Assembly (NCBI GenBank): GCA_016195985.1
Contig: JACPYP010000026.1
Coordinates: 1-59,387, forward strand
Origin: Acidobacteriota bacterium
Lineage (GTDB): Bacteria; Acidobacteriota; Holophagae; Holophagales; Holophagaceae
Length of the DNA stretch: 59,387 nt
Direction of reading: 5' to 3'
A program made the position numbers and the translations under genes. Shown piece after piece: positions 1-59,387 of the stretch. The notes below the pieces were generated by a model. It worked only from the letters and a program-made list of their open reading frames with translations. It did not search any database and had not been told where the DNA came from. Numbering within the stretch: the first letter of the stretch is position 1; each line of letters begins with the position of its first letter.

Positions 1-20
1 TCATCCCTTCTTAAGCCTTC

Positions 21-133
21 GTCGTGGCTTTTCCCCAAGTGTCACACCCGTTCCCATCCCGAACACGGCAGTTAAGACTTGGAGGGCCGATGATACTGCG
101 CATTACATGCGTGGAAAAGTAGGTCGCTGCGAC
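21..133 (+). rRNA. rrf: 5S ribosomal RNA
   Basis: The 5S core is recognisable (the stretch reading cccgttcccatcccgaacac and the following ggcagttaag). The ends are set by an 8-bp closing helix between 21-28 and 126-133 that includes two G-U pairs. At 113 nt it has normal length. It is followed at once by terminators, so this is the 3' end of an rRNA operon whose 16S and 23S genes lie upstream of the window. Confidence 0.95.
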
Positions 134-141
134 GTTAAATC

Positions 142-175
142 AAACGGGTCATCCTTCATGGATGACCCGTTTTTT
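142..175 (+). terminator. Rho-independent terminator of the rRNA operon
   Basis: A perfect inverted repeat of about 12 bp (143-154 with 160-171) with a short loop is followed by a run of T residues. It lies 9 nt after the 5S gene. Confidence 0.9.
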
Positions 176-184
176 CGTGATCAT

Positions 185-207
185 CCCCCGCATCTGCGGG
201 GGTTTTT
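185..207 (+). terminator. Second tandem terminator
   Basis: A seven-bp G+C hairpin (185-191 with 196-202) with a four-base loop is followed by five T residues. It directly follows the first terminator and presumably keeps strong rRNA transcription out of ppdK. Confidence 0.75.
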
Positions 208-252
208 GCGTGCCGCGCCGGATACACTGATTGTTCCGCGTGGAGGATAACA

Positions 253-2967
253 ATGGGTAAAGGTGTTTACACCTTTGGTGGGAACCGTAATGAGGGGAGC
301 GCTTCCATGCGCAACCTCCTCGGTGGAAAGGGCTGCAACCTGGCCGAAATGGCGGGACTTGGCATACCGGTTCCACCTGGATTCACCCTCACCACCGAAC
401 AGTGCGGCGCCTACTACGCCCATGGTCGCCAGCTCGCCGATGGGCTCAAGGCTGAAGTGCTGGATGCCTTGAAGTGGCTTGAGGGCGTGCGCGGGTGCGG
501 CTTCGGGTCCACCGAGAATCCGCTCCTGCTCTCAGTCCGTTCCGGCGCGCGCGTGTCCATGCCCGGCATGATGGACACGGTTCTCAATTTGGGCTTGAAC
601 GATCAGACGGTCGCGGCGCTCGAGCGCGCCAGCGGCAACCCCCGTTTCGCCTGGGATTCCTACCGCCGCTTCATCACGATGTACAGCAACGTGGTGCTGA
701 ATGTGGAGCACGCCCTTTTCGAGGCGGAGCTGGAGCGCGCGAAGGAACGGCTGGGCAAGCGCGAGGATACAGAGCTCACGGCGGAGGATTGGCGTGGAAT
801 GGTGACCGCCTTCAAGGACATCGTCCATGAAGAGACTGGGCACGCCTTCCCCCAAGATCCCATGGAGCAGCTGTGGGGCGCCATCCGCGCAGTGTTCGAG
901 AGCTGGAACACCGCGCGTGCCATCACCTACCGGCGATTGAATCGCATTCCCGACGACTGGGGCACGGGCGTGAACGTGCAGAGCATGGTCTTCGGCAACA
1001 TGGGAGACGATTGCGGAACAGGCGTGGCATTCACCCGCGATCCAGCCACGGGAGAGCGGCTGTTCTATGGCGAGTATCTGATCAACGCGCAGGGCGAAGA
1101 TGTGGTGGCGGGCATCCGCACGCCTCAGCCCATCACGCGCTCCCAGGCCGAAGGCACGGGATTGAAGAGCCTTGAAGAGGCCATGCCGGCCTCCTTCAAG
1201 GAACTGGATGCCACCTGCCAGCGCTTGGAGCAGCACTTCAAGGACATGCAGGACATCGAGTTCACCATCGAGCGGGGGAAACTCTACCTCTTGCAGACCC
1301 GCAACGGGAAGCGGACTGCCATGGCCGGCATCCGCATCGCCATCGACTTGGTGGAGGAAGGCCTCATCGACAGCGGCACCGCCCTCAAGCGCATCGATGC
1401 CGACAGCCTTTCACAACTGCTGGCCCCCGTCTTCGATCCCAAAGAAAAGGAACGCCTCCGCCAGGAAGGCAAGTTGCTGACCAAGGGCTTGAACGCAGGA
1501 CCTGGAGCTGCCACTGGACGCATCGCCCTTACGGCGGAGCAGGCCGAAAAGATGGCTGAAGAGGGCCCCGTGGTGCTGGTGCGGGTCGAGACCAGCCCTG
1601 AAGACATCTCGGGCATGGTGGCTTCCCAGGGCATCCTCACGGCGCGCGGTGGCATGACCAGCCACGCCGCAGTGGTGGCCCGCGGCATGGGCAAGCCCTG
1701 TGTCTGCGGCGCCTCGGCGGTGCAGATCGATCTTGCCCGTGGCGTGGCTAGGGTGGGAGAACACGAACTGAAGGCGGGCGAGGATTGGATTTCCATGGAT
1801 GGCTCCACGGGTGAAGTGTTTTTGGGCAAGCTCAGCGCCCACCCCTCTGAGGTCAACCAGGTGCTGGTGGACAGCCGCTTGAAAGCGGAGGACAGCGAAC
1901 TCTACCAGCGCTTCGCCAAGATCATGGCCTGGAGCCGCCAGGCCAAGCGCATGAAGGTGCGCACCAACGCGGACACGCCGCATGACGCGGCGGTGGCCCG
2001 CGCCTTCGGCGCAGAAGGCATTGGGCTCTGCCGCACAGAGCACATGTTCTTCGAGGGAGACCGCATCCTCGCCGTACGGGAGATGATCCTGGCTTCTGAC
2101 CTCGAGGGAAGGGAGAAAGCCCTGGCCAAGCTTCTGCCCATGCAGCGCGAGGATTTCGAGGGCCTCTTCACGGCCATGAACGGCCTGCCCGTGAACATCC
2201 GCCTGCTGGACCCGCCTCTCCATGAATTCCTGCCGCAGGACGAACCCGGGCAACGGGAGATGGCCGGGGTGCTGGGCGTGGACCTGGGCACGGTCGAGCG
2301 CCGGGTGGCGCAGCTGCACGAGTTCAATCCCATGATGGGCCACCGGGGCTGCCGCCTCGGAATCACCTTCCCGGAGATCATCCGCATGCAGGTGCGGGCC
2401 ATCGCCGAGGCTGCCCTCAACGTGGCCGCCAAGGGGGTCAAGGCCCTGCCGGAGATCATGGTCCCCCTGATCGGGACTGTGCGCGAGCTGGCCTACACCA
2501 AGACCGAAATGCTCGATGAGATCGCGCAGGTGAACAAGGAACGCGGCACCCAGTTCGCCTGTCCCATTGGCACGATGATCGAGATCCCCCGGGCAGCCAT
2601 CACCGCCGACAAGATCGCCCAGGAGGCCGAATTCTTCAGCTTCGGCACCAACGACCTCACCCAGATGGGTTTCGGCTTCAGCCGGGATGACGCGGGGACT
2701 TTCCTGCCCGAGTACGTGGGGAAGAAGATTCTGGAGGACGACCCCTTCCAGAGCCTGGATCAGGAGGGCATCGGCGAGCTGGTGCGGATCGCCTGCGAAA
2801 AGGGCCGGGCCAGCCGGCCCGGTCTCAAACTCGGGGTTTGCGGCGAACATGGGGGCGATCCCCGCAGCGTGGTTTTCTTCCACGGCGTGGGCCTGGACTA
2901 CGTCAGCTGCAGCCCCTACCGGGTACCCATCGCCACCCTGGCAGCCGCCCAGGCGGCCCTCTCCTAA
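253..2967 (+). CDS. ppdK: Pyruvate, phosphate dikinase
   Basis: Interconverts pyruvate + ATP + Pi and PEP + AMP + PPi in the cytoplasm. The 904-residue length is typical. The N-terminal ATP-grasp domain starts with GGKGCNLAEMAGLGIPVPPG. The central phosphohistidine domain carries GGMTSHAAVVARG with the catalytic His near residue 471. The C-terminal PEP/pyruvate TIM barrel ends with GVCGEHGGDP, whose Cys near 863 is the expected proton donor. A ggagg ribosome-binding site precedes the ATG. The gene stands alone between the rRNA terminators and its own terminator. With glgP, pfkA and fba elsewhere in the window, it suggests PPi-linked control of the PEP-pyruvate step, for glycolysis or gluconeogenesis. 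Confidence 0.97.
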   Translation: MGKGVYTFGGNRNEGSASMRNLLGGKGCNLAEMAGLGIPVPPGFTLTTEQCGAYYAHGRQLADGLKAEVLDALKWLEGVRGCGFGSTENPLLLSVRSGARVSMPGMMDTVLNLGLNDQTVAALERASGNPRFAWDSYRRFITMYSNVVLNVEHALFEAELERAKERLGKREDTELTAEDWRGMVTAFKDIVHEETGHAFPQDPMEQLWGAIRAVFESWNTARAITYRRLNRIPDDWGTGVNVQSMVFGNMGDDCGTGVAFTRDPATGERLFYGEYLINAQGEDVVAGIRTPQPITRSQAEGTGLKSLEEAMPASFKELDATCQRLEQHFKDMQDIEFTIERGKLYLLQTRNGKRTAMAGIRIAIDLVEEGLIDSGTALKRIDADSLSQLLAPVFDPKEKERLRQEGKLLTKGLNAGPGAATGRIALTAEQAEKMAEEGPVVLVRVETSPEDISGMVASQGILTARGGMTSHAAVVARGMGKPCVCGASAVQIDLARGVARVGEHELKAGEDWISMDGSTGEVFLGKLSAHPSEVNQVLVDSRLKAEDSELYQRFAKIMAWSRQAKRMKVRTNADTPHDAAVARAFGAEGIGLCRTEHMFFEGDRILAVREMILASDLEGREKALAKLLPMQREDFEGLFTAMNGLPVNIRLLDPPLHEFLPQDEPGQREMAGVLGVDLGTVERRVAQLHEFNPMMGHRGCRLGITFPEIIRMQVRAIAEAALNVAAKGVKALPEIMVPLIGTVRELAYTKTEMLDEIAQVNKERGTQFACPIGTMIEIPRAAITADKIAQEAEFFSFGTNDLTQMGFGFSRDDAGTFLPEYVGKKILEDDPFQSLDQEGIGELVRIACEKGRASRPGLKLGVCGEHGGDPRSVVFFHGVGLDYVSCSPYRVPIATLAAAQAALS

Positions 2968-2990
2968 AGCCTCGAATCAGTTATTCTGGA

Positions 2991-3016
2991 AAGGCCGCGC
3001 ACCGCGCGGCCTTTTT
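2991..3016 (+). terminator. Terminator of ppdK
   Basis: A ten-bp perfect stem (2991-3000 with 3004-3013) with a three-base loop runs into a T tract. It separates ppdK from ettA, which begins 13 nt later. Confidence 0.85.
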
Positions 3017-3029
3017 GTCGGATGCAGCC

Positions 3030-4715
3030 ATGGCCAAGACCACGAGCGACCAGCCCGAGATCATCTATTCGATGATGCGGGTCAGCAAGATCTACAACAA
3101 CAAGCCCGTCATCAAGGACATCTCGCTGAGTTACTTCCACGGGGCGAAGATCGGCGTGCTGGGCCTCAACGGCTCTGGCAAGAGCACGGTGCTGCGCATC
3201 ATGGCGGGTGTCGATCACGACTTCAACGGCGAGGCCGTGCTCAGCAAGGGGTACAGCACCGGCATCCTGGACCAGGAGCCTCAGCTCGACCCGGACAAGA
3301 CGGTGCGTGAGATCGTCGAGGAAGGCGCCGCGGAGCAGGTGGGCTGGCTCAAGGATTACAACGCCATCAGCGACCAGTTCGCCGATCCCGACGCGGACAT
3401 GGACGTGCTGCTGGCCAAGCAGGGCGAGCTCCAGGAGAAGATCGACGCCCACGACTGCTGGGATCTCGACTCGCGGCTGGAACAGGCCATGGACGCCCTG
3501 CGCTGCCCTGATCCCGACACGAAGATCAGCGTCCTCTCCGGCGGCGAGCGCCGCCGCGTGGCCCTGTGCCGCCTGCTGCTGCAGAAGCCGGACATCCTCC
3601 TGCTGGACGAGCCCACCAACCACCTGGATGCGGAAACCGTGGCTTGGCTGGAGAAGCACCTGCAGGACTACAAGGGCACGGTCATCGCCGTCACCCATGA
3701 CCGCTACTTCCTGGATCACGTGGCCGAGTGGATTCTTGAACTCGACCGTGGCGAAGGCATCCCCTGGAAGGGCAACTACTCCAGCTGGCTGGAGCAGAAG
3801 CAGAACCGGCTGGCCCGCGAGGAGAAGTCCGATCAGAAGCGTCAGAAGACGTTGGAGCGCGAGCTGGAGTGGATTCGCATGTCCCCCAAGGGGCAGCATG
3901 CCAAGAGCAAGGACCGCATCGCCAACTACGAGCGGCTGGCCGGCGAGGAAGGCCGCCAGAAGGAACAGGAGCTGGAGATCTACATCCCCAGCGGCCCGCG
4001 CCTGGGCGACTTGGTGGCTGAACTGAACGGCGTCTCCAAAGCCTATGGCGACCGCGTGCTCTTCGAGAACCTGAGCTTCGCCATCCCCCGGGCGGGCATC
4101 CTCGGCGTCATCGGTCCCAACGGCGCCGGAAAGTCCACGCTGCTGCGCCTGCTCACGGGCCAGGAGACGCCAGACGCCGGAACCATCCGCCTGGGTGAAA
4201 CCGTTCGCATGGCCTACGTGGACCAGTTGCGCGCCCACCTTAACCTGGAGAAGAACGTCTTCGAGGCGGTCTCGGGCGGCTACGAGCAGATCGAACTGGG
4301 CGGCAAGCTCATCAACGCCCGCGCCTGGCTGAGCCGCTTCGGCTTCAGCGGCGATTCCCAGCAGAAGAAGATCTCCGAGCTCAGCGGCGGCCAGCAGAAC
4401 CGCCTGAACCTGGCTCTCACGCTGAAGAGCGAATCCAACCTGCTCTTCTTCGATGAACCCACCAACGACCTCGACGTGAACACCATGCGCGCACTGGAGG
4501 AGGCCATCGAATCCTTCGCCGGCAGCGCCGTGGTGGTAAGCCACGACCGCTGGTTCCTGGATCGTCTGGCCACGCATATCCTGGCCTTCGAGGGGGATTC
4601 CCAGGTGCAGTTCTTCGATGGGAACTACAGTCAGTACGAGGAGTACCGCAAAGACGTGCTGGGCCTGAAGCCCTTCGATCCCCACCGCATCAAGTACCGC
4701 AAGCTCACGCGATGA
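3030..4715 (+). CDS. ettA: ABC-F translation factor, energy-dependent translational throttle (EttA)
   Basis: A soluble tandem ABC ATPase of 561 residues, the size of E. coli EttA. ABC-F proteins bind the ribosomal E site and gate elongation according to ATP/ADP. Both cassettes are complete: Walker A GLNGSGKST, signature LSGGERRRVALC and Walker B DILLLDEPTNHLDAE, then GPNGAGKST, LSGGQQNRLNL and LLFFDEPTNDLD. No membrane segments are present. A charged linker follows the first cassette. I chose the ATG at 3030 (MAKTTSDQPE) because it matches family N-termini; an earlier in-frame start would run back through the ppdK terminator. The next gene overlaps its stop by four bases (ATGA), implying translational coupling. 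Confidence 0.93.
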   Translation: MAKTTSDQPEIIYSMMRVSKIYNNKPVIKDISLSYFHGAKIGVLGLNGSGKSTVLRIMAGVDHDFNGEAVLSKGYSTGILDQEPQLDPDKTVREIVEEGAAEQVGWLKDYNAISDQFADPDADMDVLLAKQGELQEKIDAHDCWDLDSRLEQAMDALRCPDPDTKISVLSGGERRRVALCRLLLQKPDILLLDEPTNHLDAETVAWLEKHLQDYKGTVIAVTHDRYFLDHVAEWILELDRGEGIPWKGNYSSWLEQKQNRLAREEKSDQKRQKTLERELEWIRMSPKGQHAKSKDRIANYERLAGEEGRQKEQELEIYIPSGPRLGDLVAELNGVSKAYGDRVLFENLSFAIPRAGILGVIGPNGAGKSTLLRLLTGQETPDAGTIRLGETVRMAYVDQLRAHLNLEKNVFEAVSGGYEQIELGGKLINARAWLSRFGFSGDSQQKKISELSGGQQNRLNLALTLKSESNLLFFDEPTNDLDVNTMRALEEAIESFAGSAVVVSHDRWFLDRLATHILAFEGDSQVQFFDGNYSQYEEYRKDVLGLKPFDPHRIKYRKLTR

Positions 4716-5332
4716 GCGGCTTGAACTCCCGGGCGGGAAGCCAGGCCCTCTTGATGGCCGGCCTGGGCCTCGCCTTTGGCGGGGCGGCCCTGTGGGCCGG
4801 TTTGGGAGAAGGATCCGTCGCGCTCTGGGGCTTCGGCGGCGCCTGCTTATTGCAGGTGGCACCGGCCCTGAGCCTGCGCTGGCGCATCGCCCAGGGATTG
4901 GGAAACAGCGGGTTGGATCGCGAGCGCCGCATTCTGCGGATCTCGAGTTTCCTGCAGCGCTTCCTGGCCCTGGGCCTGGCCATGGCTTCGGTGTCGGCGC
5001 TGCTGGGCGAACGGGCGCCCCAGACCACATCCGCCACGCAAGGGGCGGCCTTGCTCGCGGTTCTGGCCTTCGCGCCGCTTTGGTTCGCCAAGCGGAGCTT
5101 CGGACCGGCCCATCCTGCCTTCCAGCAGGAGGCCGACCGCTCGCTCCTTCTGTTGGCGCTGGCCGTCCTCTTGCTAGCCGCCACGGTTCTGGGCCGTTGG
5201 TTTTTCTGGGCGGACGCGGCGGCAGGCCTGGCCCAGGCCCTCGGACTGTTCTTCGCGGGCCAAGCCCTGGCGAAGGCCACCTCCCTTCCGGCCTTCCGCG
5301 GCGGCTGCGGAGGCAGTTGCAGTTGCGGTTGA
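4712..5332 (+). CDS. Small membrane protein with Cys-rich tail, distantly CDF-like
   Basis: I do not firmly recognise this 206-residue protein. It has about five hydrophobic segments (near residues 12-50, 85-105, 108-130, 148-165 and 170-190) and ends in GGCGGSCSCG, a cysteine cluster suited to metal binding. The C-terminal half, with an Asp before the last helix (FFWADAAAGLAQALGLFFAG) and another in EADRSLLL, faintly recalls the last helices of cation diffusion facilitators, but a full CDF domain is absent. It is translationally coupled to ettA and followed 7 nt later by the methyltransferase gene. The coding assignment is secure; metal-linked function is only a guess. Confidence 0.75.
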   Translation: MSGLNSRAGSQALLMAGLGLAFGGAALWAGLGEGSVALWGFGGACLLQVAPALSLRWRIAQGLGNSGLDRERRILRISSFLQRFLALGLAMASVSALLGERAPQTTSATQGAALLAVLAFAPLWFAKRSFGPAHPAFQQEADRSLLLLALAVLLLAATVLGRWFFWADAAAGLAQALGLFFAGQALAKATSLPAFRGGCGGSCSCG

Positions 5333-5339
5333 GCGCCTG

Positions 5340-6206
5340 ATGCGCGCCCTCGAGCTGTTTTCCGGGGTGGGCGGCTGGCGCTGCGCCCTGGGCGGCCGCG
5401 GCCAGGTTCTGGCGGCCTACGACGTGAACGAAGCGGCCAATGACACTTACGCACTGAACCACGGAGACCGCCCCCGGCCCCGGGAACTGGCGGCCGTTCC
5501 CGCACAGGCGCTGGCCGCCCATGGTGCCGACACTTGGCTCATGAGCCCGCCCTGCCAGCCTTTCTGCCGCATGGGCAACCATCAGGGCCTGGAGGATCCG
5601 CGATCCCGGGCTTTCCGGCACCTGATGGACGTGTTCCGGGAGGCGCCGCCGCAGCAGGTGGTCCTTGAGAACGTGGTGGGATTTCTGGGCTCCGACGCCC
5701 ATGCCCTGTTCTTGAAATGCATCCGGGCCCACGGCATGCAGCAGCTGGATCTGGAGGCCTGCCCCAGCCGCTTTGGACTGCCCAACCAGCGGCCCCGTGT
5801 CTACGTCGTGGCCTCCCGCCAGCCGCTCCGCCCCTTGCCGCGGCCGGACCTGCCGCCACGGCCCCTGTCCGAATTCCTGGATGCGGATCCGGAGCCGGAG
5901 CTTTTCCTTTCGCCGGCCACCTTTGAGCGGCACTGGCGCGGCATGGATCTGGTGGTGCCGGAAGATCGCCGCAGTACTTGCTTCATCGGGGGCTATGGGC
6001 GCCGTTTCGTGGGCAGCGGGTCCTTCCTGAAGACGCGGGACGGGGCGCGCCGGTTCTCCCCCACGGAGATCGCGCGGCTGCACGGCCTGCCGGATGGATT
6101 CCACTTTCCCCCGGAACTGCCGCTGGAGGTTCGCTACCGGCTGCTGGGCAATGGGCTGTCCATTCCGGTGGCCGCCTGGGCGCTGGACCATCTGCGGGAC
6201 CGGTAG
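5340..6206 (+). CDS. DNMT2-type cytosine-5 methyltransferase (probable tRNA methyltransferase)
   Basis: An AdoMet-dependent C5-cytosine methyltransferase of 288 residues. Motif I is LELFSGVGG (5-12), the catalytic Cys is in SPPCQPF (Cys72), motif VI is ENV (110-112), motif VIII is NQRPRVYVV (149-157), and the C-terminal YRLLGN motif is at about 266-271. The region RRSTCFIGGYGRRFVGSGSF (210-229) corresponds to the DNMT2 hallmark CFT block, here CFI. The spacing, short target-recognition region and FSPTEIARLHGLPDGFHFP also follow DNMT2 rather than restriction-linked enzymes. Known DNMT2 proteins methylate C38 of a tRNA anticodon loop. No restriction endonuclease gene is adjacent. The closely spaced neighbours are the membrane protein and the phosphorylase-like gene. 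Confidence 0.88.
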   Translation: MRALELFSGVGGWRCALGGRGQVLAAYDVNEAANDTYALNHGDRPRPRELAAVPAQALAAHGADTWLMSPPCQPFCRMGNHQGLEDPRSRAFRHLMDVFREAPPQQVVLENVVGFLGSDAHALFLKCIRAHGMQQLDLEACPSRFGLPNQRPRVYVVASRQPLRPLPRPDLPPRPLSEFLDADPEPELFLSPATFERHWRGMDLVVPEDRRSTCFIGGYGRRFVGSGSFLKTRDGARRFSPTEIARLHGLPDGFHFPPELPLEVRYRLLGNGLSIPVAAWALDHLRDR

Positions 6207-6215
6207 AATCGCCCC

Positions 6216-6797
6216 ATGCGCCTCCTCATCTCCGCCTTCGCCCCCGAGCTTGGTCCCCTGGCGGCGGCGCCCCCCGCCGGGTGGGAAATCGCCACCGTGG
6301 GCGTGGGCGCCGTCAGCGCCGCCGCGGCCACCGCCGCGCTGGTGGCCGACCGCTGGCCTGAGGTGGTGGTCTTCCTCGGAACCTGCGGGCGCTACGACGA
6401 TCGGGTGCCGCTGTTTGAGTGTTTGTGGGCCTCGGAGGCCATAGCGACCTCGCTGGAGGAGGTCCGCGGCGGGGCCTACCGCCCCAAGATCGAACGCCGG
6501 CGTTGGGCGGCCTCGCTTCCAGGCGCCCTGCCGGGACACAGCGTCGCCGTTCCGCCCGCCATTACTTGCACCGCCGAAGGCGCCGCCCTGCTGTCGGCCA
6601 TTGCTCCCGTGGAGCACCTGGAGCTGACGGGGGTCTTCGAAGCCTGCCGTCTGGCCGGCGTGCCCTGCGGCGCGGCCCTGGTGGTGGTGAACGACGTGGG
6701 GCCCCAGGCCCAGGCCCAGTGGCTGGCCAACCATGAGGAAGGCAGCCGCCGGCTGGTGGCGCGGCTCAAGGAGACGGGGTTTTTCGCAGCGGGATGA
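6216..6797 (+). CDS. Nucleoside phosphorylase/nucleosidase superfamily protein
   Basis: A 193-residue cytoplasmic protein with the PNP/MTAN fold signature. It opens with RLLISAFAPELGPL, then GVGAVSAAAATAAL and a Gly-rich FLGTCGRYDD. Near residues 130-140 HLELTG keeps a Glu at the ribose-binding position, and VVNDVG supplies an Asp where MTA/SAH nucleosidase and futalosine hydrolase have their catalytic Asp. It is shorter than MTAN. It could hydrolyse a thio-nucleoside or futalosine (menaquinone branch); the exact substrate cannot be read. It starts 9 nt after the methyltransferase gene. Its 3' end overlaps comEC by 32 bp in convergent orientation. Confidence 0.72.
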   Translation: MRLLISAFAPELGPLAAAPPAGWEIATVGVGAVSAAAATAALVADRWPEVVVFLGTCGRYDDRVPLFECLWASEAIATSLEEVRGGAYRPKIERRRWAASLPGALPGHSVAVPPAITCTAEGAALLSAIAPVEHLELTGVFEACRLAGVPCGAALVVVNDVGPQAQAQWLANHEEGSRRLVARLKETGFFAAG

Positions 6798-9105
6798 TGG
6801 CCGTCGCGCCATCACCGGTTTCGATATGCCAACCGCCCGGCCCGGCGGTGACGCGCATGCCGCAGCGCGGGCCGGTGATCCAGGGTTCGAGGCCTATGGC
6901 GCGGAAGGCCGCCAGCGTTTCCTCATGGGGGTGGTCGAAGCGGTTCTTCAGGCCCGCCGGGATGAGGATCACCTCCGGTCGCAGCGCGGCGAGCCAGGCC
7001 GGATCCGATGCGTTGCGGCTGCCGTGGTGGCCAGCCTTCAGCAAGCGGTGGACGGAAGGCGCCTTGCCGGTTCCCGGATCGCCCAGGTCGAGGAGGTCCC
7101 GCTCCTGGACGGCCATGGCGTCGCCCATGAGCCAGAGTTCGCGGTCCCTCCACGTCACGCGCAGCACCGCGGACACCATGTTGGCGTCCGCCAGGCGGAA
7201 AGCTTGCGGCGGCCACCGCACGCTACAGGCCGCCTCGCCCCTCGTCCAGGCATCGCCCCGCAACAGGCCCGCGGGATCGCTTCCTTTGGGGCGGTAGGCC
7301 TCCCAGGGATCCTCCTCGCCGGCGATGACGGGCACCACTGTGCTGCTCAGGGGCCAAAGCCGCGCCAGTGTGGCCCAGCCTCCCGCATGATCGCCGTGGG
7401 GATGGGTGAGCAGGAGGTGCACAGGTTCGCGCACGCCCCGCCGGCTCAGCACCCGGGCCAGGCGGCGGCCGGTCCAGGGGCTCGGCCCCGTGTCGATGAG
7501 GGTTGCCTCGCCGCCTGGAACGCGCAACAGCAAGGCATCACCCTGGCCCACGTCGACGGCTTCCAGCGACAAGGTTGGCGCTGCGCGCCCGGTGCCCCGG
7601 CTGGCCAGCAGCCCCAGGGAGGCCCCGGCAAGCACCACCGTCAGCCAGCGGCTGCGCCGCAGCCTTCCCTGCAGGTGCGCGAGGGCCAGCCAGCCCAACG
7701 CCAGCAGCAGCCAGGGCCAGAGGATGCCCGTGCCCAGCGGCGCGATGCCGGTCAGCGCGGGCACGAGACGGTCCCCCATCCAGGTGAGAACCGCCCCGAT
7801 GCCCTGGGCGAGGCCAGGCAGGGGCAGGAGGATCAGCAGAAGGCAAAGGGGTGTGAGAAAGGCCACCAGGGGCAGTACCAGCAGGTTGGCCAGGATGCCC
7901 CACCAGGGCGCGCCGCCGTGCAGCAGGGCCAGAAGGGGCAGGGTGGAGAGCCAGGGCGCGGCCAGGCGGGAGAAGGGCGGGGAGAGCCGGCCCAGCAGCG
8001 GGGACAGCAGCCCGGCGATGGGTTCGGCGCCCCAGAGCAGGCCCAGGAGGGCCCACCAGGCCAACAGGAATCCCGGTTCCACCCCGGCGGCCGGATGGCC
8101 CAGCAGCCACAGCAGCAGGGCCCCGTGAAGGCCTGCCACGGGGGGCAGCTTCCACCCGGTGGAGCGCCCCACGGCCCAGGCCACGCCCATGAAAAGCCCC
8201 CGCCAGACGGGCGCCGAAAAACCCACCAGTCCCGCGTACAGCGCGCCTGCCGCGACGGTTCCCAAGGCCGCGCCCCGGAGGCGCAGGCGCCGCAGGAGCG
8301 CCTCGACCGCGGCCATGACCAGGGTGACTTGCAGGCCCGAGACCACCAGGATGTGAATGGTGCCGCTCTCGGCAAACACGCTGAAATGGCCTTCGTCCGC
8401 GGGCGGGATGCCCAGGGCCAGGGCACCCCACAGGTCTCTGGCGGTGGGTTCCAGGGGCAGGGCCTCGAAGCGGCGCCGGGCGAAGGCCTGCAGCCGCAGC
8501 AGCCAGGAAGGCCGGGCGGGGCCGGTGGCCTCCATCAGCTGGGCCGAAGCCAGGTGGATGCGCCGGGGCGACTCGTCGCTGCGGGCGCGCCAAAGCGGGC
8601 GCTCGGCCAGGAATACCGGCGCGGGCAGGATGGGCCGGAGCTCCGCTCGGAACCTCACCGGGGTGCCCGGTTCGGGCGCTGGCCGCTCCTCCCCGGATGG
8701 CACCGTGAGGGGCAGGCTGAGGCCGCGCAGGGAGGCGGGACCCGTTATGTCGATCTGGCTGCGCAGTCGTTCGCCCTGGAGGGTCCAGGGGGCGGCGATG
8801 CGGCCCTCGACCGCCTGGAAACCCACGGGCAACGCCGTTTCCCAGCGGGCCCGCCGGGCCAGGCCCAGGGCCGTGAGTCCGGCCAGGGTGAGGGCCAGCG
8901 GCACCACGATCCAGCGGCGGAAACGCAGCAGAAAGAGGGACAGAAGCCATGCAAGGCCGCCCGTGGCCCACCAGCGGGCTCCCCCTTGGCCATTCCACCG
9001 CTCCGGCAGCAGCCAGGGCAGGGCGCAGGCGGTCGCCATGGCCCAGGCCAGGGGCCAAAGCGATGCTCCGGCAAGGCGTTGCCACAGGCTGGATCTGGAA
9101 AGCAT
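6766..9105 (-). CDS. comEC: ComEC/Rec2-family DNA uptake channel
   Basis: Inner-membrane channel that takes up single-stranded DNA during natural transformation; 779 residues with three parts. The N-terminus has two or three hydrophobic helices and an OB-fold-like region. The central competence domain includes FSVFAESGTIHILVVSGLQV and many transmembrane helices. The C-terminal metallo-beta-lactamase-like domain has VGQGDALLLRVPGG, LIDTGPS and LTHPHGDHAGGW with the metal-binding histidines intact. The start at 9105 (MLSRSSLWQR) leaves 67 bp to the divergent regulator; the open frame extends further upstream but would overlap that regulator. The intact metal site suggests the nuclease-like domain may be active. 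Confidence 0.92.
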   Translation of the reverse strand: MLSRSSLWQRLAGASLWPLAWAMATACALPWLLPERWNGQGGARWWATGGLAWLLSLFLLRFRRWIVVPLALTLAGLTALGLARRARWETALPVGFQAVEGRIAAPWTLQGERLRSQIDITGPASLRGLSLPLTVPSGEERPAPEPGTPVRFRAELRPILPAPVFLAERPLWRARSDESPRRIHLASAQLMEATGPARPSWLLRLQAFARRRFEALPLEPTARDLWGALALGIPPADEGHFSVFAESGTIHILVVSGLQVTLVMAAVEALLRRLRLRGAALGTVAAGALYAGLVGFSAPVWRGLFMGVAWAVGRSTGWKLPPVAGLHGALLLWLLGHPAAGVEPGFLLAWWALLGLLWGAEPIAGLLSPLLGRLSPPFSRLAAPWLSTLPLLALLHGGAPWWGILANLLVLPLVAFLTPLCLLLILLPLPGLAQGIGAVLTWMGDRLVPALTGIAPLGTGILWPWLLLALGWLALAHLQGRLRRSRWLTVVLAGASLGLLASRGTGRAAPTLSLEAVDVGQGDALLLRVPGGEATLIDTGPSPWTGRRLARVLSRRGVREPVHLLLTHPHGDHAGGWATLARLWPLSSTVVPVIAGEEDPWEAYRPKGSDPAGLLRGDAWTRGEAACSVRWPPQAFRLADANMVSAVLRVTWRDRELWLMGDAMAVQERDLLDLGDPGTGKAPSVHRLLKAGHHGSRNASDPAWLAALRPEVILIPAGLKNRFDHPHEETLAAFRAIGLEPWITGPRCGMRVTAGPGGWHIETGDGATAIIPLRKTPSP

Positions 9106-9172
9106 GCGGGAGAGTGTAGCCGAACCTGTCGAAACCTTGACAGGGGGCTTGGGGGTGGGGAATCTGGTGCCT

Positions 9173-10585
9173 ATGAACCCAGCCCGGGCCCTTCTGGTGG
9201 ACGACGATCCCACGATTCTCGAGGTGGTGGGCACCCTGCTGTCCCGCCATGGCCACGAAGTGGTGGGTACCGGCTCCGGCTTGAGAGGCGCGCAATTCCT
9301 GCGGGGCGAACATTTCGACCTGGCCGTCGTGGATCTCATGCTGCCGGATCTCAGCGGTCTGGAACTGGCCCGCCAGGCCGTGGCCAAGCCGGACACGGTG
9401 GTGGTGGTGCTGTCCGGATCCACCTCCGTGGAAACGGCCCTCCAGGCCATGAAGATGGGCATCTACGACTACGTGCCCAAGCCCTTCCGCACCGAGGAGC
9501 TGGAACACACCCTTCTGCGCGCCATCGAGAAATCGCAACTGAACCAGGAGAACAAGCGGCTTCGCGAACAGATTCAGGGACAGACGCCGGGACCGCAGAT
9601 GGTGGGCCGTTCGGAGGTCTGGCAGAACCTCCAGGCACTCCTGAGGCGGGTGGCTCCTTCGCCTTCCACGGTGCTGATCACCGGGCCTTCCGGCACCGGC
9701 AAGGAGCTGGCGGCCAAGGCCATCCACCAGTGGAGCCCCCGGGCCCGGGGCCCCTTTGTGCCCATCCACTGCGGGGCCATTCCCGAAAACCTGCTGGAGG
9801 ACGAGCTCTTCGGCCACGTGCGCGGCGCCTACACGGACGCGCGCACGGACCGGCCCGGGCGGTTCCAGCAGGCGGAGGGCGGCACCCTCTTCCTGGATGA
9901 GATCGGAACCATGCCCCTGAACCTGCAGGTGAAGCTGCTGCGGGTCATCCAGGAACGGGAGTTCACGCCCCTGGGTTCCACCCGCACCCTGAAGGCGGAT
10001 TTCCGCCTGCTGGCGGCCACCAATGAGGACCTGGCCAGCCTGGTGGAGCAGAAGCGTTTCCGCGAAGACCTTTTCTACCGCCTCAACGTGATCCCCATCC
10101 AATTGCATCCGCTGAGGGACCATCCCCAGGACATCCCTGTGCTGGTGGCCCACTTCGCCCGCAAATTCGCACGGGAGCTGGGCCAGCCCCTCAAGCAGGT
10201 GGAGCCGGCGGCGCTGCAGGCCCTGGAGGCCTACGGCTGGCCCGGCAATGTGCGCGAACTGGAGAACGCCGTGGAGCGGGCCATGGCCCTTGGTTCCGAT
10301 CCCGAGCGGCTGCTGCTGCAGGATCTGCCAGCGCCCATTGCCGGGGTGCTGCCTTCCGTGGCCTTTCCCCGGCTGCCCCAGGATCAGGATCTGGGACGCT
10401 TCTTGGAAGGGCTGGAGCGCCATCTGATTTTGGAATCGCTCCAGGCCACCGGTTGGAACAAGAGCGAGACCTCCCGGCGCCTCGGCATGCGCCGGACCAC
10501 CCTCCTCCACCGGCTGCGGGCCCTCAACATCCCGCTGGATCCCATGGGCGAGGCCGAATCCACCCTGGCCCGAGAGGTGCCCTGA
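9173..10585 (+). CDS. Sigma-54-dependent response regulator, NtrC family
   Basis: A 470-residue two-component regulator. The receiver domain (about 1-120) has DDDP and a phosphoacceptor Asp in [12 protein letters not shown]. The AAA+ domain (about 140-370) has Walker A GPSGTGKE, Walker [11 protein letters not shown] and the arginine-finger region [12 protein letters not shown]. The sigma-54 contact loop reads GAYTDA rather than GAFTGA. The C-terminal Fis-type helix-turn-helix contains [20 protein letters not shown]. No histidine kinase lies in the window. The downstream secreted-protein gene overlaps its stop (TGATG). It is divergent from comEC, so it might influence that promoter, but this is speculative. 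Confidence 0.93.
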
Positions 10586-11253
10586 TGCGCGTTCCCGCCC
10601 AGCCGGTGCTGGCCCTGCTGCTGGCCTGCGGGCCGCTGGCGGCCTGGTCTCCCAAGGTGCACGAAGCCCAGACGGCCAAGGCCATTCGCTTGCTGCCGCG
10701 CCGCATGGCGGCCTTTCTCAGGGCCCACCCGGAGGCGCTGCTGGAAGGCGCCCGTGGGGTGGCCAACGATCAGCCGCCCACGGTGGAGCAGGTGGAGGCC
10801 CAATTCCGGACGGTGCTCCGCCTGAGCGAGGAGCGCCGCCGCCCGGAAGACATCGTCCGCGACCTCGGCGTGCTGGCCCATCAGGTGCAGCTGTTGACGG
10901 ATCCTTCCGCCATGGAAGGCATCAGCCCGCTCCGGGAGAATTTTGAGGCCTACGCCGACGAGCACATGGCCCACCTGCTGGTGTCCAGGGAGCCCTATTG
11001 GGCGGCCACGGGCGGCCTGGATCCCAGGCCTCGCCTGAACCAGTTCCTGGCGGTCAAACAGGAACGCAACCTCCGCCTGAAAGCCCATTTCGACGAAACG
11101 ACCGGCCGCCGCATCGGCGTTTGGGACGATCTGTCGGTGCCCTTCGCCCAGATGCAGCTGGCCTTCTCCAATGGCGTGCATGCCACCGCCAACCTTTGGA
11201 TCCTGCTTTGGCGCGCGGCGGGCGACCAATGGGAGATCCCCGGCGGATCCTGA
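10585..11253 (+). CDS. Secreted protein resembling the S1/P1 nuclease-zinc phospholipase C fold
   Basis: A 222-residue protein with a signal peptide ([20 protein letters not shown]) whose predicted mature form starts near WSPKVHEAQTAKA. A mature N-terminal Trp with a nearby His, mostly helical content, and an internal GVLAHQVQLLTDPSA recall zinc-dependent phospholipase C/S1-P1 nucleases, where Trp1, His and Asp bind zinc. Too few ligands are recognisable to claim activity. The ATG overlaps the stop of the preceding response regulator, so the two are co-translated. The next gene, 86 bp downstream, is the pseudokinase-TonB protein. The fold is a moderate-confidence guess. Confidence 0.6.
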   Translation: MRVPAQPVLALLLACGPLAAWSPKVHEAQTAKAIRLLPRRMAAFLRAHPEALLEGARGVANDQPPTVEQVEAQFRTVLRLSEERRRPEDIVRDLGVLAHQVQLLTDPSAMEGISPLRENFEAYADEHMAHLLVSREPYWAATGGLDPRPRLNQFLAVKQERNLRLKAHFDETTGRRIGVWDDLSVPFAQMQLAFSNGVHATANLWILLWRAAGDQWEIPGGS

Positions 11254-11339
11254 TCACACTCCGGGCGATGGCTGACTGGGGCACTAGGCGAAACACGACT
11301 TTCGGGATATCTTTCCAAGCATTCCCTTTGGAGATGGAC

Positions 11340-13148
11340 ATGGGCACCTATTCCCGCCTCGGGTCCTACCTGCTGGCTTCTGAGCTGGCCAGCGACCCTT
11401 CCGGTGCTGTGCATCGCGCGGTGGTCATCACCGGCAACAGCTTCGACCGTCATGTCCTGGTGAAGACCTTTTCCGAAGAGCTCTTCCATGCCGGCCTGAA
11501 CACCCGTCTGGCGGAAGCGGGCCGCGTGGTGCCCCTGTTGGGCGGCGCCCGCATTTTCGGCCTCGGCTACCGGATCGAAGGCGGGAAGACGCCGCATGTG
11601 GCCTGGGACTACGTTCCCGGCCGCAGCCTCGCCCAGCTCATCGACAAGGCACGGCAGGAGCAGATCCCCTTCGGCGTGGATCACGCTCTCACGGTGATCC
11701 AGGGCGTGGCCCAGGGCATCGTGCAGCTGCACGCCAAGGGCGTGAACCACGGCGTGCTCAGCCCCCACAGCGTGTGGGTGAGTTTCGAAGGCGCCACCCA
11801 GATCGTGGATGCGCCCTATGCCGCCATCATCAAGAGCCTGCTGGCCAAGGCGCCCGCCGCCAAGCAGAAGCTGGCTGCCTACCTTCAGATGCCCGAGGCC
11901 GCCCCGCTTCAACAGGATCTCTTCGCCTTGGGCGCCGTGCTGTACGAACTGCTCACGTTTGAGCGCCTGCCGGTGGGCGGCGATCTGGAGGCGGCCCTGG
12001 ACCGCGCCACCCTGAAGGCCGCCCAGGAAGATGCGCCCCTGCCGGCGGAGATCCGGGCCTTCCTGGGGCGGCTGCTGCTGAACCGCCAGCCCTTCGCCAC
12101 CACGGAAGCCTTCAACGCGGAACTGGAGCGCGTGCTCTACGACGGGGAGTACAGCCCCACCACCTTCAACATGGCCTTCTTCATGCACACGCTGTTCCGG
12201 GAGGAGAACGACCGGGACGCCACTGCCATGAAGACGGAGCAGGGGGACAACTACATCGCCTACACCGCCGCCGGCGAGACGCTGCGCAGCGGCGCCACGC
12301 GGGTGGAGCACATCGACGGCCATGAGGAATCCCAGGCCAGCCAGAAGAATTCCACGCTGCTCATCGGCGGTGGTTTGGCGGCGGTGGTGATCCTGGGCCT
12401 GGGCTACATCTTCTTCGGCAGGCCCAAGATTGATCCGGCCATGCAGAAGCAGCTGGCGGAACTGCAGCTGCTGAAAGTGCAGATCGAGCAGCAGAAGTCG
12501 GATCTCGACGCCAAGGCCAAGGCGGAGGCGGACAAGACGGTTCTGCTGCAGAAGCAGCTGGCCGAAACCAAGTCCGTCGAAGAGAAGGTCCGGATCCAGA
12601 AACAGCTGGAAGAAGCCCAGCAGCGCAAGCAGGAATTGGAACGGCAGCAGAAGCTGAACGAGCAGCGGCTCGCCGAGCAGCGGCAGAACGAGCAGCGGCT
12701 GGCCGAACAGAAGAAGGCCGCGGAAACCAAGGCGGCCGCGCTGCCGCCGCCGCCGGCCCCGGAGATCCCCAAGCCGCAGCCCATGCAGGAGGCCCCCAAG
12801 CCCGCCATTCCGACGCCCTCTCCGGTGCAGGCCGCCCCTTCGGCTGCCGCCGCCGTCCTCGAACCGGCCCGCATGCGCAGCCAGGCACCCCCGGCCTATC
12901 CCTTGCGCGCCACCCAGCTCCGCTGGGAGATGAATGTCGACCACTTCGTCCGCCTGAAAGTCTTCGTGGGCGAGCAGGGGCAGCCGCTCAAGGTCTCCGT
13001 GGTCGAAGGCGTGGCCGGAGCCTACGGTTTCGACGAAGCCGCCATCGATGCCGCCAACAAGTCCACGTTTTCTCCGGCCACCCGCGACGGCAAGCCGGTC
13101 CGGGGATGGACCTCCGAGATCGTCTACAAGTTCCAGCGAAGGCGCTGA
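11340..13148 (+). CDS. Membrane-anchored pseudokinase fused to coiled coil and TonB C-terminal domain
   Basis: A 602-residue protein. Residues 1-270 resemble a Ser/Thr kinase: a Lys in VLVKTF (42), an HRD-loop position reading VNHGVLSPHSVWV (135-147) with the catalytic Asp replaced, DFG replaced by DAP (157-159), and an intact helix-F segment QQDLFALGAVLYELLT. A single transmembrane helix lies at about 339-359. A Gln/Glu/Lys-rich coiled coil (365-480) and a Pro-rich stretch follow. The C-terminal 90 residues match the TonB/energy-transducing domain (LRWEMNVDHFVRLKVFVGEQ). The ATG at 11340 has ggag 6 nt upstream; ATG 11334 is possible. Cytoplasmic pseudokinase and periplasmic TonB-like domain are inferred topology. 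Confidence 0.85.
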   Translation: MGTYSRLGSYLLASELASDPSGAVHRAVVITGNSFDRHVLVKTFSEELFHAGLNTRLAEAGRVVPLLGGARIFGLGYRIEGGKTPHVAWDYVPGRSLAQLIDKARQEQIPFGVDHALTVIQGVAQGIVQLHAKGVNHGVLSPHSVWVSFEGATQIVDAPYAAIIKSLLAKAPAAKQKLAAYLQMPEAAPLQQDLFALGAVLYELLTFERLPVGGDLEAALDRATLKAAQEDAPLPAEIRAFLGRLLLNRQPFATTEAFNAELERVLYDGEYSPTTFNMAFFMHTLFREENDRDATAMKTEQGDNYIAYTAAGETLRSGATRVEHIDGHEESQASQKNSTLLIGGGLAAVVILGLGYIFFGRPKIDPAMQKQLAELQLLKVQIEQQKSDLDAKAKAEADKTVLLQKQLAETKSVEEKVRIQKQLEEAQQRKQELERQQKLNEQRLAEQRQNEQRLAEQKKAAETKAAALPPPPAPEIPKPQPMQEAPKPAIPTPSPVQAAPSAAAAVLEPARMRSQAPPAYPLRATQLRWEMNVDHFVRLKVFVGEQGQPLKVSVVEGVAGAYGFDEAAIDAANKSTFSPATRDGKPVRGWTSEIVYKFQRRR

Positions 13149-13162
13149 GTTCCGCCGCCTCG

Positions 13163-13187
13163 AAGGGCCGCCTCAGGGCGGCCCTTT
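13163..13187. terminator. Probable bidirectional terminator
   Basis: A ten-bp perfect stem (13163-13172 with 13177-13186) with a four-base loop sits between the convergent pseudokinase-TonB gene and rnhA. The T tract is short on the plus strand. Confidence 0.6.
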
Positions 13188-13630
13188 CAGTTCAGGGCCT
13201 GCGCCGCCGCGCTGGCCAGCTGGTCCACGCGTTCGTTCTCGGCGTGGCCGGCATGTCCCTTGACCCAGCGGGCCTCCACCATGTGCCGCGCCAGCTGGGC
13301 ATCCAGGGCCTGCCATAGATCCGCGTTCAGCACAGGCTTGCCGTCGGCCTTCTTCCAGCCGCGGCGCTTCCAGTCCTTCAGCCAGGAGGTGATGCCCTTC
13401 ACCACGTATTGGCTGTCGCTCTGCAGCAGCACCTGGCAGGGCTTGGTGAGAGCTTCCAGGCCGCGGATGGCGGCCGTGAGCTCCATGCGGTTGTTGGTGG
13501 TGTCGGCTTCGGAGCCGGAGCCTTCCTTCTCCTGGATGCCGGTGGCGAGGTGCACCCGCAGCAGGTACCCCCAGCCACCGGGGCCGGGATTGCCCAGGCA
13601 GGCGCCATCGCAGTAGAGCTCGATCTTCAT
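13187..13630 (-). CDS. rnhA: Ribonuclease HI
   Basis: Degrades RNA in RNA-DNA hybrids (R-loops, primers). The 147 residues are normal for bacterial RNase HI. The catalytic acidic residues lie in [16 protein letters not shown] (Asp8), [10 protein letters not shown] (Glu), [12 protein letters not shown] (Asp) and NERVDQLA (Asp), with the basic handle region [15 protein letters not shown] present. The ATG overlaps the stop of the upstream lysine aminotransferase gene (ATGA), so the two are translationally coupled. Confidence 0.97.
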
Positions 13631-14967
13631 CCCACCAGGGTAGGCGATGTGGCGGCGACTTCGGAAACGGCTTTGCGGAGTAATTCCACGCCGAGGTCGA
13701 GATCCTCGGTGCGCAGGTTCATGGCCGGGCGGAAGCGCAGGCCCTGCGTGCCCGAGGAAAGGATCATCATGCCCAGATCATGGCCCTTGGCCACCACGGC
13801 GTCGCGCAGCTGCGGCGTGGCGAGGTCCAGGGCGCAGAGCAGGCCGCGCCCGCGGGGATTCGAGGTGTGCCCGGGGAAGTCCCGCTGGATCTCCCGCAGG
13901 CCCTTGAGCAGGCGCGCTCCCTGCATGACGCCATGCTCCAGCAGGTTTTCCTCCCGGATGACCTCGATGATGCGGGTGCCGCGCACCATGTCCACCAGGT
14001 TGCCGCCCCAGGTGCTGTTGATGCGGCTCGGCACCTTGAAGACGCTGTCCACGTCATCCAGGCGCGGGCCCGCCGCGATGCCGCAGGTCTGCGTTTTCTT
14101 GCCGAAGGCGATGATGTCGGGCCGCACGTCGAACCACTGGTGTCCCCACCATTTGCCTGTGGCGCCAAAACCCGTCTGCACTTCGTCGAAGATGAGCAGG
14201 AATTCGTGCCGATCCGCCAGTTCCCTCAGCTTGCGCAGGAACTCGCCGCGGAAGTGGTTGTCGCCTCCCTCGGCCTGGATGGGTTCGATGATGAGGCAGG
14301 CGATGTCGTCAGGGTTCTGGGCCACGGCGGCTTCGATGGCGGCGACGGCCTCGGCTTCCGCCACTTCGGCCTTGGCCAGATCCACCGGGAAGGTCAGCTT
14401 GGGATTGGGGATGCGGGGCCAGGGGAACTTGGGGAAGTACTGGTGTTTGCGGGGATCGGCGGTGTTGGTGAGGCTCAGGGTGTAGCCGCTGCGGCCATGG
14501 AAGGCTTCGCGGAAGTGGATGACCTGTGAACCCTTCTCGCCCTTGCCCGCCGCCAGATTCTTGCGCACCTTCCAGTCGAATGCGGCCTTCAGCGCGTTCT
14601 CCACAGCCAGGGCGCCGCCATCCACCCAGAAGAGGTGGGGGAGGTAGTCGGGCGTCACATGGGTGCCGAAGGCTTCCACCCATTCCGCGAAGGCGGTGGT
14701 GTAGATGTCCGAGTTGGCGGGCTTGTTGACGGCGATCTCGCCCAGGCGCCGCACGAAGGCCGCCTCCCTCAGGCGCGGATGGTTGTGCCCCAGCGGGGCC
14801 GTGGCGAAGAAGGTGTAGAAATCGAGGTAACTCCGGCCGTCGCGGGCATCCACGATCCATGAGCCGTGGGACTTCTCCAGGTCCATGACCAGATGGAAGC
14901 CGTCCACCAGCATGTGGCGGCCAAGGGTGTCGAAAACGGACATCGGATCGATGTTGGGACAAACCAT
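13627..14967 (-). CDS. lat: L-lysine 6-transaminase (lysine epsilon-aminotransferase)
   Basis: A class III PLP aminotransferase of 446 residues that moves the epsilon-amino group of lysine to 2-oxoglutarate, giving 2-aminoadipate semialdehyde/piperideine-6-carboxylate for lysine catabolism or osmolyte/antibiotic routes. Family features include [53 protein letters not shown] with the PLP-binding Asp, and the Schiff-base Lys in [12 protein letters not shown]. The N-terminal [20 protein letters not shown] is typical of Lat rather than ornithine aminotransferases. It is the upstream gene of a two-gene unit with rnhA and is divergent from moaE (56 bp apart). Confidence 0.92.
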
Positions 14968-15023
14968 GTTTGAACCTCGGGAATGCCGGCCAGTGTATGG
15001 TTGGATCTGGAAGGGAGGAACGG

Positions 15024-15458
15024 ATGATTCCCTGGATTTCGGTTCAGGACGCGCCTTTGGATGCGATGGGTTTACGAAGTGTCATGGAAGATCCCCATGC
15101 CGGGGCCCTGGTGCTCTTCGAAGGCCGGGCCCGGGACCATCACGAAGGCCGTCCCGTGCTGCAGCTGGCCTACGAGGCCTACGCGCCCATGGCCGAAAAG
15201 GAGCTGAACCTCCTGCGGGAGAAGGCCATCGAGCGCTACGGCCTCACCCGCTGCGCCATCCACCACCGCGTCGGCGTGGTGCCCCTCACGGAGGCCGCGG
15301 TCATTGTCGCCACCAGCAGCGCCCACCGCGCCGAAAGCTTCCAGGCCGCCGCCTGGATCATGGACGAGATCAAGCAGCGCGTGCCCATCTGGAAGCGCGA
15401 GCGCTACAAGGATGGAAGCGAGAGCTGGGTGGAGTGCACGCACCGGTTCCAGATGTAG
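15024..15458 (+). CDS. moaE: Molybdopterin synthase catalytic subunit MoaE
   Basis: Transfers sulfur from MoaD thiocarboxylate to precursor Z to make molybdopterin; 144 residues, normal size. Family motifs are ALVLFEGRARDHHEG, LAYEAYAPMAEKEL, HRVGVVPLTEAAVIVATSSA and the active-site block RVPIWKRERYKDGSESWV with the catalytic Lys. A gggagg site precedes the ATG at 15024; in-frame codons upstream lack such a site. No moaD, moaA or moaC is adjacent, so the rest of the pathway must be elsewhere. Confidence 0.95.
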   Translation: MIPWISVQDAPLDAMGLRSVMEDPHAGALVLFEGRARDHHEGRPVLQLAYEAYAPMAEKELNLLREKAIERYGLTRCAIHHRVGVVPLTEAAVIVATSSAHRAESFQAAAWIMDEIKQRVPIWKRERYKDGSESWVECTHRFQM

Positions 15459-15567
15459 GTCGGTTCTTAGACTTCAGTCTTCAGTTCGTCTGGCGGCGGC
15501 CTGCTTCTGGGTGGTTTGGGGCTGGAGCGACCGACCCACGCCCCGAGCCGCCCCCGGAGACTGTTGC

Positions 15568-15597
15568 TTGATTTTCGCCAAAAATTCGCCATACTTG
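15568..15597 (+). promoter_or_regulatory. Possible promoter-operator of imuB-dnaE2
   Basis: Two perfect copies of ttcgcca (15574-15580 and 15585-15591) are spaced 11 bp, about one helical turn. They lie between a weak -35-like ttgatt (15568-15573) and a poor -10-like tacttg (15592-15597). A direct repeat between promoter elements is what a repressor site would look like, and imuB-dnaE2 cassettes are usually LexA-controlled. The sequence is not a LexA box I recognise. Confidence 0.35.
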
Positions 15598-15617
15598 GAT
15601 CCCCTTTGGAGGTTCCG

Positions 15618-16748
15618 GTGCTGGCGATGTGGGTTCCTGAACTGCCGTTCCAGTTGGCCTGCGGCCGGGATGGGGCGCTGCGGGACCGGCCCCTGGCTTT
15701 CCTGAACCCCGAGAGTCCCCGGAGCCCCAGCCTCTGGTTCGTGAACCGCCTGAGCCGGGCCGAGGGATTGGCCCCGGGCATGCCCATGGATCGGGCCCTG
15801 CGGGCCGTGCCGAGCCTGCGGGTGTTGGATCCGGCGCCACAGATCTGGTGGGAGGCGCAGGGCAGCCTCGGCGGGTTCCTCCAGCACTGGACGCCCCAGG
15901 GCCAACTTGGGCGTCTGGGAGAAGCCCTGGTGGAACTCCAGGGCACCCAGCGGATTTTCGGTCCATTGGCTGACACCGCCGAGCGCATGCGGCGGGAGTT
16001 GAACGTTCAGCATGGGTGGACCAGCCACGGAGGCTTGTCCCTGAGCGCCACCGCGGCCCAGATCGCTGCCCGCGCCGAACACCATTTGGAACTGGTCACC
16101 GACGGAGCCGAGGCCGCCTTCCTGGCCCCCCAGCCTCTGCGGCGCCTGCCGGACCTGGCGCCCCGCCTGCGGGACCGTTTCCACCGCCTGGGACTGCGCT
16201 GCTTCGAGGATCTGCAGCCGGTGCCCCTGCCAGTGCTGGTGGAACTGACGAATCCCAAGCTGGCGCCGGATCTGCGGGCCCGGGTGCGCGGCGAGGACCG
16301 GCCCAGGCTGCCCTTGCTCACGGAGCGTCCCGGCCACGCGCGGCACAGCTGGCGCCTGCAGCCGCCCCGCCTGCCAGAGGATGTGGCCCTGGCGGCGCAC
16401 TGCCTGGACTGGCTCTGGTCCGATCCGAGGCATCCCCGGAAGCTGGTGTTGCGCTGGTGGGACGTGGATGGCGAACCCCACGGCTGGCGGGCGGCAGCGG
16501 AGGATCTCACCGCTCCGGCCCTGATCCTGGCCCGCCGCATCCAGCAGGCCTTCCTGGCGAAAGCCACCCGGCGTCTCCTGGTGCGGGAGGTGGAGCTGCG
16601 GCTGGCCTGGGGGCTGGGTCAGGAGCGGAGCCTCTTTCAGGATCCACTCCAACAGCGCCTGGATCGCCTTGAACCTGCGCTGGCCCGCCTCCGCCGCCGC
16701 TTTCCGGACAGATCCGTTCTGCCGGGGTGGGTGGGGCAGGGAGCCTGA
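15618..16748 (+). CDS. imuB: ImuB-like Y-family polymerase homologue
   Basis: A 376-residue protein related to the Y-family polymerase fold but without a recognisable catalytic acidic triad, as in ImuB, the mutasome hub that links the beta clamp to DnaE2 in error-prone translesion synthesis. Recognisable parts include WVPELPFQLACGRDGA, FVNRLSRAEGLAPGMPMDRA (typical Y-family opening), and the helix-hairpin-helix-like APQPLRRLPDLAPRLRDRF. It is shorter than many ImuB proteins (about 500). The GTG at 15618 is chosen because ttggagg lies 5 nt upstream; ATG 15627 is the alternative. dnaE2 starts 2 nt after its stop. No imuA is adjacent. Confidence 0.8.
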   Translation: MLAMWVPELPFQLACGRDGALRDRPLAFLNPESPRSPSLWFVNRLSRAEGLAPGMPMDRALRAVPSLRVLDPAPQIWWEAQGSLGGFLQHWTPQGQLGRLGEALVELQGTQRIFGPLADTAERMRRELNVQHGWTSHGGLSLSATAAQIAARAEHHLELVTDGAEAAFLAPQPLRRLPDLAPRLRDRFHRLGLRCFEDLQPVPLPVLVELTNPKLAPDLRARVRGEDRPRLPLLTERPGHARHSWRLQPPRLPEDVALAAHCLDWLWSDPRHPRKLVLRWWDVDGEPHGWRAAAEDLTAPALILARRIQQAFLAKATRRLLVREVELRLAWGLGQERSLFQDPLQQRLDRLEPALARLRRRFPDRSVLPGWVGQGA

Positions 16749-16750
16749 TC

Positions 16751-19747
16751 ATGTTCGCCCTAGGCATTTCCGACTTCAGCCTGGGGGAAGGTGTCTACCC
16801 CGCGGCCCAGTTGCTGCGGGTGGCCCGGGGCCTGGGCTACCGCGATCTGGTGTGCTGGGACCGGGGCCTGGCAGGCTATCCCAAGCTGCGGGACACCCTG
16901 GAGTGGATCCACAAATCGCGCGAGCTGGAGGGCCTCCCGCCGGATCCCCAGTGGACGGGCTTCCGCCTGCACGTGGGCAGCCGGTTCACCTGGCGGGGCC
17001 ATGCGTACGGGGCGCTGCCCTTCAGCGATGGGGGCTATGCCGCGCTCAACCGCCTGCTCTCGGCGCAGGCCCACGACGCGGCGCCGGGGCCCGACATTCC
17101 GGGCCTGGGCGCGCCTGAGCCGCCCCGGGACTGCGTGCTGCTGGCCGAGGATCTGGCGGGCCTGGACGCGCTGCTGCGCGAGGGGTTCTACGCCGCGCTG
17201 CTGGCCCATCCCTGCCGCGCGCAGGAGGCGCGGAAGGCCCTGGCCGCGGGGCTGGAAGTGGTGGCGCCCCAGGTGCTGCGCTTCCGCACGGCGGAAGGCC
17301 TGGAGATGCACCGGCTCAAGCGGGCCATCGACCAGCAGTCGACTCTGGTCCGCACCGAGGCCCTGTGGCAGCCCCCAGAGGCTGCGGTGTCCCGCGCCGA
17401 ATGGGAATCCCGCTTCCCCTCCGCCGAGCCCGCCGTGGAAAAAGCCACGGCGGCGGTTCTGGAGCGGATCGCGGGTTGGCCGATCCACTGGGGGCATTGG
17501 GTGCTTCCCGCGCCGTTGGGCAAGGAGAACTCGGACATGGACGCGCTGCTGCGGGAGCGGGTGCGGGCGGGCGTGATGGAGCGCTTCCGGGACGCGGACG
17601 GGCGCATCCTCGCCCGCATGGAGCAGGAGCTGGATCTCATCTCGTTCAGGGGTTTCGCCCGCTACTTCCTGCTGGTGCAGGACATCGTTCAGGCGCTGCA
17701 GAGCAAGCCCCGCATCTGCGGCCGGGGCAGCGGCGCGGCCTCGCTGGTGAGCTATGCACTGGGCCTCAGCAATGTGGATCCCGTGGCCACCAACCTCATG
17801 TTCGAGCGCTTCCTCACCAGGGAGCGGACGGATCCGCCGGACATGGATATCGACTTCGCCTGGGACGAGCGCGAAGAGGTCATCCAGGCCGTGTTCGACC
17901 GCTACGGCCGCCACCGGGTGGCCATGGTGGCCAATCATGCCTTCTTCAAGGCCAAGGGCGCCCTGAGGGCCGTGGCCCAGGCCCACGGGCGCCCCGATCA
18001 CGAGTTGAAGCAGCTGGCCCGCTACGTGCGCGGCTGGGAAGGGGGGCTGGAGCGCGCCTCGGAGAATCCCGCGTGGGACGTGATCCTGCGCCAGGCCGCG
18101 GCGCTCAAGGGCCACTTCCACCAGTTCTCCGTGCATCCCGGCGGCACCATCGTCACGCCCGGGCCCATGTGGGAACATGCCGCCTTCCAGCCCGCGCCGG
18201 CCAAGGAAAAGGTGTCCACCACCGCCTGGGACAAGGATGGCGTGGAGAACTACGGGCTGGTGAAGATCGACCTGCTGGGAAACCGCAGCCTCGCCGTGAT
18301 CCGTGACGCCTACGAGGTGCTGGGCGACGGCGTGCCGAAGGATCCCGGTACCCGCTCGCGGGAGGATCCCGCCGCGCAGGATCTGCTGAAGCGGGGAGAC
18401 AGCATCGGCGTCTTCTACGTCGAGAGCCCCGCCACCCGGCAGCTTCAGCAGCGGGTGGGGAAGGGGGATTTCGAAACGCTGGTGATCCACAGCAGCCTTA
18501 TCCGCCCCGCGGCCTACCGTTGGGTGGACCGCTACGTGAAGCGCAGCCGGGGGGAGGAGGTCTGGGAGCCCAGCGATCCGGTTTTCGGGCAGCTCCTTTC
18601 CGACAGTTTCGGCGTGCTGGTGTACCAGGAAGACGTCATCAAAGTGTGCGTGGAGCTGGCGGGCTGGAGCCATCACGAGGCCGACCAGCTGCGCAAGCTG
18701 CTGGGCAAGCCCGACTGCGAAAAGAAACTGCCCTTCTTCGAGGCGCGGTTCCGGCGCGGCTGCGCTGCGCGCGGCGTGAGGCCTGCCACGGCGGATGAAT
18801 CCTGGGACATGATCCGCACCTTCCAAGGCTACTCGTTCTGCAAGCCGCACTCCGCCAGCTATGCCCAGGTGAGCTTCGAGAGCGCCTGGATCAAGGTCCA
18901 TCACCCGGCGGTGTTCTTCGCCTCGGTCATCACCAACCAGGGCGGCTACTACCCCGCCATCGCCTACCTGGGCGATGCGCGCCGCCACCGCCTGGTGGTG
19001 CGGGGCCCCGACGCCGACCTTTCGGTCTGGCCCTTTCGCGCGGAAGGCGGGCAGGCCCTCCGCGTGGGGCTCATGCAGATCCACGGAGCCATCAAGCAGG
19101 AAGTGCTGGACCTGCTTGACGAGCGGGAGCGGCACGGCCCCTTCGAGCACCTGGATGATCTGCTGGGCCGCGTGAAGCTGTCCGTTACCACGGCCGAGGC
19201 CCTTTGCGCCGCCGGAGCCTTCGACCGCTGGGCGCCGGACGGGGACCGCACGCGATTGATGTGGGCGCGCCTGGGCGGGGTGCCGCCAGGCGTGCGCCCG
19301 CGTCCCACGGATGTTTTCGACCGCGCCGATCTGGAGATGGCGACCCTGGGGCTCACCTTGGAAATCCATCCGGCAGCCCTCGCCCGCGTGCGGAAGGGGG
19401 GCGGGCCGGACCGCGCGGCGGATGCTGGCTACAGCACCAGCCTGAGTGCGGCTCGGCCGGGCCCAGGCGCGGGAGGCTCCATGTCCCCAAGCGCCGCCAA
19501 GCGCGGAATCCCCGGACGGGATCGCCTGCGCTTCTGGGCCCTGGTGGTGGCGGACAAGGAAGTGGCCACCGAGAAGGGCGAGCGGATGCAATTCATCACC
19601 TTCGAGGATGAGACCGGCCTTTGCGAAGCCGTGGCCTTCCCCGATGCTCTCCGCAAACGCCAGCGGCCCTTCCGCGTGGGCGATGTCGTTCCCGTCAGCG
19701 GCAGGGTCACCTTGCAGGACGGGTTGCCGGTGCTGGAGGTTCAGTGA
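16751..19747 (+). CDS. dnaE2: Error-prone DNA polymerase DnaE2 (ImuC)
   Basis: A C-family DNA polymerase of 998 residues, slightly short for DnaE2. The palm aspartates are present in DPPDMDIDFAWDERE and in YGLVKIDLLGNRSLA. Also seen are CGRGSGAASLVSYALGL, the HFHQFSVHPGGTIV block, GVLVYQEDVIKVCVELAGWS and a C-terminal OB fold (RLRFWALVVADKEV). The N-terminal PHP domain is degenerate: MFALGISDFSLGEGVYPA lacks the usual metal-binding histidines, so no PHP proofreading is expected. A low-complexity Gly/Ser/Ala linker (about residues 880-920) precedes the OB fold. It is co-transcribed with imuB, pointing to damage-inducible mutagenesis. Confidence 0.92.
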   Translation: MFALGISDFSLGEGVYPAAQLLRVARGLGYRDLVCWDRGLAGYPKLRDTLEWIHKSRELEGLPPDPQWTGFRLHVGSRFTWRGHAYGALPFSDGGYAALNRLLSAQAHDAAPGPDIPGLGAPEPPRDCVLLAEDLAGLDALLREGFYAALLAHPCRAQEARKALAAGLEVVAPQVLRFRTAEGLEMHRLKRAIDQQSTLVRTEALWQPPEAAVSRAEWESRFPSAEPAVEKATAAVLERIAGWPIHWGHWVLPAPLGKENSDMDALLRERVRAGVMERFRDADGRILARMEQELDLISFRGFARYFLLVQDIVQALQSKPRICGRGSGAASLVSYALGLSNVDPVATNLMFERFLTRERTDPPDMDIDFAWDEREEVIQAVFDRYGRHRVAMVANHAFFKAKGALRAVAQAHGRPDHELKQLARYVRGWEGGLERASENPAWDVILRQAAALKGHFHQFSVHPGGTIVTPGPMWEHAAFQPAPAKEKVSTTAWDKDGVENYGLVKIDLLGNRSLAVIRDAYEVLGDGVPKDPGTRSREDPAAQDLLKRGDSIGVFYVESPATRQLQQRVGKGDFETLVIHSSLIRPAAYRWVDRYVKRSRGEEVWEPSDPVFGQLLSDSFGVLVYQEDVIKVCVELAGWSHHEADQLRKLLGKPDCEKKLPFFEARFRRGCAARGVRPATADESWDMIRTFQGYSFCKPHSASYAQVSFESAWIKVHHPAVFFASVITNQGGYYPAIAYLGDARRHRLVVRGPDADLSVWPFRAEGGQALRVGLMQIHGAIKQEVLDLLDERERHGPFEHLDDLLGRVKLSVTTAEALCAAGAFDRWAPDGDRTRLMWARLGGVPPGVRPRPTDVFDRADLEMATLGLTLEIHPAALARVRKGGGPDRAADAGYSTSLSAARPGPGAGGSMSPSAAKRGIPGRDRLRFWALVVADKEVATEKGERMQFITFEDETGLCEAVAFPDALRKRQRPFRVGDVVPVSGRVTLQDGLPVLEVQ

Positions 19748-19840
19748 GGATTTCCGGCCCGCCCCTCAAAAAACACCCGTCGCCCCAACCCAGATTCCAG
19801 GCGGCGGTTTTGAAGGCAGCATGCACCCAGGAGGTGTTCC

Positions 19841-20869
19841 ATGCGCTGTCATGCCCTTGTCTTCCTTGCGGTCGCTCCTGCGCTCCTGGCCCAGGTGCCG
19901 GCGCTCAGGCTGCCGGAGGCCAGCCCCCGCGCCCAGGTGAGCCAGAAAGTGGGACTCACGGACATGGAGGTGACCTACAACCGCCCCGCGGTGAAGGGGC
20001 GGAAGGTTTGGGGCGGCCTCGTGCCCTACGGCCAGGTGTGGCGCGCCGGGGCCAACGAGAACACGGTGGTGGCCTTTTCAACTCCGGTCACCGTGGGGGG
20101 AACCACGCTGCCCGCGGGCCGCTACGGCCTGCACATGGTGCCCGCCGCCACGGAGTGGACGGTGATCTTCAGCGCCCAGTCCCACGGTTGGGGCAGCTAT
20201 TCCTACGACGCCAAGGAGGACCTGGCCCGCCTGAAGGTGGTGCCCATGCCCGCGGAACCCACGGAGCGGCTGGCCTACACCTTCGACGATCCCAGCGAAA
20301 AGGGCGTCACCCTCACCCTGCGCTGGGAGCAGCTGCGGGTGCCCATCCCGCTGGAGGTGGATACCCGGCAGGTGGTGGTGGTCAGCCTTCGGGAGCAGCT
20401 GAAGGGCCTGCACCAGTTCTTCGCGGAGAGCTGGAGCGGAGCGGCGGGCTGGTGCCTGGCCAACAGCGTGAATCTGGAAGAAGCCCGGACTTGGGCCGAC
20501 CGTTCCCTCGCCCTGCGCGAAACCTTCGCGGGCCTGCGCGTCAAGGCCGCTCTGCTGGAGAAGACAGGCGATGCCAAGGGCGCCGAGGTTCTGAGGGCGA
20601 GGGCCCTGGCCGTCGCCACGGAGGCTGAAGTCAATCAGCAGGGCTACGTCCTGCTGGGCCAGAACAAGATGGACGAGGCCCTCGTTCTCTTCCAAAAGAA
20701 CGTCAAGGATCACCCCGATTCCTGGAACGTCTACGACAGCCTCGCCGAGGCCCTCGCCCAGAAGGGCGACAAGGTTCAGGCGGCGGCCAACTACCGCAAG
20801 GCCCTTGAGCGCGTGAAGCAGGAGGACCAGCGCACCCGCATCCGGGGCGAGCTGGACAAGCTGAAATAG
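19841..20869 (+). CDS. DUF2911-family exported protein with C-terminal TPR-like helices
   Basis: A 342-residue protein with a signal peptide (MRCHALVFLAVAPALLAQ). Residues 25-170 match the DUF2911 family: a beta-rich domain with the conserved VTYNRPAVKGRKVWGGLVPY, VWRAGANENT and LPAGRYGLHMVP. The remaining 150 residues are helical with TPR-like spacing (GYVLLGQNKMDEALVLFQKN). The biochemical role of the family is unknown. An aggaggt site lies 7 nt upstream of the ATG. It stands alone after dnaE2 and before the queuosine-precursor transporter. Confidence 0.85.
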   Translation: MRCHALVFLAVAPALLAQVPALRLPEASPRAQVSQKVGLTDMEVTYNRPAVKGRKVWGGLVPYGQVWRAGANENTVVAFSTPVTVGGTTLPAGRYGLHMVPAATEWTVIFSAQSHGWGSYSYDAKEDLARLKVVPMPAEPTERLAYTFDDPSEKGVTLTLRWEQLRVPIPLEVDTRQVVVVSLREQLKGLHQFFAESWSGAAGWCLANSVNLEEARTWADRSLALRETFAGLRVKAALLEKTGDAKGAEVLRARALAVATEAEVNQQGYVLLGQNKMDEALVLFQKNVKDHPDSWNVYDSLAEALAQKGDKVQAAANYRKALERVKQEDQRTRIRGELDKLK

Positions 20870-20906
20870 CCGGAAAGGATTTTTCCAGGAGGGTCCCTGC
20901 GGCATC

Positions 20907-21632
20907 ATGGAGGCCATGCGCTTCCAACCCACTCCCATCCAGGCCAAGGACCAGGCGCTCGCCGGGTTCAAGTGGTACGAACTTCTGGTGCACGTGTTCG
21001 TGGTGGTGCTGCTGGTCAGCAACCTCGTGGGCCAGAAGCCCACAGCCATCGGCCCCTTCATCTTCAGCGGGGCCCAGCTGCTGTTTCCCATCACCTACAT
21101 CTTCGGCGACGTATTCACCGAGGTGTACGGCTATGGGGCCAGCCGCCGGGCCATCTGGCTGGGCTTTTTCGCCAGCCTGCTCATGGGGGGCTTCGGCCTC
21201 TTCATGGTCTGGATCCCCCCCGCGCCCGGCTGGCCCGCGGACCATCAGCGGGCCTTTGAGATCGTGTTTGCCACGGCGGCCCGGGGCATCGTGGCCAGCC
21301 TGGCGGCCTTCTGGGTGGGGGAGTTCGTCAACAGCTACGTGATGGCCAAGATGAAGGTGTGGACCAAGGGGCGGGCGCTGTGGAGCCGCACCATCGGATC
21401 CACGGTGGCGGGGCAGGCCGTGGACAGCCTCATCGTTTCTTTCGGCCTCTTCGCGGGCACGCTGCCCGTCAAGACGATCCTGATCATGGCGGGCTCGGGC
21501 TACCTGGCCAAGGTGATCTACGAGGCCTGCATGACGCCCCTCACCTACCTGGTGGTAAACGGGCTGAAGAAAGTCGAAGGCGTCGACGTGTACGACGAGG
21601 GAACTGATTTCAACCCGTTCGTGAAGGATTAG
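20907..21632 (+). CDS. yhhQ: Queuosine precursor transporter (YhhQ/QPTR family)
   Basis: An integral membrane protein of 241 residues with six or so helices. The family hallmarks are LLVSNLVGQKP, FPITYIFGDVFTEVYGYGAS and GSTVAGQAVDSLIVSFGLFAG. Members import queuine or preQ0/preQ1 for wobble-base modification of GUN tRNAs. The ATG at 20907 or the in-frame ATG at 20916 could be used. The 3' end overlaps the convergent metallopeptidase gene by 23 bp. A role beside the DNMT2-type enzyme 15 kb away is conceivable, because queuosine affects DNMT2 activity in eukaryotes, but there is no direct link here. Confidence 0.92.
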   Translation: MEAMRFQPTPIQAKDQALAGFKWYELLVHVFVVVLLVSNLVGQKPTAIGPFIFSGAQLLFPITYIFGDVFTEVYGYGASRRAIWLGFFASLLMGGFGLFMVWIPPAPGWPADHQRAFEIVFATAARGIVASLAAFWVGEFVNSYVMAKMKVWTKGRALWSRTIGSTVAGQAVDSLIVSFGLFAGTLPVKTILIMAGSGYLAKVIYEACMTPLTYLVVNGLKKVEGVDVYDEGTDFNPFVKD

Positions 21633-22143
21633 CCGGGGCACTGGCGCCGGCTTCCCGGTGGGTCAGGTAGAGGCGCAGGTCGAACTCCAGCTGGAAGTAG
21701 TCCGGCTCCATGTGGGTGCAGAGCTGGTAGAAGGCCTTGTTGTGCTCGCGCTCCTTCAGATGGGCCAGCTCGTGCACGAGGATCATCCTCAGAAAGGGGG
21801 CGGGCGCCTCGCGGAAGACGGCGGCCACACGGATTTCTCGGCTGGCCTTGAGCCGGCCGCCCTGCACCCGGGAGACCGCCGTGAGCGTTCCCAGGGCCTG
21901 GCTCAGCAGCTGGAGCTTGGGATCGTAGAGGGCTTTGTGGAGCGGTGGGGCGTTCTTCAGGAAACGGTCTTTCAGTTCCATTGCGGCCTGGAAGAGGGCC
22001 TTGTCGGTGCGGACCGTGTGCGCTTCGCCGTAGCGGCTGGCGAGATACGGCCCCAGCTGGCCCAGGGCCAGGAGCTCGCGCACCCGCGCCTGCACGGCTG
22101 GGCTGTAGCCTTCCAGATAGGGCAGAGCTGTCGCGCCGATCAT
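21610..22143 (-). CDS. YgjP-like (DUF45) zinc metallopeptidase
   Basis: A 177-residue cytoplasmic protein carrying the minimal zinc-peptidase motif HELAHLKEREHNKAFY (HExxH with a third His), as in the YgjP/WSS1-like DUF45 family. No signal peptide or membrane segment is present. The substrate is unknown; relatives are linked to SprT/WSS1-type proteolysis of DNA-crosslinked proteins. Its ATG overlaps the stop of the upstream cvfB-like gene (ATGA), so it is the last gene of a hutD-cvfB-ygjP unit. Confidence 0.85.
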   Translation of the reverse strand: MIGATALPYLEGYSPAVQARVRELLALGQLGPYLASRYGEAHTVRTDKALFQAAMELKDRFLKNAPPLHKALYDPKLQLLSQALGTLTAVSRVQGGRLKASREIRVAAVFREAPAPFLRMILVHELAHLKEREHNKAFYQLCTHMEPDYFQLEFDLRLYLTHREAGASAPANPSRTG

Positions 22144-22988
22144 GGCGTCTTGAGCAGGCGGATGCCGTCTGCGTCGATGCTGATGCGCCGGGCTTTGTAA
22201 AGGGCGCCGAGGGTCTGCTTGAACACCTTCTTGCTGATGCCGAAAAGCGTGTGGATTTGCTCCGGGGCGCTCTTGTCGGTTACGGGCAGGAAGCCCCCGC
22301 GCCGCTTCAGCGTGTCGAGCAGGGCCTGGGCCACGGCATCGATCTTGGCGTAGCCTGGCGCGCTCAGCGAGAGGCTCAACTTGAGGTCCGCCCGGGGCGC
22401 CTTCACCCAGCCTTCTTTGGTTTCGCCACGGCTCACCTTGCCGAACAGGTCGCTGTCGTGAACCATGCCCCAGTAGCGGTGGTTGACGATGACGCGCACA
22501 CCAATGTCCGTGCGGTCCCCAATCACCAGGCTGACCTTGTCGCCCTCCTTGAATTCGTCGGCCTCGTCCACCAGGAAGTCCGCCAGCCGGGTGGAGGCGG
22601 CCATGTGGCCTGCTTCATCCGAGAAGAGGAAGACAAGCAGCTTGTTTCCCGGCTTCACCAGGCGCCGCGCCTCGTGCTTCACCTCTTTCCAGGGCATGAA
22701 CAGAGGCTTGGGCGGGCCCCAGTCCAGGTAGGCTCCGGCGGGATTCACGGACAGCACTTTCAGGAAGCCCACCTCGCCGCCCAGGGCCATGGGTGGACGA
22801 AGATGTGCCACGAGGCGGCCTTCGTCCTCCCGGTAGGCGAAGACCTGCAGGCCCTGTCCCGTTTCCAGGCCGGGCGGCACTTGCTCCAGGGGTAACAGGA
22901 TCGGCCCCTCGAGGCCGCCATCCAGGAAGGCGCCTTCTGGCCCCAGACGCAGGAGCTTCAGATGGTTCAGGGTGCCAAGGGTGGCCAT
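22140..22988 (-). CDS. cvfB: CvfB-like S1-domain RNA-binding protein
   Basis: A 282-residue protein made of tandem S1-type beta barrels followed by a C-terminal winged helix (SAPEQIHTLFGISKKVFKQ). The N-terminus LGTLNHLKLLRLGPEGAFLD and the later GVRVIVNHRYWGMVHDSDLF follow CvfB/YitL of Firmicutes, an RNA-binding virulence regulator. The start at 22988 (MATLGTLNHL) matches family N-termini and lies 20 nt after the HutD-family stop; no strong ribosome-binding site is visible, suggesting coupling. Overlap with the metallopeptidase gene indicates one transcript. Confidence 0.87.
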   Translation of the reverse strand: MATLGTLNHLKLLRLGPEGAFLDGGLEGPILLPLEQVPPGLETGQGLQVFAYREDEGRLVAHLRPPMALGGEVGFLKVLSVNPAGAYLDWGPPKPLFMPWKEVKHEARRLVKPGNKLLVFLFSDEAGHMAASTRLADFLVDEADEFKEGDKVSLVIGDRTDIGVRVIVNHRYWGMVHDSDLFGKVSRGETKEGWVKAPRADLKLSLSLSAPGYAKIDAVAQALLDTLKRRGGFLPVTDKSAPEQIHTLFGISKKVFKQTLGALYKARRISIDADGIRLLKTP

Positions 22989-23008
22989 CAGGTCATCCAG
23001 GGAGGTGA

Positions 23009-23608
23009 TCAGAGCGGCCAGATGGAAACGAGCACCCCAGGCGTGGTACCGAAGGATGCGCGCACGCCCAGCTTCGCACCGGGCGCTTCGATGGCGGCCG
23101 GAGTTGTTCCGAGCCGGAGGCAGTCCCGGGATCCGAGTTCCACGCCGAGAGGGTCCACCCGGATGGGCCCCCAGGGTGCGAAGAGGAGGGTGGTGGGTGC
23201 CAGGGCGATGCCGGTGGGGTCCACTCCCAAGTTGAGCCACTCCATGGTGACTTTCACCCGGCTGGGGTCGCTGATGATTCCGAAATCCACGCAGGGCCCC
23301 TGGATGAGCGCGGCGTTCACGGGCACATCCCCGGCAAAGGCCACCACCTGGCCGGGGTGCTTGAGCCGCTGGCGGCCTTGGCCGCCGATGTCCAGAATGA
23401 GCCCCGGTCCCTCCAGCAGGGTCAGCAGGCGCACGCGGTCCGGGAAGCGGGAAAAGGGCCCCGAGGCCTCCACCCGCGCTGAGCTCACCCGCCACAGGAA
23501 CGGATCCGAAAGGCTCGCTCCCGCAGGTTCGATGGCGATCTCAGTGGTGCTGCCGCCCCCGTCCTTCCAGGGCATGACGCGGTAATCAGAGGGGCGTAGA
23601 TGCAGCAT
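23009..23608 (-). CDS. HutD/Ves family protein
   Basis: A 199-residue cupin-like beta-rich protein. The family signature is at the N-terminus: YRVMPWKDGGGSTTEIAIEP. Also present are FLWRVSSARVEASGPFSRFP and VRLLTLLEGPGLILDI. HutD occurs with histidine-utilisation operons in Pseudomonas and is thought to cap hut expression; Ves is a cold-linked homologue. No hut genes are nearby, so the role here is open. It is the first gene of the leftward hutD-cvfB-ygjP unit and is divergent from the NlpC/P60 gene (88 bp apart). Confidence 0.88.
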   Translation of the reverse strand: MLHLRPSDYRVMPWKDGGGSTTEIAIEPAGASLSDPFLWRVSSARVEASGPFSRFPDRVRLLTLLEGPGLILDIGGQGRQRLKHPGQVVAFAGDVPVNAALIQGPCVDFGIISDPSRVKVTMEWLNLGVDPTGIALAPTTLLFAPWGPIRVDPLGVELGSRDCLRLGTTPAAIEAPGAKLGVRASFGTTPGVLVSIWPL

Positions 23609-23696
23609 GAAGACAGCTTCTCATGGGGCGAAGAAGGAATGGAGCGGGTTGAATCGGAATCGTCAAGCGGATCACGGGTGCTGCTAGCATCCCCGC

Positions 23697-24488
23697 ATGG
23701 TTCTGCGCAGATGCGGGCATCGGTGGCTGATCGGAGCGCTGGCGGCGCTGCTGCTGGGCGGAGCCTGTTCCCGCCCGCCCCGCCGGGTGCCAGAGCGCCC
23801 CCGGATGGCGCCCGTCTCCCCGCGCGTCCTGCAGCGTTTGGGCTACACCCTGCAGGCCGGCGCCTTCGCCAAGGTGGAAAACGCTGCCCGGTTTTCGGAA
23901 ACCCTCCAGGCACAGGGGCTTGAGGCTGCCTACTACGCCTCGGGGGACGGCCTCTACCGGGTACGCTTCGGTGACTTTGCCACCAAGGAGAGGGCCCGGG
24001 CCCGGGGCGAGGCTTTGAAATCCGCTGGCGTGATCGAGGCCTTCTGGGTGGTGGCCCCGGATGGGTCGGCTCCGGCGGCCCCGGGACCAGTTCAGATGCG
24101 CCCCACAGATGAACGGGGCCTGCGGGCCAGCCTGGTGGAATCCGCCAAGGGTTACCTGGGGGTGCCCTACCTGTTCGGTGGCACCACGGAACGAGGTTTC
24201 GACTGCAGCGGCCTCACCGGAGCCGTGTACCGACTGAACGGGTTGAGGCTGCCCCGCTCCTCTCAGGCCCAGTTCGAGGCGGGTAACGCGGTGGATCTGG
24301 AGGAGGCGCGGCCGGGGGACCTCCTGTTCTTCGCCACAGGAGGTGGTGGCCGGGTGAGCCATGTGGGACTCTACCTGGGGCAGGGGGCCTTCATTCATGC
24401 CCCCCGTCCGGGCCAGAGCATTCGGCAGGATGACCTCGGGGACCGCTATTACCACAAGGCTTTGGTCGGCGTCCGGACATACCTTTAA
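23697..24488 (+). CDS. SPOR-NlpC/P60 lipoprotein, probable peptidoglycan endopeptidase
   Basis: A 263-residue exported protein. The signal segment ends in LLLGGAC, a plausible lipobox. A SPOR-like domain follows (YTLQAGAFAKVENAARFSET, RVRFGDFATKERA), which binds denuded glycan strands. The C-terminal NlpC/P60 domain has the catalytic Cys in FDCSGLTGAVYRLNG, the His in VSHVGLYLGQ, and a third polar residue in FIHAPRPG. Such enzymes cut D-Glu-mDAP bonds in the cell wall. SPOR usually follows the catalytic domain; here it precedes it. Monocistronic, followed by the cold-shock gene 169 bp downstream. Confidence 0.92.
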   Translation: MVLRRCGHRWLIGALAALLLGGACSRPPRRVPERPRMAPVSPRVLQRLGYTLQAGAFAKVENAARFSETLQAQGLEAAYYASGDGLYRVRFGDFATKERARARGEALKSAGVIEAFWVVAPDGSAPAAPGPVQMRPTDERGLRASLVESAKGYLGVPYLFGGTTERGFDCSGLTGAVYRLNGLRLPRSSQAQFEAGNAVDLEEARPGDLLFFATGGGGRVSHVGLYLGQGAFIHAPRPGQSIRQDDLGDRYYHKALVGVRTYL

Positions 24489-24527
24489 GAAGGCAGTTTG
24501 CTTTTTTTTGGGCTGATCATCGTTTTT

Positions 24528-24558
24528 TTGAAAATTGATGGCAGAAAAGCCCTACACT
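24528..24558 (+). promoter_or_regulatory. Candidate promoter of the cold-shock gene
   Basis: ttgaaa (24528-24533) and tacact (24553-24558) are separated by 19 bp, a little long. The region is locally AT-rich in a GC-rich window and would give a leader of about 90 nt, as is common for cold-shock mRNAs. Position and composition are the only support. Confidence 0.35.
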
Positions 24559-24657
24559 GGCAGGTGCCCGTCTGTTGCACGGGTATCTAAAAGCGTTGCT
24601 GCCTCGCCTGGAAGGGACATCGCATTCATATCCAGGACGAAGAAAGCAGGAAAAATC

Positions 24658-24861
24658 ATGGCTCAAGGCACCGTCAAGTGGTTCAACGCCGAAAAGGGTT
24701 TCGGATTCATCACCCCCGACGAGGGTGGTGCGGACCTGTTCGTGCATCACTCCGCGATCGAAACCACGGGTTTCCGCACCCTGGATGAGAATCAGCGCGT
24801 CAGCTTCAATGTGGGACAGGGCCAGAAGGGCCCCCAGGCGACCAACGTCACCAAGATCTAG
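24658..24861 (+). CDS. csp: Cold-shock domain protein
   Basis: A 67-residue single cold-shock domain (OB fold) that binds single-stranded RNA/DNA. RNP1 is KGFGFITP and RNP2 is LFVHHSAI; the start [18 protein letters not shown] is canonical. The long untranslated leader and strong terminator are typical of highly expressed csp genes. An in-frame upstream extension exists, but the family start at 24658 is clear. Confidence 0.96.
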
Positions 24862-24880
24862 TCCCTTACTGTTCAACTGA

Positions 24881-24912
24881 AGAAGGGCCTCCTCCGGGAG
24901 GCCCTTCTTTTT
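24881..24912 (+). terminator. Terminator of csp
   Basis: A twelve-bp perfect stem (24881-24892 with 24897-24908) and tccg loop run into five T residues, 19 nt after the csp stop. Confidence 0.92.
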
Positions 24913-24969
24913 GGCATCCCTTTGGCGATGGTCCTCTGTCCCAGCCGCTGGCTGGGCGAGAGGTGCCCA

Positions 24970-25713
24970 ATGGATCCTGGATACTATGTCGCCGCTGGCA
25001 GCTTGAAGGCCCGGGCCTTCCAGCTGGAGGTGGTGGCGAACAACCTGGCGAACGCGGCCACGGTGGGCTACAAGCCCGACCAGCCCTTCTTCGCCGTGTT
25101 CAACAAGGCCGCAGGCAGCGGCCGGAAGCTGCCCCTCAGCGGATACCTGAACGATGGTGTGGTCTTTGCCGAGACCGGCGTGATCACGGAGCAGGGCAAC
25201 CTGCGGGCCACGGGGCGTCCTCTGGATGTGGCCATCGAAGGCAACGCCTTTCTGGCGGTCAGCACGCCTGGGGGCGTCCGGGTTACCCGGGATGGCCGCC
25301 TGCAGTTGGGTCAGGACGGCCAGCTCCAGGCCATGGATGGCAACCCGGTCCTGGGCAAAAATGGCCAGCCCATCAAAGTGGATCCCAAGAACGGCAACGT
25401 GTCGATTTCCACGGACGGCACCGTCCAGCAGAACGGCCAAGCCCTGGGCCAACTGGATCTGAAGGCCTACGAAAAACCGGGCGCTCTCAAGCGCGCCGGA
25501 GCCTTGCGCTTCGATCCCACGGGCGCCGCGGAGGCTCCTGTGAAGGGCACCGTCACCCAAGGGCATCTGGAGCAGAGCGCCGTGGACACGGCCTCCACCA
25601 TGGTCGAGATGATCCGCCTCAACCGGCTTTACGAAATGAGCCTGAAGGTGGCCTCGACCCTCAGCAACGACCTGGATTCCCGTTCCATCAACGACATCGC
25701 CATCAGCCGTTAA
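24970..25713 (+). CDS. flgF: Flagellar proximal rod protein FlgF-like
   Basis: A 247-residue flagellar rod/hook family protein. The N-terminal rod motif FQLEVVANNLANAATVGYK, the middle GVITEQGNLRATGRPLDVAI, and the C-terminal heptad segment (AVDTASTMVEMIRLNRLYEM) are all present. FlgF forms the proximal rod in the periplasm and is exported by the flagellar type III system without a signal peptide. I chose the ATG at 24970 (MDPGYYVAAG) because the family starts there. It heads a flgF-flgG-flgA operon. Confidence 0.9.
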   Translation: MDPGYYVAAGSLKARAFQLEVVANNLANAATVGYKPDQPFFAVFNKAAGSGRKLPLSGYLNDGVVFAETGVITEQGNLRATGRPLDVAIEGNAFLAVSTPGGVRVTRDGRLQLGQDGQLQAMDGNPVLGKNGQPIKVDPKNGNVSISTDGTVQQNGQALGQLDLKAYEKPGALKRAGALRFDPTGAAEAPVKGTVTQGHLEQSAVDTASTMVEMIRLNRLYEMSLKVASTLSNDLDSRSINDIAISR

Positions 25714-25748
25714 CCCTACCTTTCCACCCTTTTGATCAGGAGGTTCCC

Positions 25749-26537
25749 ATGATGCGTGCGATGTGGTCGGCCGCGGCAGGCATGAACGTCCAGCAGTTCA
25801 ACATGGACACCATCTCCAACAACCTGGCGAACGTGAACACCACGGGCTTCAAGAAGGCCAGGGCCGAATTCCAGGATCTGCTCTATCAGACCGTGAACCT
25901 GGCGGGCACCAGCTCCAGCAACACCAGCACCATTCCCGCCGGCATCCAGCTGGGCCATGGCGCCAAGCTGCAGAGCGTCATGCGGCAGTACAGCACCGGC
26001 AACATGCGGCAGACCACCAACCGCTTCGACATGGCCATTGAGGGCGATGGCTTCTTCCGCGTCACCCAGCCGGATGGCACCCTGGCCTACACCCGTGACG
26101 GCAGCTTTACCACGGACCAGAACGGCGCCCTGGTGAACTCCGCGGGCTATCTGTTGGACCCCCAGATCACCATTCCCCAGGATGCCCTGAGCGTGACCAT
26201 CGCGCCCGATGGCACCGTGAGCGTCACCCAGACGGGCCAGACCCAGCCCCAGCAGGTGGGTCAGATCACCATTTCGCACTTCATCAACCCCGCGGGCCTG
26301 AATCAGCTGGGCCGGAATTTGATGCAGCCCACCCTGGCCAGTGGCGACGCCATCGACGCCACGCCTGGCACGGACGGTGTGGGCACCCTCAATCAGGGCT
26401 TCCTGGAAGTTTCCAACGTGGACGTGGCGGAGGAGATGGTGAACATGATCATCGGCCAGCGGGCCTACGAGGCCAACTCGAAGACCATCCAGACCGTGGA
26501 CAACATGCTCAGCCTCGTGAACAACCTAAAACGGTAA
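25749..26537 (+). CDS. flgG: Flagellar distal rod protein FlgG
   Basis: A 262-residue rod protein that is very close to family consensus: MRAMWSAAAGMNVQQFNMDT, ISNNLANVNTTGFKKARAEF, FDMAIEGDGFFRV, YTRDGSFTTDQNG and the C-terminal SNVDVAEEMVNMIIGQRAYE. An aggagg site precedes the ATG at 25749. It follows flgF by 35 bp and precedes flgA by 4 bp. Confidence 0.97.
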   Translation: MMRAMWSAAAGMNVQQFNMDTISNNLANVNTTGFKKARAEFQDLLYQTVNLAGTSSSNTSTIPAGIQLGHGAKLQSVMRQYSTGNMRQTTNRFDMAIEGDGFFRVTQPDGTLAYTRDGSFTTDQNGALVNSAGYLLDPQITIPQDALSVTIAPDGTVSVTQTGQTQPQQVGQITISHFINPAGLNQLGRNLMQPTLASGDAIDATPGTDGVGTLNQGFLEVSNVDVAEEMVNMIIGQRAYEANSKTIQTVDNMLSLVNNLKR

Positions 26538-26541
26538 CCCC

Positions 26542-27216
26542 ATGCGCACCGCGATCCTTCTCCTGTGTTCGGTGGCTCTCTTCGGCCAGGCCGCGCTCTC
26601 CCCGACGGAACGCCTGGCCGAAACGGCCCTGGCCTTCGCCCAGGCCGAAGCCGCGAAGCTGGGGGGCGAGCATAGCTTCAAGGTGGCCCAGCCACCGCGG
26701 ATTCCGCCCGTGAGGCTCGGAGAACTGGCCTTCGAGGCGACCCACATCAGCAAACGTGAGCCCCTGGGCCGGTTTTTCGTGGTGGTGGCCTACAAAGTGG
26801 ACGGTGAACGGGTGGGCGTGACCCGGGTGGATCTGGAAGGAAAGTGGGTGGGCACGGTGATGCGCGCCAAGGGGGATCTGGTCCGCCAGACCGAACTCAC
26901 GGCGGAGCAAGTGGAACCCAGTCCCTTCGAAGGGGTTCCTCCCGAGGGTGCCCTGACGGAGATCCCCCAGGGCCAGCGCCTCATGAGATCCGTCGTATCC
27001 GGCAAGATCCTGACCCGGGCCGACCTGGAAGCGATCCCGTTGATCCAGTCCGGGGACAAGGTGCGCCTGACGGCCACCCACGAGGCCCTGACCATCACGG
27101 TGGAAACCACGGCCCGCAGCAGGGCGGGCCTGAATGACCGGGTCAGGCTGGAGGCGCCCGGCGCCCGGCGGCAGGTGACGGGCATCGTCACGGGACCGGG
27201 CCAGGCCCGGCTCTAG
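26542..27216 (+). CDS. flgA: Flagellar P-ring assembly chaperone FlgA
   Basis: A 224-residue periplasmic protein with a signal peptide (MRTAILLLCSVALFGQAALS). The C-terminal SAF-like beta-clip domain is visible in VVSGKILTRADLEAIPLIQ and GDKVRLTATHEALTITVETT, as expected for FlgA, which chaperones FlgI during P-ring assembly. The customary downstream flgH (L-ring) and flgI (P-ring) genes are not here; the operon stops after flgA and an unrelated gene follows. Confidence 0.9.
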   Translation: MRTAILLLCSVALFGQAALSPTERLAETALAFAQAEAAKLGGEHSFKVAQPPRIPPVRLGELAFEATHISKREPLGRFFVVVAYKVDGERVGVTRVDLEGKWVGTVMRAKGDLVRQTELTAEQVEPSPFEGVPPEGALTEIPQGQRLMRSVVSGKILTRADLEAIPLIQSGDKVRLTATHEALTITVETTARSRAGLNDRVRLEAPGARRQVTGIVTGPGQARL

Positions 27217-27276
27217 GAGCCCGTCCAACGTCATCGATCGGTGCAGCCCCCCACCCCTGACTCGGACGGGCTCCTA
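27214..27276. repeat. Long-loop inverted repeat at the flgA stop
   Basis: A 13-bp perfect inverted repeat (27214-27226 with 27264-27276) is separated by 37 bp. The left arm includes the flgA stop codon. No T tract follows, so it is not a standard terminator. It could be an attenuating RNA hairpin, a protein-binding site or a small insertion scar. Confidence 0.6.
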
Positions 27277-27299
27277 GACGCGAATCACAGGATCTTTGC

Positions 27300-27328
27300 T
27301 TGGCCGGAATGGCATTCGCCCGTATTCT
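27300..27328 (+). promoter_or_regulatory. Weak candidate promoter of the DUF1292 gene
   Basis: ttggcc (27300-27305) and tattct (27323-27328) are separated by 17 bp, 24 nt before the start codon. The -35 element is weak; the assignment rests on spacing and position. Confidence 0.3.
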
Positions 27329-27352
27329 TGATCCTTGCGCTAGGAGGAGCCC

Positions 27353-27691
27353 ATGGCTCACGAACACGGTCCGGACTGCAACCACGATCACGACGATTCC
27401 TTCGAAATCGAAGTCGTGGAGCTCGAAGACGAGAACGGCGAGAAGGAAGAGTTCGCGATTCTTGAAGAGCTCGAATTCGAGAGCCGCAACTTCGCCATCC
27501 TCGCGCCCCTGGCCGAGCTGCAGGCCCAGGAGGAAGGCACCGCGGATCCCGAGGCTGGCCTGAGCCTGGAAATCTTCGAGGTCAAGGACGACATGTTCAC
27601 GCCCCTCGAAGACGAAGAACTCGCCGAGCGTCTGATGAAGCACCTTGATGAGCAGGAGGCCAAGCTCAAGGCCGAGGAAGAAAAGGACTGA
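27353..27691 (+). CDS. Small acidic DUF1292-family protein
   Basis: A 112-residue highly acidic protein. The N-terminus MAHEHGPDCNHDHDD is rich in His and Asp and may bind metal. The core VVELEDENGEKEEFAILEEL then LEFESRNFAILAPL matches DUF1292 (YrzB-like), a family of unknown function. The tail is an acidic/Lys helix. A strong taggaggag site precedes the ATG. It is flanked by its own candidate promoter and a strong terminator, so it is a single-gene unit. Confidence 0.85.
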   Translation: MAHEHGPDCNHDHDDSFEIEVVELEDENGEKEEFAILEELEFESRNFAILAPLAELQAQEEGTADPEAGLSLEIFEVKDDMFTPLEDEELAERLMKHLDEQEAKLKAEEEKD

Positions 27692-27720
27692 AGCCCCCTT
27701 TCGGGCAGAGCTGCACCGAA

Positions 27721-27752
27721 AAAGGCCCCCGGGAAATCCCGGGGGCCTTTTT
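27721..27752. terminator. Strong terminator after the DUF1292 gene
   Basis: A twelve-bp perfect G+C stem (27722-27733 with 27738-27749) with an aaat loop is followed by T residues and preceded by A residues, so it can act in both directions. Confidence 0.92.
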
Positions 27753-27773
27753 CTGCGTCAGGATCCGTCGAAG

Positions 27774-27808
27774 GGTGGACCAGTGTCTTTTCTTCGTAGG
27801 TGGACCAG
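27774..27808 (+). repeat. Short direct repeat upstream of the SGNH gene
   Basis: ggtggaccag occurs at 27774-27783 and 27799-27808, spaced 25 bp, in the 148-bp gap before the SGNH hydrolase gene. It may be a regulator site; nothing else supports that. Confidence 0.4.
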
Positions 27809-27900
27809 AACCTGGGCGGGATTTGGGGAAGGATGGGTTCGGGCTGCCTCTGGGGGGCTGTCCGGACATCCATTTTATTTCCTCGCTCCCGGAATGCGCC

Positions 27901-29685
27901 ATGAACCGATCCCGCCTCCCCTCTCTACTCCATTCCTTTCCGAAACGCTCCCGGATGCGGCGCCAGTGGTGTCGCAGCCTGAGCGGAGCGTTGCTGCTTC
28001 TCGCCGCGTGGCACTGCGGGGGAAAGCCGGAACCCGGCAAGGCCTCTTACGCCGAGCCTCCGGCCACGCTCGCCATCACGGCACAACCTGAGAACCAGAC
28101 GGTGGCCGCGGGGCAAGCGGCCACTTTCAGGGTGGCGGCGACAGGCGCGGCGCCGCTGAGCTACCAGTGGAAGAAGAACGGAACGGTCCTTGGCGGGGCC
28201 ACCTCATCGAGCTGCACCACTCCGGCGACGACCGCTGCGGACAGCGGAGCCGCCTTTTCAGTGACGGTTTCCAACGCCGCGGGGCATGTGGACAGCCAAA
28301 CGGCGACGCTCACGGTGACCGTCGCATCGGTAGCGCCCATCATCTGCGCCCAGCCTCAGAAACAGACCGTGGCTCAGGGCAAGACGGCCACCTTCAGCGT
28401 GTCGGCCTCTGGCACTGCGCCGCTAAGCTACCAGTGGAAGAAGAACGGAACGGTCCTTGGCGGGGCCACCTCATCGAGCTGCACCACTCCGGCGACGACC
28501 GCCGCGGACAACGGAGCCGCCTTTTCAGTGACTGTCTCCAACGCCGCGGGGCAGGTGGACAGCCAAATGGCGACGCTCACGGTGCTGCCGCCCCTTGGGG
28601 GCGGCCCTCCCCAGCCGATGCCCGTCATCAGCCGGGGCGTGCCGGCCTATGGGAGCGAGCCCAATCCATCCAGCGCGAACGACGATTCCTACGGCTCCGA
28701 CTACAACGTTCCGCCGGGCGGATGGATCGCCTACGATTTGGACGCCGTGCCTGCCGCCCAGCGGGGGAACGTCCTCCTGGCCTGGTACAACACGGGAACC
28801 CCGCGCTTTGACAACGGCCACCCCTTCGCGCCGGAACCCACCTACGGGTTGATGACGGCTTACACCATCGAGATCCACCCCGATGCGGGGGCCACCCTGC
28901 CGGTGGACGGATGGGAACCGGTGCTCTCCGTTACGCAGAACGACCGGCATTCCCGGCAGCATGTCTTCGACTTGAAAGGCTGCCGCTGGATCCGCGTGAA
29001 AGTCGAAGCCGGCGATGCGCCTTCCTCCTTCAACCTGGATGTGTACGACGCCCGGCTGGGGACGGACGATTCCTGGCTCTTTCTCGGCGATTCCATCACC
29101 CAGGGGGCCATGATGCAGACCCCCGATATCTGGGGCAGCGGATCGGGAGATCCCAATGTCAGTGGCGCTTCAGCCTTCGCCCAATTGATCCATGCGGGGG
29201 CCCCGGCCTTCTTCCCGGCCCAGGAGAACGGCGGGATCGGAGGGATCAAGGCCTCGGACGCCCTCCCCCTGCTGGATGAGTGGCTGAAGGGTTTCCCGGG
29301 GCGCTACGTGGGGTTGAGCTACGGCACCAATGATGCCAACAGCGCCAACGACCTGGGCGCTGACACCTTCTACGAGATCATGAAGGCCATGGCGCTGAAA
29401 GTGGTCGCGGCGGGCAAGGTGCCGGTCATCCCGACCATCCCATGGGCCCGGGACGCCGCCTACGAGGATCACATACCAGCTTTCAACGCGGCCATCGCCC
29501 GGCTCTACCAGGATGTGCCTGCGATCCTGAGGGGGCCGGACCTTCACGCCTACTTCTCCGCCCACCGGGACCAGATCCGGGGCGACAATCTGCATCCCAC
29601 GGCGGCCGGGTCGGCCGTCTACCGGAAGCTCTGGGCCGACGCCATGCTGGCCGCCGTGTATGGCGTCACTCCCGGGGTGTCGTAA
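27901..29685 (+). CDS. Exported SGNH (GDSL-type) hydrolase with two Ig-like domains
   Basis: A 594-residue exported protein. A hydrophobic leader (GALLLLAAWHC) may be a non-canonical lipoprotein signal. Two Ig-like domains follow (about residues 58-142 and 147-231), nearly identical to each other. A beta-rich domain of about 150 residues comes next, then an SGNH hydrolase with block I LFLGDSITQG (Ser), block II GGIGG (Gly), block III YGTNDANS (Asn) and block V DNLHPT (Asp-His). The likely role is deacetylation or esterase action on carbohydrate outside the cell. The start at 27901 is uncertain; ATG 27955 would still include the leader. No clear ribosome-binding site is seen. Confidence 0.88.
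   Translation: MNRSRLPSLLHSFPKRSRMRRQWCRSLSGALLLLAAWHCGGKPEPGKASYAEPPATLAITAQPENQTVAAGQAATFRVAATGAAPLSYQWKKNGTVLGGATSSSCTTPATTAADSGAAFSVTVSNAAGHVDSQTATLTVTVASVAPIICAQPQKQTVAQGKTATFSVSASGTAPLSYQWKKNGTVLGGATSSSCTTPATTAADNGAAFSVTVSNAAGQVDSQMATLTVLPPLGGGPPQPMPVISRGVPAYGSEPNPSSANDDSYGSDYNVPPGGWIAYDLDAVPAAQRGNVLLAWYNTGTPRFDNGHPFAPEPTYGLMTAYTIEIHPDAGATLPVDGWEPVLSVTQNDRHSRQHVFDLKGCRWIRVKVEAGDAPSSFNLDVYDARLGTDDSWLFLGDSITQGAMMQTPDIWGSGSGDPNVSGASAFAQLIHAGAPAFFPAQENGGIGGIKASDALPLLDEWLKGFPGRYVGLSYGTNDANSANDLGADTFYEIMKAMALKVVAAGKVPVIPTIPWARDAAYEDHIPAFNAAIARLYQDVPAILRGPDLHAYFSAHRDQIRGDNLHPTAAGSAVYRKLWADAMLAAVYGVTPGVS
28150..28317 (+). repeat. Intragenic Ig-domain repeat, copy 1
   Basis: A 168-bp DNA segment nearly identical to 28417-28584 (period 267 bp, 89 codons). 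It encodes the core of the first Ig-like domain (LSYQWKKNGTVLGGATSSSC). Identity extends to third codon positions, so the duplication or homogenisation is recent. Confidence 0.9.
28417..28584 (+). repeat. Intragenic Ig-domain repeat, copy 2
   Basis: The second copy of the unit at 28150-28317, encoding the core of the second Ig-like domain, with a few substitutions (for example Ser to Asn in the AADSGAAF/AADNGAAF segment). Confidence 0.9.
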
Positions 29686-29694
29686 CCTGGATCC

Positions 29695-31641
29695 ATGCTG
29701 GTGGATCCTATTTCGTTTCAAGGCCGCGTTTTGTTCCTCACCGAGGATCCGGGGAAGGTTGTCCGCCAGTTGGCCGGTGAGGATTTGGAGGCGGCGGAGG
29801 CCGTGCCCCTGCGGGACCAGATCAGCACCGATGAAATCACGCCGGCCTTCATCTGCTACCACTTCGACGGGAAGCTGGGGGACTTCTCCTACCTGGGCTT
29901 GAAGTGCGGCGACACGTTTCCGCTGAAGGAGGGCAGCGTGCGCGCAGGCGGGTTTTCCGTCAGCGTGGCGGGCAAGCGCAGGGGCAAGGGCAGCAGCCGA
30001 GAGGCCAGTCCGTACGCTGAATTGTGCGCAGGCATCCGTCTGGTCATCGCGGAGAGTTTCGAGCGCATCTACCGCCAGAATGCCCAAAACCTGGGCCTGC
30101 TCACCAGCACGGACTTCGGGCTCATCCCGCGCATCCGGCGCGGTGAGGCCATCCCCATGGCGGAATTCACCGCGGGCCTGGATGCGGTCACCGCCGGAAT
30201 CGTTCAGCGCGGCGGCCTCTTTGCCTACAACGCGGCGCGGCTGGCAGGCGAGGTGGTGCCGCCCCTCCCGGAGCAGGCGCCGCGGCCCATGACCTATGCG
30301 GAGAAGCTGTTGGCCCGGCAGGCGGTGGTGGATGCGGCCCGGGGCCGGACCGGCCTGGCCTCGGTGAAACCCGGTGACGGCCTCTTCGTGCAGGCCCACT
30401 GGCGCTTCAGCCATGAGTACGTGACCCCCATGGCCGCAAGCTTTCTGGAGAAGGCCCTGGGGCCGGACGTGGCGCTGCGGGATCCTGGCAGCATCCTCGC
30501 CTTCCGGGACCACCTCACCTTCCTCCACCGCAGCATGAAGGCCGAGCACCGGGCCATGGGACTGCTGGAGGTGGCAGAGCGCCTGAAGCCGGTCCAGGAG
30601 GCCTTCTGCCTGAAGCATGGCATCCGGCTCCACGGCGAGCTGGCGGATGGTTCCGGCAGTGAAGGCATCTGCCACGCCATCATGGCGGAGCGCTACGCCT
30701 GTCCGGGCCAGGTGGTGGTGGGGACGGATTCCCACACGCCCCATGCGGGCGCCCTGGGCTGCCTGGCCTTTGGCGTGGGCACCACGGACATCGCCTGCGC
30801 CTGGGTGACGGGAGATGTGCGCGTCACCGTGCCCCCCACGCTGCGCGTGCGCCTGCGGGGGCGCCTCCGCCCGGGCGTGTCCGCCAAAGACATCGTGCTC
30901 CACCTCCTGGCCCGGCCCCTCATCCGGGAAGGCGGCGCCATCGGACACGTCATCGAGTACCTGGGCGAGGCCCTGGCGGACCTCGACACCGATGAACGCG
31001 CCACCCTCACCAACATGGCGGCGGAAATCGGCGGTTTCAGCGGGCTGGTGGCGCCGGATGCGGAGACGCTCCGTTTCATCCGCGAGCGGCGCGGCGTGGA
31101 TATCACCCTCGAATCGTGGATGCGGGGCGACGAAGGGGCGGAGTACGCGCACACGCTGGATGTGGACTGCACCGAGCTCGGCCCGATGCTGGCCCGCCCC
31201 GGTGATCCGGGGAACGGCATCGCCCTGGCGGACCTGGACAAGCCCGTGCCCATCCACATCGCCTATCTGGGCAGTTGCACCGGGGGCAAGCGGGAGGATC
31301 TCCGGCGGGCCTACGAAGTGGTCCGCGCCGCCGCGGCCGAAGGCCGCCGCGTGCCCGAGGGCGTCCAGTTCTTCGTGCAATGCGGCAGCGAGGCGGTGCG
31401 CCATTACGCGGAAAAGCAGGGCTGGATGGCGGCCTTCGAGGCCGTGGGCGCCATCGTGCTGGGCAGCTCCTGCGGAGCCTGCATCAATGCGGGACCCGGC
31501 GTGTCCAACCACCCCGGCCAGGTGACCATCAGCGCCATCAACCGGAATTTCCCCGGCCGCAGCGGCCCCGGCCAGATGTGGCTGGCCAGCCCGGCTACCG
31601 TAGCGGCCAGCGCCCTGGCGGGGCGCATCGCGGGCGCCTGA
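29695..31641 (+). CDS. Aconitase/isopropylmalate isomerase family protein, swivel domain first
   Basis: A 648-residue [4Fe-4S] hydro-lyase of the aconitase superfamily. The small (LeuD-like) swivel domain is N-terminal: ISTDEITP (43-50), LKEGSVRAGGF and the substrate-binding GSSREASPYAEL (99-110). The large catalytic domain follows from about residue 200. Its cluster cysteines are in SHTPHAGALGCLAFGVGTTD, YLGSCTGGKREDL and LGSSCGACINAGPGVSNHPG. This domain order resembles AcnB without its HEAT-like N-terminus, and is the reverse of AcnA. The substrate (citrate, homocitrate, isopropylmalate or a methylated malate) cannot be assigned; no leu, gltA or prp genes are nearby. Confidence 0.88.
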   Translation: MLVDPISFQGRVLFLTEDPGKVVRQLAGEDLEAAEAVPLRDQISTDEITPAFICYHFDGKLGDFSYLGLKCGDTFPLKEGSVRAGGFSVSVAGKRRGKGSSREASPYAELCAGIRLVIAESFERIYRQNAQNLGLLTSTDFGLIPRIRRGEAIPMAEFTAGLDAVTAGIVQRGGLFAYNAARLAGEVVPPLPEQAPRPMTYAEKLLARQAVVDAARGRTGLASVKPGDGLFVQAHWRFSHEYVTPMAASFLEKALGPDVALRDPGSILAFRDHLTFLHRSMKAEHRAMGLLEVAERLKPVQEAFCLKHGIRLHGELADGSGSEGICHAIMAERYACPGQVVVGTDSHTPHAGALGCLAFGVGTTDIACAWVTGDVRVTVPPTLRVRLRGRLRPGVSAKDIVLHLLARPLIREGGAIGHVIEYLGEALADLDTDERATLTNMAAEIGGFSGLVAPDAETLRFIRERRGVDITLESWMRGDEGAEYAHTLDVDCTELGPMLARPGDPGNGIALADLDKPVPIHIAYLGSCTGGKREDLRRAYEVVRAAAAEGRRVPEGVQFFVQCGSEAVRHYAEKQGWMAAFEAVGAIVLGSSCGACINAGPGVSNHPGQVTISAINRNFPGRSGPGQMWLASPATVAASALAGRIAGA

Positions 31642-31705
31642 CTGAAACCCCGGGGCCCGCTAAGGTAAGGGTGGGCCTGCGGGCCATCTCGGAGGCTGTT
31701 CATCC

Positions 31706-32566
31706 ATGCGAAACCCCCGCATATGCACCATGGCCCTTGCATCGGCTTGCCTGTTTGGGGAGGCGCCAAAGGAAGCCGCGTTCATCGAAGCGCCGAGGCC
31801 GAGGGTGCAGATGGATTCGCCGTCGGATCCCGATCGTTTCTCCAACCTGCCTAAGTTGGTTTTCGACGACGCAGGGCAAGTGGTCACCGCTCCGGCCCGA
31901 TGGGATTCATCGGATTGGTTGAAGGCCGGGGGGGCGGTGCTGGCGCTGGGAACGGCCATGGCGCTGGACCGTTCCGCTGAGCAGGAGATGGCCGGGCGCC
32001 GCACGGCCTCTGCCGACCGCTTCGCCAAAGCCGTGCAGAATCTCGGCGGCACGCCCAGCGTGCTCATCGCTGGGGGCACCTGGCTGGCGGGCGTGGCCTT
32101 CAAGGATCCGGAGATCCGCGCCACCGGCGTCGATGCCATGGCCACCATGGGCATCGCCCAGTTGCTCCTGGCCCTTCCGCTCAAGGAGATCACGGGCCGC
32201 TCCCGGCCCGAGGCAGGCAAGGGCGCCCACGACTTCCATCCCTTTGGCGGCGGCCAATCCTTCCCCTCGGGGCACACCACCCAGGCCTTCGCCCTGGCCT
32301 CGGTCATTGCTGAGCACGCGGATGCGCCCTGGGTTTCCGGCCTGAGCTACGGCCTCGCCGGGCTCGTGGGCCTGGCCCGCATCGAGCAGCGCCAGCATTT
32401 CTTGTCCGACGTGGTGGCGGGCGGCCTCATCGGCACCTTCGTGGGCAAGACCGTGGTGCGGTACAACCAGGCCAGGCGTGGCGAGGCCGGATCCAAGGTG
32501 GCCATGAGCTTCACGCCGCTGATCCAGCCCGGAGGCTATGGAGTCAGCCTCGCCCTGAGGTTTTGA
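31706..32566 (+). CDS. PAP2-family phosphatase
   Basis: A 286-residue protein with the three PAP2 motifs: KEITGRSRP, FPSGHTTQAFA and ARIEQRQHFLSDVVAGG. A short N-terminal hydrophobic stretch (MALASACLFGEA) may be a signal peptide. PAP2 enzymes dephosphorylate phosphatidic acid, undecaprenyl pyrophosphate or small phosphate esters, usually on the outer face of the inner membrane. It is convergent with and overlaps dgkA by 23 bp. PAP2 and DgkA catalyse opposite conversions between diacylglycerol and phosphatidic acid, so the pairing is suggestive. Confidence 0.9.
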   Translation: MRNPRICTMALASACLFGEAPKEAAFIEAPRPRVQMDSPSDPDRFSNLPKLVFDDAGQVVTAPARWDSSDWLKAGGAVLALGTAMALDRSAEQEMAGRRTASADRFAKAVQNLGGTPSVLIAGGTWLAGVAFKDPEIRATGVDAMATMGIAQLLLALPLKEITGRSRPEAGKGAHDFHPFGGGQSFPSGHTTQAFALASVIAEHADAPWVSGLSYGLAGLVGLARIEQRQHFLSDVVAGGLIGTFVGKTVVRYNQARRGEAGSKVAMSFTPLIQPGGYGVSLALRF

Positions 32567-32915
32567 CGCAGAGCGACCAGAGGAATGCGAGGAAGGTGCC
32601 TGCGGCGCCGAGGCTGAACACCAGCACGGCCCCGGCGGCGCAGTCCTTGGCCACCTTGATGGCTGGATGGATCTCGGGATGCAGATGGTCGAGGGTCTGT
32701 TCCAGGGCCGTGTTCAGGAGTTCGGCTCCCAGCACCAGTCCGCAGTTCATCAGCAGCAGGGCCCACCAGAGGGGCGCGGGGCGCGTCGCCGCGAGCACCA
32801 CGACCACCCCGAGGGCCATCAGGGCCTGCGAGCGGAAGCTGGCCTCCTGCCGCCAGGCGCTGCGGATGCCCTGGAGGCTGTAGGAGAGGCGATGGTGGAA
32901 GGGCTGGTTCTTCAT
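32544..32915 (-). CDS. dgkA: Diacylglycerol kinase DgkA-type
   Basis: A 123-residue three-helix inner-membrane kinase that phosphorylates diacylglycerol, or undecaprenol in some phyla. The family motifs GAELLNTALEQTLDHL and IKVAKDCAAGAVLV hold the catalytic Glu and nucleotide-binding residues. Length and helix layout match family members. It overlaps the convergent PAP2 gene at its 3' end. Confidence 0.93.
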   Translation of the reverse strand: MKNQPFHHRLSYSLQGIRSAWRQEASFRSQALMALGVVVVLAATRPAPLWWALLLMNCGLVLGAELLNTALEQTLDHLHPEIHPAIKVAKDCAAGAVLVFSLGAAGTFLAFLWSLCVKTSGRG

Positions 32916-33040
32916 GCGGACCCTAGGGGAGGGAATCCCTCATTGTGACACCGGAGGTCCTGGAGCCCGGGGCTCCGCTTCTCGCGGAATCTGTGTGACT
33001 CTGGGAGGTCTGTGGCCTGACCTTCTTCTCCGAGCGCCCC

Positions 33041-34993
33041 ATGTTTGATCCTGTCCTCGCCGCCCGCTATCGCGCCCTGCTTCTGACAGGCCTGGCGCGT
33101 CGAGGCGCGCCGATTTTGGAGTCCAGCCCCAGAGTCCTGGTGGTGGACGTGGCCCGGCAAAGGCTGGGTCTGATCGAGTCGGGCCAGCTGGTGTTCGAGG
33201 CGGTCATCTCCACGGCCCGGAATGGCCTGGGCTGCGAGGAGGGCTCGTACCGCACGCCGACAGGCTGGCATCGCATCCACGCACGCATCGGCGCGGGCGC
33301 GGAACCCGGCAGCGTCTTCCGCAACCGGGTGGCCACCGGCGAGGTCTGGCGCGGCGAGGCCCGGGAGGAGGACCTGATCCTCACCCGCGTGCTCACCCTG
33401 GATGGGCTGGAAGAGGGATGGAACCGCGGTCCCGGGCGGGATTCCCTGGAGCGCTTCATCTACCTGCACGGCACCAACCAGGAGGGGCAGCTGGGCACGC
33501 CCGTGTCCCACGGCTGCGTGCGCCTGGCCAATGCCGAGGTGCTCGACTTGTTCGAGCGGGTGGCCGAGGGCGACCTGCTGCTCATTGCCGAGGGAACGCC
33601 GGGGGATGGTCTGGGGCTGGGACGGTTGCATTTCGCGGGCGTGGGAGGCAGCGGCATGAGCGCCCTGGCCCAGTTCGTGGCCATGAAGGGCGGCCGGGCC
33701 AGCGGCAGCGATCGCAGTTTCGACCGGGGCCAGCGCGCCGGGGCAAGGGCCCAGCTGGAGGCCCTGGGCGTGATGATCCATCCCCAGGACGGATCGGGTT
33801 TGGAAGGAGATTGCTCGGCCCTGGTGGTGTCCACCGCCGTGGAGGAGGAGGTGCCCGACGTGGCCGCGGCCCGGCGCCTGGGCGTGCCCGTGCTGCACCG
33901 CTCGGAACTGCTGGCCCACCTGGTGGCGCGGCACCGAACAGTGGCGGTGACGGGAACCAGCGGGAAATCCAGCACCGTGGCCATGATCTTCGAGATCCTG
34001 CGCGGCGCCGGGCGTGACCCTTCCGTCATCACCGGCGGCGAGCTGGTGGCCCTGCAGCGGGAAGGCCTTTGGGGCAATACCTGGGCGGGGGCCTCGGACC
34101 TGCTGGTCATCGAGGCCGACGAAAGCGACGGTTCCGTGGTGCGCTACCATCCCGCCGTGGGGGTGCTGCTGAATCTGCAGCGGGACCACAAGGAGATGGA
34201 TGCCGTGGCGGAGATGTTCCGTTCCTTCCGCGTCCAGGTGCGTGAAGCCGTGGTGGTGGGCGAGGCGGAGAACCTGCGGGAATTCGCCGAGGGGGGTGCG
34301 ACCTTCGGATTTGGGGAAGGGGCGGATTTCCGCGCCGAAGGGCTTTCGCTTGGCCCGGAAGGCTCCGCTTTCCGCGTGGGAGGCGCTGACTTCCATGTGC
34401 CCGTGCCCGGGCGGCACAACGTCGAAAACGCCCTGGCGGCCATCGGAGCCTGCGCGGCGCTGGCGGTTCCTTTTGAAGCCATGACGGGGCCGCTTTCGGC
34501 CTTCCAGGGCGTGGCCCGCCGCTTCCAGGTGCTGGGGGCCGCGTCCGGCGTCGCGGTGGTGGATGATTTCGGCCACAACCCCGCCAAGGTGGCGGCCTCC
34601 ATCCGGGCGGCCCGCCTGAGGTTGGCCCGGACGGGCGGGCGCCTGCTGGCGGTGTTCCAGCCCCATGGTTTCGGCCCCCTGAAATTCCTGCGCGCGGATT
34701 TCGTGGAGAGCTTCGCCGCCGAGTTGCACGCGCAGGACCGGCTCTGGTTTCTGGATGTGTTCTATGCCGGTGGCACCGCCGCCAAGGACATCAGCTCCAG
34801 CGATGTCGTCGGCGACCTGGCGGCGCGGGGCGTCCAGGCCGAGCATGCCCCTTCGCGGGAATGGCTGATGGACAGGCTCGCCGCCGAGGCCAAAGAAGGA
34901 GATCTCATCCTGGTCATGGGGGCGAGGGATCCCTCGCTGACGGATCTGGCCAAGGCCATTCTGGCGGCTTTGCCAGGCGGCGGTTCGAGGTAG
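33041..34993 (+). CDS. L,D-transpeptidase (YkuD) - Mur ligase (MurC-type) fusion
   Basis: A 650-residue two-domain protein. Residues 30-183 form a YkuD L,D-transpeptidase catalytic domain: VDVARQRLGLIESGQLVFEA, IYLHGTNQEGQLGTP (His143) and SHGCVRLANAEV with catalytic Cys159. Residues 195-645 form a Mur ligase: FAGVGGSGMSALA, P-loop GTSGKSST (305-312), EADESDGS (359-366, MurC-like rather than the Mpl-type EADEYD), HNVENALAAIGAC and DDFGHNPAK. There is no signal peptide and no membrane segment, so both domains should be cytoplasmic, unlike usual YkuD enzymes. A cytoplasmic L,D-carboxypeptidase-plus-ligase for muropeptide recycling is my inference. mazG follows 9 nt downstream. Confidence 0.9.
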   Translation: MFDPVLAARYRALLLTGLARRGAPILESSPRVLVVDVARQRLGLIESGQLVFEAVISTARNGLGCEEGSYRTPTGWHRIHARIGAGAEPGSVFRNRVATGEVWRGEAREEDLILTRVLTLDGLEEGWNRGPGRDSLERFIYLHGTNQEGQLGTPVSHGCVRLANAEVLDLFERVAEGDLLLIAEGTPGDGLGLGRLHFAGVGGSGMSALAQFVAMKGGRASGSDRSFDRGQRAGARAQLEALGVMIHPQDGSGLEGDCSALVVSTAVEEEVPDVAAARRLGVPVLHRSELLAHLVARHRTVAVTGTSGKSSTVAMIFEILRGAGRDPSVITGGELVALQREGLWGNTWAGASDLLVIEADESDGSVVRYHPAVGVLLNLQRDHKEMDAVAEMFRSFRVQVREAVVVGEAENLREFAEGGATFGFGEGADFRAEGLSLGPEGSAFRVGGADFHVPVPGRHNVENALAAIGACAALAVPFEAMTGPLSAFQGVARRFQVLGAASGVAVVDDFGHNPAKVAASIRAARLRLARTGGRLLAVFQPHGFGPLKFLRADFVESFAAELHAQDRLWFLDVFYAGGTAAKDISSSDVVGDLAARGVQAEHAPSREWLMDRLAAEAKEGDLILVMGARDPSLTDLAKAILAALPGGGSR

Positions 34994-35002
34994 CCTGGAG
35001 GC

Positions 35003-35794
35003 ATGGAACCCTTCACCCTCCGCGCCGTCATGGCCGCGCTCCGGAAGCCGGAGTCGGGCTGCCCCTGGGACCTGAAGCAGGATCACCAGACCCTGGCCAA
35101 GTACCTCCGGGAAGAGGCGGCCGAGGTGCTGGAGGCCCTGGCCGCGCACCGGCCCTTCGACGAGGCCGCCGAGAGGCACCTTTGCGAGGAGCTGGGCGAC
35201 CTGTGGCTGCAGATCGCCTTCCACGCCCAGCTGGCCGCGGACCGCGGCTCCTGGGACATCCACGATGTGGAGCAGATGGTGGTGGAGAAGCTGGTGCGGC
35301 GCCATCCCCACGTCTTCGGAGAAGTGGCCGTGGATGGCGCGGAAGACGTGCTCACCAATTGGGCTGCCATCAAGCGCGAGGAGAGGGGCCTCGTGGAAGC
35401 CGCCGAGCCGCGCCTGCTGGAAGGCATTCCGGCCACGCTGTCGCCCATGGATGAAGCCCTGGAGATCGGCCACCGCTGCGCCAAGGTGGGCTTCGAGTGG
35501 CCCGACCTCGAAGGCGTGCTCGACAAGGTGAAAGAAGAAGTGGCGGAGCTCCAGGCGGAATCCGATCCCGTGCGGGTGGAGGAGGAATTCGGCGACGTGC
35601 TCTTCAGCCTCATGCAGTGGGCGCGGAAGAAGGGGGTGGATCCCGACGCCGCGCTCCGGCGCCAGATGCTGCGCTTCAAGGGGCGCTTCCAGGCCGTGGA
35701 AGACGATGCCCGGGCCGCCGGAGGCTGGGAGCACCGGAACCTCGATCAGATGGAGGCGACCTGGCAGGCGGCGAAACGGAAGGGGAAGAGGTGA
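35003..35794 (+). CDS. mazG: Nucleoside triphosphate pyrophosphohydrolase MazG
   Basis: Hydrolyses NTPs/dNTPs to NMP + PPi, housecleaning oxidised or non-canonical nucleotides. The 263 residues hold two MazG domains: the first with REEAAEVLEAL and EELGDLWLQIAFHAQ, the second with KEEVAELQAE and EEFGDVLFSLMQWARK. PWDLKQDHQTLAKYLREEAA is a family hallmark. It follows the Mur fusion by 9 nt and its stop overlaps the next start (TGATG). Confidence 0.96.
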   Translation: MEPFTLRAVMAALRKPESGCPWDLKQDHQTLAKYLREEAAEVLEALAAHRPFDEAAERHLCEELGDLWLQIAFHAQLAADRGSWDIHDVEQMVVEKLVRRHPHVFGEVAVDGAEDVLTNWAAIKREERGLVEAAEPRLLEGIPATLSPMDEALEIGHRCAKVGFEWPDLEGVLDKVKEEVAELQAESDPVRVEEEFGDVLFSLMQWARKKGVDPDAALRRQMLRFKGRFQAVEDDARAAGGWEHRNLDQMEATWQAAKRKGKR

Positions 35795-36312
35795 TGCTTC
35801 TTCTGTGGCTATCGCGGCCAGGGGCTCAGCCGCCCCTGGGCTTCCTGGCGGTCTTTATTCCCCTGGTGTTTCTGGGAGCTACCTGGATCAGCAACCGCCT
35901 GATGGGGATCCCGGCCATGTACGAGGAATGGCCCGCGGACAAAACCGATCCCATCGAGCGGAACGTGGGCTGGCAACAGGTGGAATTCTGCCCCTTCCGT
36001 GGCCATTGCCCCATGTCCATCAAGTTTGGGCGGCGTTGCCTGCACCTCAAACAACCCTTTCCTTTCCAGCCGTTCTACTGGCTTGGCCCCGCTTCCATCC
36101 CCTGGAGCGAGGTGCGGCTGGAGAAGACGCTTTCGGACCGCCGGTGGGCCTTTCTCAGCGCAGCGGAATTCCGCCTGGGGGCGGACGGGCGGAAGATCCG
36201 CCTGTGGGGCAAGGTCGGGCGAATGCTGCAGGACGCGGTGCAAGGAAAGCAGGGCCAGGACGCTGCGGGGCCATCGCCCCAGGCAGGACCTGGAGCCATT
36301 CGTCCCAGGTAG
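35794..36312 (+). CDS. Unknown membrane-anchored protein
   Basis: I do not recognise this 172-residue protein. One transmembrane helix is likely at residues 15-37 (LGFLAVFIPLVFLGATWISN), followed by a soluble region with FCPFRGHCP, a Cys pair, and many aromatic residues (PFPFQPFYWLGP). The C-terminal 30 residues are Gln/Gly/Pro-rich. Its ATG overlaps the mazG stop, so it is co-translated with mazG. The overlap and codon use support a real gene. Confidence 0.7.
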   Translation: MLLLWLSRPGAQPPLGFLAVFIPLVFLGATWISNRLMGIPAMYEEWPADKTDPIERNVGWQQVEFCPFRGHCPMSIKFGRRCLHLKQPFPFQPFYWLGPASIPWSEVRLEKTLSDRRWAFLSAAEFRLGADGRKIRLWGKVGRMLQDAVQGKQGQDAAGPSPQAGPGAIRPR

Positions 36313-36331
36313 CCTACGGGTTCGTCCGAGG

Positions 36332-37666
36332 TCAGGCGAAGATCCGCGACAACCCGTAGGCGACCACGGTGGAGGTGCTCACGCCGATGAGGCCCGGGAT
36401 CATGAAGCTGTGGTTGAGCAGGTACTTCCCGATGCGCGTGGTGCCGGTGCGGTCCATGTTGATGGCGGCCAGGTCGCTGGGATAGAACGCGAAGAAGAAG
36501 TAGGCGTAGCTGGCCGGAATGAGGCCCAGCAGCAGCGGCGTGGGCAGGCCCAGGGCGTAGCCGAAGGGCAGCATGATGGTGAGCGTCGCGGCCTGGCTCT
36601 TCACAAAGGCCGACACGCAGAACATGGCGATGGCGAAGGTCCAGGGGGCGTGTTGCACCATGGCCTTGATGTTGGCGATGAGGAAGCCCTCGTTGGCCTT
36701 GATGAAGGTCTCGCTCATCCACGCGATGCCGAAGATGGACACCACAGCGATCATGCCCGCGATGAAGACGCTGGAACGGGCGATGTCGGGGGCTTTCACC
36801 TTGGTGGCGAAGAGGATGAATGAACCGAAGGCCAGCATGATGATCTGCACCACGGTGGTCATGGGCACGGGCTTGCCGCCCACCAGGGGCAGCAGGGCGG
36901 GTTTGAGCGCGATGACCACGATGCTGATCACGCCCGCGAAGAACAGCCCCACCGAGAGCTTGGCCGTGAAGGGGATCTCCATGCCCAGGGTGCTCACGCT
37001 GGCGTCCAGCGCCTTGGCGAAGTCCGGATCTTTCATCCGCTCCAGGAACTCGGGATCCTGGTCCAGCTCCTTGCCCCGGTTGTAGCTCCAGGCCGCCGCG
37101 GCCAGCACGCCGATGAGGCCCGCGGGCAGGGTGATGCGGATGATGTCGAAGAGGCCCACGGGGTGGCCGTTCTTGGCGGCCATGGCCAGGAAGGTGGTGA
37201 CGGCGGCGGCCACGGGGCTGGCGGTGATGCCCATCTGGGAGGCCACGCTGGAGATGGCCATGGGGCGCTCGGGGCGGATGCGCGTCTTCAGTGCCACGTC
37301 CGAGATCACCGGCAGCAGCGCGTAGACCGCGTGCCCCGTGCCCACGCAGACCGTGAGCAGGAAGGTGGAAAGCGGCGCCAGGATGGTCACCTGCTTGGGA
37401 TGGGCGCGGAGCACGCGCTCTGTGAGCTGCACCAGGTAGTCGAGGCCGCCCGCCACCTGCAGCGTCGCCGAGGCGGTGACCACGGCGAGGATGATGAGCA
37501 TGACGTCGATGGGCGGCACACCCGGCGCCACCCGGAAACCCAGCACCAGAACAGCCACGCCCAGGCCGCCGATGAGGCCCAGGGCCACGCCGCCCTTGCG
37601 GATGCCGATGAGAATGGCGCCCAGCACCAGCAGGAATTGAATCCAGAACATCAGGGCAGGGGACAT
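36332..37666 (-). CDS. Anaerobic C4-dicarboxylate transporter, DcuA/DcuB family
   Basis: A 444-residue inner-membrane protein with 10-12 helices. Family features are FWIQFLLVLGAILIGIRKGG, PPIDVMLIILAVVTASATLQ, GTGHAVYALLPVISDVALK, the RPERPMAISSVASQMGITAS block, and a conserved C-terminal region (YPSDLAAINMDRTGTTRIGK). DcuA/B exchange fumarate, malate or aspartate for succinate, supporting anaerobic respiration. Sequence alone does not separate DcuA from DcuB. A ggagaacc site precedes the start. It is monocistronic and divergent from the phosphoribosyltransferase-like gene. Confidence 0.93.
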   Translation of the reverse strand: MSPALMFWIQFLLVLGAILIGIRKGGVALGLIGGLGVAVLVLGFRVAPGVPPIDVMLIILAVVTASATLQVAGGLDYLVQLTERVLRAHPKQVTILAPLSTFLLTVCVGTGHAVYALLPVISDVALKTRIRPERPMAISSVASQMGITASPVAAAVTTFLAMAAKNGHPVGLFDIIRITLPAGLIGVLAAAAWSYNRGKELDQDPEFLERMKDPDFAKALDASVSTLGMEIPFTAKLSVGLFFAGVISIVVIALKPALLPLVGGKPVPMTTVVQIIMLAFGSFILFATKVKAPDIARSSVFIAGMIAVVSIFGIAWMSETFIKANEGFLIANIKAMVQHAPWTFAIAMFCVSAFVKSQAATLTIMLPFGYALGLPTPLLLGLIPASYAYFFFAFYPSDLAAINMDRTGTTRIGKYLLNHSFMIPGLIGVSTSTVVAYGLSRIFA

Positions 37667-37838
37667 GTCCGGTTCTCCTTCATTCAGGATGGATCTGGGC
37701 TGGGGTGGAGGAAGCGTAACAGACGATGAACTCGTGAATGGCCCGGGAGATTCGCTTTTTTTAATTTCTTATGTGCGAGTCTACGCGAGATGGCGCCCGT
37801 GCGGACTGGAACCCGGGAATCAGAGGTAGGATGGCCTC

Positions 37839-38717
37839 GTGCTGCATCGCCTCATCTATTCCGACTGGGACAATCCCCCTGAATGCATGGCTTTTGAAGA
37901 GCCGTACGAGGAGGTTCTGGCCCGGATCCAGGCGCTCCTGCCGGGCATTCTGGCCCGCAAGGACGAGGCCCTGGCGTCCCCGGCCACCCTGCCGCCCGGC
38001 TACTGGGACGACTGCATCAGGCTCTACCTGCTGGCGCCGGCCCTGGTGAACATCGCCCTCAATTTCAAGGTGTGCGTGGAGCAGGGTCTGCCGTTGCATC
38101 CGACCTACTACTTCGAGATCACCGAAGCCACGCGATTCCAAGCCAAGTACCCCGGCCGAATGATCCTGCATGCGAACGAGTTCTTCGCGGCCTCCATCGA
38201 AGTGGCGCGAGCACTCTACGCCCTTGAGCCCGGCGCCGTGGCGCGGTTGGACCAGTTCGTCCAGAACCTGCCCGAAGTCGTTTCCGGCTTCATCTACACC
38301 AGCACCAAGGACAAGTACACCTGGCGCGCCTCGAATCCCGCGAAGATCAGGGATCTGGCGGACCATGTCCAGAAGCACCTGGCACCGGTCCTGATCGTGG
38401 GCGCGGCGCATGGATCCATCCTCTCGGGCCTCGTTCTGGCGAACCTCCTGAAGACTCCTCTCTATTTCATCCGTTTCTCCATGTTCAAGCGCAACGACCC
38501 GGCCCCCGTCATCGCGCCCAGCGACGTGGCCTTCCTGGGCGCTTACAGGGCGGGCCCCGTGCTGCTCTTCGACGAGGATGTCGCCAAGGGCACCACCCTC
38601 ACCAAATTCACCGAAACGCTCCAGCCCTTCTTCCAGGAGTCCTACACCGCCAGCGTGCTGAGGCACGCCCTTTCACCCTGCACGCCCGATTTCGTGGGCC
38701 GTTCCTGGCACGACTAA
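37839..38717 (+). CDS. Phosphoribosyltransferase-like protein
   Basis: A 292-residue soluble protein. The C-terminal half has a type I PRTase signature: GPVLLFDEDVAKGTTLTKF matches the PRPP-binding loop (acidic pair then GTT), and VLIVGAAHGSILSGLVLANL resembles the preceding strand-helix unit. The N-terminal 150 residues are helical and not recognised. Substrate unknown. The start is GTG at 37839 with gaggtagg upstream; in-frame ATG 37887 is the alternative. It stands alone between dcu and the aroDE fusion. Confidence 0.72.
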   Translation: MLHRLIYSDWDNPPECMAFEEPYEEVLARIQALLPGILARKDEALASPATLPPGYWDDCIRLYLLAPALVNIALNFKVCVEQGLPLHPTYYFEITEATRFQAKYPGRMILHANEFFAASIEVARALYALEPGAVARLDQFVQNLPEVVSGFIYTSTKDKYTWRASNPAKIRDLADHVQKHLAPVLIVGAAHGSILSGLVLANLLKTPLYFIRFSMFKRNDPAPVIAPSDVAFLGAYRAGPVLLFDEDVAKGTTLTKFTETLQPFFQESYTASVLRHALSPCTPDFVGRSWHD

Positions 38718-38731
38718 GAGTGCCTGACATA

Positions 38732-38757
38732 ACCCCGACGACCCCGTGGGGGTTTTG
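38732..38757 (+). terminator. Weak terminator candidate
   Basis: aacccc (38732-38737) can pair with a downstream ggggtt just before a short T run, 14 nt past the phosphoribosyltransferase-like gene. The loop is long and competing pairings exist. Confidence 0.35.
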
Positions 38758-38785
38758 TTGGGCTCTCTAATTTCAGGATGCGACC

Positions 38786-40147
38786 TTGAGCCCACTTCCT
38801 TTCCACCTGGTCACCCTCACCCACCCCGAGTGGGAGCAGGCCCTTCATTGCGCCAAGCACCTCGGCGAGGACGCCCTGCCGGAATTGCGCCTGGATCTCT
38901 TTCCCGAGGCCGATCCCGAAGCCCTGGTGGATGCCCTGAGGCGGCGCTGCCTGGTGACCTGCCGGCGGGTCTCCGAAGGAGGCCGCTGGCCCGATGAGGA
39001 TGAAGCCGGACGGATGGCCCGCCTCTTCCAGGCCCTCAAGGGCAAGCCCCAGTGGATGGATCTGGAGTGGGACCTGCCCATCCCTCCCGACATCCAGGCG
39101 GCCCGCACGCACCTGCGGCTGCTGCGCTCTATTCATGTGCCTCCTGAAACCTTCGATCTTGCGGAGCGTCTGGCGCATCTTCCTGAGGGCGACGCCTTCA
39201 AATGGGTGGGCTGGGCGGGCCGCCTGGGCGACAACGGCCGCCTGAAAGCGCCGCTGGCCTGGGCCCGGGATCACGGCCTCCGCCTGTCCGCCTTTCTCAT
39301 GGGCCCCAAGGGCCTGCCCAGCCGGGCCCTGCAATCGGCCTGGGGCGGGGCCTTCACCTATGCCGCTCCGGACGATGGCCCCGCCGCCGCGCCGGGCCAA
39401 TTGCCCCTGTCCGCCCTGCGGGCCTGGCGCAGCGCCAAGCTGCACCCCGGCCACGGCCTCTGCGGGGTCATCGGCGATCCCGTGCTGCACTCCCGGGGGC
39501 CGGCCTTCCATAATCCCCGTTTCCAGGCCGCCTTCAAGGATCTGCTCTACCTCCCGCTGGTCTGCGCCGAAGCCTCCGAGGCGCTGGAGGCGCTGGAGGC
39601 GCTGGAGGTTCTGGGCCTGAGCATCACGGCCCCCTTGAAGCTGGCGCTGCCCGAGGCTTTGGGCTTGCAAGGCCCTTTGAATACCCTTTGGCGCCGGTCG
39701 CCGGGCGCGCCCTGGCAGGGCGCCAACACGGATGCCGAGGCCTTTGAACAATCCCTGTCGCATTTGGAGCCCGGACCGGTGCTGCTGCTGGGCGAGGGGG
39801 GCGTGGCCCGCGCCAGCCGAGAGGTGCTGGAAAGGACGGGCCGGGCGGTGCTCCAGGCCTCGCGCCGCGCGCCGGCCACGCCAGCAGCCGTGGCGGCCTT
39901 CGCCCCCGTGGGCCTCGTGCAGGCGACCAGCCTGGGCATGAACGCCGAGGATCCAGCGCCGTTTCCTGAACTGCTGGAGGCCTCCCGGGCCAGTGCCCGG
40001 TGGGCCGTGGAATGGATCTACAAGGAAGACACCGCCTTCGCCCTGTGGTCCCGGGAGGCCGGCCTGCGGGTGGTGGCCGGAGCCACGCTCTTCGAGGCCC
40101 AGGCGGAGGCCCAGAGCCGGCGGTTCATTGAGGGGTGCGGGGGGTAG
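38786..40147 (+). CDS. AroD-AroE fusion: type I 3-dehydroquinase and shikimate dehydrogenase
   Basis: Catalyses two consecutive shikimate-pathway steps. Residues 1-220 form a type I dehydroquinase TIM barrel: LPELRLDLFPEADPEALVDA, CLVTCRRVSEGGRWPD, WMDLEWDLP, and FKWVGWAGRLGDNGRLKAP with the Schiff-base Lys. Residues 225-450 form shikimate dehydrogenase: GVIGDPVLHSRGPAFHN, LSITAPLK, LNTL, GANTDAEAF and a nucleotide-binding GEGGVARASREVL. The dehydroquinase half is divergent but keeps key residues. A TTG start at 38786 has agga 7 nt upstream and no better start is evident. A triplicated 9-bp unit near 39580-39606 gives the EALEALEAL stretch. Confidence 0.88.
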   Translation: MSPLPFHLVTLTHPEWEQALHCAKHLGEDALPELRLDLFPEADPEALVDALRRRCLVTCRRVSEGGRWPDEDEAGRMARLFQALKGKPQWMDLEWDLPIPPDIQAARTHLRLLRSIHVPPETFDLAERLAHLPEGDAFKWVGWAGRLGDNGRLKAPLAWARDHGLRLSAFLMGPKGLPSRALQSAWGGAFTYAAPDDGPAAAPGQLPLSALRAWRSAKLHPGHGLCGVIGDPVLHSRGPAFHNPRFQAAFKDLLYLPLVCAEASEALEALEALEVLGLSITAPLKLALPEALGLQGPLNTLWRRSPGAPWQGANTDAEAFEQSLSHLEPGPVLLLGEGGVARASREVLERTGRAVLQASRRAPATPAAVAAFAPVGLVQATSLGMNAEDPAPFPELLEASRASARWAVEWIYKEDTAFALWSREAGLRVVAGATLFEAQAEAQSRRFIEGCGG

Positions 40148-40150
40148 CCC

Positions 40151-40388
40151 GGGGTCTGGGGTCCGGAGTCTGGGGTCCGGAGTCTGGAGGTACGGCTTTT
40201 TGTGGCGGCGCTTTGCGCCGCACCAATGGTTGGCCTTTAGTCCGTTCGAGTGGGTCGGCGCCGAACTGAATCAACATCGCGCCGCATCGCGGCGCATCAG
40301 GGATCCTTACCTCCAGCCTCCAGCCTTCAGACTCCGGCCTCCAGACTCCGGCCTCCAGTTTCCCGCCTCCCGCCTCCCGCCTCCAGAC
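40151..40388. repeat. Fold-back element with tandem-unit arms
   Basis: The left arm (40151-40191) is built of repeated units containing gtccggagtctgg. The right arm (40308-40388) is largely its reverse complement (ctccagactccggcctccag), with a 14-bp insertion and a c/a, t/c pattern change. The 116-bp centre has two smaller G+C palindromes (around 40203-40220 and 40280-40296). No gene is seen here. It fills the gap between aroDE and the next regulator and may be a MITE- or REP-like element. Confidence 0.7.
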
Positions 40389-40424
40389 TGCTTTTCACCC
40401 CCTTCCGCTGCTACCGTTCATCCC

Positions 40425-41681
40425 ATGGACCTTTTGCTGGTCGAGGACAAGGACAGCTTCCGGCGCCTGTTGAGCCAGGCCCTGGCGGACACGGACTGGA
40501 ACGTGAAGGCGGTGGCCGATCCCCAGGAAGCGCTGCGGGCTCTGGAGGAGGCGCCCTTCCACGTGTTGGTCACGGATCTGAGGTTGCCCGGCATGAGCGG
40601 CCTCGAGCTGATCCGTCGGGCCCGCCGCCTGCATCCGGCGCTGCGGGTGGTCCTCATGTCGGCCTTCGGCGAGCCCAGGGACATCGTGGAGGCCATGCGG
40701 CTGGGGGCCGACGACTTCCTCCCGAAACCCTTCGACCTGGACGCTTTCCAGGCCCTGCTGGATCGCCTCCGCGCCCTGGTGGGCGCTCCGCCGCCCGATC
40801 CCGCCGAGCCCTGGGTCGCCCATAGCCCTGCCATGCAGGTGCTGGAATCGGCCCTTCGCCAGGCGGCCACGGCCTCCCTGCCGGTGGTGTTCCGGGGAGA
40901 AGCCGGGTCCGGGCGGGGCCGTTGCGCCCGCCGCCTGCACACCCTCCGCCAGCCGGCGGCCCCCTACCTGAGCCTGGTGGCGGCCACGCTGCGGCCGGAG
41001 GGGCCCGATCCCCGCACCCTGAAGCTGTTGGAGGGCGGCAGCCTGCTGTTCACGGGGCTGGAGCACTTGTCCGCCTCCGCCGTGGACGCTCTGGCCCGGG
41101 CCATGGAGAGCGAGTCGGGCCGGCGCATCGCCTGGATAGGCAGTCTGGATGCCGGGGGCCGGCTGGCTCCCAGCATCGCCCAGCGCCTGGGCTCCCTGGA
41201 ATTGCGGGTGCCTCCGCTCCGGGAGCGCCGGGAGGATCTGCTGACGCTCACCCGCCTGCTGCTCGAGCAGGCGGCCCGGCGGGAGGGGCGGCCTTCGCCC
41301 TGGCTGGAGCGCTCCGCTGAAAGGCAGTTGCTGACCCACGATTGGCCGGGCAACGTGCGGGAGCTGGAAGTGCTCGTGGGACGCACGCTGCTCTCCACGC
41401 AGGGCCAGGCCATCCGGGGGTTCCCGGGCCTGGGGCTGGGGCTGGCGGCGCCGCTGTGCTTGCCCTGGCCCGAATCCGGGGCCCTCGAAGGCATGTTGAA
41501 GGCCGTGGCCCATGGGGCCGAGTCCCAGCTGCTGCTGCGGGCCTTGAGCGAAGCCGCCGGCGATCTGCCCAAGGCGGCGGACAAGCTGGGGCTGACGGTG
41601 CGGACTCTGGCCCAGCGCTTGCGGGATCACGCCATTCCTCTGGAAGATGGTGATAGTCCGTCGCCTTGGAAGGCTCCATGA
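40425..41681 (+). CDS. Response regulator with degenerate NtrC-type AAA+ domain
   Basis: A 418-residue protein. The receiver domain (1-120) looks functional (LLVEDKDSFRRLL, phosphoacceptor Asp in LVTDLRLPGMSG, Lys in FLPKPFDL). The AAA+ region is eroded: Walker A reads RGEAGSGRGR where NtrC proteins have GESGTGKE, the GAFTGA loop is absent, and Walker B GGSLLFTGLEHL lacks the Asp-Glu pair. PPLRERREDLLTL and [12 protein letters not shown] persist, and a Fis-type helix (DLPKAADKLGLTVRTLAQRL) ends the protein. It probably binds DNA without activating sigma-54. The last four bases overlap the moxR start. Confidence 0.85.
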   Translation: MDLLLVEDKDSFRRLLSQALADTDWNVKAVADPQEALRALEEAPFHVLVTDLRLPGMSGLELIRRARRLHPALRVVLMSAFGEPRDIVEAMRLGADDFLPKPFDLDAFQALLDRLRALVGAPPPDPAEPWVAHSPAMQVLESALRQAATASLPVVFRGEAGSGRGRCARRLHTLRQPAAPYLSLVAATLRPEGPDPRTLKLLEGGSLLFTGLEHLSASAVDALARAMESESGRRIAWIGSLDAGGRLAPSIAQRLGSLELRVPPLRERREDLLTLTRLLLEQAARREGRPSPWLERSAERQLLTHDWPGNVRELEVLVGRTLLSTQGQAIRGFPGLGLGLAAPLCLPWPESGALEGMLKAVAHGAESQLLLRALSEAAGDLPKAADKLGLTVRTLAQRLRDHAIPLEDGDSPSPWKAP

Positions 41682-42673
41682 CTCAAGTTCCGATGCAAAC
41701 CACCGCCCAAGCTCCGCCCGTTCTCGTTCCCCCGGTCCGCGGCCAGGAGGGGGTCCGCCCGGCCGCGCGGGCCGGACTGGCGGCACTCCAGGCCGTGGTG
41801 GTGGGAAAGGAAGCCCAGGTGCGGCGGGCCTTCGCCACCATGCTGGCCGGCGGACACGTCCTGCTGGAAGATCTGCCCGGCGTGGGCAAGACCACGCTGG
41901 CCAAGGGCCTCGCCCGCATCCTCGGCGGCACCTTCCAGCGGGTGCAGGGGACCAATGATCTGCTGCCTTCGGACCTGCTCGGCGTCCACCTCTGGGATGC
42001 CAAGGAGCAGGGCTTCCGCTTCCAGCCCGGGCCCGTGTTCTGCCACGTGCTGCTGCTGGACGAGCTGAACCGAATCGGCCCCAAGACCCAGAGCGCCATG
42101 CTGGAGGCCATGGTGGAGGGCCAGGTCACCCTGGACCGCAGCACCCACAAGCTGCCCGAGCCCTTCTTCGTCATCGCCACGCAGAACCCGCTGGACCACG
42201 CGGGCACCTTCCCCCTGCCGGAAAGCCAGCTGGACCGCTTCTCCTGCACCATCCACCTGGGCTATCCCGACCGGGCCGCCGAGCGGCTCATCCTCACGGG
42301 CGGAGCCGGCGCCGAGCGCCTGGATTCCCTCACGCCTGCGCTGGATCTGGAGGGCTGGCGCCAGGCCCGCTGGGCGGTGCATCGCGTCCAGGTGGCCGAG
42401 CCGGTGCTGGACTATGTGGAGCGCATGGTGGAGCGCATCCGCTCCGGGGGCGGCTTCTGCTCCACCCGCGCCGCCAAACATTGGATCGGCCTGGCCCAGG
42501 CCGAGGCCTGGCTGGAGGGCCGTGACTTCATCACGCCCGACGATCTGCAGCGCACCCTCGCTGACACCATGGCCCACCGGGGCAGCCTCGATGACCGCCG
42601 TCTCAATCGCGGTGAGCGGCGGGAGCAGTTGACCCGCCTCCTGAAGGAAGTGCCGGTGGGGTGGGCGCCTTGA
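41678..42673 (+). CDS. moxR: MoxR-family AAA+ ATPase
   Basis: A 331-residue cytoplasmic AAA+ ATPase of the AAA_3/MoxR group, chaperones for metal-cofactor enzymes and surface complexes. Walker A is EDLPGVGKTTLAKGLAR, Walker B LLLDELNRIGPKTQSAMLEA, sensor 1 VIATQNPLDHAGTFPLPESQ, followed by the C-terminal lid. The ATG at 41678 overlaps the regulator stop (ATGA) and has ggaagg upstream. The usual DUF58 and VWA-domain partner genes are not adjacent; instead a RodZ-like gene overlaps the 3' end. Confidence 0.94.
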   Translation: MTQVPMQTTAQAPPVLVPPVRGQEGVRPAARAGLAALQAVVVGKEAQVRRAFATMLAGGHVLLEDLPGVGKTTLAKGLARILGGTFQRVQGTNDLLPSDLLGVHLWDAKEQGFRFQPGPVFCHVLLLDELNRIGPKTQSAMLEAMVEGQVTLDRSTHKLPEPFFVIATQNPLDHAGTFPLPESQLDRFSCTIHLGYPDRAAERLILTGGAGAERLDSLTPALDLEGWRQARWAVHRVQVAEPVLDYVERMVERIRSGGGFCSTRAAKHWIGLAQAEAWLEGRDFITPDDLQRTLADTMAHRGSLDDRRLNRGERREQLTRLLKEVPVGWAP

Positions 42674-43488
42674 GACACGACGAGTCGGTCGGCCAGCTGG
42701 TGAGGGAGGCCCGGGAAGCGAAGGGCCTCAGCCGGGAGGATCTGGCCAAGGAACTCAAGCTGCCCATGCGCCACCTGGAGGCCATCGAGGCGGATGATTG
42801 GGTGTCCCTGCCGCCGGGCCGTCCCCGGCCCCTGGCCCGCCAGTTGGCGGACCGCCTGGGCGTCGATCTGGAATTCCACACCGGGGCCTTCCAGATCGTG
42901 CCCGGCGTCCGGGAGCTGGATCCTCCGGATCCCCGCCAGGAACGGCTGGAGCGGGTGGTGATGGGCATCCTGACAGTGGCCTCGGTGCTGGTGGTGCTCT
43001 GGCTGGTGGTGCCTGGGCCCAGCCTGGGCCGCAAGCCCGCGCCCAACCCCCTCGCCGTCCTGAGCAAGCCGACCCTGCCGCCGCCTCCGGCGCCCTCGGC
43101 CTCCCCCTTTCCGGTGCTGGGCGAGCTGCTGCCCGAGGCCCCCTTGAACGAGCAGGGGGCTCTGGTGAGCCTGCGCGCCATGGACACCTGCAACGTGCGG
43201 ATCGAGCCGGAGCCCAGTCAGGGCGGCCAGCTGCTCGCGCGCACCCTGCGCGTGTCCGAGCCCTGGCGGCTGCGGGTGAAGGGCCCCTTCACGGTGCAAT
43301 TGGACAATGCTGGAGTCGTGAACGTGGAAGTGGCGGGCCGCCGCATCGCCCACGGACAGAGCGTCGGCGAAACGTGGTCGGGCCGCTTCGATGCCGAAGG
43401 CCGATGGCTTCAGCCCGCCCTGCCGAGCCTCCCGGAAGGGGCGCCACCACCCGATGACGATGAAACCGAAGGCGGAACCAAGCCATGA
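42661..43488 (+). CDS. RodZ-like membrane protein with N-terminal helix-turn-helix
   Basis: A 275-residue bitopic protein. Residues 10-75 are an HTH_25-type helix-turn-helix (VGQLVREAREAKGLSREDLA, LPMRHLEAIEADDW), as in RodZ, which links MreB to the cell wall. A transmembrane helix lies at about 100-120 (VVMGILTVASVLVVLWLVV), then a Pro-rich linker and a beta-rich periplasmic domain (FTVQLDNAGVVNVEVAGRRI) like DUF4115. No mreB is in the window. The start is uncertain: GTG 42661 or TTG 42670; both overlap the moxR end. It is coupled to the next gene by ATGA. Confidence 0.82.
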   Translation: MGALRHDESVGQLVREAREAKGLSREDLAKELKLPMRHLEAIEADDWVSLPPGRPRPLARQLADRLGVDLEFHTGAFQIVPGVRELDPPDPRQERLERVVMGILTVASVLVVLWLVVPGPSLGRKPAPNPLAVLSKPTLPPPPAPSASPFPVLGELLPEAPLNEQGALVSLRAMDTCNVRIEPEPSQGGQLLARTLRVSEPWRLRVKGPFTVQLDNAGVVNVEVAGRRIAHGQSVGETWSGRFDAEGRWLQPALPSLPEGAPPPDDDETEGGTKP

Positions 43489-44594
43489 CCATGCATCCCA
43501 TTGTTGACCGCTTCCTGAAGGGCGACCTGCCCGAGCCCATGGCCATGGCTCTGGTGGGCGGCAGCCTTCCGGTGCCCTCCCTGGATCTGATGCAAGCCCT
43601 GGCCCACGCCGCCCTGACTGAATCGAAGTACACCCAGAGGGCCCTGGATTTCTTCGCCACCATGCCGGAATCCATGGTGACCGGCGCGGTGGCCGAACCC
43701 ATGGATCCGCCGCATCCTCTGCAGCTGGTGCTCTGCCACCGCAAGGAGCCGGCGCTGGTGGAGACGGCCCTGCTGAACCCCAGCTTGACGCCCGACATCG
43801 TGGAAGCGTCGGTGCCCAGCCTGCCAGGCAGCTCCCTCGAGATCGTGCTGAACAACCAGAAACTCTGGATGCAGCGCCCCCGCATCCTCGACCTGCTGGA
43901 AGAACACCCCGGAGGCGAGTACGTCGTCAAGCGCCGAGTGAACGAGTACCGCTTCGACATCCTGCGCCTCATTCCTGAGGAAGTGAAGCAGGAGCGGCTG
44001 GAGATCATCGACGAAGTGGAGGCCGGCCGGCTGGACCGCGCCTGGTCCGAACTGCCGCTGCCCAAGGAGAAAACCAAGGAGGAAGCGGACGCCGAAACCG
44101 AAACCGAGGAGATGGCCGCCGAACGTCGGCTGCAGGAGATGCGGCCGCCCCTCGACGACGAAGGCAACGAGATCAACTTGACCCTCACCCAGCGGGTGAT
44201 GCGCCTCAGCACCAACCAGAAGATCATGCTGGCCATCAAGGGCGGAAAGGAGGAACGCACCCTCCTCATCCGCGAAGCGAACCGGCTCATCCAGGTCAAC
44301 GTCATCCGCAACGGCCGCATCGGCGAAGGCGAGGTGGCCTACATCGCCCAGATGCGCACCGTGAACGAGGAAGTGCTCCGCATCATCTCCAACAGCCGTG
44401 AATGGATGAAGAAATATCCCATCACCAAGGCGCTGGTGATGAATCCCCGCACCCCGCTGCCCGTGGCCCTGACCCATTTCAAGCGGCTCTACGAAGCCGA
44501 CATGAAACTGCTCATCAAGGACCGCAACGTGCCCGAGCTGCTGCGCCGGGAGGCCAAGCGCCTGGTGGAGATGAAGGCAAAGGGCAAGAGCTGA
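43485..44594 (+). CDS. Conserved helical protein of unknown function
   Basis: A 369-residue soluble, mostly alpha-helical protein that I cannot assign to a named family. The N-terminal half suggests HEAT-like helical pairs (NPSLTPDIVEASVPSLPGSS); a charged linker of Glu/Thr/Lys lies near residues 195-225; the C-terminal half is Lys/Arg/Leu-rich (LTLTQRVMRLSTNQKIMLAI, MNPRTPLPVALTHFKRLYEA). Its ATG overlaps the stop of the RodZ-like gene, making it the fourth cistron of an overlapping unit with the degenerate regulator and moxR. A scaffold role is a guess. Confidence 0.8.
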   Translation: MTMHPIVDRFLKGDLPEPMAMALVGGSLPVPSLDLMQALAHAALTESKYTQRALDFFATMPESMVTGAVAEPMDPPHPLQLVLCHRKEPALVETALLNPSLTPDIVEASVPSLPGSSLEIVLNNQKLWMQRPRILDLLEEHPGGEYVVKRRVNEYRFDILRLIPEEVKQERLEIIDEVEAGRLDRAWSELPLPKEKTKEEADAETETEEMAAERRLQEMRPPLDDEGNEINLTLTQRVMRLSTNQKIMLAIKGGKEERTLLIREANRLIQVNVIRNGRIGEGEVAYIAQMRTVNEEVLRIISNSREWMKKYPITKALVMNPRTPLPVALTHFKRLYEADMKLLIKDRNVPELLRREAKRLVEMKAKGKS

Positions 44595-44606
44595 GCGTTT
44601 CGAGGT

Positions 44607-44999
44607 TCAGGGCTCGGCCCAGCAGGCGCCTTGTTCGGTGAGCAGCTCGCGCAGCACCGAGCGGTGGCAGTGGGCCTCATCCTCGCAATAACACCCCACC
44701 GAGAAGTCCCCGTGATGGGAGAGTGCGGCCAGCAGGGCGATGGCACGGCTGTTGTCCGGCGCGGCCATCTCGGCCTTGTATGCCTTGGTGAAGGCGGTCC
44801 ATTGCGCCGGCGTGGAGGCGGCCTGGCCCAGCTTCATGGTCTCAGGGCTGGGCGACAGATTGGGAAACCAGACGTCGTACCAATTCTGCGCGGCGAACTC
44901 GCTCTTCGGCACGCCCCGGGGAGGGCGGCGCACCGTGCCGATACGCGTGCCTTCGCCTGCCTGCCTCGGGCTTCCCAGCCGGACCACGCGCAACGCCAT
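44607..44999 (-). CDS. DUF488-family protein
   Basis: A 130-residue soluble protein. IGTVRRPPRGVPKSEFAAQN, WYDVWFPNLSPS and the C-terminal HHGDFSVGCYCEDEAHCHRS follow DUF488, whose Cys-x-Cys...Cys-His cluster at the end suggests metal or redox chemistry. Function unknown. I chose the ATG at 44999 because aaggag lies just upstream; a longer frame exists but is low in complexity. It ends 12 nt from the convergent helical-protein gene. Confidence 0.85.
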   Translation of the reverse strand: MALRVVRLGSPRQAGEGTRIGTVRRPPRGVPKSEFAAQNWYDVWFPNLSPSPETMKLGQAASTPAQWTAFTKAYKAEMAAPDNSRAIALLAALSHHGDFSVGCYCEDEAHCHRSVLRELLTEQGACWAEP

Positions 45000-45043
45000 G
45001 AGAACTCCTTCGTGTGGTTGGCCGCCTGCCGCGCCGGCCAGGC

Positions 45044-45313
45044 CTACTGAAAGAGGAGGTAACCCCGGGCCCGGGCCGGCGCCAGGGCTGGATAGGGCAG
45101 CAGGGGCAGGTCCAGCCTGGGCCTGCCCAGGGAGGCTTCCAGGGGATTGGAGGCCGTCAGGGCCACCACCCGCGCCTTCTCGGCGCTGTTCCACCGCGAA
45201 ATGAGAGGCATCCTCACTTCAAGCCCCTTCGGCGGCGCAGGCCGCGGCACCAGCACCTCGGAAGGCTCCGCCGAGGCCAGGCAACTGAGGGCAAGAAACA
45301 GGAACAACCGCAT
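45044..45313 (-). CDS. Small predicted secreted protein
   Basis: Unrecognised 89-residue protein with a signal peptide (MRLFLFLALSCLASA) and a Pro-rich mature part (EVLVPRPAPPKGLEVRMPLI, LDLPLLPYPALAPA). A ggagg site precedes the ATG. The signal peptide and ribosome-binding site favour a real gene; no homologue or partner is evident. It lies between the tRNA-Gly duplicated region and the DUF488 gene on the same strand. Confidence 0.6.
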   Translation of the reverse strand: MRLFLFLALSCLASAEPSEVLVPRPAPPKGLEVRMPLISRWNSAEKARVVALTASNPLEASLGRPRLDLPLLPYPALAPARARGYLLFQ

Positions 45314-45410
45314 GGATCGCCTCCCCGGTCCGGCCCAGCCGACCCGATGCCGTTGAGGGTGTCGGTCCGGCCCCGATGCGTCAAGAGACAATGGCGCGGA
45401 TGGTGTGAAC

Positions 45411-45514
45411 GGCTACCTGCCAGCGATTCAGCGATTTCAATCCCCGCCGATGCTTCTCCAATGCAAAAGGCCCGCTGGCGCGGGCCCTTTGCATTGGAGC
45501 GGGCGATGGGGATT
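45411..45514 (-). repeat. Partial tRNA-Gly 3' end plus terminator, copy 1
   Basis: A 104-bp copy of 45606-45709 (offset 195 bp) with a few mismatches. It carries the last 20 nt of the tRNA-Gly gene (45495-45514, CCA included) and the downstream hairpin (45459-45496) but no tRNA body. The 91 bp between copies (45515-45605) show no gene. Confidence 0.9.
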
Positions 45515-45605
45515 CCCTCGCCCTGCCAAGGCAGGACTCGGGCCGCGCGAATCGCTGGCACGCCGCTGATCCCCGGCAACAGCCCGCTGGACTGCCGCCG
45601 AGGGC

Positions 45606-45709
45606 GGCTACCTGCCAACGATTCAGCGATTTCAATCCCCGCCGATGCTTCTTCAATGCAAAAGGCCCGCTGGCGCGGGCCCTTTGCATTGGAGCGGGCG
45701 ATGGGGATT
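45606..45709 (-). repeat. tRNA-Gly 3' end plus terminator, copy 2 (with intact tRNA)
   Basis: The intact counterpart of 45411-45514. It comprises the last 20 nt of the functional tRNA-Gly gene, its terminator hairpin and about 45 bp of flank. Identity stops exactly inside the T arm, at 45709. Confidence 0.9.
45654..45691 (-). terminator. Terminator of tRNA-Gly
   Basis: Seventeen-nt arms (45654-45670 with 45675-45691) pair with one mismatch around a four-base loop. On the minus strand a TTTT run falls in the descending arm just after the G+C core. The hairpin begins at the CCA end of the tRNA. Confidence 0.75.
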
Positions 45710-45764
45710 GAACCCACGACATCAAGCTTGGGAAGCTTGCGTTCTACCACTGAACTACGCCCGC
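45690..45764 (-). tRNA. tRNA-Gly (anticodon CCC)
   Basis: On the minus strand the 75-nt gene has a seven-bp acceptor stem (GCGGGCG with CGCCCGC), D arm with AGTTCAGTGGTAGAACG, anticodon stem CAAGC/GCTTG around loop TTCCCAA (anticodon CCC), T arm GTGGGTTCAATCCCCAT, discriminator T and an encoded CCA. All arms fold. Confidence 0.97.
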
Positions 45765-45943
45765 GGCAGGCACCCATGCTAGCGCAAGTGGGGCCCCGGG
45801 GCCAAGTCGGGAGGCCTGGGGCGGAATGGCCACTCTTTATCAACCTTTGCTGGGCATCCGATAGGGGTGGGGTCTGCCTTGGCGACGGTACCGGGCACGA
45901 GGGTTCCGCCGGAAGGGCCGGTCCCGCCTGAGGGAGTGTGTCG

Positions 45944-48403
45944 ATGCCCATCGGACCCCGCTTGATCCCCACACCCCAGGCCGGCGGCCTGGACGCCCCC
46001 GGCATTATCGAGGCCTTCGCCCATCGCATGATGTATTCCGTGGCCAAGGAGCAGCACACCGCCAGCGATTTCGATGTGTACCAGGCCCTGGCCTTCGCCG
46101 TGCGCGACCGGGTGATGGAGCGGTGGTTCCAGACCCAGAGCACCTACTACCACCAGGACGCGAAGCGGGTCTACTACCTGTCCCTGGAATTCCTGATGGG
46201 CCGGGCCCTCGGCAACAACGTGATCAACCTCGGCGCGGGGGATGTCTATGCGGAGGCCATGCGGAAGCTGGGCTTCCGGCTGGAGGACATCGCCGAGCAG
46301 GAATGGGACGCGGGCCTGGGCAATGGCGGCCTGGGGCGTCTGGCCGCCTGCATTCTGGATGCGGCCGCGACGCTCGAACTGCCCTTCTACGGCTACGGGA
46401 TCCGCTATGAGTACGGCATCTTCCTCCAGAAGATCATCGACGGGCGCCAGGCGGAGTTTCCGGACGGCTGGCTGCGCTATGGGAATCCATGGGAGATCCA
46501 GCGGCCCGACGCCATCTTCCCCGTGCGTTTCTACGGCCATACCCACGGCCACATCGATGCGGAAGGCCAATACCGGGTGGCGTGGAGGGACACGCAGGAA
46601 GTGTGGGCCATGGCCTTCGACACGCCCGTGGCCGGCTACCGCAACGGCACCGTGAACACGCTGCGCCTGTGGTCTGCCAAGTCCAGCCGCGAGTTCGACC
46701 TGGCCCACTTCAACTCCGGGGAGTACGTGCGGGCCGTGGAGGACAAGACCCTTTCCGAAAACATTTCGAAGGTGCTCTACCCGGCCGACGACCAGAGCGC
46801 GGGCAAGGAGCTGCGCCTGAAGCAGCAGTATTTCTTCGTGTCGGCCACCCTCCAGGATGTGGTGCGCCGCTTCAAGAAGCGGCCCGCCTGGCATTGGGAA
46901 GAGCTTCCGGACAAGGTGGCCATCCAGATGAACGACACCCACCCGGCCCTGGTGGTGCCGGAGCTCATGCGGGTGCTGGTGGATCAGGAAGGGCTGGGCT
47001 GGGACCAGGCCTGGTCGCTCACCCAGCAGGTCTGCGCCTACACCAACCACACCATCTTGCCCGAGGCCATGGAGGTGTGGCCCATGGACCTCTGGCGCCG
47101 GCTGCTGCCCCGCCATGTGGAGATCGTCGAAGAAATCGACCGGCGTTTCCGGTTGGCGGTGCGCGAGCGCTATCCCTTCGACGACGCCAAGCTGCAGCGT
47201 CTGGCCATCGTGGACAATGGCCACAGCGTCCGCATGGCCAACCTCGCGATCGCAGGCAGCCACTCGGTGAATGGCGTGGCGCAGCTCCACACCGACATCC
47301 TGAAATCCTCCACCTTCGCGGAGATGAATGAGCTGTTCCCGGGCCGCATCAACAATAAGACCAATGGCATCACGCCAAGGCGGTGGCTGCTGAAATGCAA
47401 CCCGGGTCTGGCTTCGCTGGTGACCGAGGCCATCGGCGAGGGCTGGATCAAAAACCTGGACACCCTGCAGGGCTTGAGGCCCTTCGCCCGGGACGCGGCC
47501 TTCCGGGAGCGCTGGATCCAGATCAAGCGGTCGAACAAGGAGGCCCTGGCCGGGTGGACCGAACGGCATGAAAGCATCTGCCTCGATCCCGGCTTCCTCT
47601 TCGACGTGCAGGTGAAGCGCATCCATGAGTACAAGCGGCAGCTCCTGAACCTGCTGCACGTGGCCACGCTGTGGAACCGCTTGAGGGACGGCATCGACAC
47701 TGGCGCGCCGCGTGCAGTTCTCATCGGCGGCAAGGCCGCGCCCGCCTACTGGGCGGCCAAGCAGATCATCCACCTCACCCATGCCATGGCCCGGGCCATC
47801 CAAGCCGATCCGGCGGCCCGGGGGCGCCTCAGCCTGGCCTTCCTTCCCAACTACCGCGTGTCCCTGGCGGAGCTGGTCTTCCCCGCGGCGGAGCTGTCGG
47901 AACAGATCTCCACCGCGGGCACCGAGGCTTCGGGCACCGGCAACATGAAGGCGGCCCTCAACGGCGCCCTCACCATCGGCACCCTGGACGGCGCCAATGT
48001 GGAGATCCGCGAAGAGGTAGGCGAGGCCAACCTCTTCATCTTCGGCCACACGGCGGAGGCCATCGTGCGTCTGCGCGACGGGGGCTACCGCCCCAGGGAT
48101 TGGGCCCAGGGCAATCCCGAACTGCGGCGCGCCATCGACACCATCACCGCGCTCGAAGGCGGCCTGTTCCAGCCCTTGGGCCAGGCCCTGCTGGATTCCG
48201 ACCACTACTTCCATTGCGCCGATTACGCGGCCTACCTGGAAGCCCAGGAACGGGTGTCGGCCACCTACGCGGATCCGGCCGAATGGGCCCGGAAGTCCAT
48301 TCTCAACGTGGCGGGCATGGGAAAATTCTCCATCGACCGCACGGTAAGGGAATACGCTCGAGAGATCTGGGAAGCGCCCTTCGTACCGGTTCCGCTCCCC
48401 TGA
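45944..48403 (+). CDS. glgP: Glycogen/alpha-glucan phosphorylase
   Basis: Releases glucose-1-phosphate from glycogen or maltodextrins with PLP. The 819 residues are standard. The N-terminus includes KRVYYLSLEFLMGRALGNNV and GLGNGGLGRLAACILDAAAT; the catalytic part has NDTHPALVVPELMRVLVD, VKRIHEYKRQLLNLLHV, and TEASGTGNMKAALNGALTIG with the PLP Lys, then TLDGANVEI. The ATG at 45944 has agggag 7 nt upstream; GTG 45938 is possible. pfkA follows 25 nt after the stop. Confidence 0.97.
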   Translation: MPIGPRLIPTPQAGGLDAPGIIEAFAHRMMYSVAKEQHTASDFDVYQALAFAVRDRVMERWFQTQSTYYHQDAKRVYYLSLEFLMGRALGNNVINLGAGDVYAEAMRKLGFRLEDIAEQEWDAGLGNGGLGRLAACILDAAATLELPFYGYGIRYEYGIFLQKIIDGRQAEFPDGWLRYGNPWEIQRPDAIFPVRFYGHTHGHIDAEGQYRVAWRDTQEVWAMAFDTPVAGYRNGTVNTLRLWSAKSSREFDLAHFNSGEYVRAVEDKTLSENISKVLYPADDQSAGKELRLKQQYFFVSATLQDVVRRFKKRPAWHWEELPDKVAIQMNDTHPALVVPELMRVLVDQEGLGWDQAWSLTQQVCAYTNHTILPEAMEVWPMDLWRRLLPRHVEIVEEIDRRFRLAVRERYPFDDAKLQRLAIVDNGHSVRMANLAIAGSHSVNGVAQLHTDILKSSTFAEMNELFPGRINNKTNGITPRRWLLKCNPGLASLVTEAIGEGWIKNLDTLQGLRPFARDAAFRERWIQIKRSNKEALAGWTERHESICLDPGFLFDVQVKRIHEYKRQLLNLLHVATLWNRLRDGIDTGAPRAVLIGGKAAPAYWAAKQIIHLTHAMARAIQADPAARGRLSLAFLPNYRVSLAELVFPAAELSEQISTAGTEASGTGNMKAALNGALTIGTLDGANVEIREEVGEANLFIFGHTAEAIVRLRDGGYRPRDWAQGNPELRRAIDTITALEGGLFQPLGQALLDSDHYFHCADYAAYLEAQERVSATYADPAEWARKSILNVAGMGKFSIDRTVREYAREIWEAPFVPVPLP

Positions 48404-48428
48404 TCCACCTTTCGCAAGGAACGCCGCC

Positions 48429-49541
48429 ATGTCGAACAACATCCGTCGCATCGCCATTTCCACCGGTGGCGGCGACGCCCCGGGCCTCAACGCGGTGATC
48501 CGCGCCGTGGTGATCGCGGCCGCCAACCGGGGCTGGGAGTGCTACGGCATCCGCGAGGGCTTCAACGGCATCCTGTTTCCCGAACGTTTCGCCGAGGGCG
48601 GGCTCATGCGCCTGACGCGGGAGCGGGTCCGCGGCATCGGCCACCTGGGCGGCACCATCCTGGGCACCACCAACAAGGGCAATCCCCTGCATTTCCCCAT
48701 CAAGATGCCCGACGGCACCCTGCGGGAAGTGGACCGCACGGATGAAATCCTCGAGTTTTTCGCCCGCAAGGAGCTGGATGCCCTGGTGTCCATCGGCGGG
48801 GACGGCTCCCTCACCATCGCCAACGTCCTGCATCAGAAGGGGCTGAAGGTGGTGGGCGTGCCCAAGACCATCGACAACGATCTGGACAAGACCGCCACCA
48901 CCTTCGGCTTCGATTCGGCGGTGGCCTTCGCCACGGACTGCGTCGACCGGCTGCACAGCACCGCCGAAAGCCACCAGCGGGTGATGGTGGTGGAGATGAT
49001 GGGCCGCTATGCGGGCTGGATCGCCCTGAATTCGGGGATCGCCGGCAGCGCCCACGCCATCCTCATCCCGGAGATCCCCTTCGACCTGGAAAAGGTGGCG
49101 GCCAAGATCCGCCAGCGCGACCAGGAAGGCCGCATGTACTCTCTGGTGGTGGTGGCCGAGGGCGCCAATCCCGCCCATGGACACCGGGCGGTCATCGAAC
49201 AGGCGGGGGTGGGCCATGCCGAACGGCTGGGCGGCATCGGCGACTGGGTGGCCAAGTCCCTGCAGGCGCTCACAGGCAAGGATTCCCGGGTGGTGGTGCT
49301 GGGGCACCTGCTGCGCGGGGGCAGCCCCACCAGTTTCGACCGCCTGGCGGCCCTGCGCTTCGGCGCGGCCGCGGTGCGGGCCCTGGATGCGGGCCACAGC
49401 GGCGTCATGGTGGCCCTGGCCTTCCCGGATGTGAACTACGTGCCCCTGGAGGAGGTGGCGGGCCGCATGAAGGCCGTGCCTCTGGATTGCGACATCCTGC
49501 AGACAGGGCGCGACTTGGGGATCTGCTTCGGCGATTCGTGA
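48429..49541 (+). CDS. pfkA: 6-phosphofructokinase, mixed-type active site
   Basis: Phosphorylates fructose-6-phosphate at C1. The 370-residue length and STGGGDAPGLNAVIRA are typical. The phosphoryl-donor signatures are mixed: SIGGDGSLTIANVL (123-127) has the Gly typical of ATP enzymes, whereas VPKTIDNDLDKT (145-151) has the Lys typical of PPi-dependent ones. Sugar-phosphate motifs MMGRYAGWIAL and GHLLRGGSPTSFDR are present. The donor (ATP or PPi) is therefore uncertain. It lies between glgP (25 nt) and fba (75 nt) in the same direction. Confidence 0.93.
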   Translation: MSNNIRRIAISTGGGDAPGLNAVIRAVVIAAANRGWECYGIREGFNGILFPERFAEGGLMRLTRERVRGIGHLGGTILGTTNKGNPLHFPIKMPDGTLREVDRTDEILEFFARKELDALVSIGGDGSLTIANVLHQKGLKVVGVPKTIDNDLDKTATTFGFDSAVAFATDCVDRLHSTAESHQRVMVVEMMGRYAGWIALNSGIAGSAHAILIPEIPFDLEKVAAKIRQRDQEGRMYSLVVVAEGANPAHGHRAVIEQAGVGHAERLGGIGDWVAKSLQALTGKDSRVVVLGHLLRGGSPTSFDRLAALRFGAAAVRALDAGHSGVMVALAFPDVNYVPLEEVAGRMKAVPLDCDILQTGRDLGICFGDS

Positions 49542-49616
49542 CAGCCAGGGTGAAATTCCCTTTCGCAGAGAACCACCGGCTTGGATAGCCTGGAAGTTGG
49601 TCTACTCGGAGGATCC

Positions 49617-50642
<1,026 letters not shown>

Positions 50643-50654
50643 AAAAGGAATTCG

Positions 50655-50694
50655 CCACCAAGCACCCCGGCCACGCGGCCGGGGTGCTTGGTGG
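50655..50694. terminator. Strong bidirectional terminator between fba and livF
   Basis: An 18-bp perfect stem (50655-50672 with 50677-50694) and acgc loop are preceded by A residues and followed shortly by tttt. It serves both convergent operons. Confidence 0.9.
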
Positions 50695-50707
50695 TGATCT
50701 TTTGGGG

Positions 50708-51424
50708 TCAACCCAGGTAAGCGGCGATCACCCGTTCATCGCGGCTCAGCTCGGCGGGGGTGCCTTCCACGGCGATGCGGCCGCGTTCCATGACGTAGGC
50801 GTAGTCGGCCACTTCCAGGGCGCTCTTGGCGAACTGCTCCACCAGGAGGAGGGTGATGCCCTCTTCTTTCAGACGGCGGATGGTGCGGAAGACTTCCTGC
50901 ACGATGACCGGCGCCAGGCCCATGGAGGGCTCGTCCAGCAGCATGACCTTGGGCCGGGCCATGAGGGCGCGGCCAATGGCGAGCATCTGCTGCTCGCCAC
51001 CGGACAGGGTCCCCGCCGCTTGCTTGGTACGGTCCCGCAGGCGGGGAAACAGGTCGTAGACGCGATCCAGATCCGCCCTGGCCCGGGCCCGGAAGCCGAA
51101 GAAGCGGGGCAGGTGGGCGTAGGCGCCCAGGAGCAGGTTGTCCTCCACCGACAGCGGGCCGAACACCTTGCGGCCCTCAGGCGCGTGCGCCAGACCCAGG
51201 CGCGCGATGCGGGAGGCATCCAGGCCCTGCACTTCCTTGCCGTCCAGCAGCACCCTGCCGCGGCTGGGCTTGAGGCCGCCCGAGATGGCGCGCATGGTGG
51301 TGGTTTTTCCCGCGCCGTTGGCGCCGATGAGGGCCACGAGGGCGCCCTGTTTCACGGCCAGGGTGGTGCCGGTGAGCACTTCGCTGGCGCCGTAGCCCGC
51401 ATGGAGATCTTCCACCTGTAGCAT
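50708..51424 (-). CDS. livF: Branched-chain amino acid ABC transporter ATPase LivF
   Basis: A cytoplasmic ABC ATPase of 238 residues that powers branched-chain amino acid uptake. Walker A GANGAGKTTTMRAI, the LivF-type APEGRKVFGPLSVEDNLLLG, signature LSGGEQQMLAIGRALM, and Walker B VMLLDEPSMGLAP are present. The ATG at 51424 (MLQVEDLHAGYG) has aaggag upstream; ATG 51439 overlaps the livMG stop and is possible. It is the last gene of the operon. Confidence 0.95.
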   Translation of the reverse strand: MLQVEDLHAGYGASEVLTGTTLAVKQGALVALIGANGAGKTTTMRAISGGLKPSRGRVLLDGKEVQGLDASRIARLGLAHAPEGRKVFGPLSVEDNLLLGAYAHLPRFFGFRARARADLDRVYDLFPRLRDRTKQAAGTLSGGEQQMLAIGRALMARPKVMLLDEPSMGLAPVIVQEVFRTIRRLKEEGITLLLVEQFAKSALEVADYAYVMERGRIAVEGTPAELSRDERVIAAYLG

Positions 51425-51435
51425 GGCTGGCTCCT

Positions 51436-53409
51436 TCATGCGGGCTCTGGCACAGGCGCGCCAGAAGGATCAGACGTGCCGGAAGGGCCGGGTTCGGGAG
51501 GCTGGCCCAGGTAGGCTTCCATCACCCGGGGATCGCGCTTGACCTCGTCGGGGCTGCCTTCGGCGATGACCTTCCCGCCATCCAGCACCGTGACGGTGTG
51601 GCAGAGCTCGCTCACCACGTCCATGTGGTGCTCGATGAGGATGATGCTGATGCCGCGCTTGTGGATCCGCTTGATGATCTCGATGAGCTGCACCACGTCT
51701 GGATGCGCGAGACCCGCGGCAGGCTCGTCCAGGATGAGCAGGTCGGGCTTGCGGGCCAGGGCCCGGGCCACTTCCAGGAAGCGCTGGGCGCCGTAGGTGA
51801 GATCCTTGGCCCTGGTGAGGGCCTGGTCCCTCAGGCCGATGCGGTCCAGCAGGCAGAGGGCGTCGGCCTGGGCGCGGCGTTCCTCCTGGCGCGCCAGGCC
51901 CAGCAGCACCATGGGGAGGGGGCTTCGGTACACGCCCTTCAGCGCCACCATCACGTTTTCCAGGGCCGTGAGTTCCCCGAAGAGCTGCAGGTTCTGGAAG
52001 GTCCGTGCCACGCCGGAGCGCGACACCCGGAAGAGGCTGCCGGTGGGCAGGGCCCCGCCCCGCAGCAGGACGCGGCCCGAGCTGGGCGTGTAAAGCCCCG
52101 AGATGACGTTCACCACGGTGCTCTTGCCCGAGCCGTTGGGCCCGATGAGGCCGTGGATGGTGCCGGAGCGGACGGTCATGGACAGGCCGTCCACGGCCTT
52201 CACGCCGCCGAAGTGGCGCCTGAGATCCTCCAGCACCAGCAGGGGCGCACCGTCAGCCTCGTGGGTAGGCAGGATGGTTTCGATGTCGGAAGGCTTGGGC
52301 AGGGGCGCCTGGGGCACGCGAAAGAGCTTGGCCAGGAAGAGGGAGAGGAAGCCCATGAGGCCCTCGGGCAGGCCCACGACCACCGAAAACAGCATCAGGG
52401 CGAAGATGGCCTTGCGCCAATCCTCGGTGTTCTCCACCAGCAGGCCGCCCACCACCAGAAGGCCCATGGCCGCCACCGGAGCCAGGGCCTGGAAGGGGCG
52501 GGTGATCTTCTTCACCAGACCCCTCAGTCCCGCGGCCAGAGCCAACGCGAACCCGGAGGCCGAAAAGATCTGGAAGAGGAGGCGATTCGACAGAAGGTTG
52601 GGCAGCAGCACGATGACCGAGGCGCCCACGAAGGCGCCCCAGAGGCTCTTGCGGCCCCCCAGCACCACGCCCAGCAGCAGGATGATCATCAGGTCGTAGT
52701 TGAAGCTTTGCGGCTGGAGATACTGGAAATTGAAGGCGTAGAGGCCGCCGGCAAGCCCGCCCAGGCCCGAGCCCAGAGAGAAGGCCGCGACCCTGTGGCG
52801 GTAGGCGCCCACGCCCATGGCGTCCGTGGCGATGGGGCTGTCGCGCAGGGCCTCGAAGGCGCGGCCCCATTGGGACGAGAGCATGTTGCGCATCAGCATC
52901 CACACCAGGGCCATCAGGGCCAGGCAGAGCCAGAAGAACAGCGGCGGGGTGAGCGCGTGGCCGAACACCGGCGGGCGGCTGAGGCTCAGGCCCTGGGCGC
53001 CTCCGGTGAGGCTTTCCAGCTCGTTCAGGGCCGTGGTGCTGAGAGCGGCGAAGCTGAGGGTCGCCAGGGCGAACTGGGGCCCTTCCAGGCGCAGAGCGGG
53101 CAGGGCTAGCAGGCCCCCCAGCAGCAGGCCCACGGCCATGGCCGCCGCCAGCGCCGGTCCCATGCCCAGGCCCAGCTTGGTGACCGCCAGGCCCGCCGTG
53201 TAGGCGCCCAGGCCCAGGAAGGCCACGTGAGCGAGGTTCACCTGGCCCAGGTAGCCCACGGTCACGTCGAGGCCGATGAGCAGGATGCCGTAGATGGCCA
53301 GCAGCGTGAGCAGGCCCAGGGCGTAGGGGTTCACCACCAGTAGCGGGATGGCGGCCAGGGCCGCGAACACGATCAGTTCGGCGCCGCGGAGGAGCAGGAT
53401 CCGGCGCAT
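51436..53409 (-). CDS. LivM-LivG fusion: branched-chain amino acid permease and ATPase
   Basis: A 657-residue fusion. Residues 1-375 are a LivM permease with 8-10 helices (GYLGQVNLAHVAFLGLGAYT, AFEALRDSPIATDAMGV, YDLMIILLLGVVLGGRKSLW). Residues 390-640 are a LivG ATPase (Walker A GLIGPNGSGKSTVVNVISG, ARTFQNLQLF, LTYGAQRFLEVARALARKPD, Walker B LLILDEPAAGL). A Pro/Ser-rich tail of about 20 residues ends the protein. LivM and LivG are usually separate; fusion fixes their ratio. It starts 1 nt after livH. Confidence 0.94.
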   Translation of the reverse strand: MRRILLLRGAELIVFAALAAIPLLVVNPYALGLLTLLAIYGILLIGLDVTVGYLGQVNLAHVAFLGLGAYTAGLAVTKLGLGMGPALAAAMAVGLLLGGLLALPALRLEGPQFALATLSFAALSTTALNELESLTGGAQGLSLSRPPVFGHALTPPLFFWLCLALMALVWMLMRNMLSSQWGRAFEALRDSPIATDAMGVGAYRHRVAAFSLGSGLGGLAGGLYAFNFQYLQPQSFNYDLMIILLLGVVLGGRKSLWGAFVGASVIVLLPNLLSNRLLFQIFSASGFALALAAGLRGLVKKITRPFQALAPVAAMGLLVVGGLLVENTEDWRKAIFALMLFSVVVGLPEGLMGFLSLFLAKLFRVPQAPLPKPSDIETILPTHEADGAPLLVLEDLRRHFGGVKAVDGLSMTVRSGTIHGLIGPNGSGKSTVVNVISGLYTPSSGRVLLRGGALPTGSLFRVSRSGVARTFQNLQLFGELTALENVMVALKGVYRSPLPMVLLGLARQEERRAQADALCLLDRIGLRDQALTRAKDLTYGAQRFLEVARALARKPDLLILDEPAAGLAHPDVVQLIEIIKRIHKRGISIILIEHHMDVVSELCHTVTVLDGGKVIAEGSPDEVKRDPRVMEAYLGQPPEPGPSGTSDPSGAPVPEPA

Positions 53410-53410
53410 G

Positions 53411-54289
53411 TCACACCTTCCGGATGGCGGCTTTGCCGAAGACGCCCGTGGGGCGTACGGCCAGGGCCAGGATCAGCAGCAAGAGGCCCGGCGCCTCGCG
53501 CCAGCCGCTGCCCAGGTAGAAGCTGGCCAGGCTTTCCAGGGCCCCCAGGAACATGCCGATGAGCACCACGCCGAAGCCTGAATCCAGGCCCGCCACCACG
53601 GCCACGGAGAAGGCCTTGAGGATGAGCGCCGAGGCCATGGTGGGGCCCACGGTGGTGATGGGGGAGACGAGGATGCCCGCCAGGGCCGCCACGGCGCCCG
53701 AGAGCGCGTAGGACAGCATGACTGTCCGGGTGGCGGAGATGCCCATGAGCTCGGCCGCATCGCGATCCGCCGACACCGCCTCGAAGGCCTTGCCCAGCAG
53801 CGTGCGGCGCTTGAACAGCTCGATGGCGCCCATGATGGCCAGCACGCCCACGGCCACGGACAGTTCCAGCCGCGTCACGTCCACGCCCAGCACATGGATG
53901 GGATCGGCCGATATCGGGGTGGGGAAGGGGCGGTCGTCGCGGCCCCAGAGGTTCTCTGCGGCGGAGAAGAAAAAGAGGCCGAGGATGATGGTCAGCAGGA
54001 TCCAGCCTTCACTCTTCTGTTCCAGCGCCAGGCGCACCCCGGCCCGCTCCACCGCCAGGCCCATGAGGGCGCCGAAGAGGAGGCCACCGGGGATCATGGC
54101 CCAGTAGGGCAGGCCCAGGTTCATGAGGGTGAGGCTGAAGAAGGCCGACACCATCACCAGCTCGCCCTGGCCGAAGTTGATGCTCTTGCTGGTGGCGTAG
54201 GTGAGCTGGAAGCCGTAGGCGATGAGGGCGTAGACCAGCCCCATCAGGGCGCCGCTGACCGCCATCTGTCCGATGATCGAAGGGTTCAT
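53411..54289 (-). CDS. livH: Branched-chain amino acid permease LivH
   Basis: A 292-residue inner-membrane permease. ALMGLVYALIAYGFQLTYAT, SINFGQGELVMVSAFFS, AFEAVSADRDAAELMGISAT and GLDSGFGVVLIGMFLGALES follow the family. It follows livK and precedes livMG by 1 nt. Confidence 0.95.
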   Translation of the reverse strand: MNPSIIGQMAVSGALMGLVYALIAYGFQLTYATSKSINFGQGELVMVSAFFSLTLMNLGLPYWAMIPGGLLFGALMGLAVERAGVRLALEQKSEGWILLTIILGLFFFSAAENLWGRDDRPFPTPISADPIHVLGVDVTRLELSVAVGVLAIMGAIELFKRRTLLGKAFEAVSADRDAAELMGISATRTVMLSYALSGAVAALAGILVSPITTVGPTMASALILKAFSVAVVAGLDSGFGVVLIGMFLGALESLASFYLGSGWREAPGLLLLILALAVRPTGVFGKAAIRKV

Positions 54290-54314
54290 GCGAGCTCTGT
54301 CCTGAGTGGTTGAA

Positions 54315-54342
54315 AAGCCCGGGGGGCCGCAGCCCCCCGGGT
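54315..54342 (-). terminator. Attenuator/terminator between livK and livH
   Basis: On the minus strand a 10-bp G+C stem with a four-base loop is followed by CTTTT. Lying between livK and livH, it probably lets livK be made in excess of the membrane genes. Confidence 0.75.
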
Positions 54343-54358
54343 TCAGGGAAGGAGGGGG

Positions 54359-55645
54359 CTACTTCTTCTTCGGCGCCGCCTTGGTTTTTGCCGGCGTGGT
54401 TTTGGCCGGCGTGGCCGTGGTGGCCGACTTGCGCAGGCGCTCCCGGTCGGAGTCGTTGCCGAAGACCACGCGGCCATCCTTCACCATGCCCATGACCACC
54501 TGTTCGCGGCGGAAGGCCTCGTGGGTGGTCACGTCGGCGGCATCCCACTTGGTGTAGGGGTGGTTCCAGGTGGCGATGACGCCCTGCACGGGCTCCTTCA
54601 GATCCTCGAGGGCCTCCTTCACCTTGCGGGTGTCGGTGCTGCCCGCCTGCTTGATGGCGGCGGCCATGAGATACACGGCGTCGTAGCCCTGGGCGGCGGC
54701 CACGGGCGAAGGGATGCGGCCCACCTTGAAGGCTTTGTGGTAGCCGTCGATGAAGGCCTTGGCCTTGGGAGTGATGGGTTCTTCGATGAAGGTCTGGGGC
54801 ATGAGCGTGCCATTGCCGTTCTTGCCCGCGTTGTCGATGTAGTTGGACATGGAAAGCGTCCAGCCACCGATGAGCGGCACCTTCATGCCGATCTTGGCCA
54901 TGCCGTTGGAAATGGCCGCCAGTTCGGGGCCGATGCCCCAGATGAGGATGGCCTGGGCTCCCGCGGACTTGGCCCGCAGCAGCTGCGCGGTCATGTCCTT
55001 GTCGCCGATGTTGAACTTCTCCTGGGCCACCACCTGAAGCTTGTCGCCCTGCTTCTTGATCTGGTCCAGCATGTCGTCGCGGCCCGAGACGCCGTAGTTG
55101 GTGGAATCGAACACCACGGCCACCTTGGCGAACTTCCGGTTGATGGCTTCTTCCACCACCATGGCCGCCTGGATGCCGTCGTGGGCCGCGAAGCGGAAGA
55201 TGGAGCTGTCCTTGACGCCCGCCCTATCTTGCTTATTGGCCCACTGCGTCATGGATGCGGAGCCCGCTGCCGGGCAGATGATCTTGGTGACGCCCTTCTC
55301 TTGCAGGTGCTTGTCGCCCGCCAGGCAGACGCCGGTGTTCACGGTGCCGATGACGCCGGCCAGATCGCCCATGGCGGCCAGTTCCTGGGCGATGAGGGCG
55401 CCGCGTTCGTTCTTGGCTTCGTCATCCCTTTCGATGGCCTCGATCTTCATTTTCCGGCCGCCCACCTGGATGCCGCCGGCGGCGTTGATCTCGGCGATGG
55501 CCAGTTTGGCCCCGTCCCGCGTGGATCCACCCATGGGCGCGGAACCGCCGGTGAAGGGGCCCGTGATGGCGATCTTGACGGTGTCTCCAGCCTGGAGGCC
55601 CAGGGCCGCAAGCAACAGCGATCCGTAGACGGTCTGCCTGAACAT
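54359..55645 (-). CDS. livK: Branched-chain amino acid ABC transporter binding protein
   Basis: A periplasmic type I binding protein of 428 residues with a signal peptide (MFRQTVYGSLLLAALGLQAG). Family features are VKIAITGPFTGGSAPMGGST, GAKLAIAEINAAGGIQVGG, GVIGTVNTGVCLAG and VAVVFDSTNYGVSGRDDMLD. The last 22 residues form a Lys/Ala/Thr/Pro-rich tail (TPAKTTPAKTKAAPKKK), unusual for this family. The start at 55645 has aaggagg. First gene of the liv operon; an internal terminator lies downstream. Confidence 0.93.
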   Translation of the reverse strand: MFRQTVYGSLLLAALGLQAGDTVKIAITGPFTGGSAPMGGSTRDGAKLAIAEINAAGGIQVGGRKMKIEAIERDDEAKNERGALIAQELAAMGDLAGVIGTVNTGVCLAGDKHLQEKGVTKIICPAAGSASMTQWANKQDRAGVKDSSIFRFAAHDGIQAAMVVEEAINRKFAKVAVVFDSTNYGVSGRDDMLDQIKKQGDKLQVVAQEKFNIGDKDMTAQLLRAKSAGAQAILIWGIGPELAAISNGMAKIGMKVPLIGGWTLSMSNYIDNAGKNGNGTLMPQTFIEEPITPKAKAFIDGYHKAFKVGRIPSPVAAAQGYDAVYLMAAAIKQAGSTDTRKVKEALEDLKEPVQGVIATWNHPYTKWDAADVTTHEAFRREQVVMGMVKDGRVVFGNDSDRERLRKSATTATPAKTTPAKTKAAPKKK

Positions 55646-55749
55646 TCGGTCCTCCTTGGAGGGATATGGATGGAAAGGATGGGTTGGCCGCAAGCATAGC
55701 CCCGCCCACGCCTGCCGGGAAGGCGCATCGACCGAGGCCCGCTCCGGCC

Positions 55750-56766
55750 TCAGGCCAGCTGGGCCAGAACCCAGGCCAACAGCGGTTCTCCGCCGACCAC
55801 CCGCTGTTCCGCCACCCGCAGGGGCAGATCCAGGACGGCCGCGTGGGCGGGGGTCAGCTTCACGGCGTCCTTTTCGGTGCAGACCAGCCAGCCCGCTCCC
55901 TCGGCGCGGGCCTCGGCCTGGAGGCGGCGCAGATCCGCGGGCGAGGGGCCGCGGTGGTCGGCGAAGCTGTGCGAGCCCACCCAGCGGTGGCCCGCCAGCA
56001 GAAGATCCGCGTAGAAGGCCTCGGGGTGTCCCAGGCCACACCAGGCGAAGGCCGGACCCTCCACGGTTTCCTGGCCGACGGCACCCCAGGGGCGCAGGCC
56101 GCCCAGGCCGAAATCCGCCCAGAAAACCGGGCCGCCGGAACCATGGCGTTCCCACCAGGCTTCCACGGCGGCGCGGTCCTTCGTTCGGCCTGCCCGCGTC
56201 ACCACCAAGGCGTGGGCCCGGCGGGCGCTGGCTTCAGGCTCCCGCAGGCCGCCCAGGGGCAGCATGCGGCCGTCGCCCCACAGGCGCACGCCATCCAGCA
56301 CCAGCAGATCCAGGTCGCGGTGCAGGGCCCGGTGCTGGAAGCCGTCGTCCAGCAGGAGGCAACGCGTTTCCGGCCGCTGGGAGAGGGCCCGCAGGGCGGC
56401 GGCGTGGCGCTTCCGGCCCACCACCACCCGATGGGGACCCAGGCGCCGGGCCATGAGCAGGGGTTCGTCCCCGGTCTGGCGCGGGTCTGAATCCGCCTCC
56501 ACGCTCATGGGATCGACGTCCCGCCTTCCGCCGTAGCCCCGGGACAGCACGGCGTTGGCCCAGCCCGCCGCTTCCAGCCCTTCGGCCAGGAAAAGGGTGA
56601 GGGGCGTCTTGCCGGTGCCACCGGCGCTCAAGTTGCCCACAGAGATGACTGGCACGGCCACCTTGGCGGCCCGCTCCGGGTGGGCGTCGAAGCTGCGGTT
56701 GCGGAAACGGACCGCCGCCCCGTAGAGGGGGGCCAGGGGGGCCGCCAAGTAGCGCAGAATGGACAT
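55750..56766 (-). CDS. lpxK: Tetraacyldisaccharide 4'-kinase LpxK
   Basis: Phosphorylates the 4' position of the lipid A precursor; a membrane-associated P-loop kinase of 338 residues. SVGNLSAGGTGKTPLTLFLA is the P loop; VLSRGYGGR, LLLDDGFQHRALHRDLDLLV and CTEKDAVKL are family hallmarks. Its presence shows that the organism makes lipid A. It is head-to-head with msrC, with only 24 bp between start codons. Confidence 0.95.
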   Translation of the reverse strand: MSILRYLAAPLAPLYGAAVRFRNRSFDAHPERAAKVAVPVISVGNLSAGGTGKTPLTLFLAEGLEAAGWANAVLSRGYGGRRDVDPMSVEADSDPRQTGDEPLLMARRLGPHRVVVGRKRHAAALRALSQRPETRCLLLDDGFQHRALHRDLDLLVLDGVRLWGDGRMLPLGGLREPEASARRAHALVVTRAGRTKDRAAVEAWWERHGSGGPVFWADFGLGGLRPWGAVGQETVEGPAFAWCGLGHPEAFYADLLLAGHRWVGSHSFADHRGPSPADLRRLQAEARAEGAGWLVCTEKDAVKLTPAHAAVLDLPLRVAEQRVVGGEPLLAWVLAQLA

Positions 56767-56790
56767 GGATACAGGTTAGCGGAGGGAGAC

Positions 56791-57312
56791 ATGAGCGAGG
56801 GCATCCTGCTGGCGAAGGTGGCCCGGGGCACGTTGCTGCCGGAGGCCCAGCGGGTGGCGCGGCTGCAGGAGGCCCTGCCGCAGATCGAGGCGGCCCTGGC
56901 GGGCGAGACGGACGACGTGGCCATCCAGGCCACCCTGGCCTGCCTGCTGTGGGAAGCCCTGCCCCAGACCAACTGGTGCGGCTTCTACCGCTGCATCGAG
57001 GACGGGCTGTTGGCCGTGGGGCCCTACCAGGGCGGCATGGGCTGCCTGCGAATTCCCTTCCAAAGGGGGGTCTGCGGGGCCTGCGCCCGCACGGAAACCA
57101 CCCAGCTGGTGCCCGATGTCCATGCGTTCCCCGGCCATATCGCCTGCGATGACGCCACCCGCAGCGAGCTGGTGGTTCCTGTCCGGGCCGCCGGCCGGCT
57201 CATCGGTGTGCTGGACCTGGACTGCCCCCAACCCGATGGCTTTTCCGCCGCCGAGGCCCGGATCCTCGAAGGCCTGATGGCGCGCAGCTTTGACCGGGAT
57301 CCCAAGGGCTGA
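56791..57312 (+). CDS. msrC: Free methionine-(R)-sulfoxide reductase (GAF domain)
   Basis: Reduces free methionine-R-sulfoxide in the cytoplasm. The GAF domain of 173 residues contains TNWCGFYRCIEDGLLAVGPY, the active-site cysteines in GCLRIPFQRGVCGACA and VHAFPGHIACDDATRSELVV, and the ending LIGVLDLDCP. Three conserved Cys are in place. The ATG at 56791 has ggaggg upstream. Confidence 0.92.
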   Translation: MSEGILLAKVARGTLLPEAQRVARLQEALPQIEAALAGETDDVAIQATLACLLWEALPQTNWCGFYRCIEDGLLAVGPYQGGMGCLRIPFQRGVCGACARTETTQLVPDVHAFPGHIACDDATRSELVVPVRAAGRLIGVLDLDCPQPDGFSAAEARILEGLMARSFDRDPKG

Positions 57313-57365
57313 TGTTCCTTCCGACCCGGGCCCTGGGTTAAGCTAGGGGCCTCCCCGGGAATTCC

Positions 57366-58088
57366 ATGGCTGAATCCAGCTTCATCGACCAAAGCAAGCT
57401 GCGCTTCCGCGAGGGGGAGATCATCTTCCGCAAAGGAGAGATGGCCCAGCAGATGTACATCATCCTGCAGGGCAAGGTGCGCTTGTACGTCTCCGAAGAG
57501 GCCAAGGGCGATTGGGCCGAGGAACTGGCCAAGGGCGATTTCTTCGGCGAAGGCAGCCTCCTGGAGGCTTTGCCTCGCCAGCACACGGCCTTGGCCCTGG
57601 AGGACTCCGACCTCATCGCCATCAACCGCGGCACCTTCCTCCGCATGATCCGCCAGAACCCCGAAGTCTCCGTGAAGATGATGCAGCGGTTGGCCCAGCG
57701 GCACCGGGAAGTGGGCGAGCGGCTGGAAACCATGGATGCTTCGCGCCCCGCCAAGGCGCCCTTGGGTCCCGTGGCGAACCTGGTATCCGTGCTCAGCGGC
57801 AAACCCCATCCCATCCTTTCCCACGGGTCGCTCATCGGCCGCTTCGATCCCACCACCGGCGTCCACCCGGACATCGATCTGACGGACGAGGACCACAACC
57901 TGAGCGTGTCGCGTCGGCACGCCCGCATCCTGTGTGAGCACGGCCGCTACTTCCTGCTGGAGGAACCGGGCGTGGCCAATGGCACCTTCGTGCGCGGGGA
58001 GCGCATCCTTCCCGGAGAGCCCCGGGAACTGAAGCACGGCGACCGGGTGGGCTTCGGCATGGTGGTGCTGTTCTTCGAAAAGACCTAG
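57366..58088 (+). CDS. Cyclic-nucleotide-binding and FHA domain protein
   Basis: A 240-residue soluble protein. Residues 10-120 are a cNMP-binding/Crp-like beta barrel (FREGEIIFRKGEMAQQMYII, GDFFGEGSLLEALPRQHTAL). Residues 150-238 are an FHA phosphothreonine-binding domain (SLIGRFDP, SVSRRHARI, VANGTFVRGERI). No DNA-binding helix-turn-helix is present, so it is not a Crp-type activator. It probably links a nucleotide signal to a phosphorylated partner; no kinase is adjacent. Confidence 0.88.
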   Translation: MAESSFIDQSKLRFREGEIIFRKGEMAQQMYIILQGKVRLYVSEEAKGDWAEELAKGDFFGEGSLLEALPRQHTALALEDSDLIAINRGTFLRMIRQNPEVSVKMMQRLAQRHREVGERLETMDASRPAKAPLGPVANLVSVLSGKPHPILSHGSLIGRFDPTTGVHPDIDLTDEDHNLSVSRRHARILCEHGRYFLLEEPGVANGTFVRGERILPGEPRELKHGDRVGFGMVVLFFEKT

Positions 58089-58124
58089 CTTTTCCGTGCG
58101 GCGAAAAAGCTGAGGGAGGAAAAG

Positions 58125-58352
58125 ATGGGAACAGACCTGAGGGTGGAGCTTTGGCGCGACGAGCATGGCCTTCTGCGGGAGCTGGTGCAGTTCGGTCTGG
58201 ATGAGACCGGAGGCGCCTGCATCATCCGGGAGCGGAACCCCCTGGACAGCCTGGATGGCGATGGCTGGGAAGGGGATGCGGTCGTCGCTCGTTTCGGAGA
58301 TCCTGAAGCGGCCCGGGATTTCCTCCGGGATGAAGGGTTCGAGCCCGTCTGA
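58125..58352 (+). CDS. Small unknown acidic protein
   Basis: 75 residues, not recognised. MGTDLRVELWRDEHGLLREL and an acidic C-terminus (GDPEAARDFLRDEGFEP) suggest a compact mixed fold. A gagggagg site lies just upstream, 36 bp after the cNMP-FHA gene, so it may be co-transcribed with it. Confidence 0.6.
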   Translation: MGTDLRVELWRDEHGLLRELVQFGLDETGGACIIRERNPLDSLDGDGWEGDAVVARFGDPEAARDFLRDEGFEPV

Positions 58353-58376
58353 TTCCACTCATTTCCGGGAGCCGTC

Positions 58377-58826
58377 ATGCCCTCCATCTTCATCCCCTCC
58401 GACCGCGACGCCCTTGCCCTGAGGGTGGCCTCCCTGGAACCGGATTCGACCCGCCACTGGGGCCGCATGAATCCTGGCCAGATGCTCGCGCACTGCGCCT
58501 TTGCCCTTGAGGATGCCTGCGGGGCCCGTCCGGTGAAGCAGGTCTTCCTCGGCAAGCTGGTGACGCCCTTTCTCCGCAAGCTCGTCTTCGGCCCCAAGCC
58601 CTTCCGGCGCAACTCCCCCACGGATCCCCAGTACATCATGGCCGAGCCCCAGGACTTCGAATCGACCCGCGCCCGTCTGGCCACCGCCATCGATCGCCTG
58701 GTGCAACGGGGGCCCGGGAAAACCGAAGGGCTGATGCACCCCTTCTTCGGACGCCTCACCGGCGAACAGTGGGGCATCCTCGTCTACAAGCACCTGGACC
58801 ACCACCTGAGGCAGTTCGGGGTGTGA
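58377..58826 (+). CDS. DUF1569-family protein (DinB-like)
   Basis: A 149-residue soluble protein. WGRMNPGQMLAHCAFALEDA with a His, and WGILVYKHLDHHLRQFGV with further His at the end, match DUF1569, part of the DinB/YfiT four-helix bundle group that coordinates metal. Function unknown. It precedes a strong terminator. Confidence 0.8.
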   Translation: MPSIFIPSDRDALALRVASLEPDSTRHWGRMNPGQMLAHCAFALEDACGARPVKQVFLGKLVTPFLRKLVFGPKPFRRNSPTDPQYIMAEPQDFESTRARLATAIDRLVQRGPGKTEGLMHPFFGRLTGEQWGILVYKHLDHHLRQFGV

Positions 58827-58837
58827 GGCTTCGCTCT

Positions 58838-58879
58838 CTGCAAACCAAAGCCCGGCGCGAGCCGGGCTTTGGTTTGCAG
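58838..58879. terminator. Strong terminator after the DUF1569 gene
   Basis: A 19-bp perfect stem (58838-58856 with 58861-58879) with a gcga loop, just after the stop codon. T runs are interspersed in the arm. Confidence 0.8.
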
Positions 58880-58948
58880 CTGGGAATGGCGAGAAGAAGG
58901 GCCGGGGGGCGCGGGGGGGTGCGCGCGGCGCGGGACCCCCGCAGAGCA

Positions 58949-59119
58949 TCAATGGGAGCCGATGCCCAGGGCCTTTGCGGCTTTGGTGAGTTCGGGAACG
59001 ACTTCGAACAGATTGCCCACGGAGGCTCCACCCCTGGGAACCCGAAAGGGTGACCAGGAGGACGGCGCGGGGCGCCGTCCGATAGGTGGAGCGTAGCCCC
59101 GTTCGTGAAGGCAAGCCAT
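58949..59119 (-). CDS. Short repeated reading frame, copy 1
   Basis: A 56-codon minus-strand frame. Residues 1-30 (MACLHERGYAPPIGRRPAPS...) lie over the invariant, structured part of the tandem repeat. The C-terminal part reads SVGNLFEVVPELTKAAKA then LGIGSH. Compared with copy 2 this tail differs at about nine sites, seven of them synonymous, the pattern of a translated segment. No ribosome-binding site is seen, so the true start may differ. The product is unrecognised; it could be the tail of a longer gene or a small peptide. Confidence 0.4.
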   Translation of the reverse strand: MACLHERGYAPPIGRRPAPSSWSPFRVPRGGASVGNLFEVVPELTKAAKALGIGSH

Positions 59120-59152
59120 CGGCGCAGCCTGAACGACAGCGCCCGGCGATGA
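58955..59152. repeat. Tandem 235-bp repeat, copy 1
   Basis: Aligns with 59190-59387 (offset 235). Bases 59038-59152 are identical in both copies; 58955-59037 differ mainly at third codon positions of the minus-strand frame. The invariant part can fold into a three-way-junction-like structure: an outer arm of ggctccacc with ggtggagc, an inner gggacccgaaagggt-type hairpin with a GAAA loop, and a ggacggcg/cgccgtcc hairpin. Confidence 0.9.
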
Positions 59153-59183
59153 GCCGGGCGCGTGACGGGGCAAGGGATCGTTT

Positions 59184-59354
59184 CTAGTTGGAACCGATGC
59201 CCAGGGCTTTTGCCGCCTTGGTGAGTTCGGGAACGACTTCGAAGAGATCGCCGACGGAGGCTCCACCTCTGGGAACCCGAAAGGGTGACCAGGAGGACGG
59301 CGCGGGGCGCCGTCCGATAGGTGGAGCGTAGCCCCGTTCGTGAAGGCAAGCCAT
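59184..59354 (-). CDS. Short repeated reading frame, copy 2
   Basis: The second copy of the 56-codon frame. Its tail reads SVGDLFEVVPELTKAAKA then LGIGSN before a TAG stop. The first 30 codons are identical to copy 1 at the DNA level. The preceding sequence runs off the window, so a longer gene extending beyond 59387 is possible. Confidence 0.4.
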   Translation of the reverse strand: MACLHERGYAPPIGRRPAPSSWSPFRVPRGGASVGDLFEVVPELTKAAKALGIGSN

Positions 59355-59387
59355 CGGCGCAGCCTGAACGACAGCGCCCGGCGATGA
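59190..59387. repeat. Tandem 235-bp repeat, copy 2 (cut by the window end)
   Basis: The second repeat copy, running to the last base. It carries the same palindromes as copy 1, including gcccggc near its right end. More copies may follow outside the window. Confidence 0.88.

Follow-up and report, generated by a model that had tools for sequence, protein, structure and literature searches.

A YkuD-Mur ligase fusion in an Acidobacteriota genome as a putative two-step enzyme for reusing cell-wall peptide

The fusion gene and its relatives

The window, i.e. the whole stretch of 59,387 nucleotides that was analysed (contig JACPYP010000026.1), contained an open reading frame that began with ATG and encoded 650 residues in a single frame. 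Four Pfam domains (YkuD, Mur_ligase, Mur_ligase_M and Mur_ligase_C) each scored above their cut-offs. The features of the gene are as follows.

33041..34993, + strand: complete fusion gene of 650 aa, with a predicted L,D-carboxypeptidase (YkuD) at the N-terminus and a MurC-like peptide ligase at the C-terminus
33131..33577, + strand: YkuD domain, residues 31-179; Pfam 70.7 bits, cut-off 23.4
33467..33469, + strand: predicted catalytic His143, invariant in 18/18 aligned fusions
33515..33517, + strand: predicted catalytic Cys159 of SHGCVR; S156, G158, C159 and R161 invariant in 18/18 aligned fusions
33626..33934, + strand: Mur ligase N-terminal (UDP-MurNAc-binding) domain, residues 196-298; Pfam Mur_ligase
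33947..34450, + strand: Mur ligase central ATPase domain, residues 303-470; Pfam Mur_ligase_M
33953..33976, + strand: P-loop GTSGKSST (residues 305-312), with Ser for the His of MurC's GTHGKTTT in 100/105 clade rows
34517..34927, + strand: Mur ligase C-terminal (amino substrate) domain, residues 493-629; Pfam Mur_ligase_C
34562..34588, + strand: DDFGHNPAK (508-516), with Asn and Lys for MurC's second His and Glu in 105/105 clade rows
34658..34678, + strand: QPHGFGP (540-546), with Gly543 and Pro546 for MurC Arg377 and Arg380 (H. influenzae numbering)
34919..34930, + strand: GARD (627-630), with the clade-specific Arg629 in 104/105 clade rows and Gly in 21/21 MurC rows

The sequence-only reading had described a YkuD catalytic site (His143, Cys159) and a Mur ligase in one continuous frame, and this was borne out: the Pfam matches covered residues 31-179 and 196-629, and the P-loop residues GTSGKS (305-310) were, like those of the YkuD site, invariant in the 18 aligned fusions. 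Its statement that the protein lacks a signal peptide also held when the choice of start was checked. An in-frame stop lay 14 codons 5' of the ATG, with no earlier ATG, GTG or TTG, so that an overlooked signal peptide would hardly fit. Within the first 60 residues, the highest mean Kyte-Doolittle value over 13 residues was 1.38. This maximum ranged over 0.78-1.52 across the 18 fusions aligned in A2, where some rows start at the match and not at the gene start, and over 1.78-2.63 in five comparison proteins with export-like N-termini. On the two criteria applied, hydropathy and the position of the start, an export signal was not apparent, and a hidden signal peptide was rejected on these grounds.

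The same in-frame arrangement occurred at 48 of 62 related loci, collected by a scan with exact peptide patterns of the query and thus biased toward close relatives. The fusion-bearing assemblies included named Geothrix and Methyloceanibacter strains. The other 14 loci comprised two broken frames (L052, L056), two that ran off the contig (L044, L059), one unfused ligase (L062) and nine without YkuD (L060, L061, L063-L069). A frameshift or assembly error joining two genes, which the sequence-only reading had raised against itself, is refuted by this conservation across many assemblies, and we give it practically no credence.

A MurC-related ligase distinct from MurC and Mpl

The fusion scored 299.5 bits (300.8 in the genome search) against the model of MurC, the UDP-MurNAc:L-alanine ligase (TIGR01082), and did not reach the equivalog cut-off of 335.1, which one clade member, L060, exceeded with 348.3 bits. 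Against the model of Mpl, the UDP-MurNAc:murein tripeptide ligase (TIGR01081), it scored 112.7 bits, short of the cut-off of 388.7. The structure model of the full fusion resembled MurC (1p3d, Z 46.0) more than Mpl (Z 30.7), and the structural matches listed were Mur-type ligases and cyanophycin synthetases only. MurC was therefore the closest family in both sequence and fold. The ligase half shares with it the P-loop, the EADES(D) motifs and the Mur three-domain fold, all of which were present, and the ATP-site motifs are common to both.

The fusion differs from MurC in its amino-substrate site. Arg377 and Arg380 of MurC, to which an excerpt of PMC3060825 assigns a presumed role in binding the amino acid substrate, were present in 20/21 and 21/21 MurC rows, whereas the clade carried Gly in 103/105 and Pro in 102/105 rows at these positions. 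Besides losing this L-alanine arginine pair, the clade had gained a Lys and an Arg, where the MurC rows had Glu (21/21) and Gly (21/21), respectively. The Mpl specificity motifs PRSNT and FFDKRSK, which belong to the Mpl-specific C-domain and loop residues taken from the same excerpt, were absent from 16 aligned clade rows. Both motifs were seen in E. coli Mpl, where the loop listed as (S/T)AFFDKRSK reads CAFFDKRSK. In the tree, the ligase clade was separated from MurC with SH-aLRT values of 99 and 96, and it also stood apart from Mpl, represented by one E. coli row only; the fusions formed one group (100). Mpl thus has the reaction and place in the pathway that we propose for the fusion, but the fusion fails its score, lacks its motifs, occupies another position in the tree and fits MurC better by profile and fold.

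A separate murC, for which the sequence-only reading had suggested looking, was present elsewhere in the source genome with 545.6 bits, so the fusion was rejected as the genome's only MurC. A sub-cut-off score, a true murC elsewhere and an altered L-Ala site make it very unlikely that the ligase half serves as this cell's MurC. The earlier designation of the ligase as "MurC-type" is consequently right about relationship and fold but very probably wrong about identity. A separate MurC was also found in nine of ten further genomes with clade members, in one of them as a 335.2-bit partial match; the tenth, in which none was seen, measured 0.9 Mb.

The YkuD half and its exchange for peptidase S66

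Among YkuD-type models, the YkuD part best matched that of ElsL (NF040925; 132.2 bits over residues 33-184), below a cut-off of 270 bits for this model of type "exception". The L,D-transpeptidase (LDT) models gave 19-24 bits over about 40 residues, the best being 23.9 bits over 40 residues. The YkuD part thus appears better placed with ElsL, a cytoplasmic enzyme of wall recycling, than with the periplasmic transpeptidases, which have the same fold but carry an export signal that is not apparent here. Folded alone, it yielded a model with pLDDT of 70.5 that superposed on B. subtilis YkuD (4a1i) with Z 13.2 and rmsd 2.4 over 114 aligned residues, in agreement with a YkuD fold; an ElsL structure was absent among the structural matches listed. 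Loops 62-71, 110-112 and 117-137 were of low confidence, and for this reason we do not interpret the pocket.

ElsL is described in excerpts of PMC8649774 as a leaderless YkuD carboxypeptidase of the Acinetobacter cytoplasm that cleaves disaccharide tetrapeptide. L,D-carboxypeptidase activity on tetrapeptide and not on pentapeptide is taken as a defining trait of ElsL, and such an activity is predicted for the fusion, which is likewise leaderless, has the catalytic Cys and would trim tetrapeptide to tripeptide in the cytoplasm. Unlike the fusion, ElsL is free-standing (model length 164) and works with a separate Mpl. The ElsL survey left out proteins of more than 200 residues (PMC8649774), so a fused form would have been missed. 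A cytoplasmic location of a YkuD enzyme, which the sequence-only reading had treated as unusual, therefore agrees with the leaderless protein seen here but is, given the ElsL precedent, not new in itself.

In relatives without the YkuD domain, the same ligase clade was often paired with peptidase S66 (PF02016, PF17676), the family of LdcA, both in Alphaproteobacteria and at the Holophagaceae locus L062. This family is unrelated to YkuD, and LdcA is of the Ser-His-Glu catalytic type (PMC8649774, in part). The ligase was fused to S66 at L068 and adjoined an S66 gene on the opposite strand at L064, L066, L067 and L069, while at L062 the stop codon of the unfused ligase overlapped the start of the S66 gene. 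The S66 partners of L068 and L107 best fitted a muramoyltetrapeptide carboxypeptidase model, albeit below its cut-off, which suggests a stem peptide as the substrate. An S66 gene was also present in 2 of 13 distinct fusion genomes. Some clade members are without a known carboxypeptidase partner, since neither YkuD nor S66 was found genome-wide in the deltaproteobacterial genome of L060, nor within the flanks read at L061, L063 and L065.

Of 240 sampled alphaproteobacterial genomes, 28 had the ligase and 212 did not. An S66 gene lay within about 1.5 kb of the ligase at 22/28 loci, compared with 0/21 MurC loci, and occurred anywhere in the genome in 28/28 ligase genomes versus 23/212 of those without it (Fisher p 7e-23, kinship ignored). 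Around the six ligases without adjacent S66, ten neighbours searched with Pfam included no known L,D-carboxypeptidase; the peptidases among them were an M19 dipeptidase by L104 and an M17 aminopeptidase by L115. In five ligase genomes, all of 1.2-1.6 Mb, a further MurC-like match was not obtained at E<=1e-90, a threshold at which 45 of the 240 genomes had no match at all. Canonical mpl was found in 0/240 genomes at E<=1e-80, with the E. coli control matched. This conflicts with Mpl homologues mentioned for other Caulobacteraceae in an excerpt of PMC11980594; our sample may lack those species, or their matches may be other ligases.

The source genome held one YkuD domain, that of the fusion, and a genome search found no S66. 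An AmpG-family importer was present (428.9 bits, cut-off 350), and Amidase_2, the family of AmpD-type amidases, was not found. For mpl, a search with the murC family, which should also reveal related ligases, took the place of the mpl model; it returned just murC, the fusion and matches in the murD/E/F region. Of the genes listed around AmpG (L161) and the true murC (L163), those compared with NCBIfam were AmpG, murC, murE and murF. An ornithine-type peptidoglycan, as in Holophaga, was considered for the source genome, and a literature search on it returned nothing useful; the murE of the source genome carries DNPR and fits diaminopimelate models.

Proposed function and its meaning

Taken together, the data suggest that the fusion is probably a cytoplasmic two-step enzyme for the reuse of cell-wall peptide, combining tetrapeptide trimming with tripeptide ligation. 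The YkuD half, acting as an L,D-carboxypeptidase, would take the terminal D-Ala off stem tetrapeptides imported by wall recycling. The ligase half would then use ATP to join the tripeptide (L-Ala-gamma-D-Glu-diamino acid) to UDP-MurNAc, and the resulting UDP-MurNAc-tripeptide would be completed by MurF. One chain would thereby do the work of separate LdcA or ElsL and Mpl, and the tether may help to bar untrimmed tetrapeptide, harmful if ligated, from the precursor pool. We infer both activities, their order and any channelling from the comparisons above, of which the best evidence for recycling is the replacement of YkuD by the unrelated S66. The sequence-only reading had likewise proposed a bifunctional trim-and-ligate enzyme of muropeptide recycling, which the comparative evidence favours. 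Its other suggestion, a cytoplasmic regulator of precursor pools, gained no support from the findings.

With somewhat less assurance, we lean toward a broader proposal, in which the clade is a second, MurC-related family of murein-peptide ligases with members in Holophagaceae, in a portion of the Alphaproteobacteria and in certain deltaproteobacteria. Its repeated coupling to an L,D-carboxypeptidase of either of two unrelated folds (an N-terminal YkuD fusion, or S66 as a C-terminal fusion or a neighbouring gene) suggests that the trimming partner controls which substrates the ligase can take. The fusion would be the tightest form of this coupling, a single-chain tetrapeptide-to-UDP-MurNAc-tripeptide synthase.

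The order of the two steps could also be reversed. Whole tetrapeptides or mixed peptides would first be ligated to UDP-MurNAc, and the YkuD domain would proofread the product, trimming UDP-MurNAc-tetrapeptide to tripeptide. This scheme is also compatible with the pairing of domains and the exchange of partners, Mpl slowly accepts tetrapeptide (PMC3060825, in part), and tetrapeptide precursors arise when trimming is blocked (PMC8649774, in part). The sequence does not dictate which step comes first, but ElsL cleaves disaccharide tetrapeptide and can thus act before ligation (PMC8649774), and we regard this alternative as unlikely.

Less plausible still is a second MurC isoenzyme that attaches L-Ala or a different amino acid to UDP-MurNAc and whose carboxypeptidase domain senses or regulates the supply of precursors. 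The proximity to MurC in profile and fold and the intact ATP-site motifs would suit it, and there is precedent for MurC fusions, such as the MurC-Ddl model NF011171, which likewise joins a MurC-family ligase to another peptidoglycan enzyme. The partner in MurC-Ddl, which we compared by profile match only, is a D-Ala-D-Ala ligase of synthesis, whereas the partner here is a putative recycling hydrolase. The loss of the arginine pair, the retention of a separate murC and the linkage to two unrelated carboxypeptidase folds, one of which neighbours none of the 21 MurC loci, argue against an isoenzyme.

We consider it highly improbable that the ligase joins the trimmed peptide to some acceptor besides UDP-MurNAc, or that the pairing serves to salvage carbon and nitrogen from peptide, the ligase belonging to a side branch. 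The L060 genome, with no recognised carboxypeptidase of either kind, and the failure to find an AmpD-type amidase in the source genome are compatible with such a role, but the MurC-like N-terminal UDP-MurNAc domain and the S66 partners of L068 and L107 point to UDP-MurNAc and stem peptide, respectively.

Among the matches listed in a search of the open-access literature, covering titles and the starts of abstracts, we found no description of a YkuD-Mur ligase fusion or of a MurC-related Mpl analogue. For Agrobacterium and Caulobacter, the available portions of PMC9790009, PMC13046382 and PMC11980594 describe both Mpl and a recycling L,D-carboxypeptidase as absent, and propose degradation of the stem peptides to amino acids. 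If the reading of trimming followed by ligation is true, a direct route of peptide reuse would exist in about one in nine sampled alphaproteobacteria (28/240) and in 21 of 22 sampled genomes of the source's own family (probably Holophagaceae), hidden because the ligase resembles MurC. A MurC-like match should accordingly be treated with caution, as it is not always MurC. With the two steps tied in one protein, the fusion would also offer a clean test of trimming before ligation as protection from harmful tetrapeptide precursors, and the YkuD- and S66-paired ligases may point to an overlooked route of bacterial cell-wall recycling.

Architecture and distribution of the fusion gene

The fusion gene and its domains were placed as follows.

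33041-34993, + strand: fusion gene, single frame, 650 residues
Residues 31-179, + strand: YkuD domain (Pfam, above cut-off)
Residues 196-298, 303-470 and 493-629, + strand: three Mur ligase domains (Pfam, all above cut-offs)

An in-frame stop lay 14 codons 5′ of the ATG, and the N-terminus showed no export-like hydrophobic core when measured against five proteins with export-like N-termini; judged by start position and hydropathy, the protein has no apparent export signal, in keeping with the earlier claim that it lacks a signal peptide. A divergent diacylglycerol kinase gene preceded the fusion gene, and a MazG gene followed after 9 bases. The kinase gene (prokaryotic type, 32544-32915, −) overlapped tail-to-tail with a PAP2 phosphatase gene (31706-32566, +), and lipid carriers could be substrates of both. 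These two genes separate the fusion gene from one encoding an aconitase-family protein (29695-31641) whose domain order is reversed, with Aconitase_C (91-137) standing ahead of the catalytic part (237-643). In Geothrix campi (locus L009), the stop codon of the aconitase-family gene (4058-6004) overlaps the fusion gene start. Elsewhere in the window, we observed a type I 3-dehydroquinase joined to a shikimate dehydrogenase-like part (38786-40147; both under NCBIfam cut-offs), a GDSL-type hydrolase domain accompanied by two immunoglobulin-like stretches (27775-29685), and a gene for an IMS-domain polymerase with a DNA polymerase III alpha-type gene immediately after it (15618-19747), a pair reminiscent of a mutagenesis cassette.

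A search of bacterial and archaeal genomes with exact peptide patterns returned 62 loci, 48 with both domains in a single open frame (43 labelled Geothrix, Holophagaceae or Acidobacteria, and 5 Methyloceanibacter or Hyphomicrobiaceae). The one-frame arrangement proposed by the sequence-only reading is therefore real, and its domain order recurs. The remaining 14 comprised two broken frames (L052, L056), two loci cut by contig ends (L044, L059), an unfused Holophagaceae ligase (L062), and nine YkuD-less ligases from alpha- and deltaproteobacteria. Ligases grouping with that of the fusion, fused or not, are referred to here as the clade. Among 247 genomes sampled from the phylum, its profile matched in 21; these made up all but one of the 22 genomes from the window's own family, the exception being a 1.2-Mb genome, and all 21 members carried YkuD in the same frame. 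No score fell between 609.8 and 359.5 bits; we read the group below this gap as ordinary MurC, and nine of its proteins grouped with MurC in the tree. Beside the fusion gene of Methyloceanibacter locus L049, we also noted a convergent gene (7951-11436, −) for a 1161-residue Scaffold and YkuD protein with an export-like N-terminus; three genomes of this Methyloceanibacter group had 13-16 YkuD matches each.

The two predicted catalytic halves

The YkuD half resembles a carboxypeptidase. Among curated YkuD-type models, that of the carboxypeptidase ElsL scored best (132 bits over residues 33-184, missing the cut-off of 270), and transpeptidase models reached 19-24 bits over ~40 residues. His143, Ser156, Gly158, Cys159 and Arg161 did not vary across 18 fusions. 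Modelled by itself, with several loops at low confidence, this half superposed on B. subtilis YkuD (4a1i) with Z 13.2 and rmsd 2.4 over 114 aligned residues. ElsL is reported to be leaderless, cytoplasmic and Cys-dependent, and to act on disaccharide tetrapeptide but not pentapeptide; the accompanying survey left out proteins >200 residues, so the fusions could not appear in it (PMC8649774).

The ligase half is very unlikely to be the cell's MurC. The window's genome (4.26 Mb, 98.3% complete, the window being one of its contigs) contained a separate murC, a point the sequence-only reading had marked for checking, which scored 545.6 bits vs 300.8 for the fusion (cut-off 335.1); the murC-family search otherwise returned only murD/E/F-region matches. 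A separate full MurC above cut-off was present in 8 of ten further clade-bearing genomes; that of genome G007 was partial (335.2 bits), and the genome search found none in G005 (0.9 Mb). On the opposing side, five alphaproteobacterial genomes of 1.2-1.6 Mb had no second MurC-like match at E<=1e-90; 45 of 240 alphaproteobacterial genomes had no match whatever, so in some genomes MurC escapes detection at this level. In a tree of 76 rows, the clade lay on one side of a branch (SH-aLRT 99) and the 21 MurC rows grouped at SH-aLRT 96, with Holophagaceae and Methyloceanibacter fused proteins in one group (SH-aLRT 100); the tree is rooted on one long Mpl row, so only the clade/MurC separation, and not the root, is to be trusted.

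We compared 105 clade rows, many of them close kin and some from genomes represented twice, with 21 MurC rows at the substrate site.

Substrate-site residues, clade vs MurC rows
Arg377 column: Gly in 103/105; Arg in 20/21
Arg380 column: Pro in 102/105; Arg in 21/21
HHP second His: Asn in 105/105; His in 21/21
Glu two places after it: Lys in 105/105; Glu in 21/21
GAG Gly: Arg in 104/105; Gly in 21/21

His376 and His348 were conserved in the clade, and Tyr346 was replaced by Phe in 103/105 rows. Arg377, Arg380, Tyr346, His348 and His376 are believed to bind the incoming amino acid of MurC (PMC3060825). The modelled ligase (pLDDT 83.7, pTM 0.84) superposed better on H. influenzae MurC (1p3d; Z 46.0, rmsd 1.9, 436 residues) than on Mpl (3hn7; Z 30.7, rmsd 4.9, 431 residues). 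The swaps and this superposition point to a MurC-like ligase with an altered amino-substrate site, so that the earlier label of MurC-type ligase holds for sequence and fold but is very unlikely to hold for identity. Mpl's own motifs were absent from the 16 clade rows aligned, which counts against an Mpl-like role.

Replacement of YkuD by an S66 carboxypeptidase

The strongest evidence came from partner replacement. In L068, from a yak-rumen alphaproteobacterium, an S66 carboxypeptidase (LdcA family), unrelated in fold to YkuD, was fused to the C-terminus of a clade ligase, and at L064, L066, L067 and L069 an S66 gene adjoined the ligase gene on the opposite strand. Among 240 sampled genomes of the same class (that of genome G006), 28 had a clade member at 386-656 bits; other matches, at <=353 bits, we read as MurC. 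With a profile built on four S66 sequences from these loci (one source, L069, recurs among the 28 as L093), S66 was found within ~1.5 kb of the ligase, or less at contig ends, at 22 of the 28 loci and at none of 21 MurC loci. Thirteen were divergent, counting L101, which automatic assignment from uncut frames made convergent, and nine followed the ligase on the same strand. Genome-wide, S66 occurred in 28/28 ligase-bearing alphaproteobacteria, among them the six in which the two genes are not neighbours, vs 23/212 of those lacking the ligase (Fisher p 7e-23, genomes counted as independent and kinship ignored).

The Holophagaceae ligase of L062, a locus partly read as N, was ~70-82% identical to the window's over readable pieces. 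It cannot carry YkuD because its start lies one codon past an in-frame stop, and the ATG of an S66 gene shares bases with its stop codon. Four matches to S66 were found in its genome (G496), as were two to YkuD elsewhere. In the window's genome, no S66 was found and the fusion's YkuD domain was the only one; S66 occurred in 2 of 13 fusion-bearing genomes (19 distinct genomes queried under 21 handles, two being repeats). As ElsL-type YkuD and LdcA-type S66 share L,D-carboxypeptidase action on the stem peptide, the ligase substrate is most simply a trimmed stem peptide.

Counting against this reading, neither YkuD nor S66 was found genome-wide in the deltaproteobacterial genome of L060, nor any partner carboxypeptidase near the ligase; L061, L063 and L065 showed neither within the flanks read. 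Near the L060 ligase lay genes for a YceG-family protein (4320-5069) and a xylose isomerase-like TIM-barrel protein (3208-4212), and L061, judged by sequence, had the same order. Where alphaproteobacterial ligases had no S66 next to them (six loci), most neighbours were unrelated genes and two encoded peptidases of other kinds, an M19 dipeptidase (L154, 3826-4992) and an M17 aminopeptidase (L157, 3619-5025), perhaps other stem-peptide enzymes.

Proposed role in muropeptide recycling

For the import of muropeptides, the window's genome encoded an AmpG-family protein scoring 428.9 bits (cut-off 350), and its MurE carried DNPR and fitted diaminopimelate models; despite the importer, no AmpD-type Amidase_2 domain was found in it. 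Canonical Mpl was found in none of the 240 sampled alphaproteobacteria at E<=1e-80; for the window's genome, the murC-family search gave nothing outside murC, the fusion and the murD/E/F region. We propose that imported tetrapeptide, free or sugar-bound, would lose D-Ala at Cys159, that the ligase site would use ATP to attach the tripeptide to UDP-MurNAc, and that MurF would complete the precursor. The extra carboxylates of the peptide may contact Lys516 and Arg629. Tethering of the two halves may leave less tetrapeptide at the ligase; ligation of tetrapeptide is reported to harm both E. coli and A. baumannii (PMC13046382, PMC8649774).

The cytoplasmic YkuD carboxypeptidase (ElsL), the tripeptide ligase (Mpl) and the recycling pathway were already known. 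Among the matches listed in the open-access literature searched, none described YkuD and ligase united in one chain, a MurC-like ligase acting in place of Mpl, or a swap of two unrelated carboxypeptidases.
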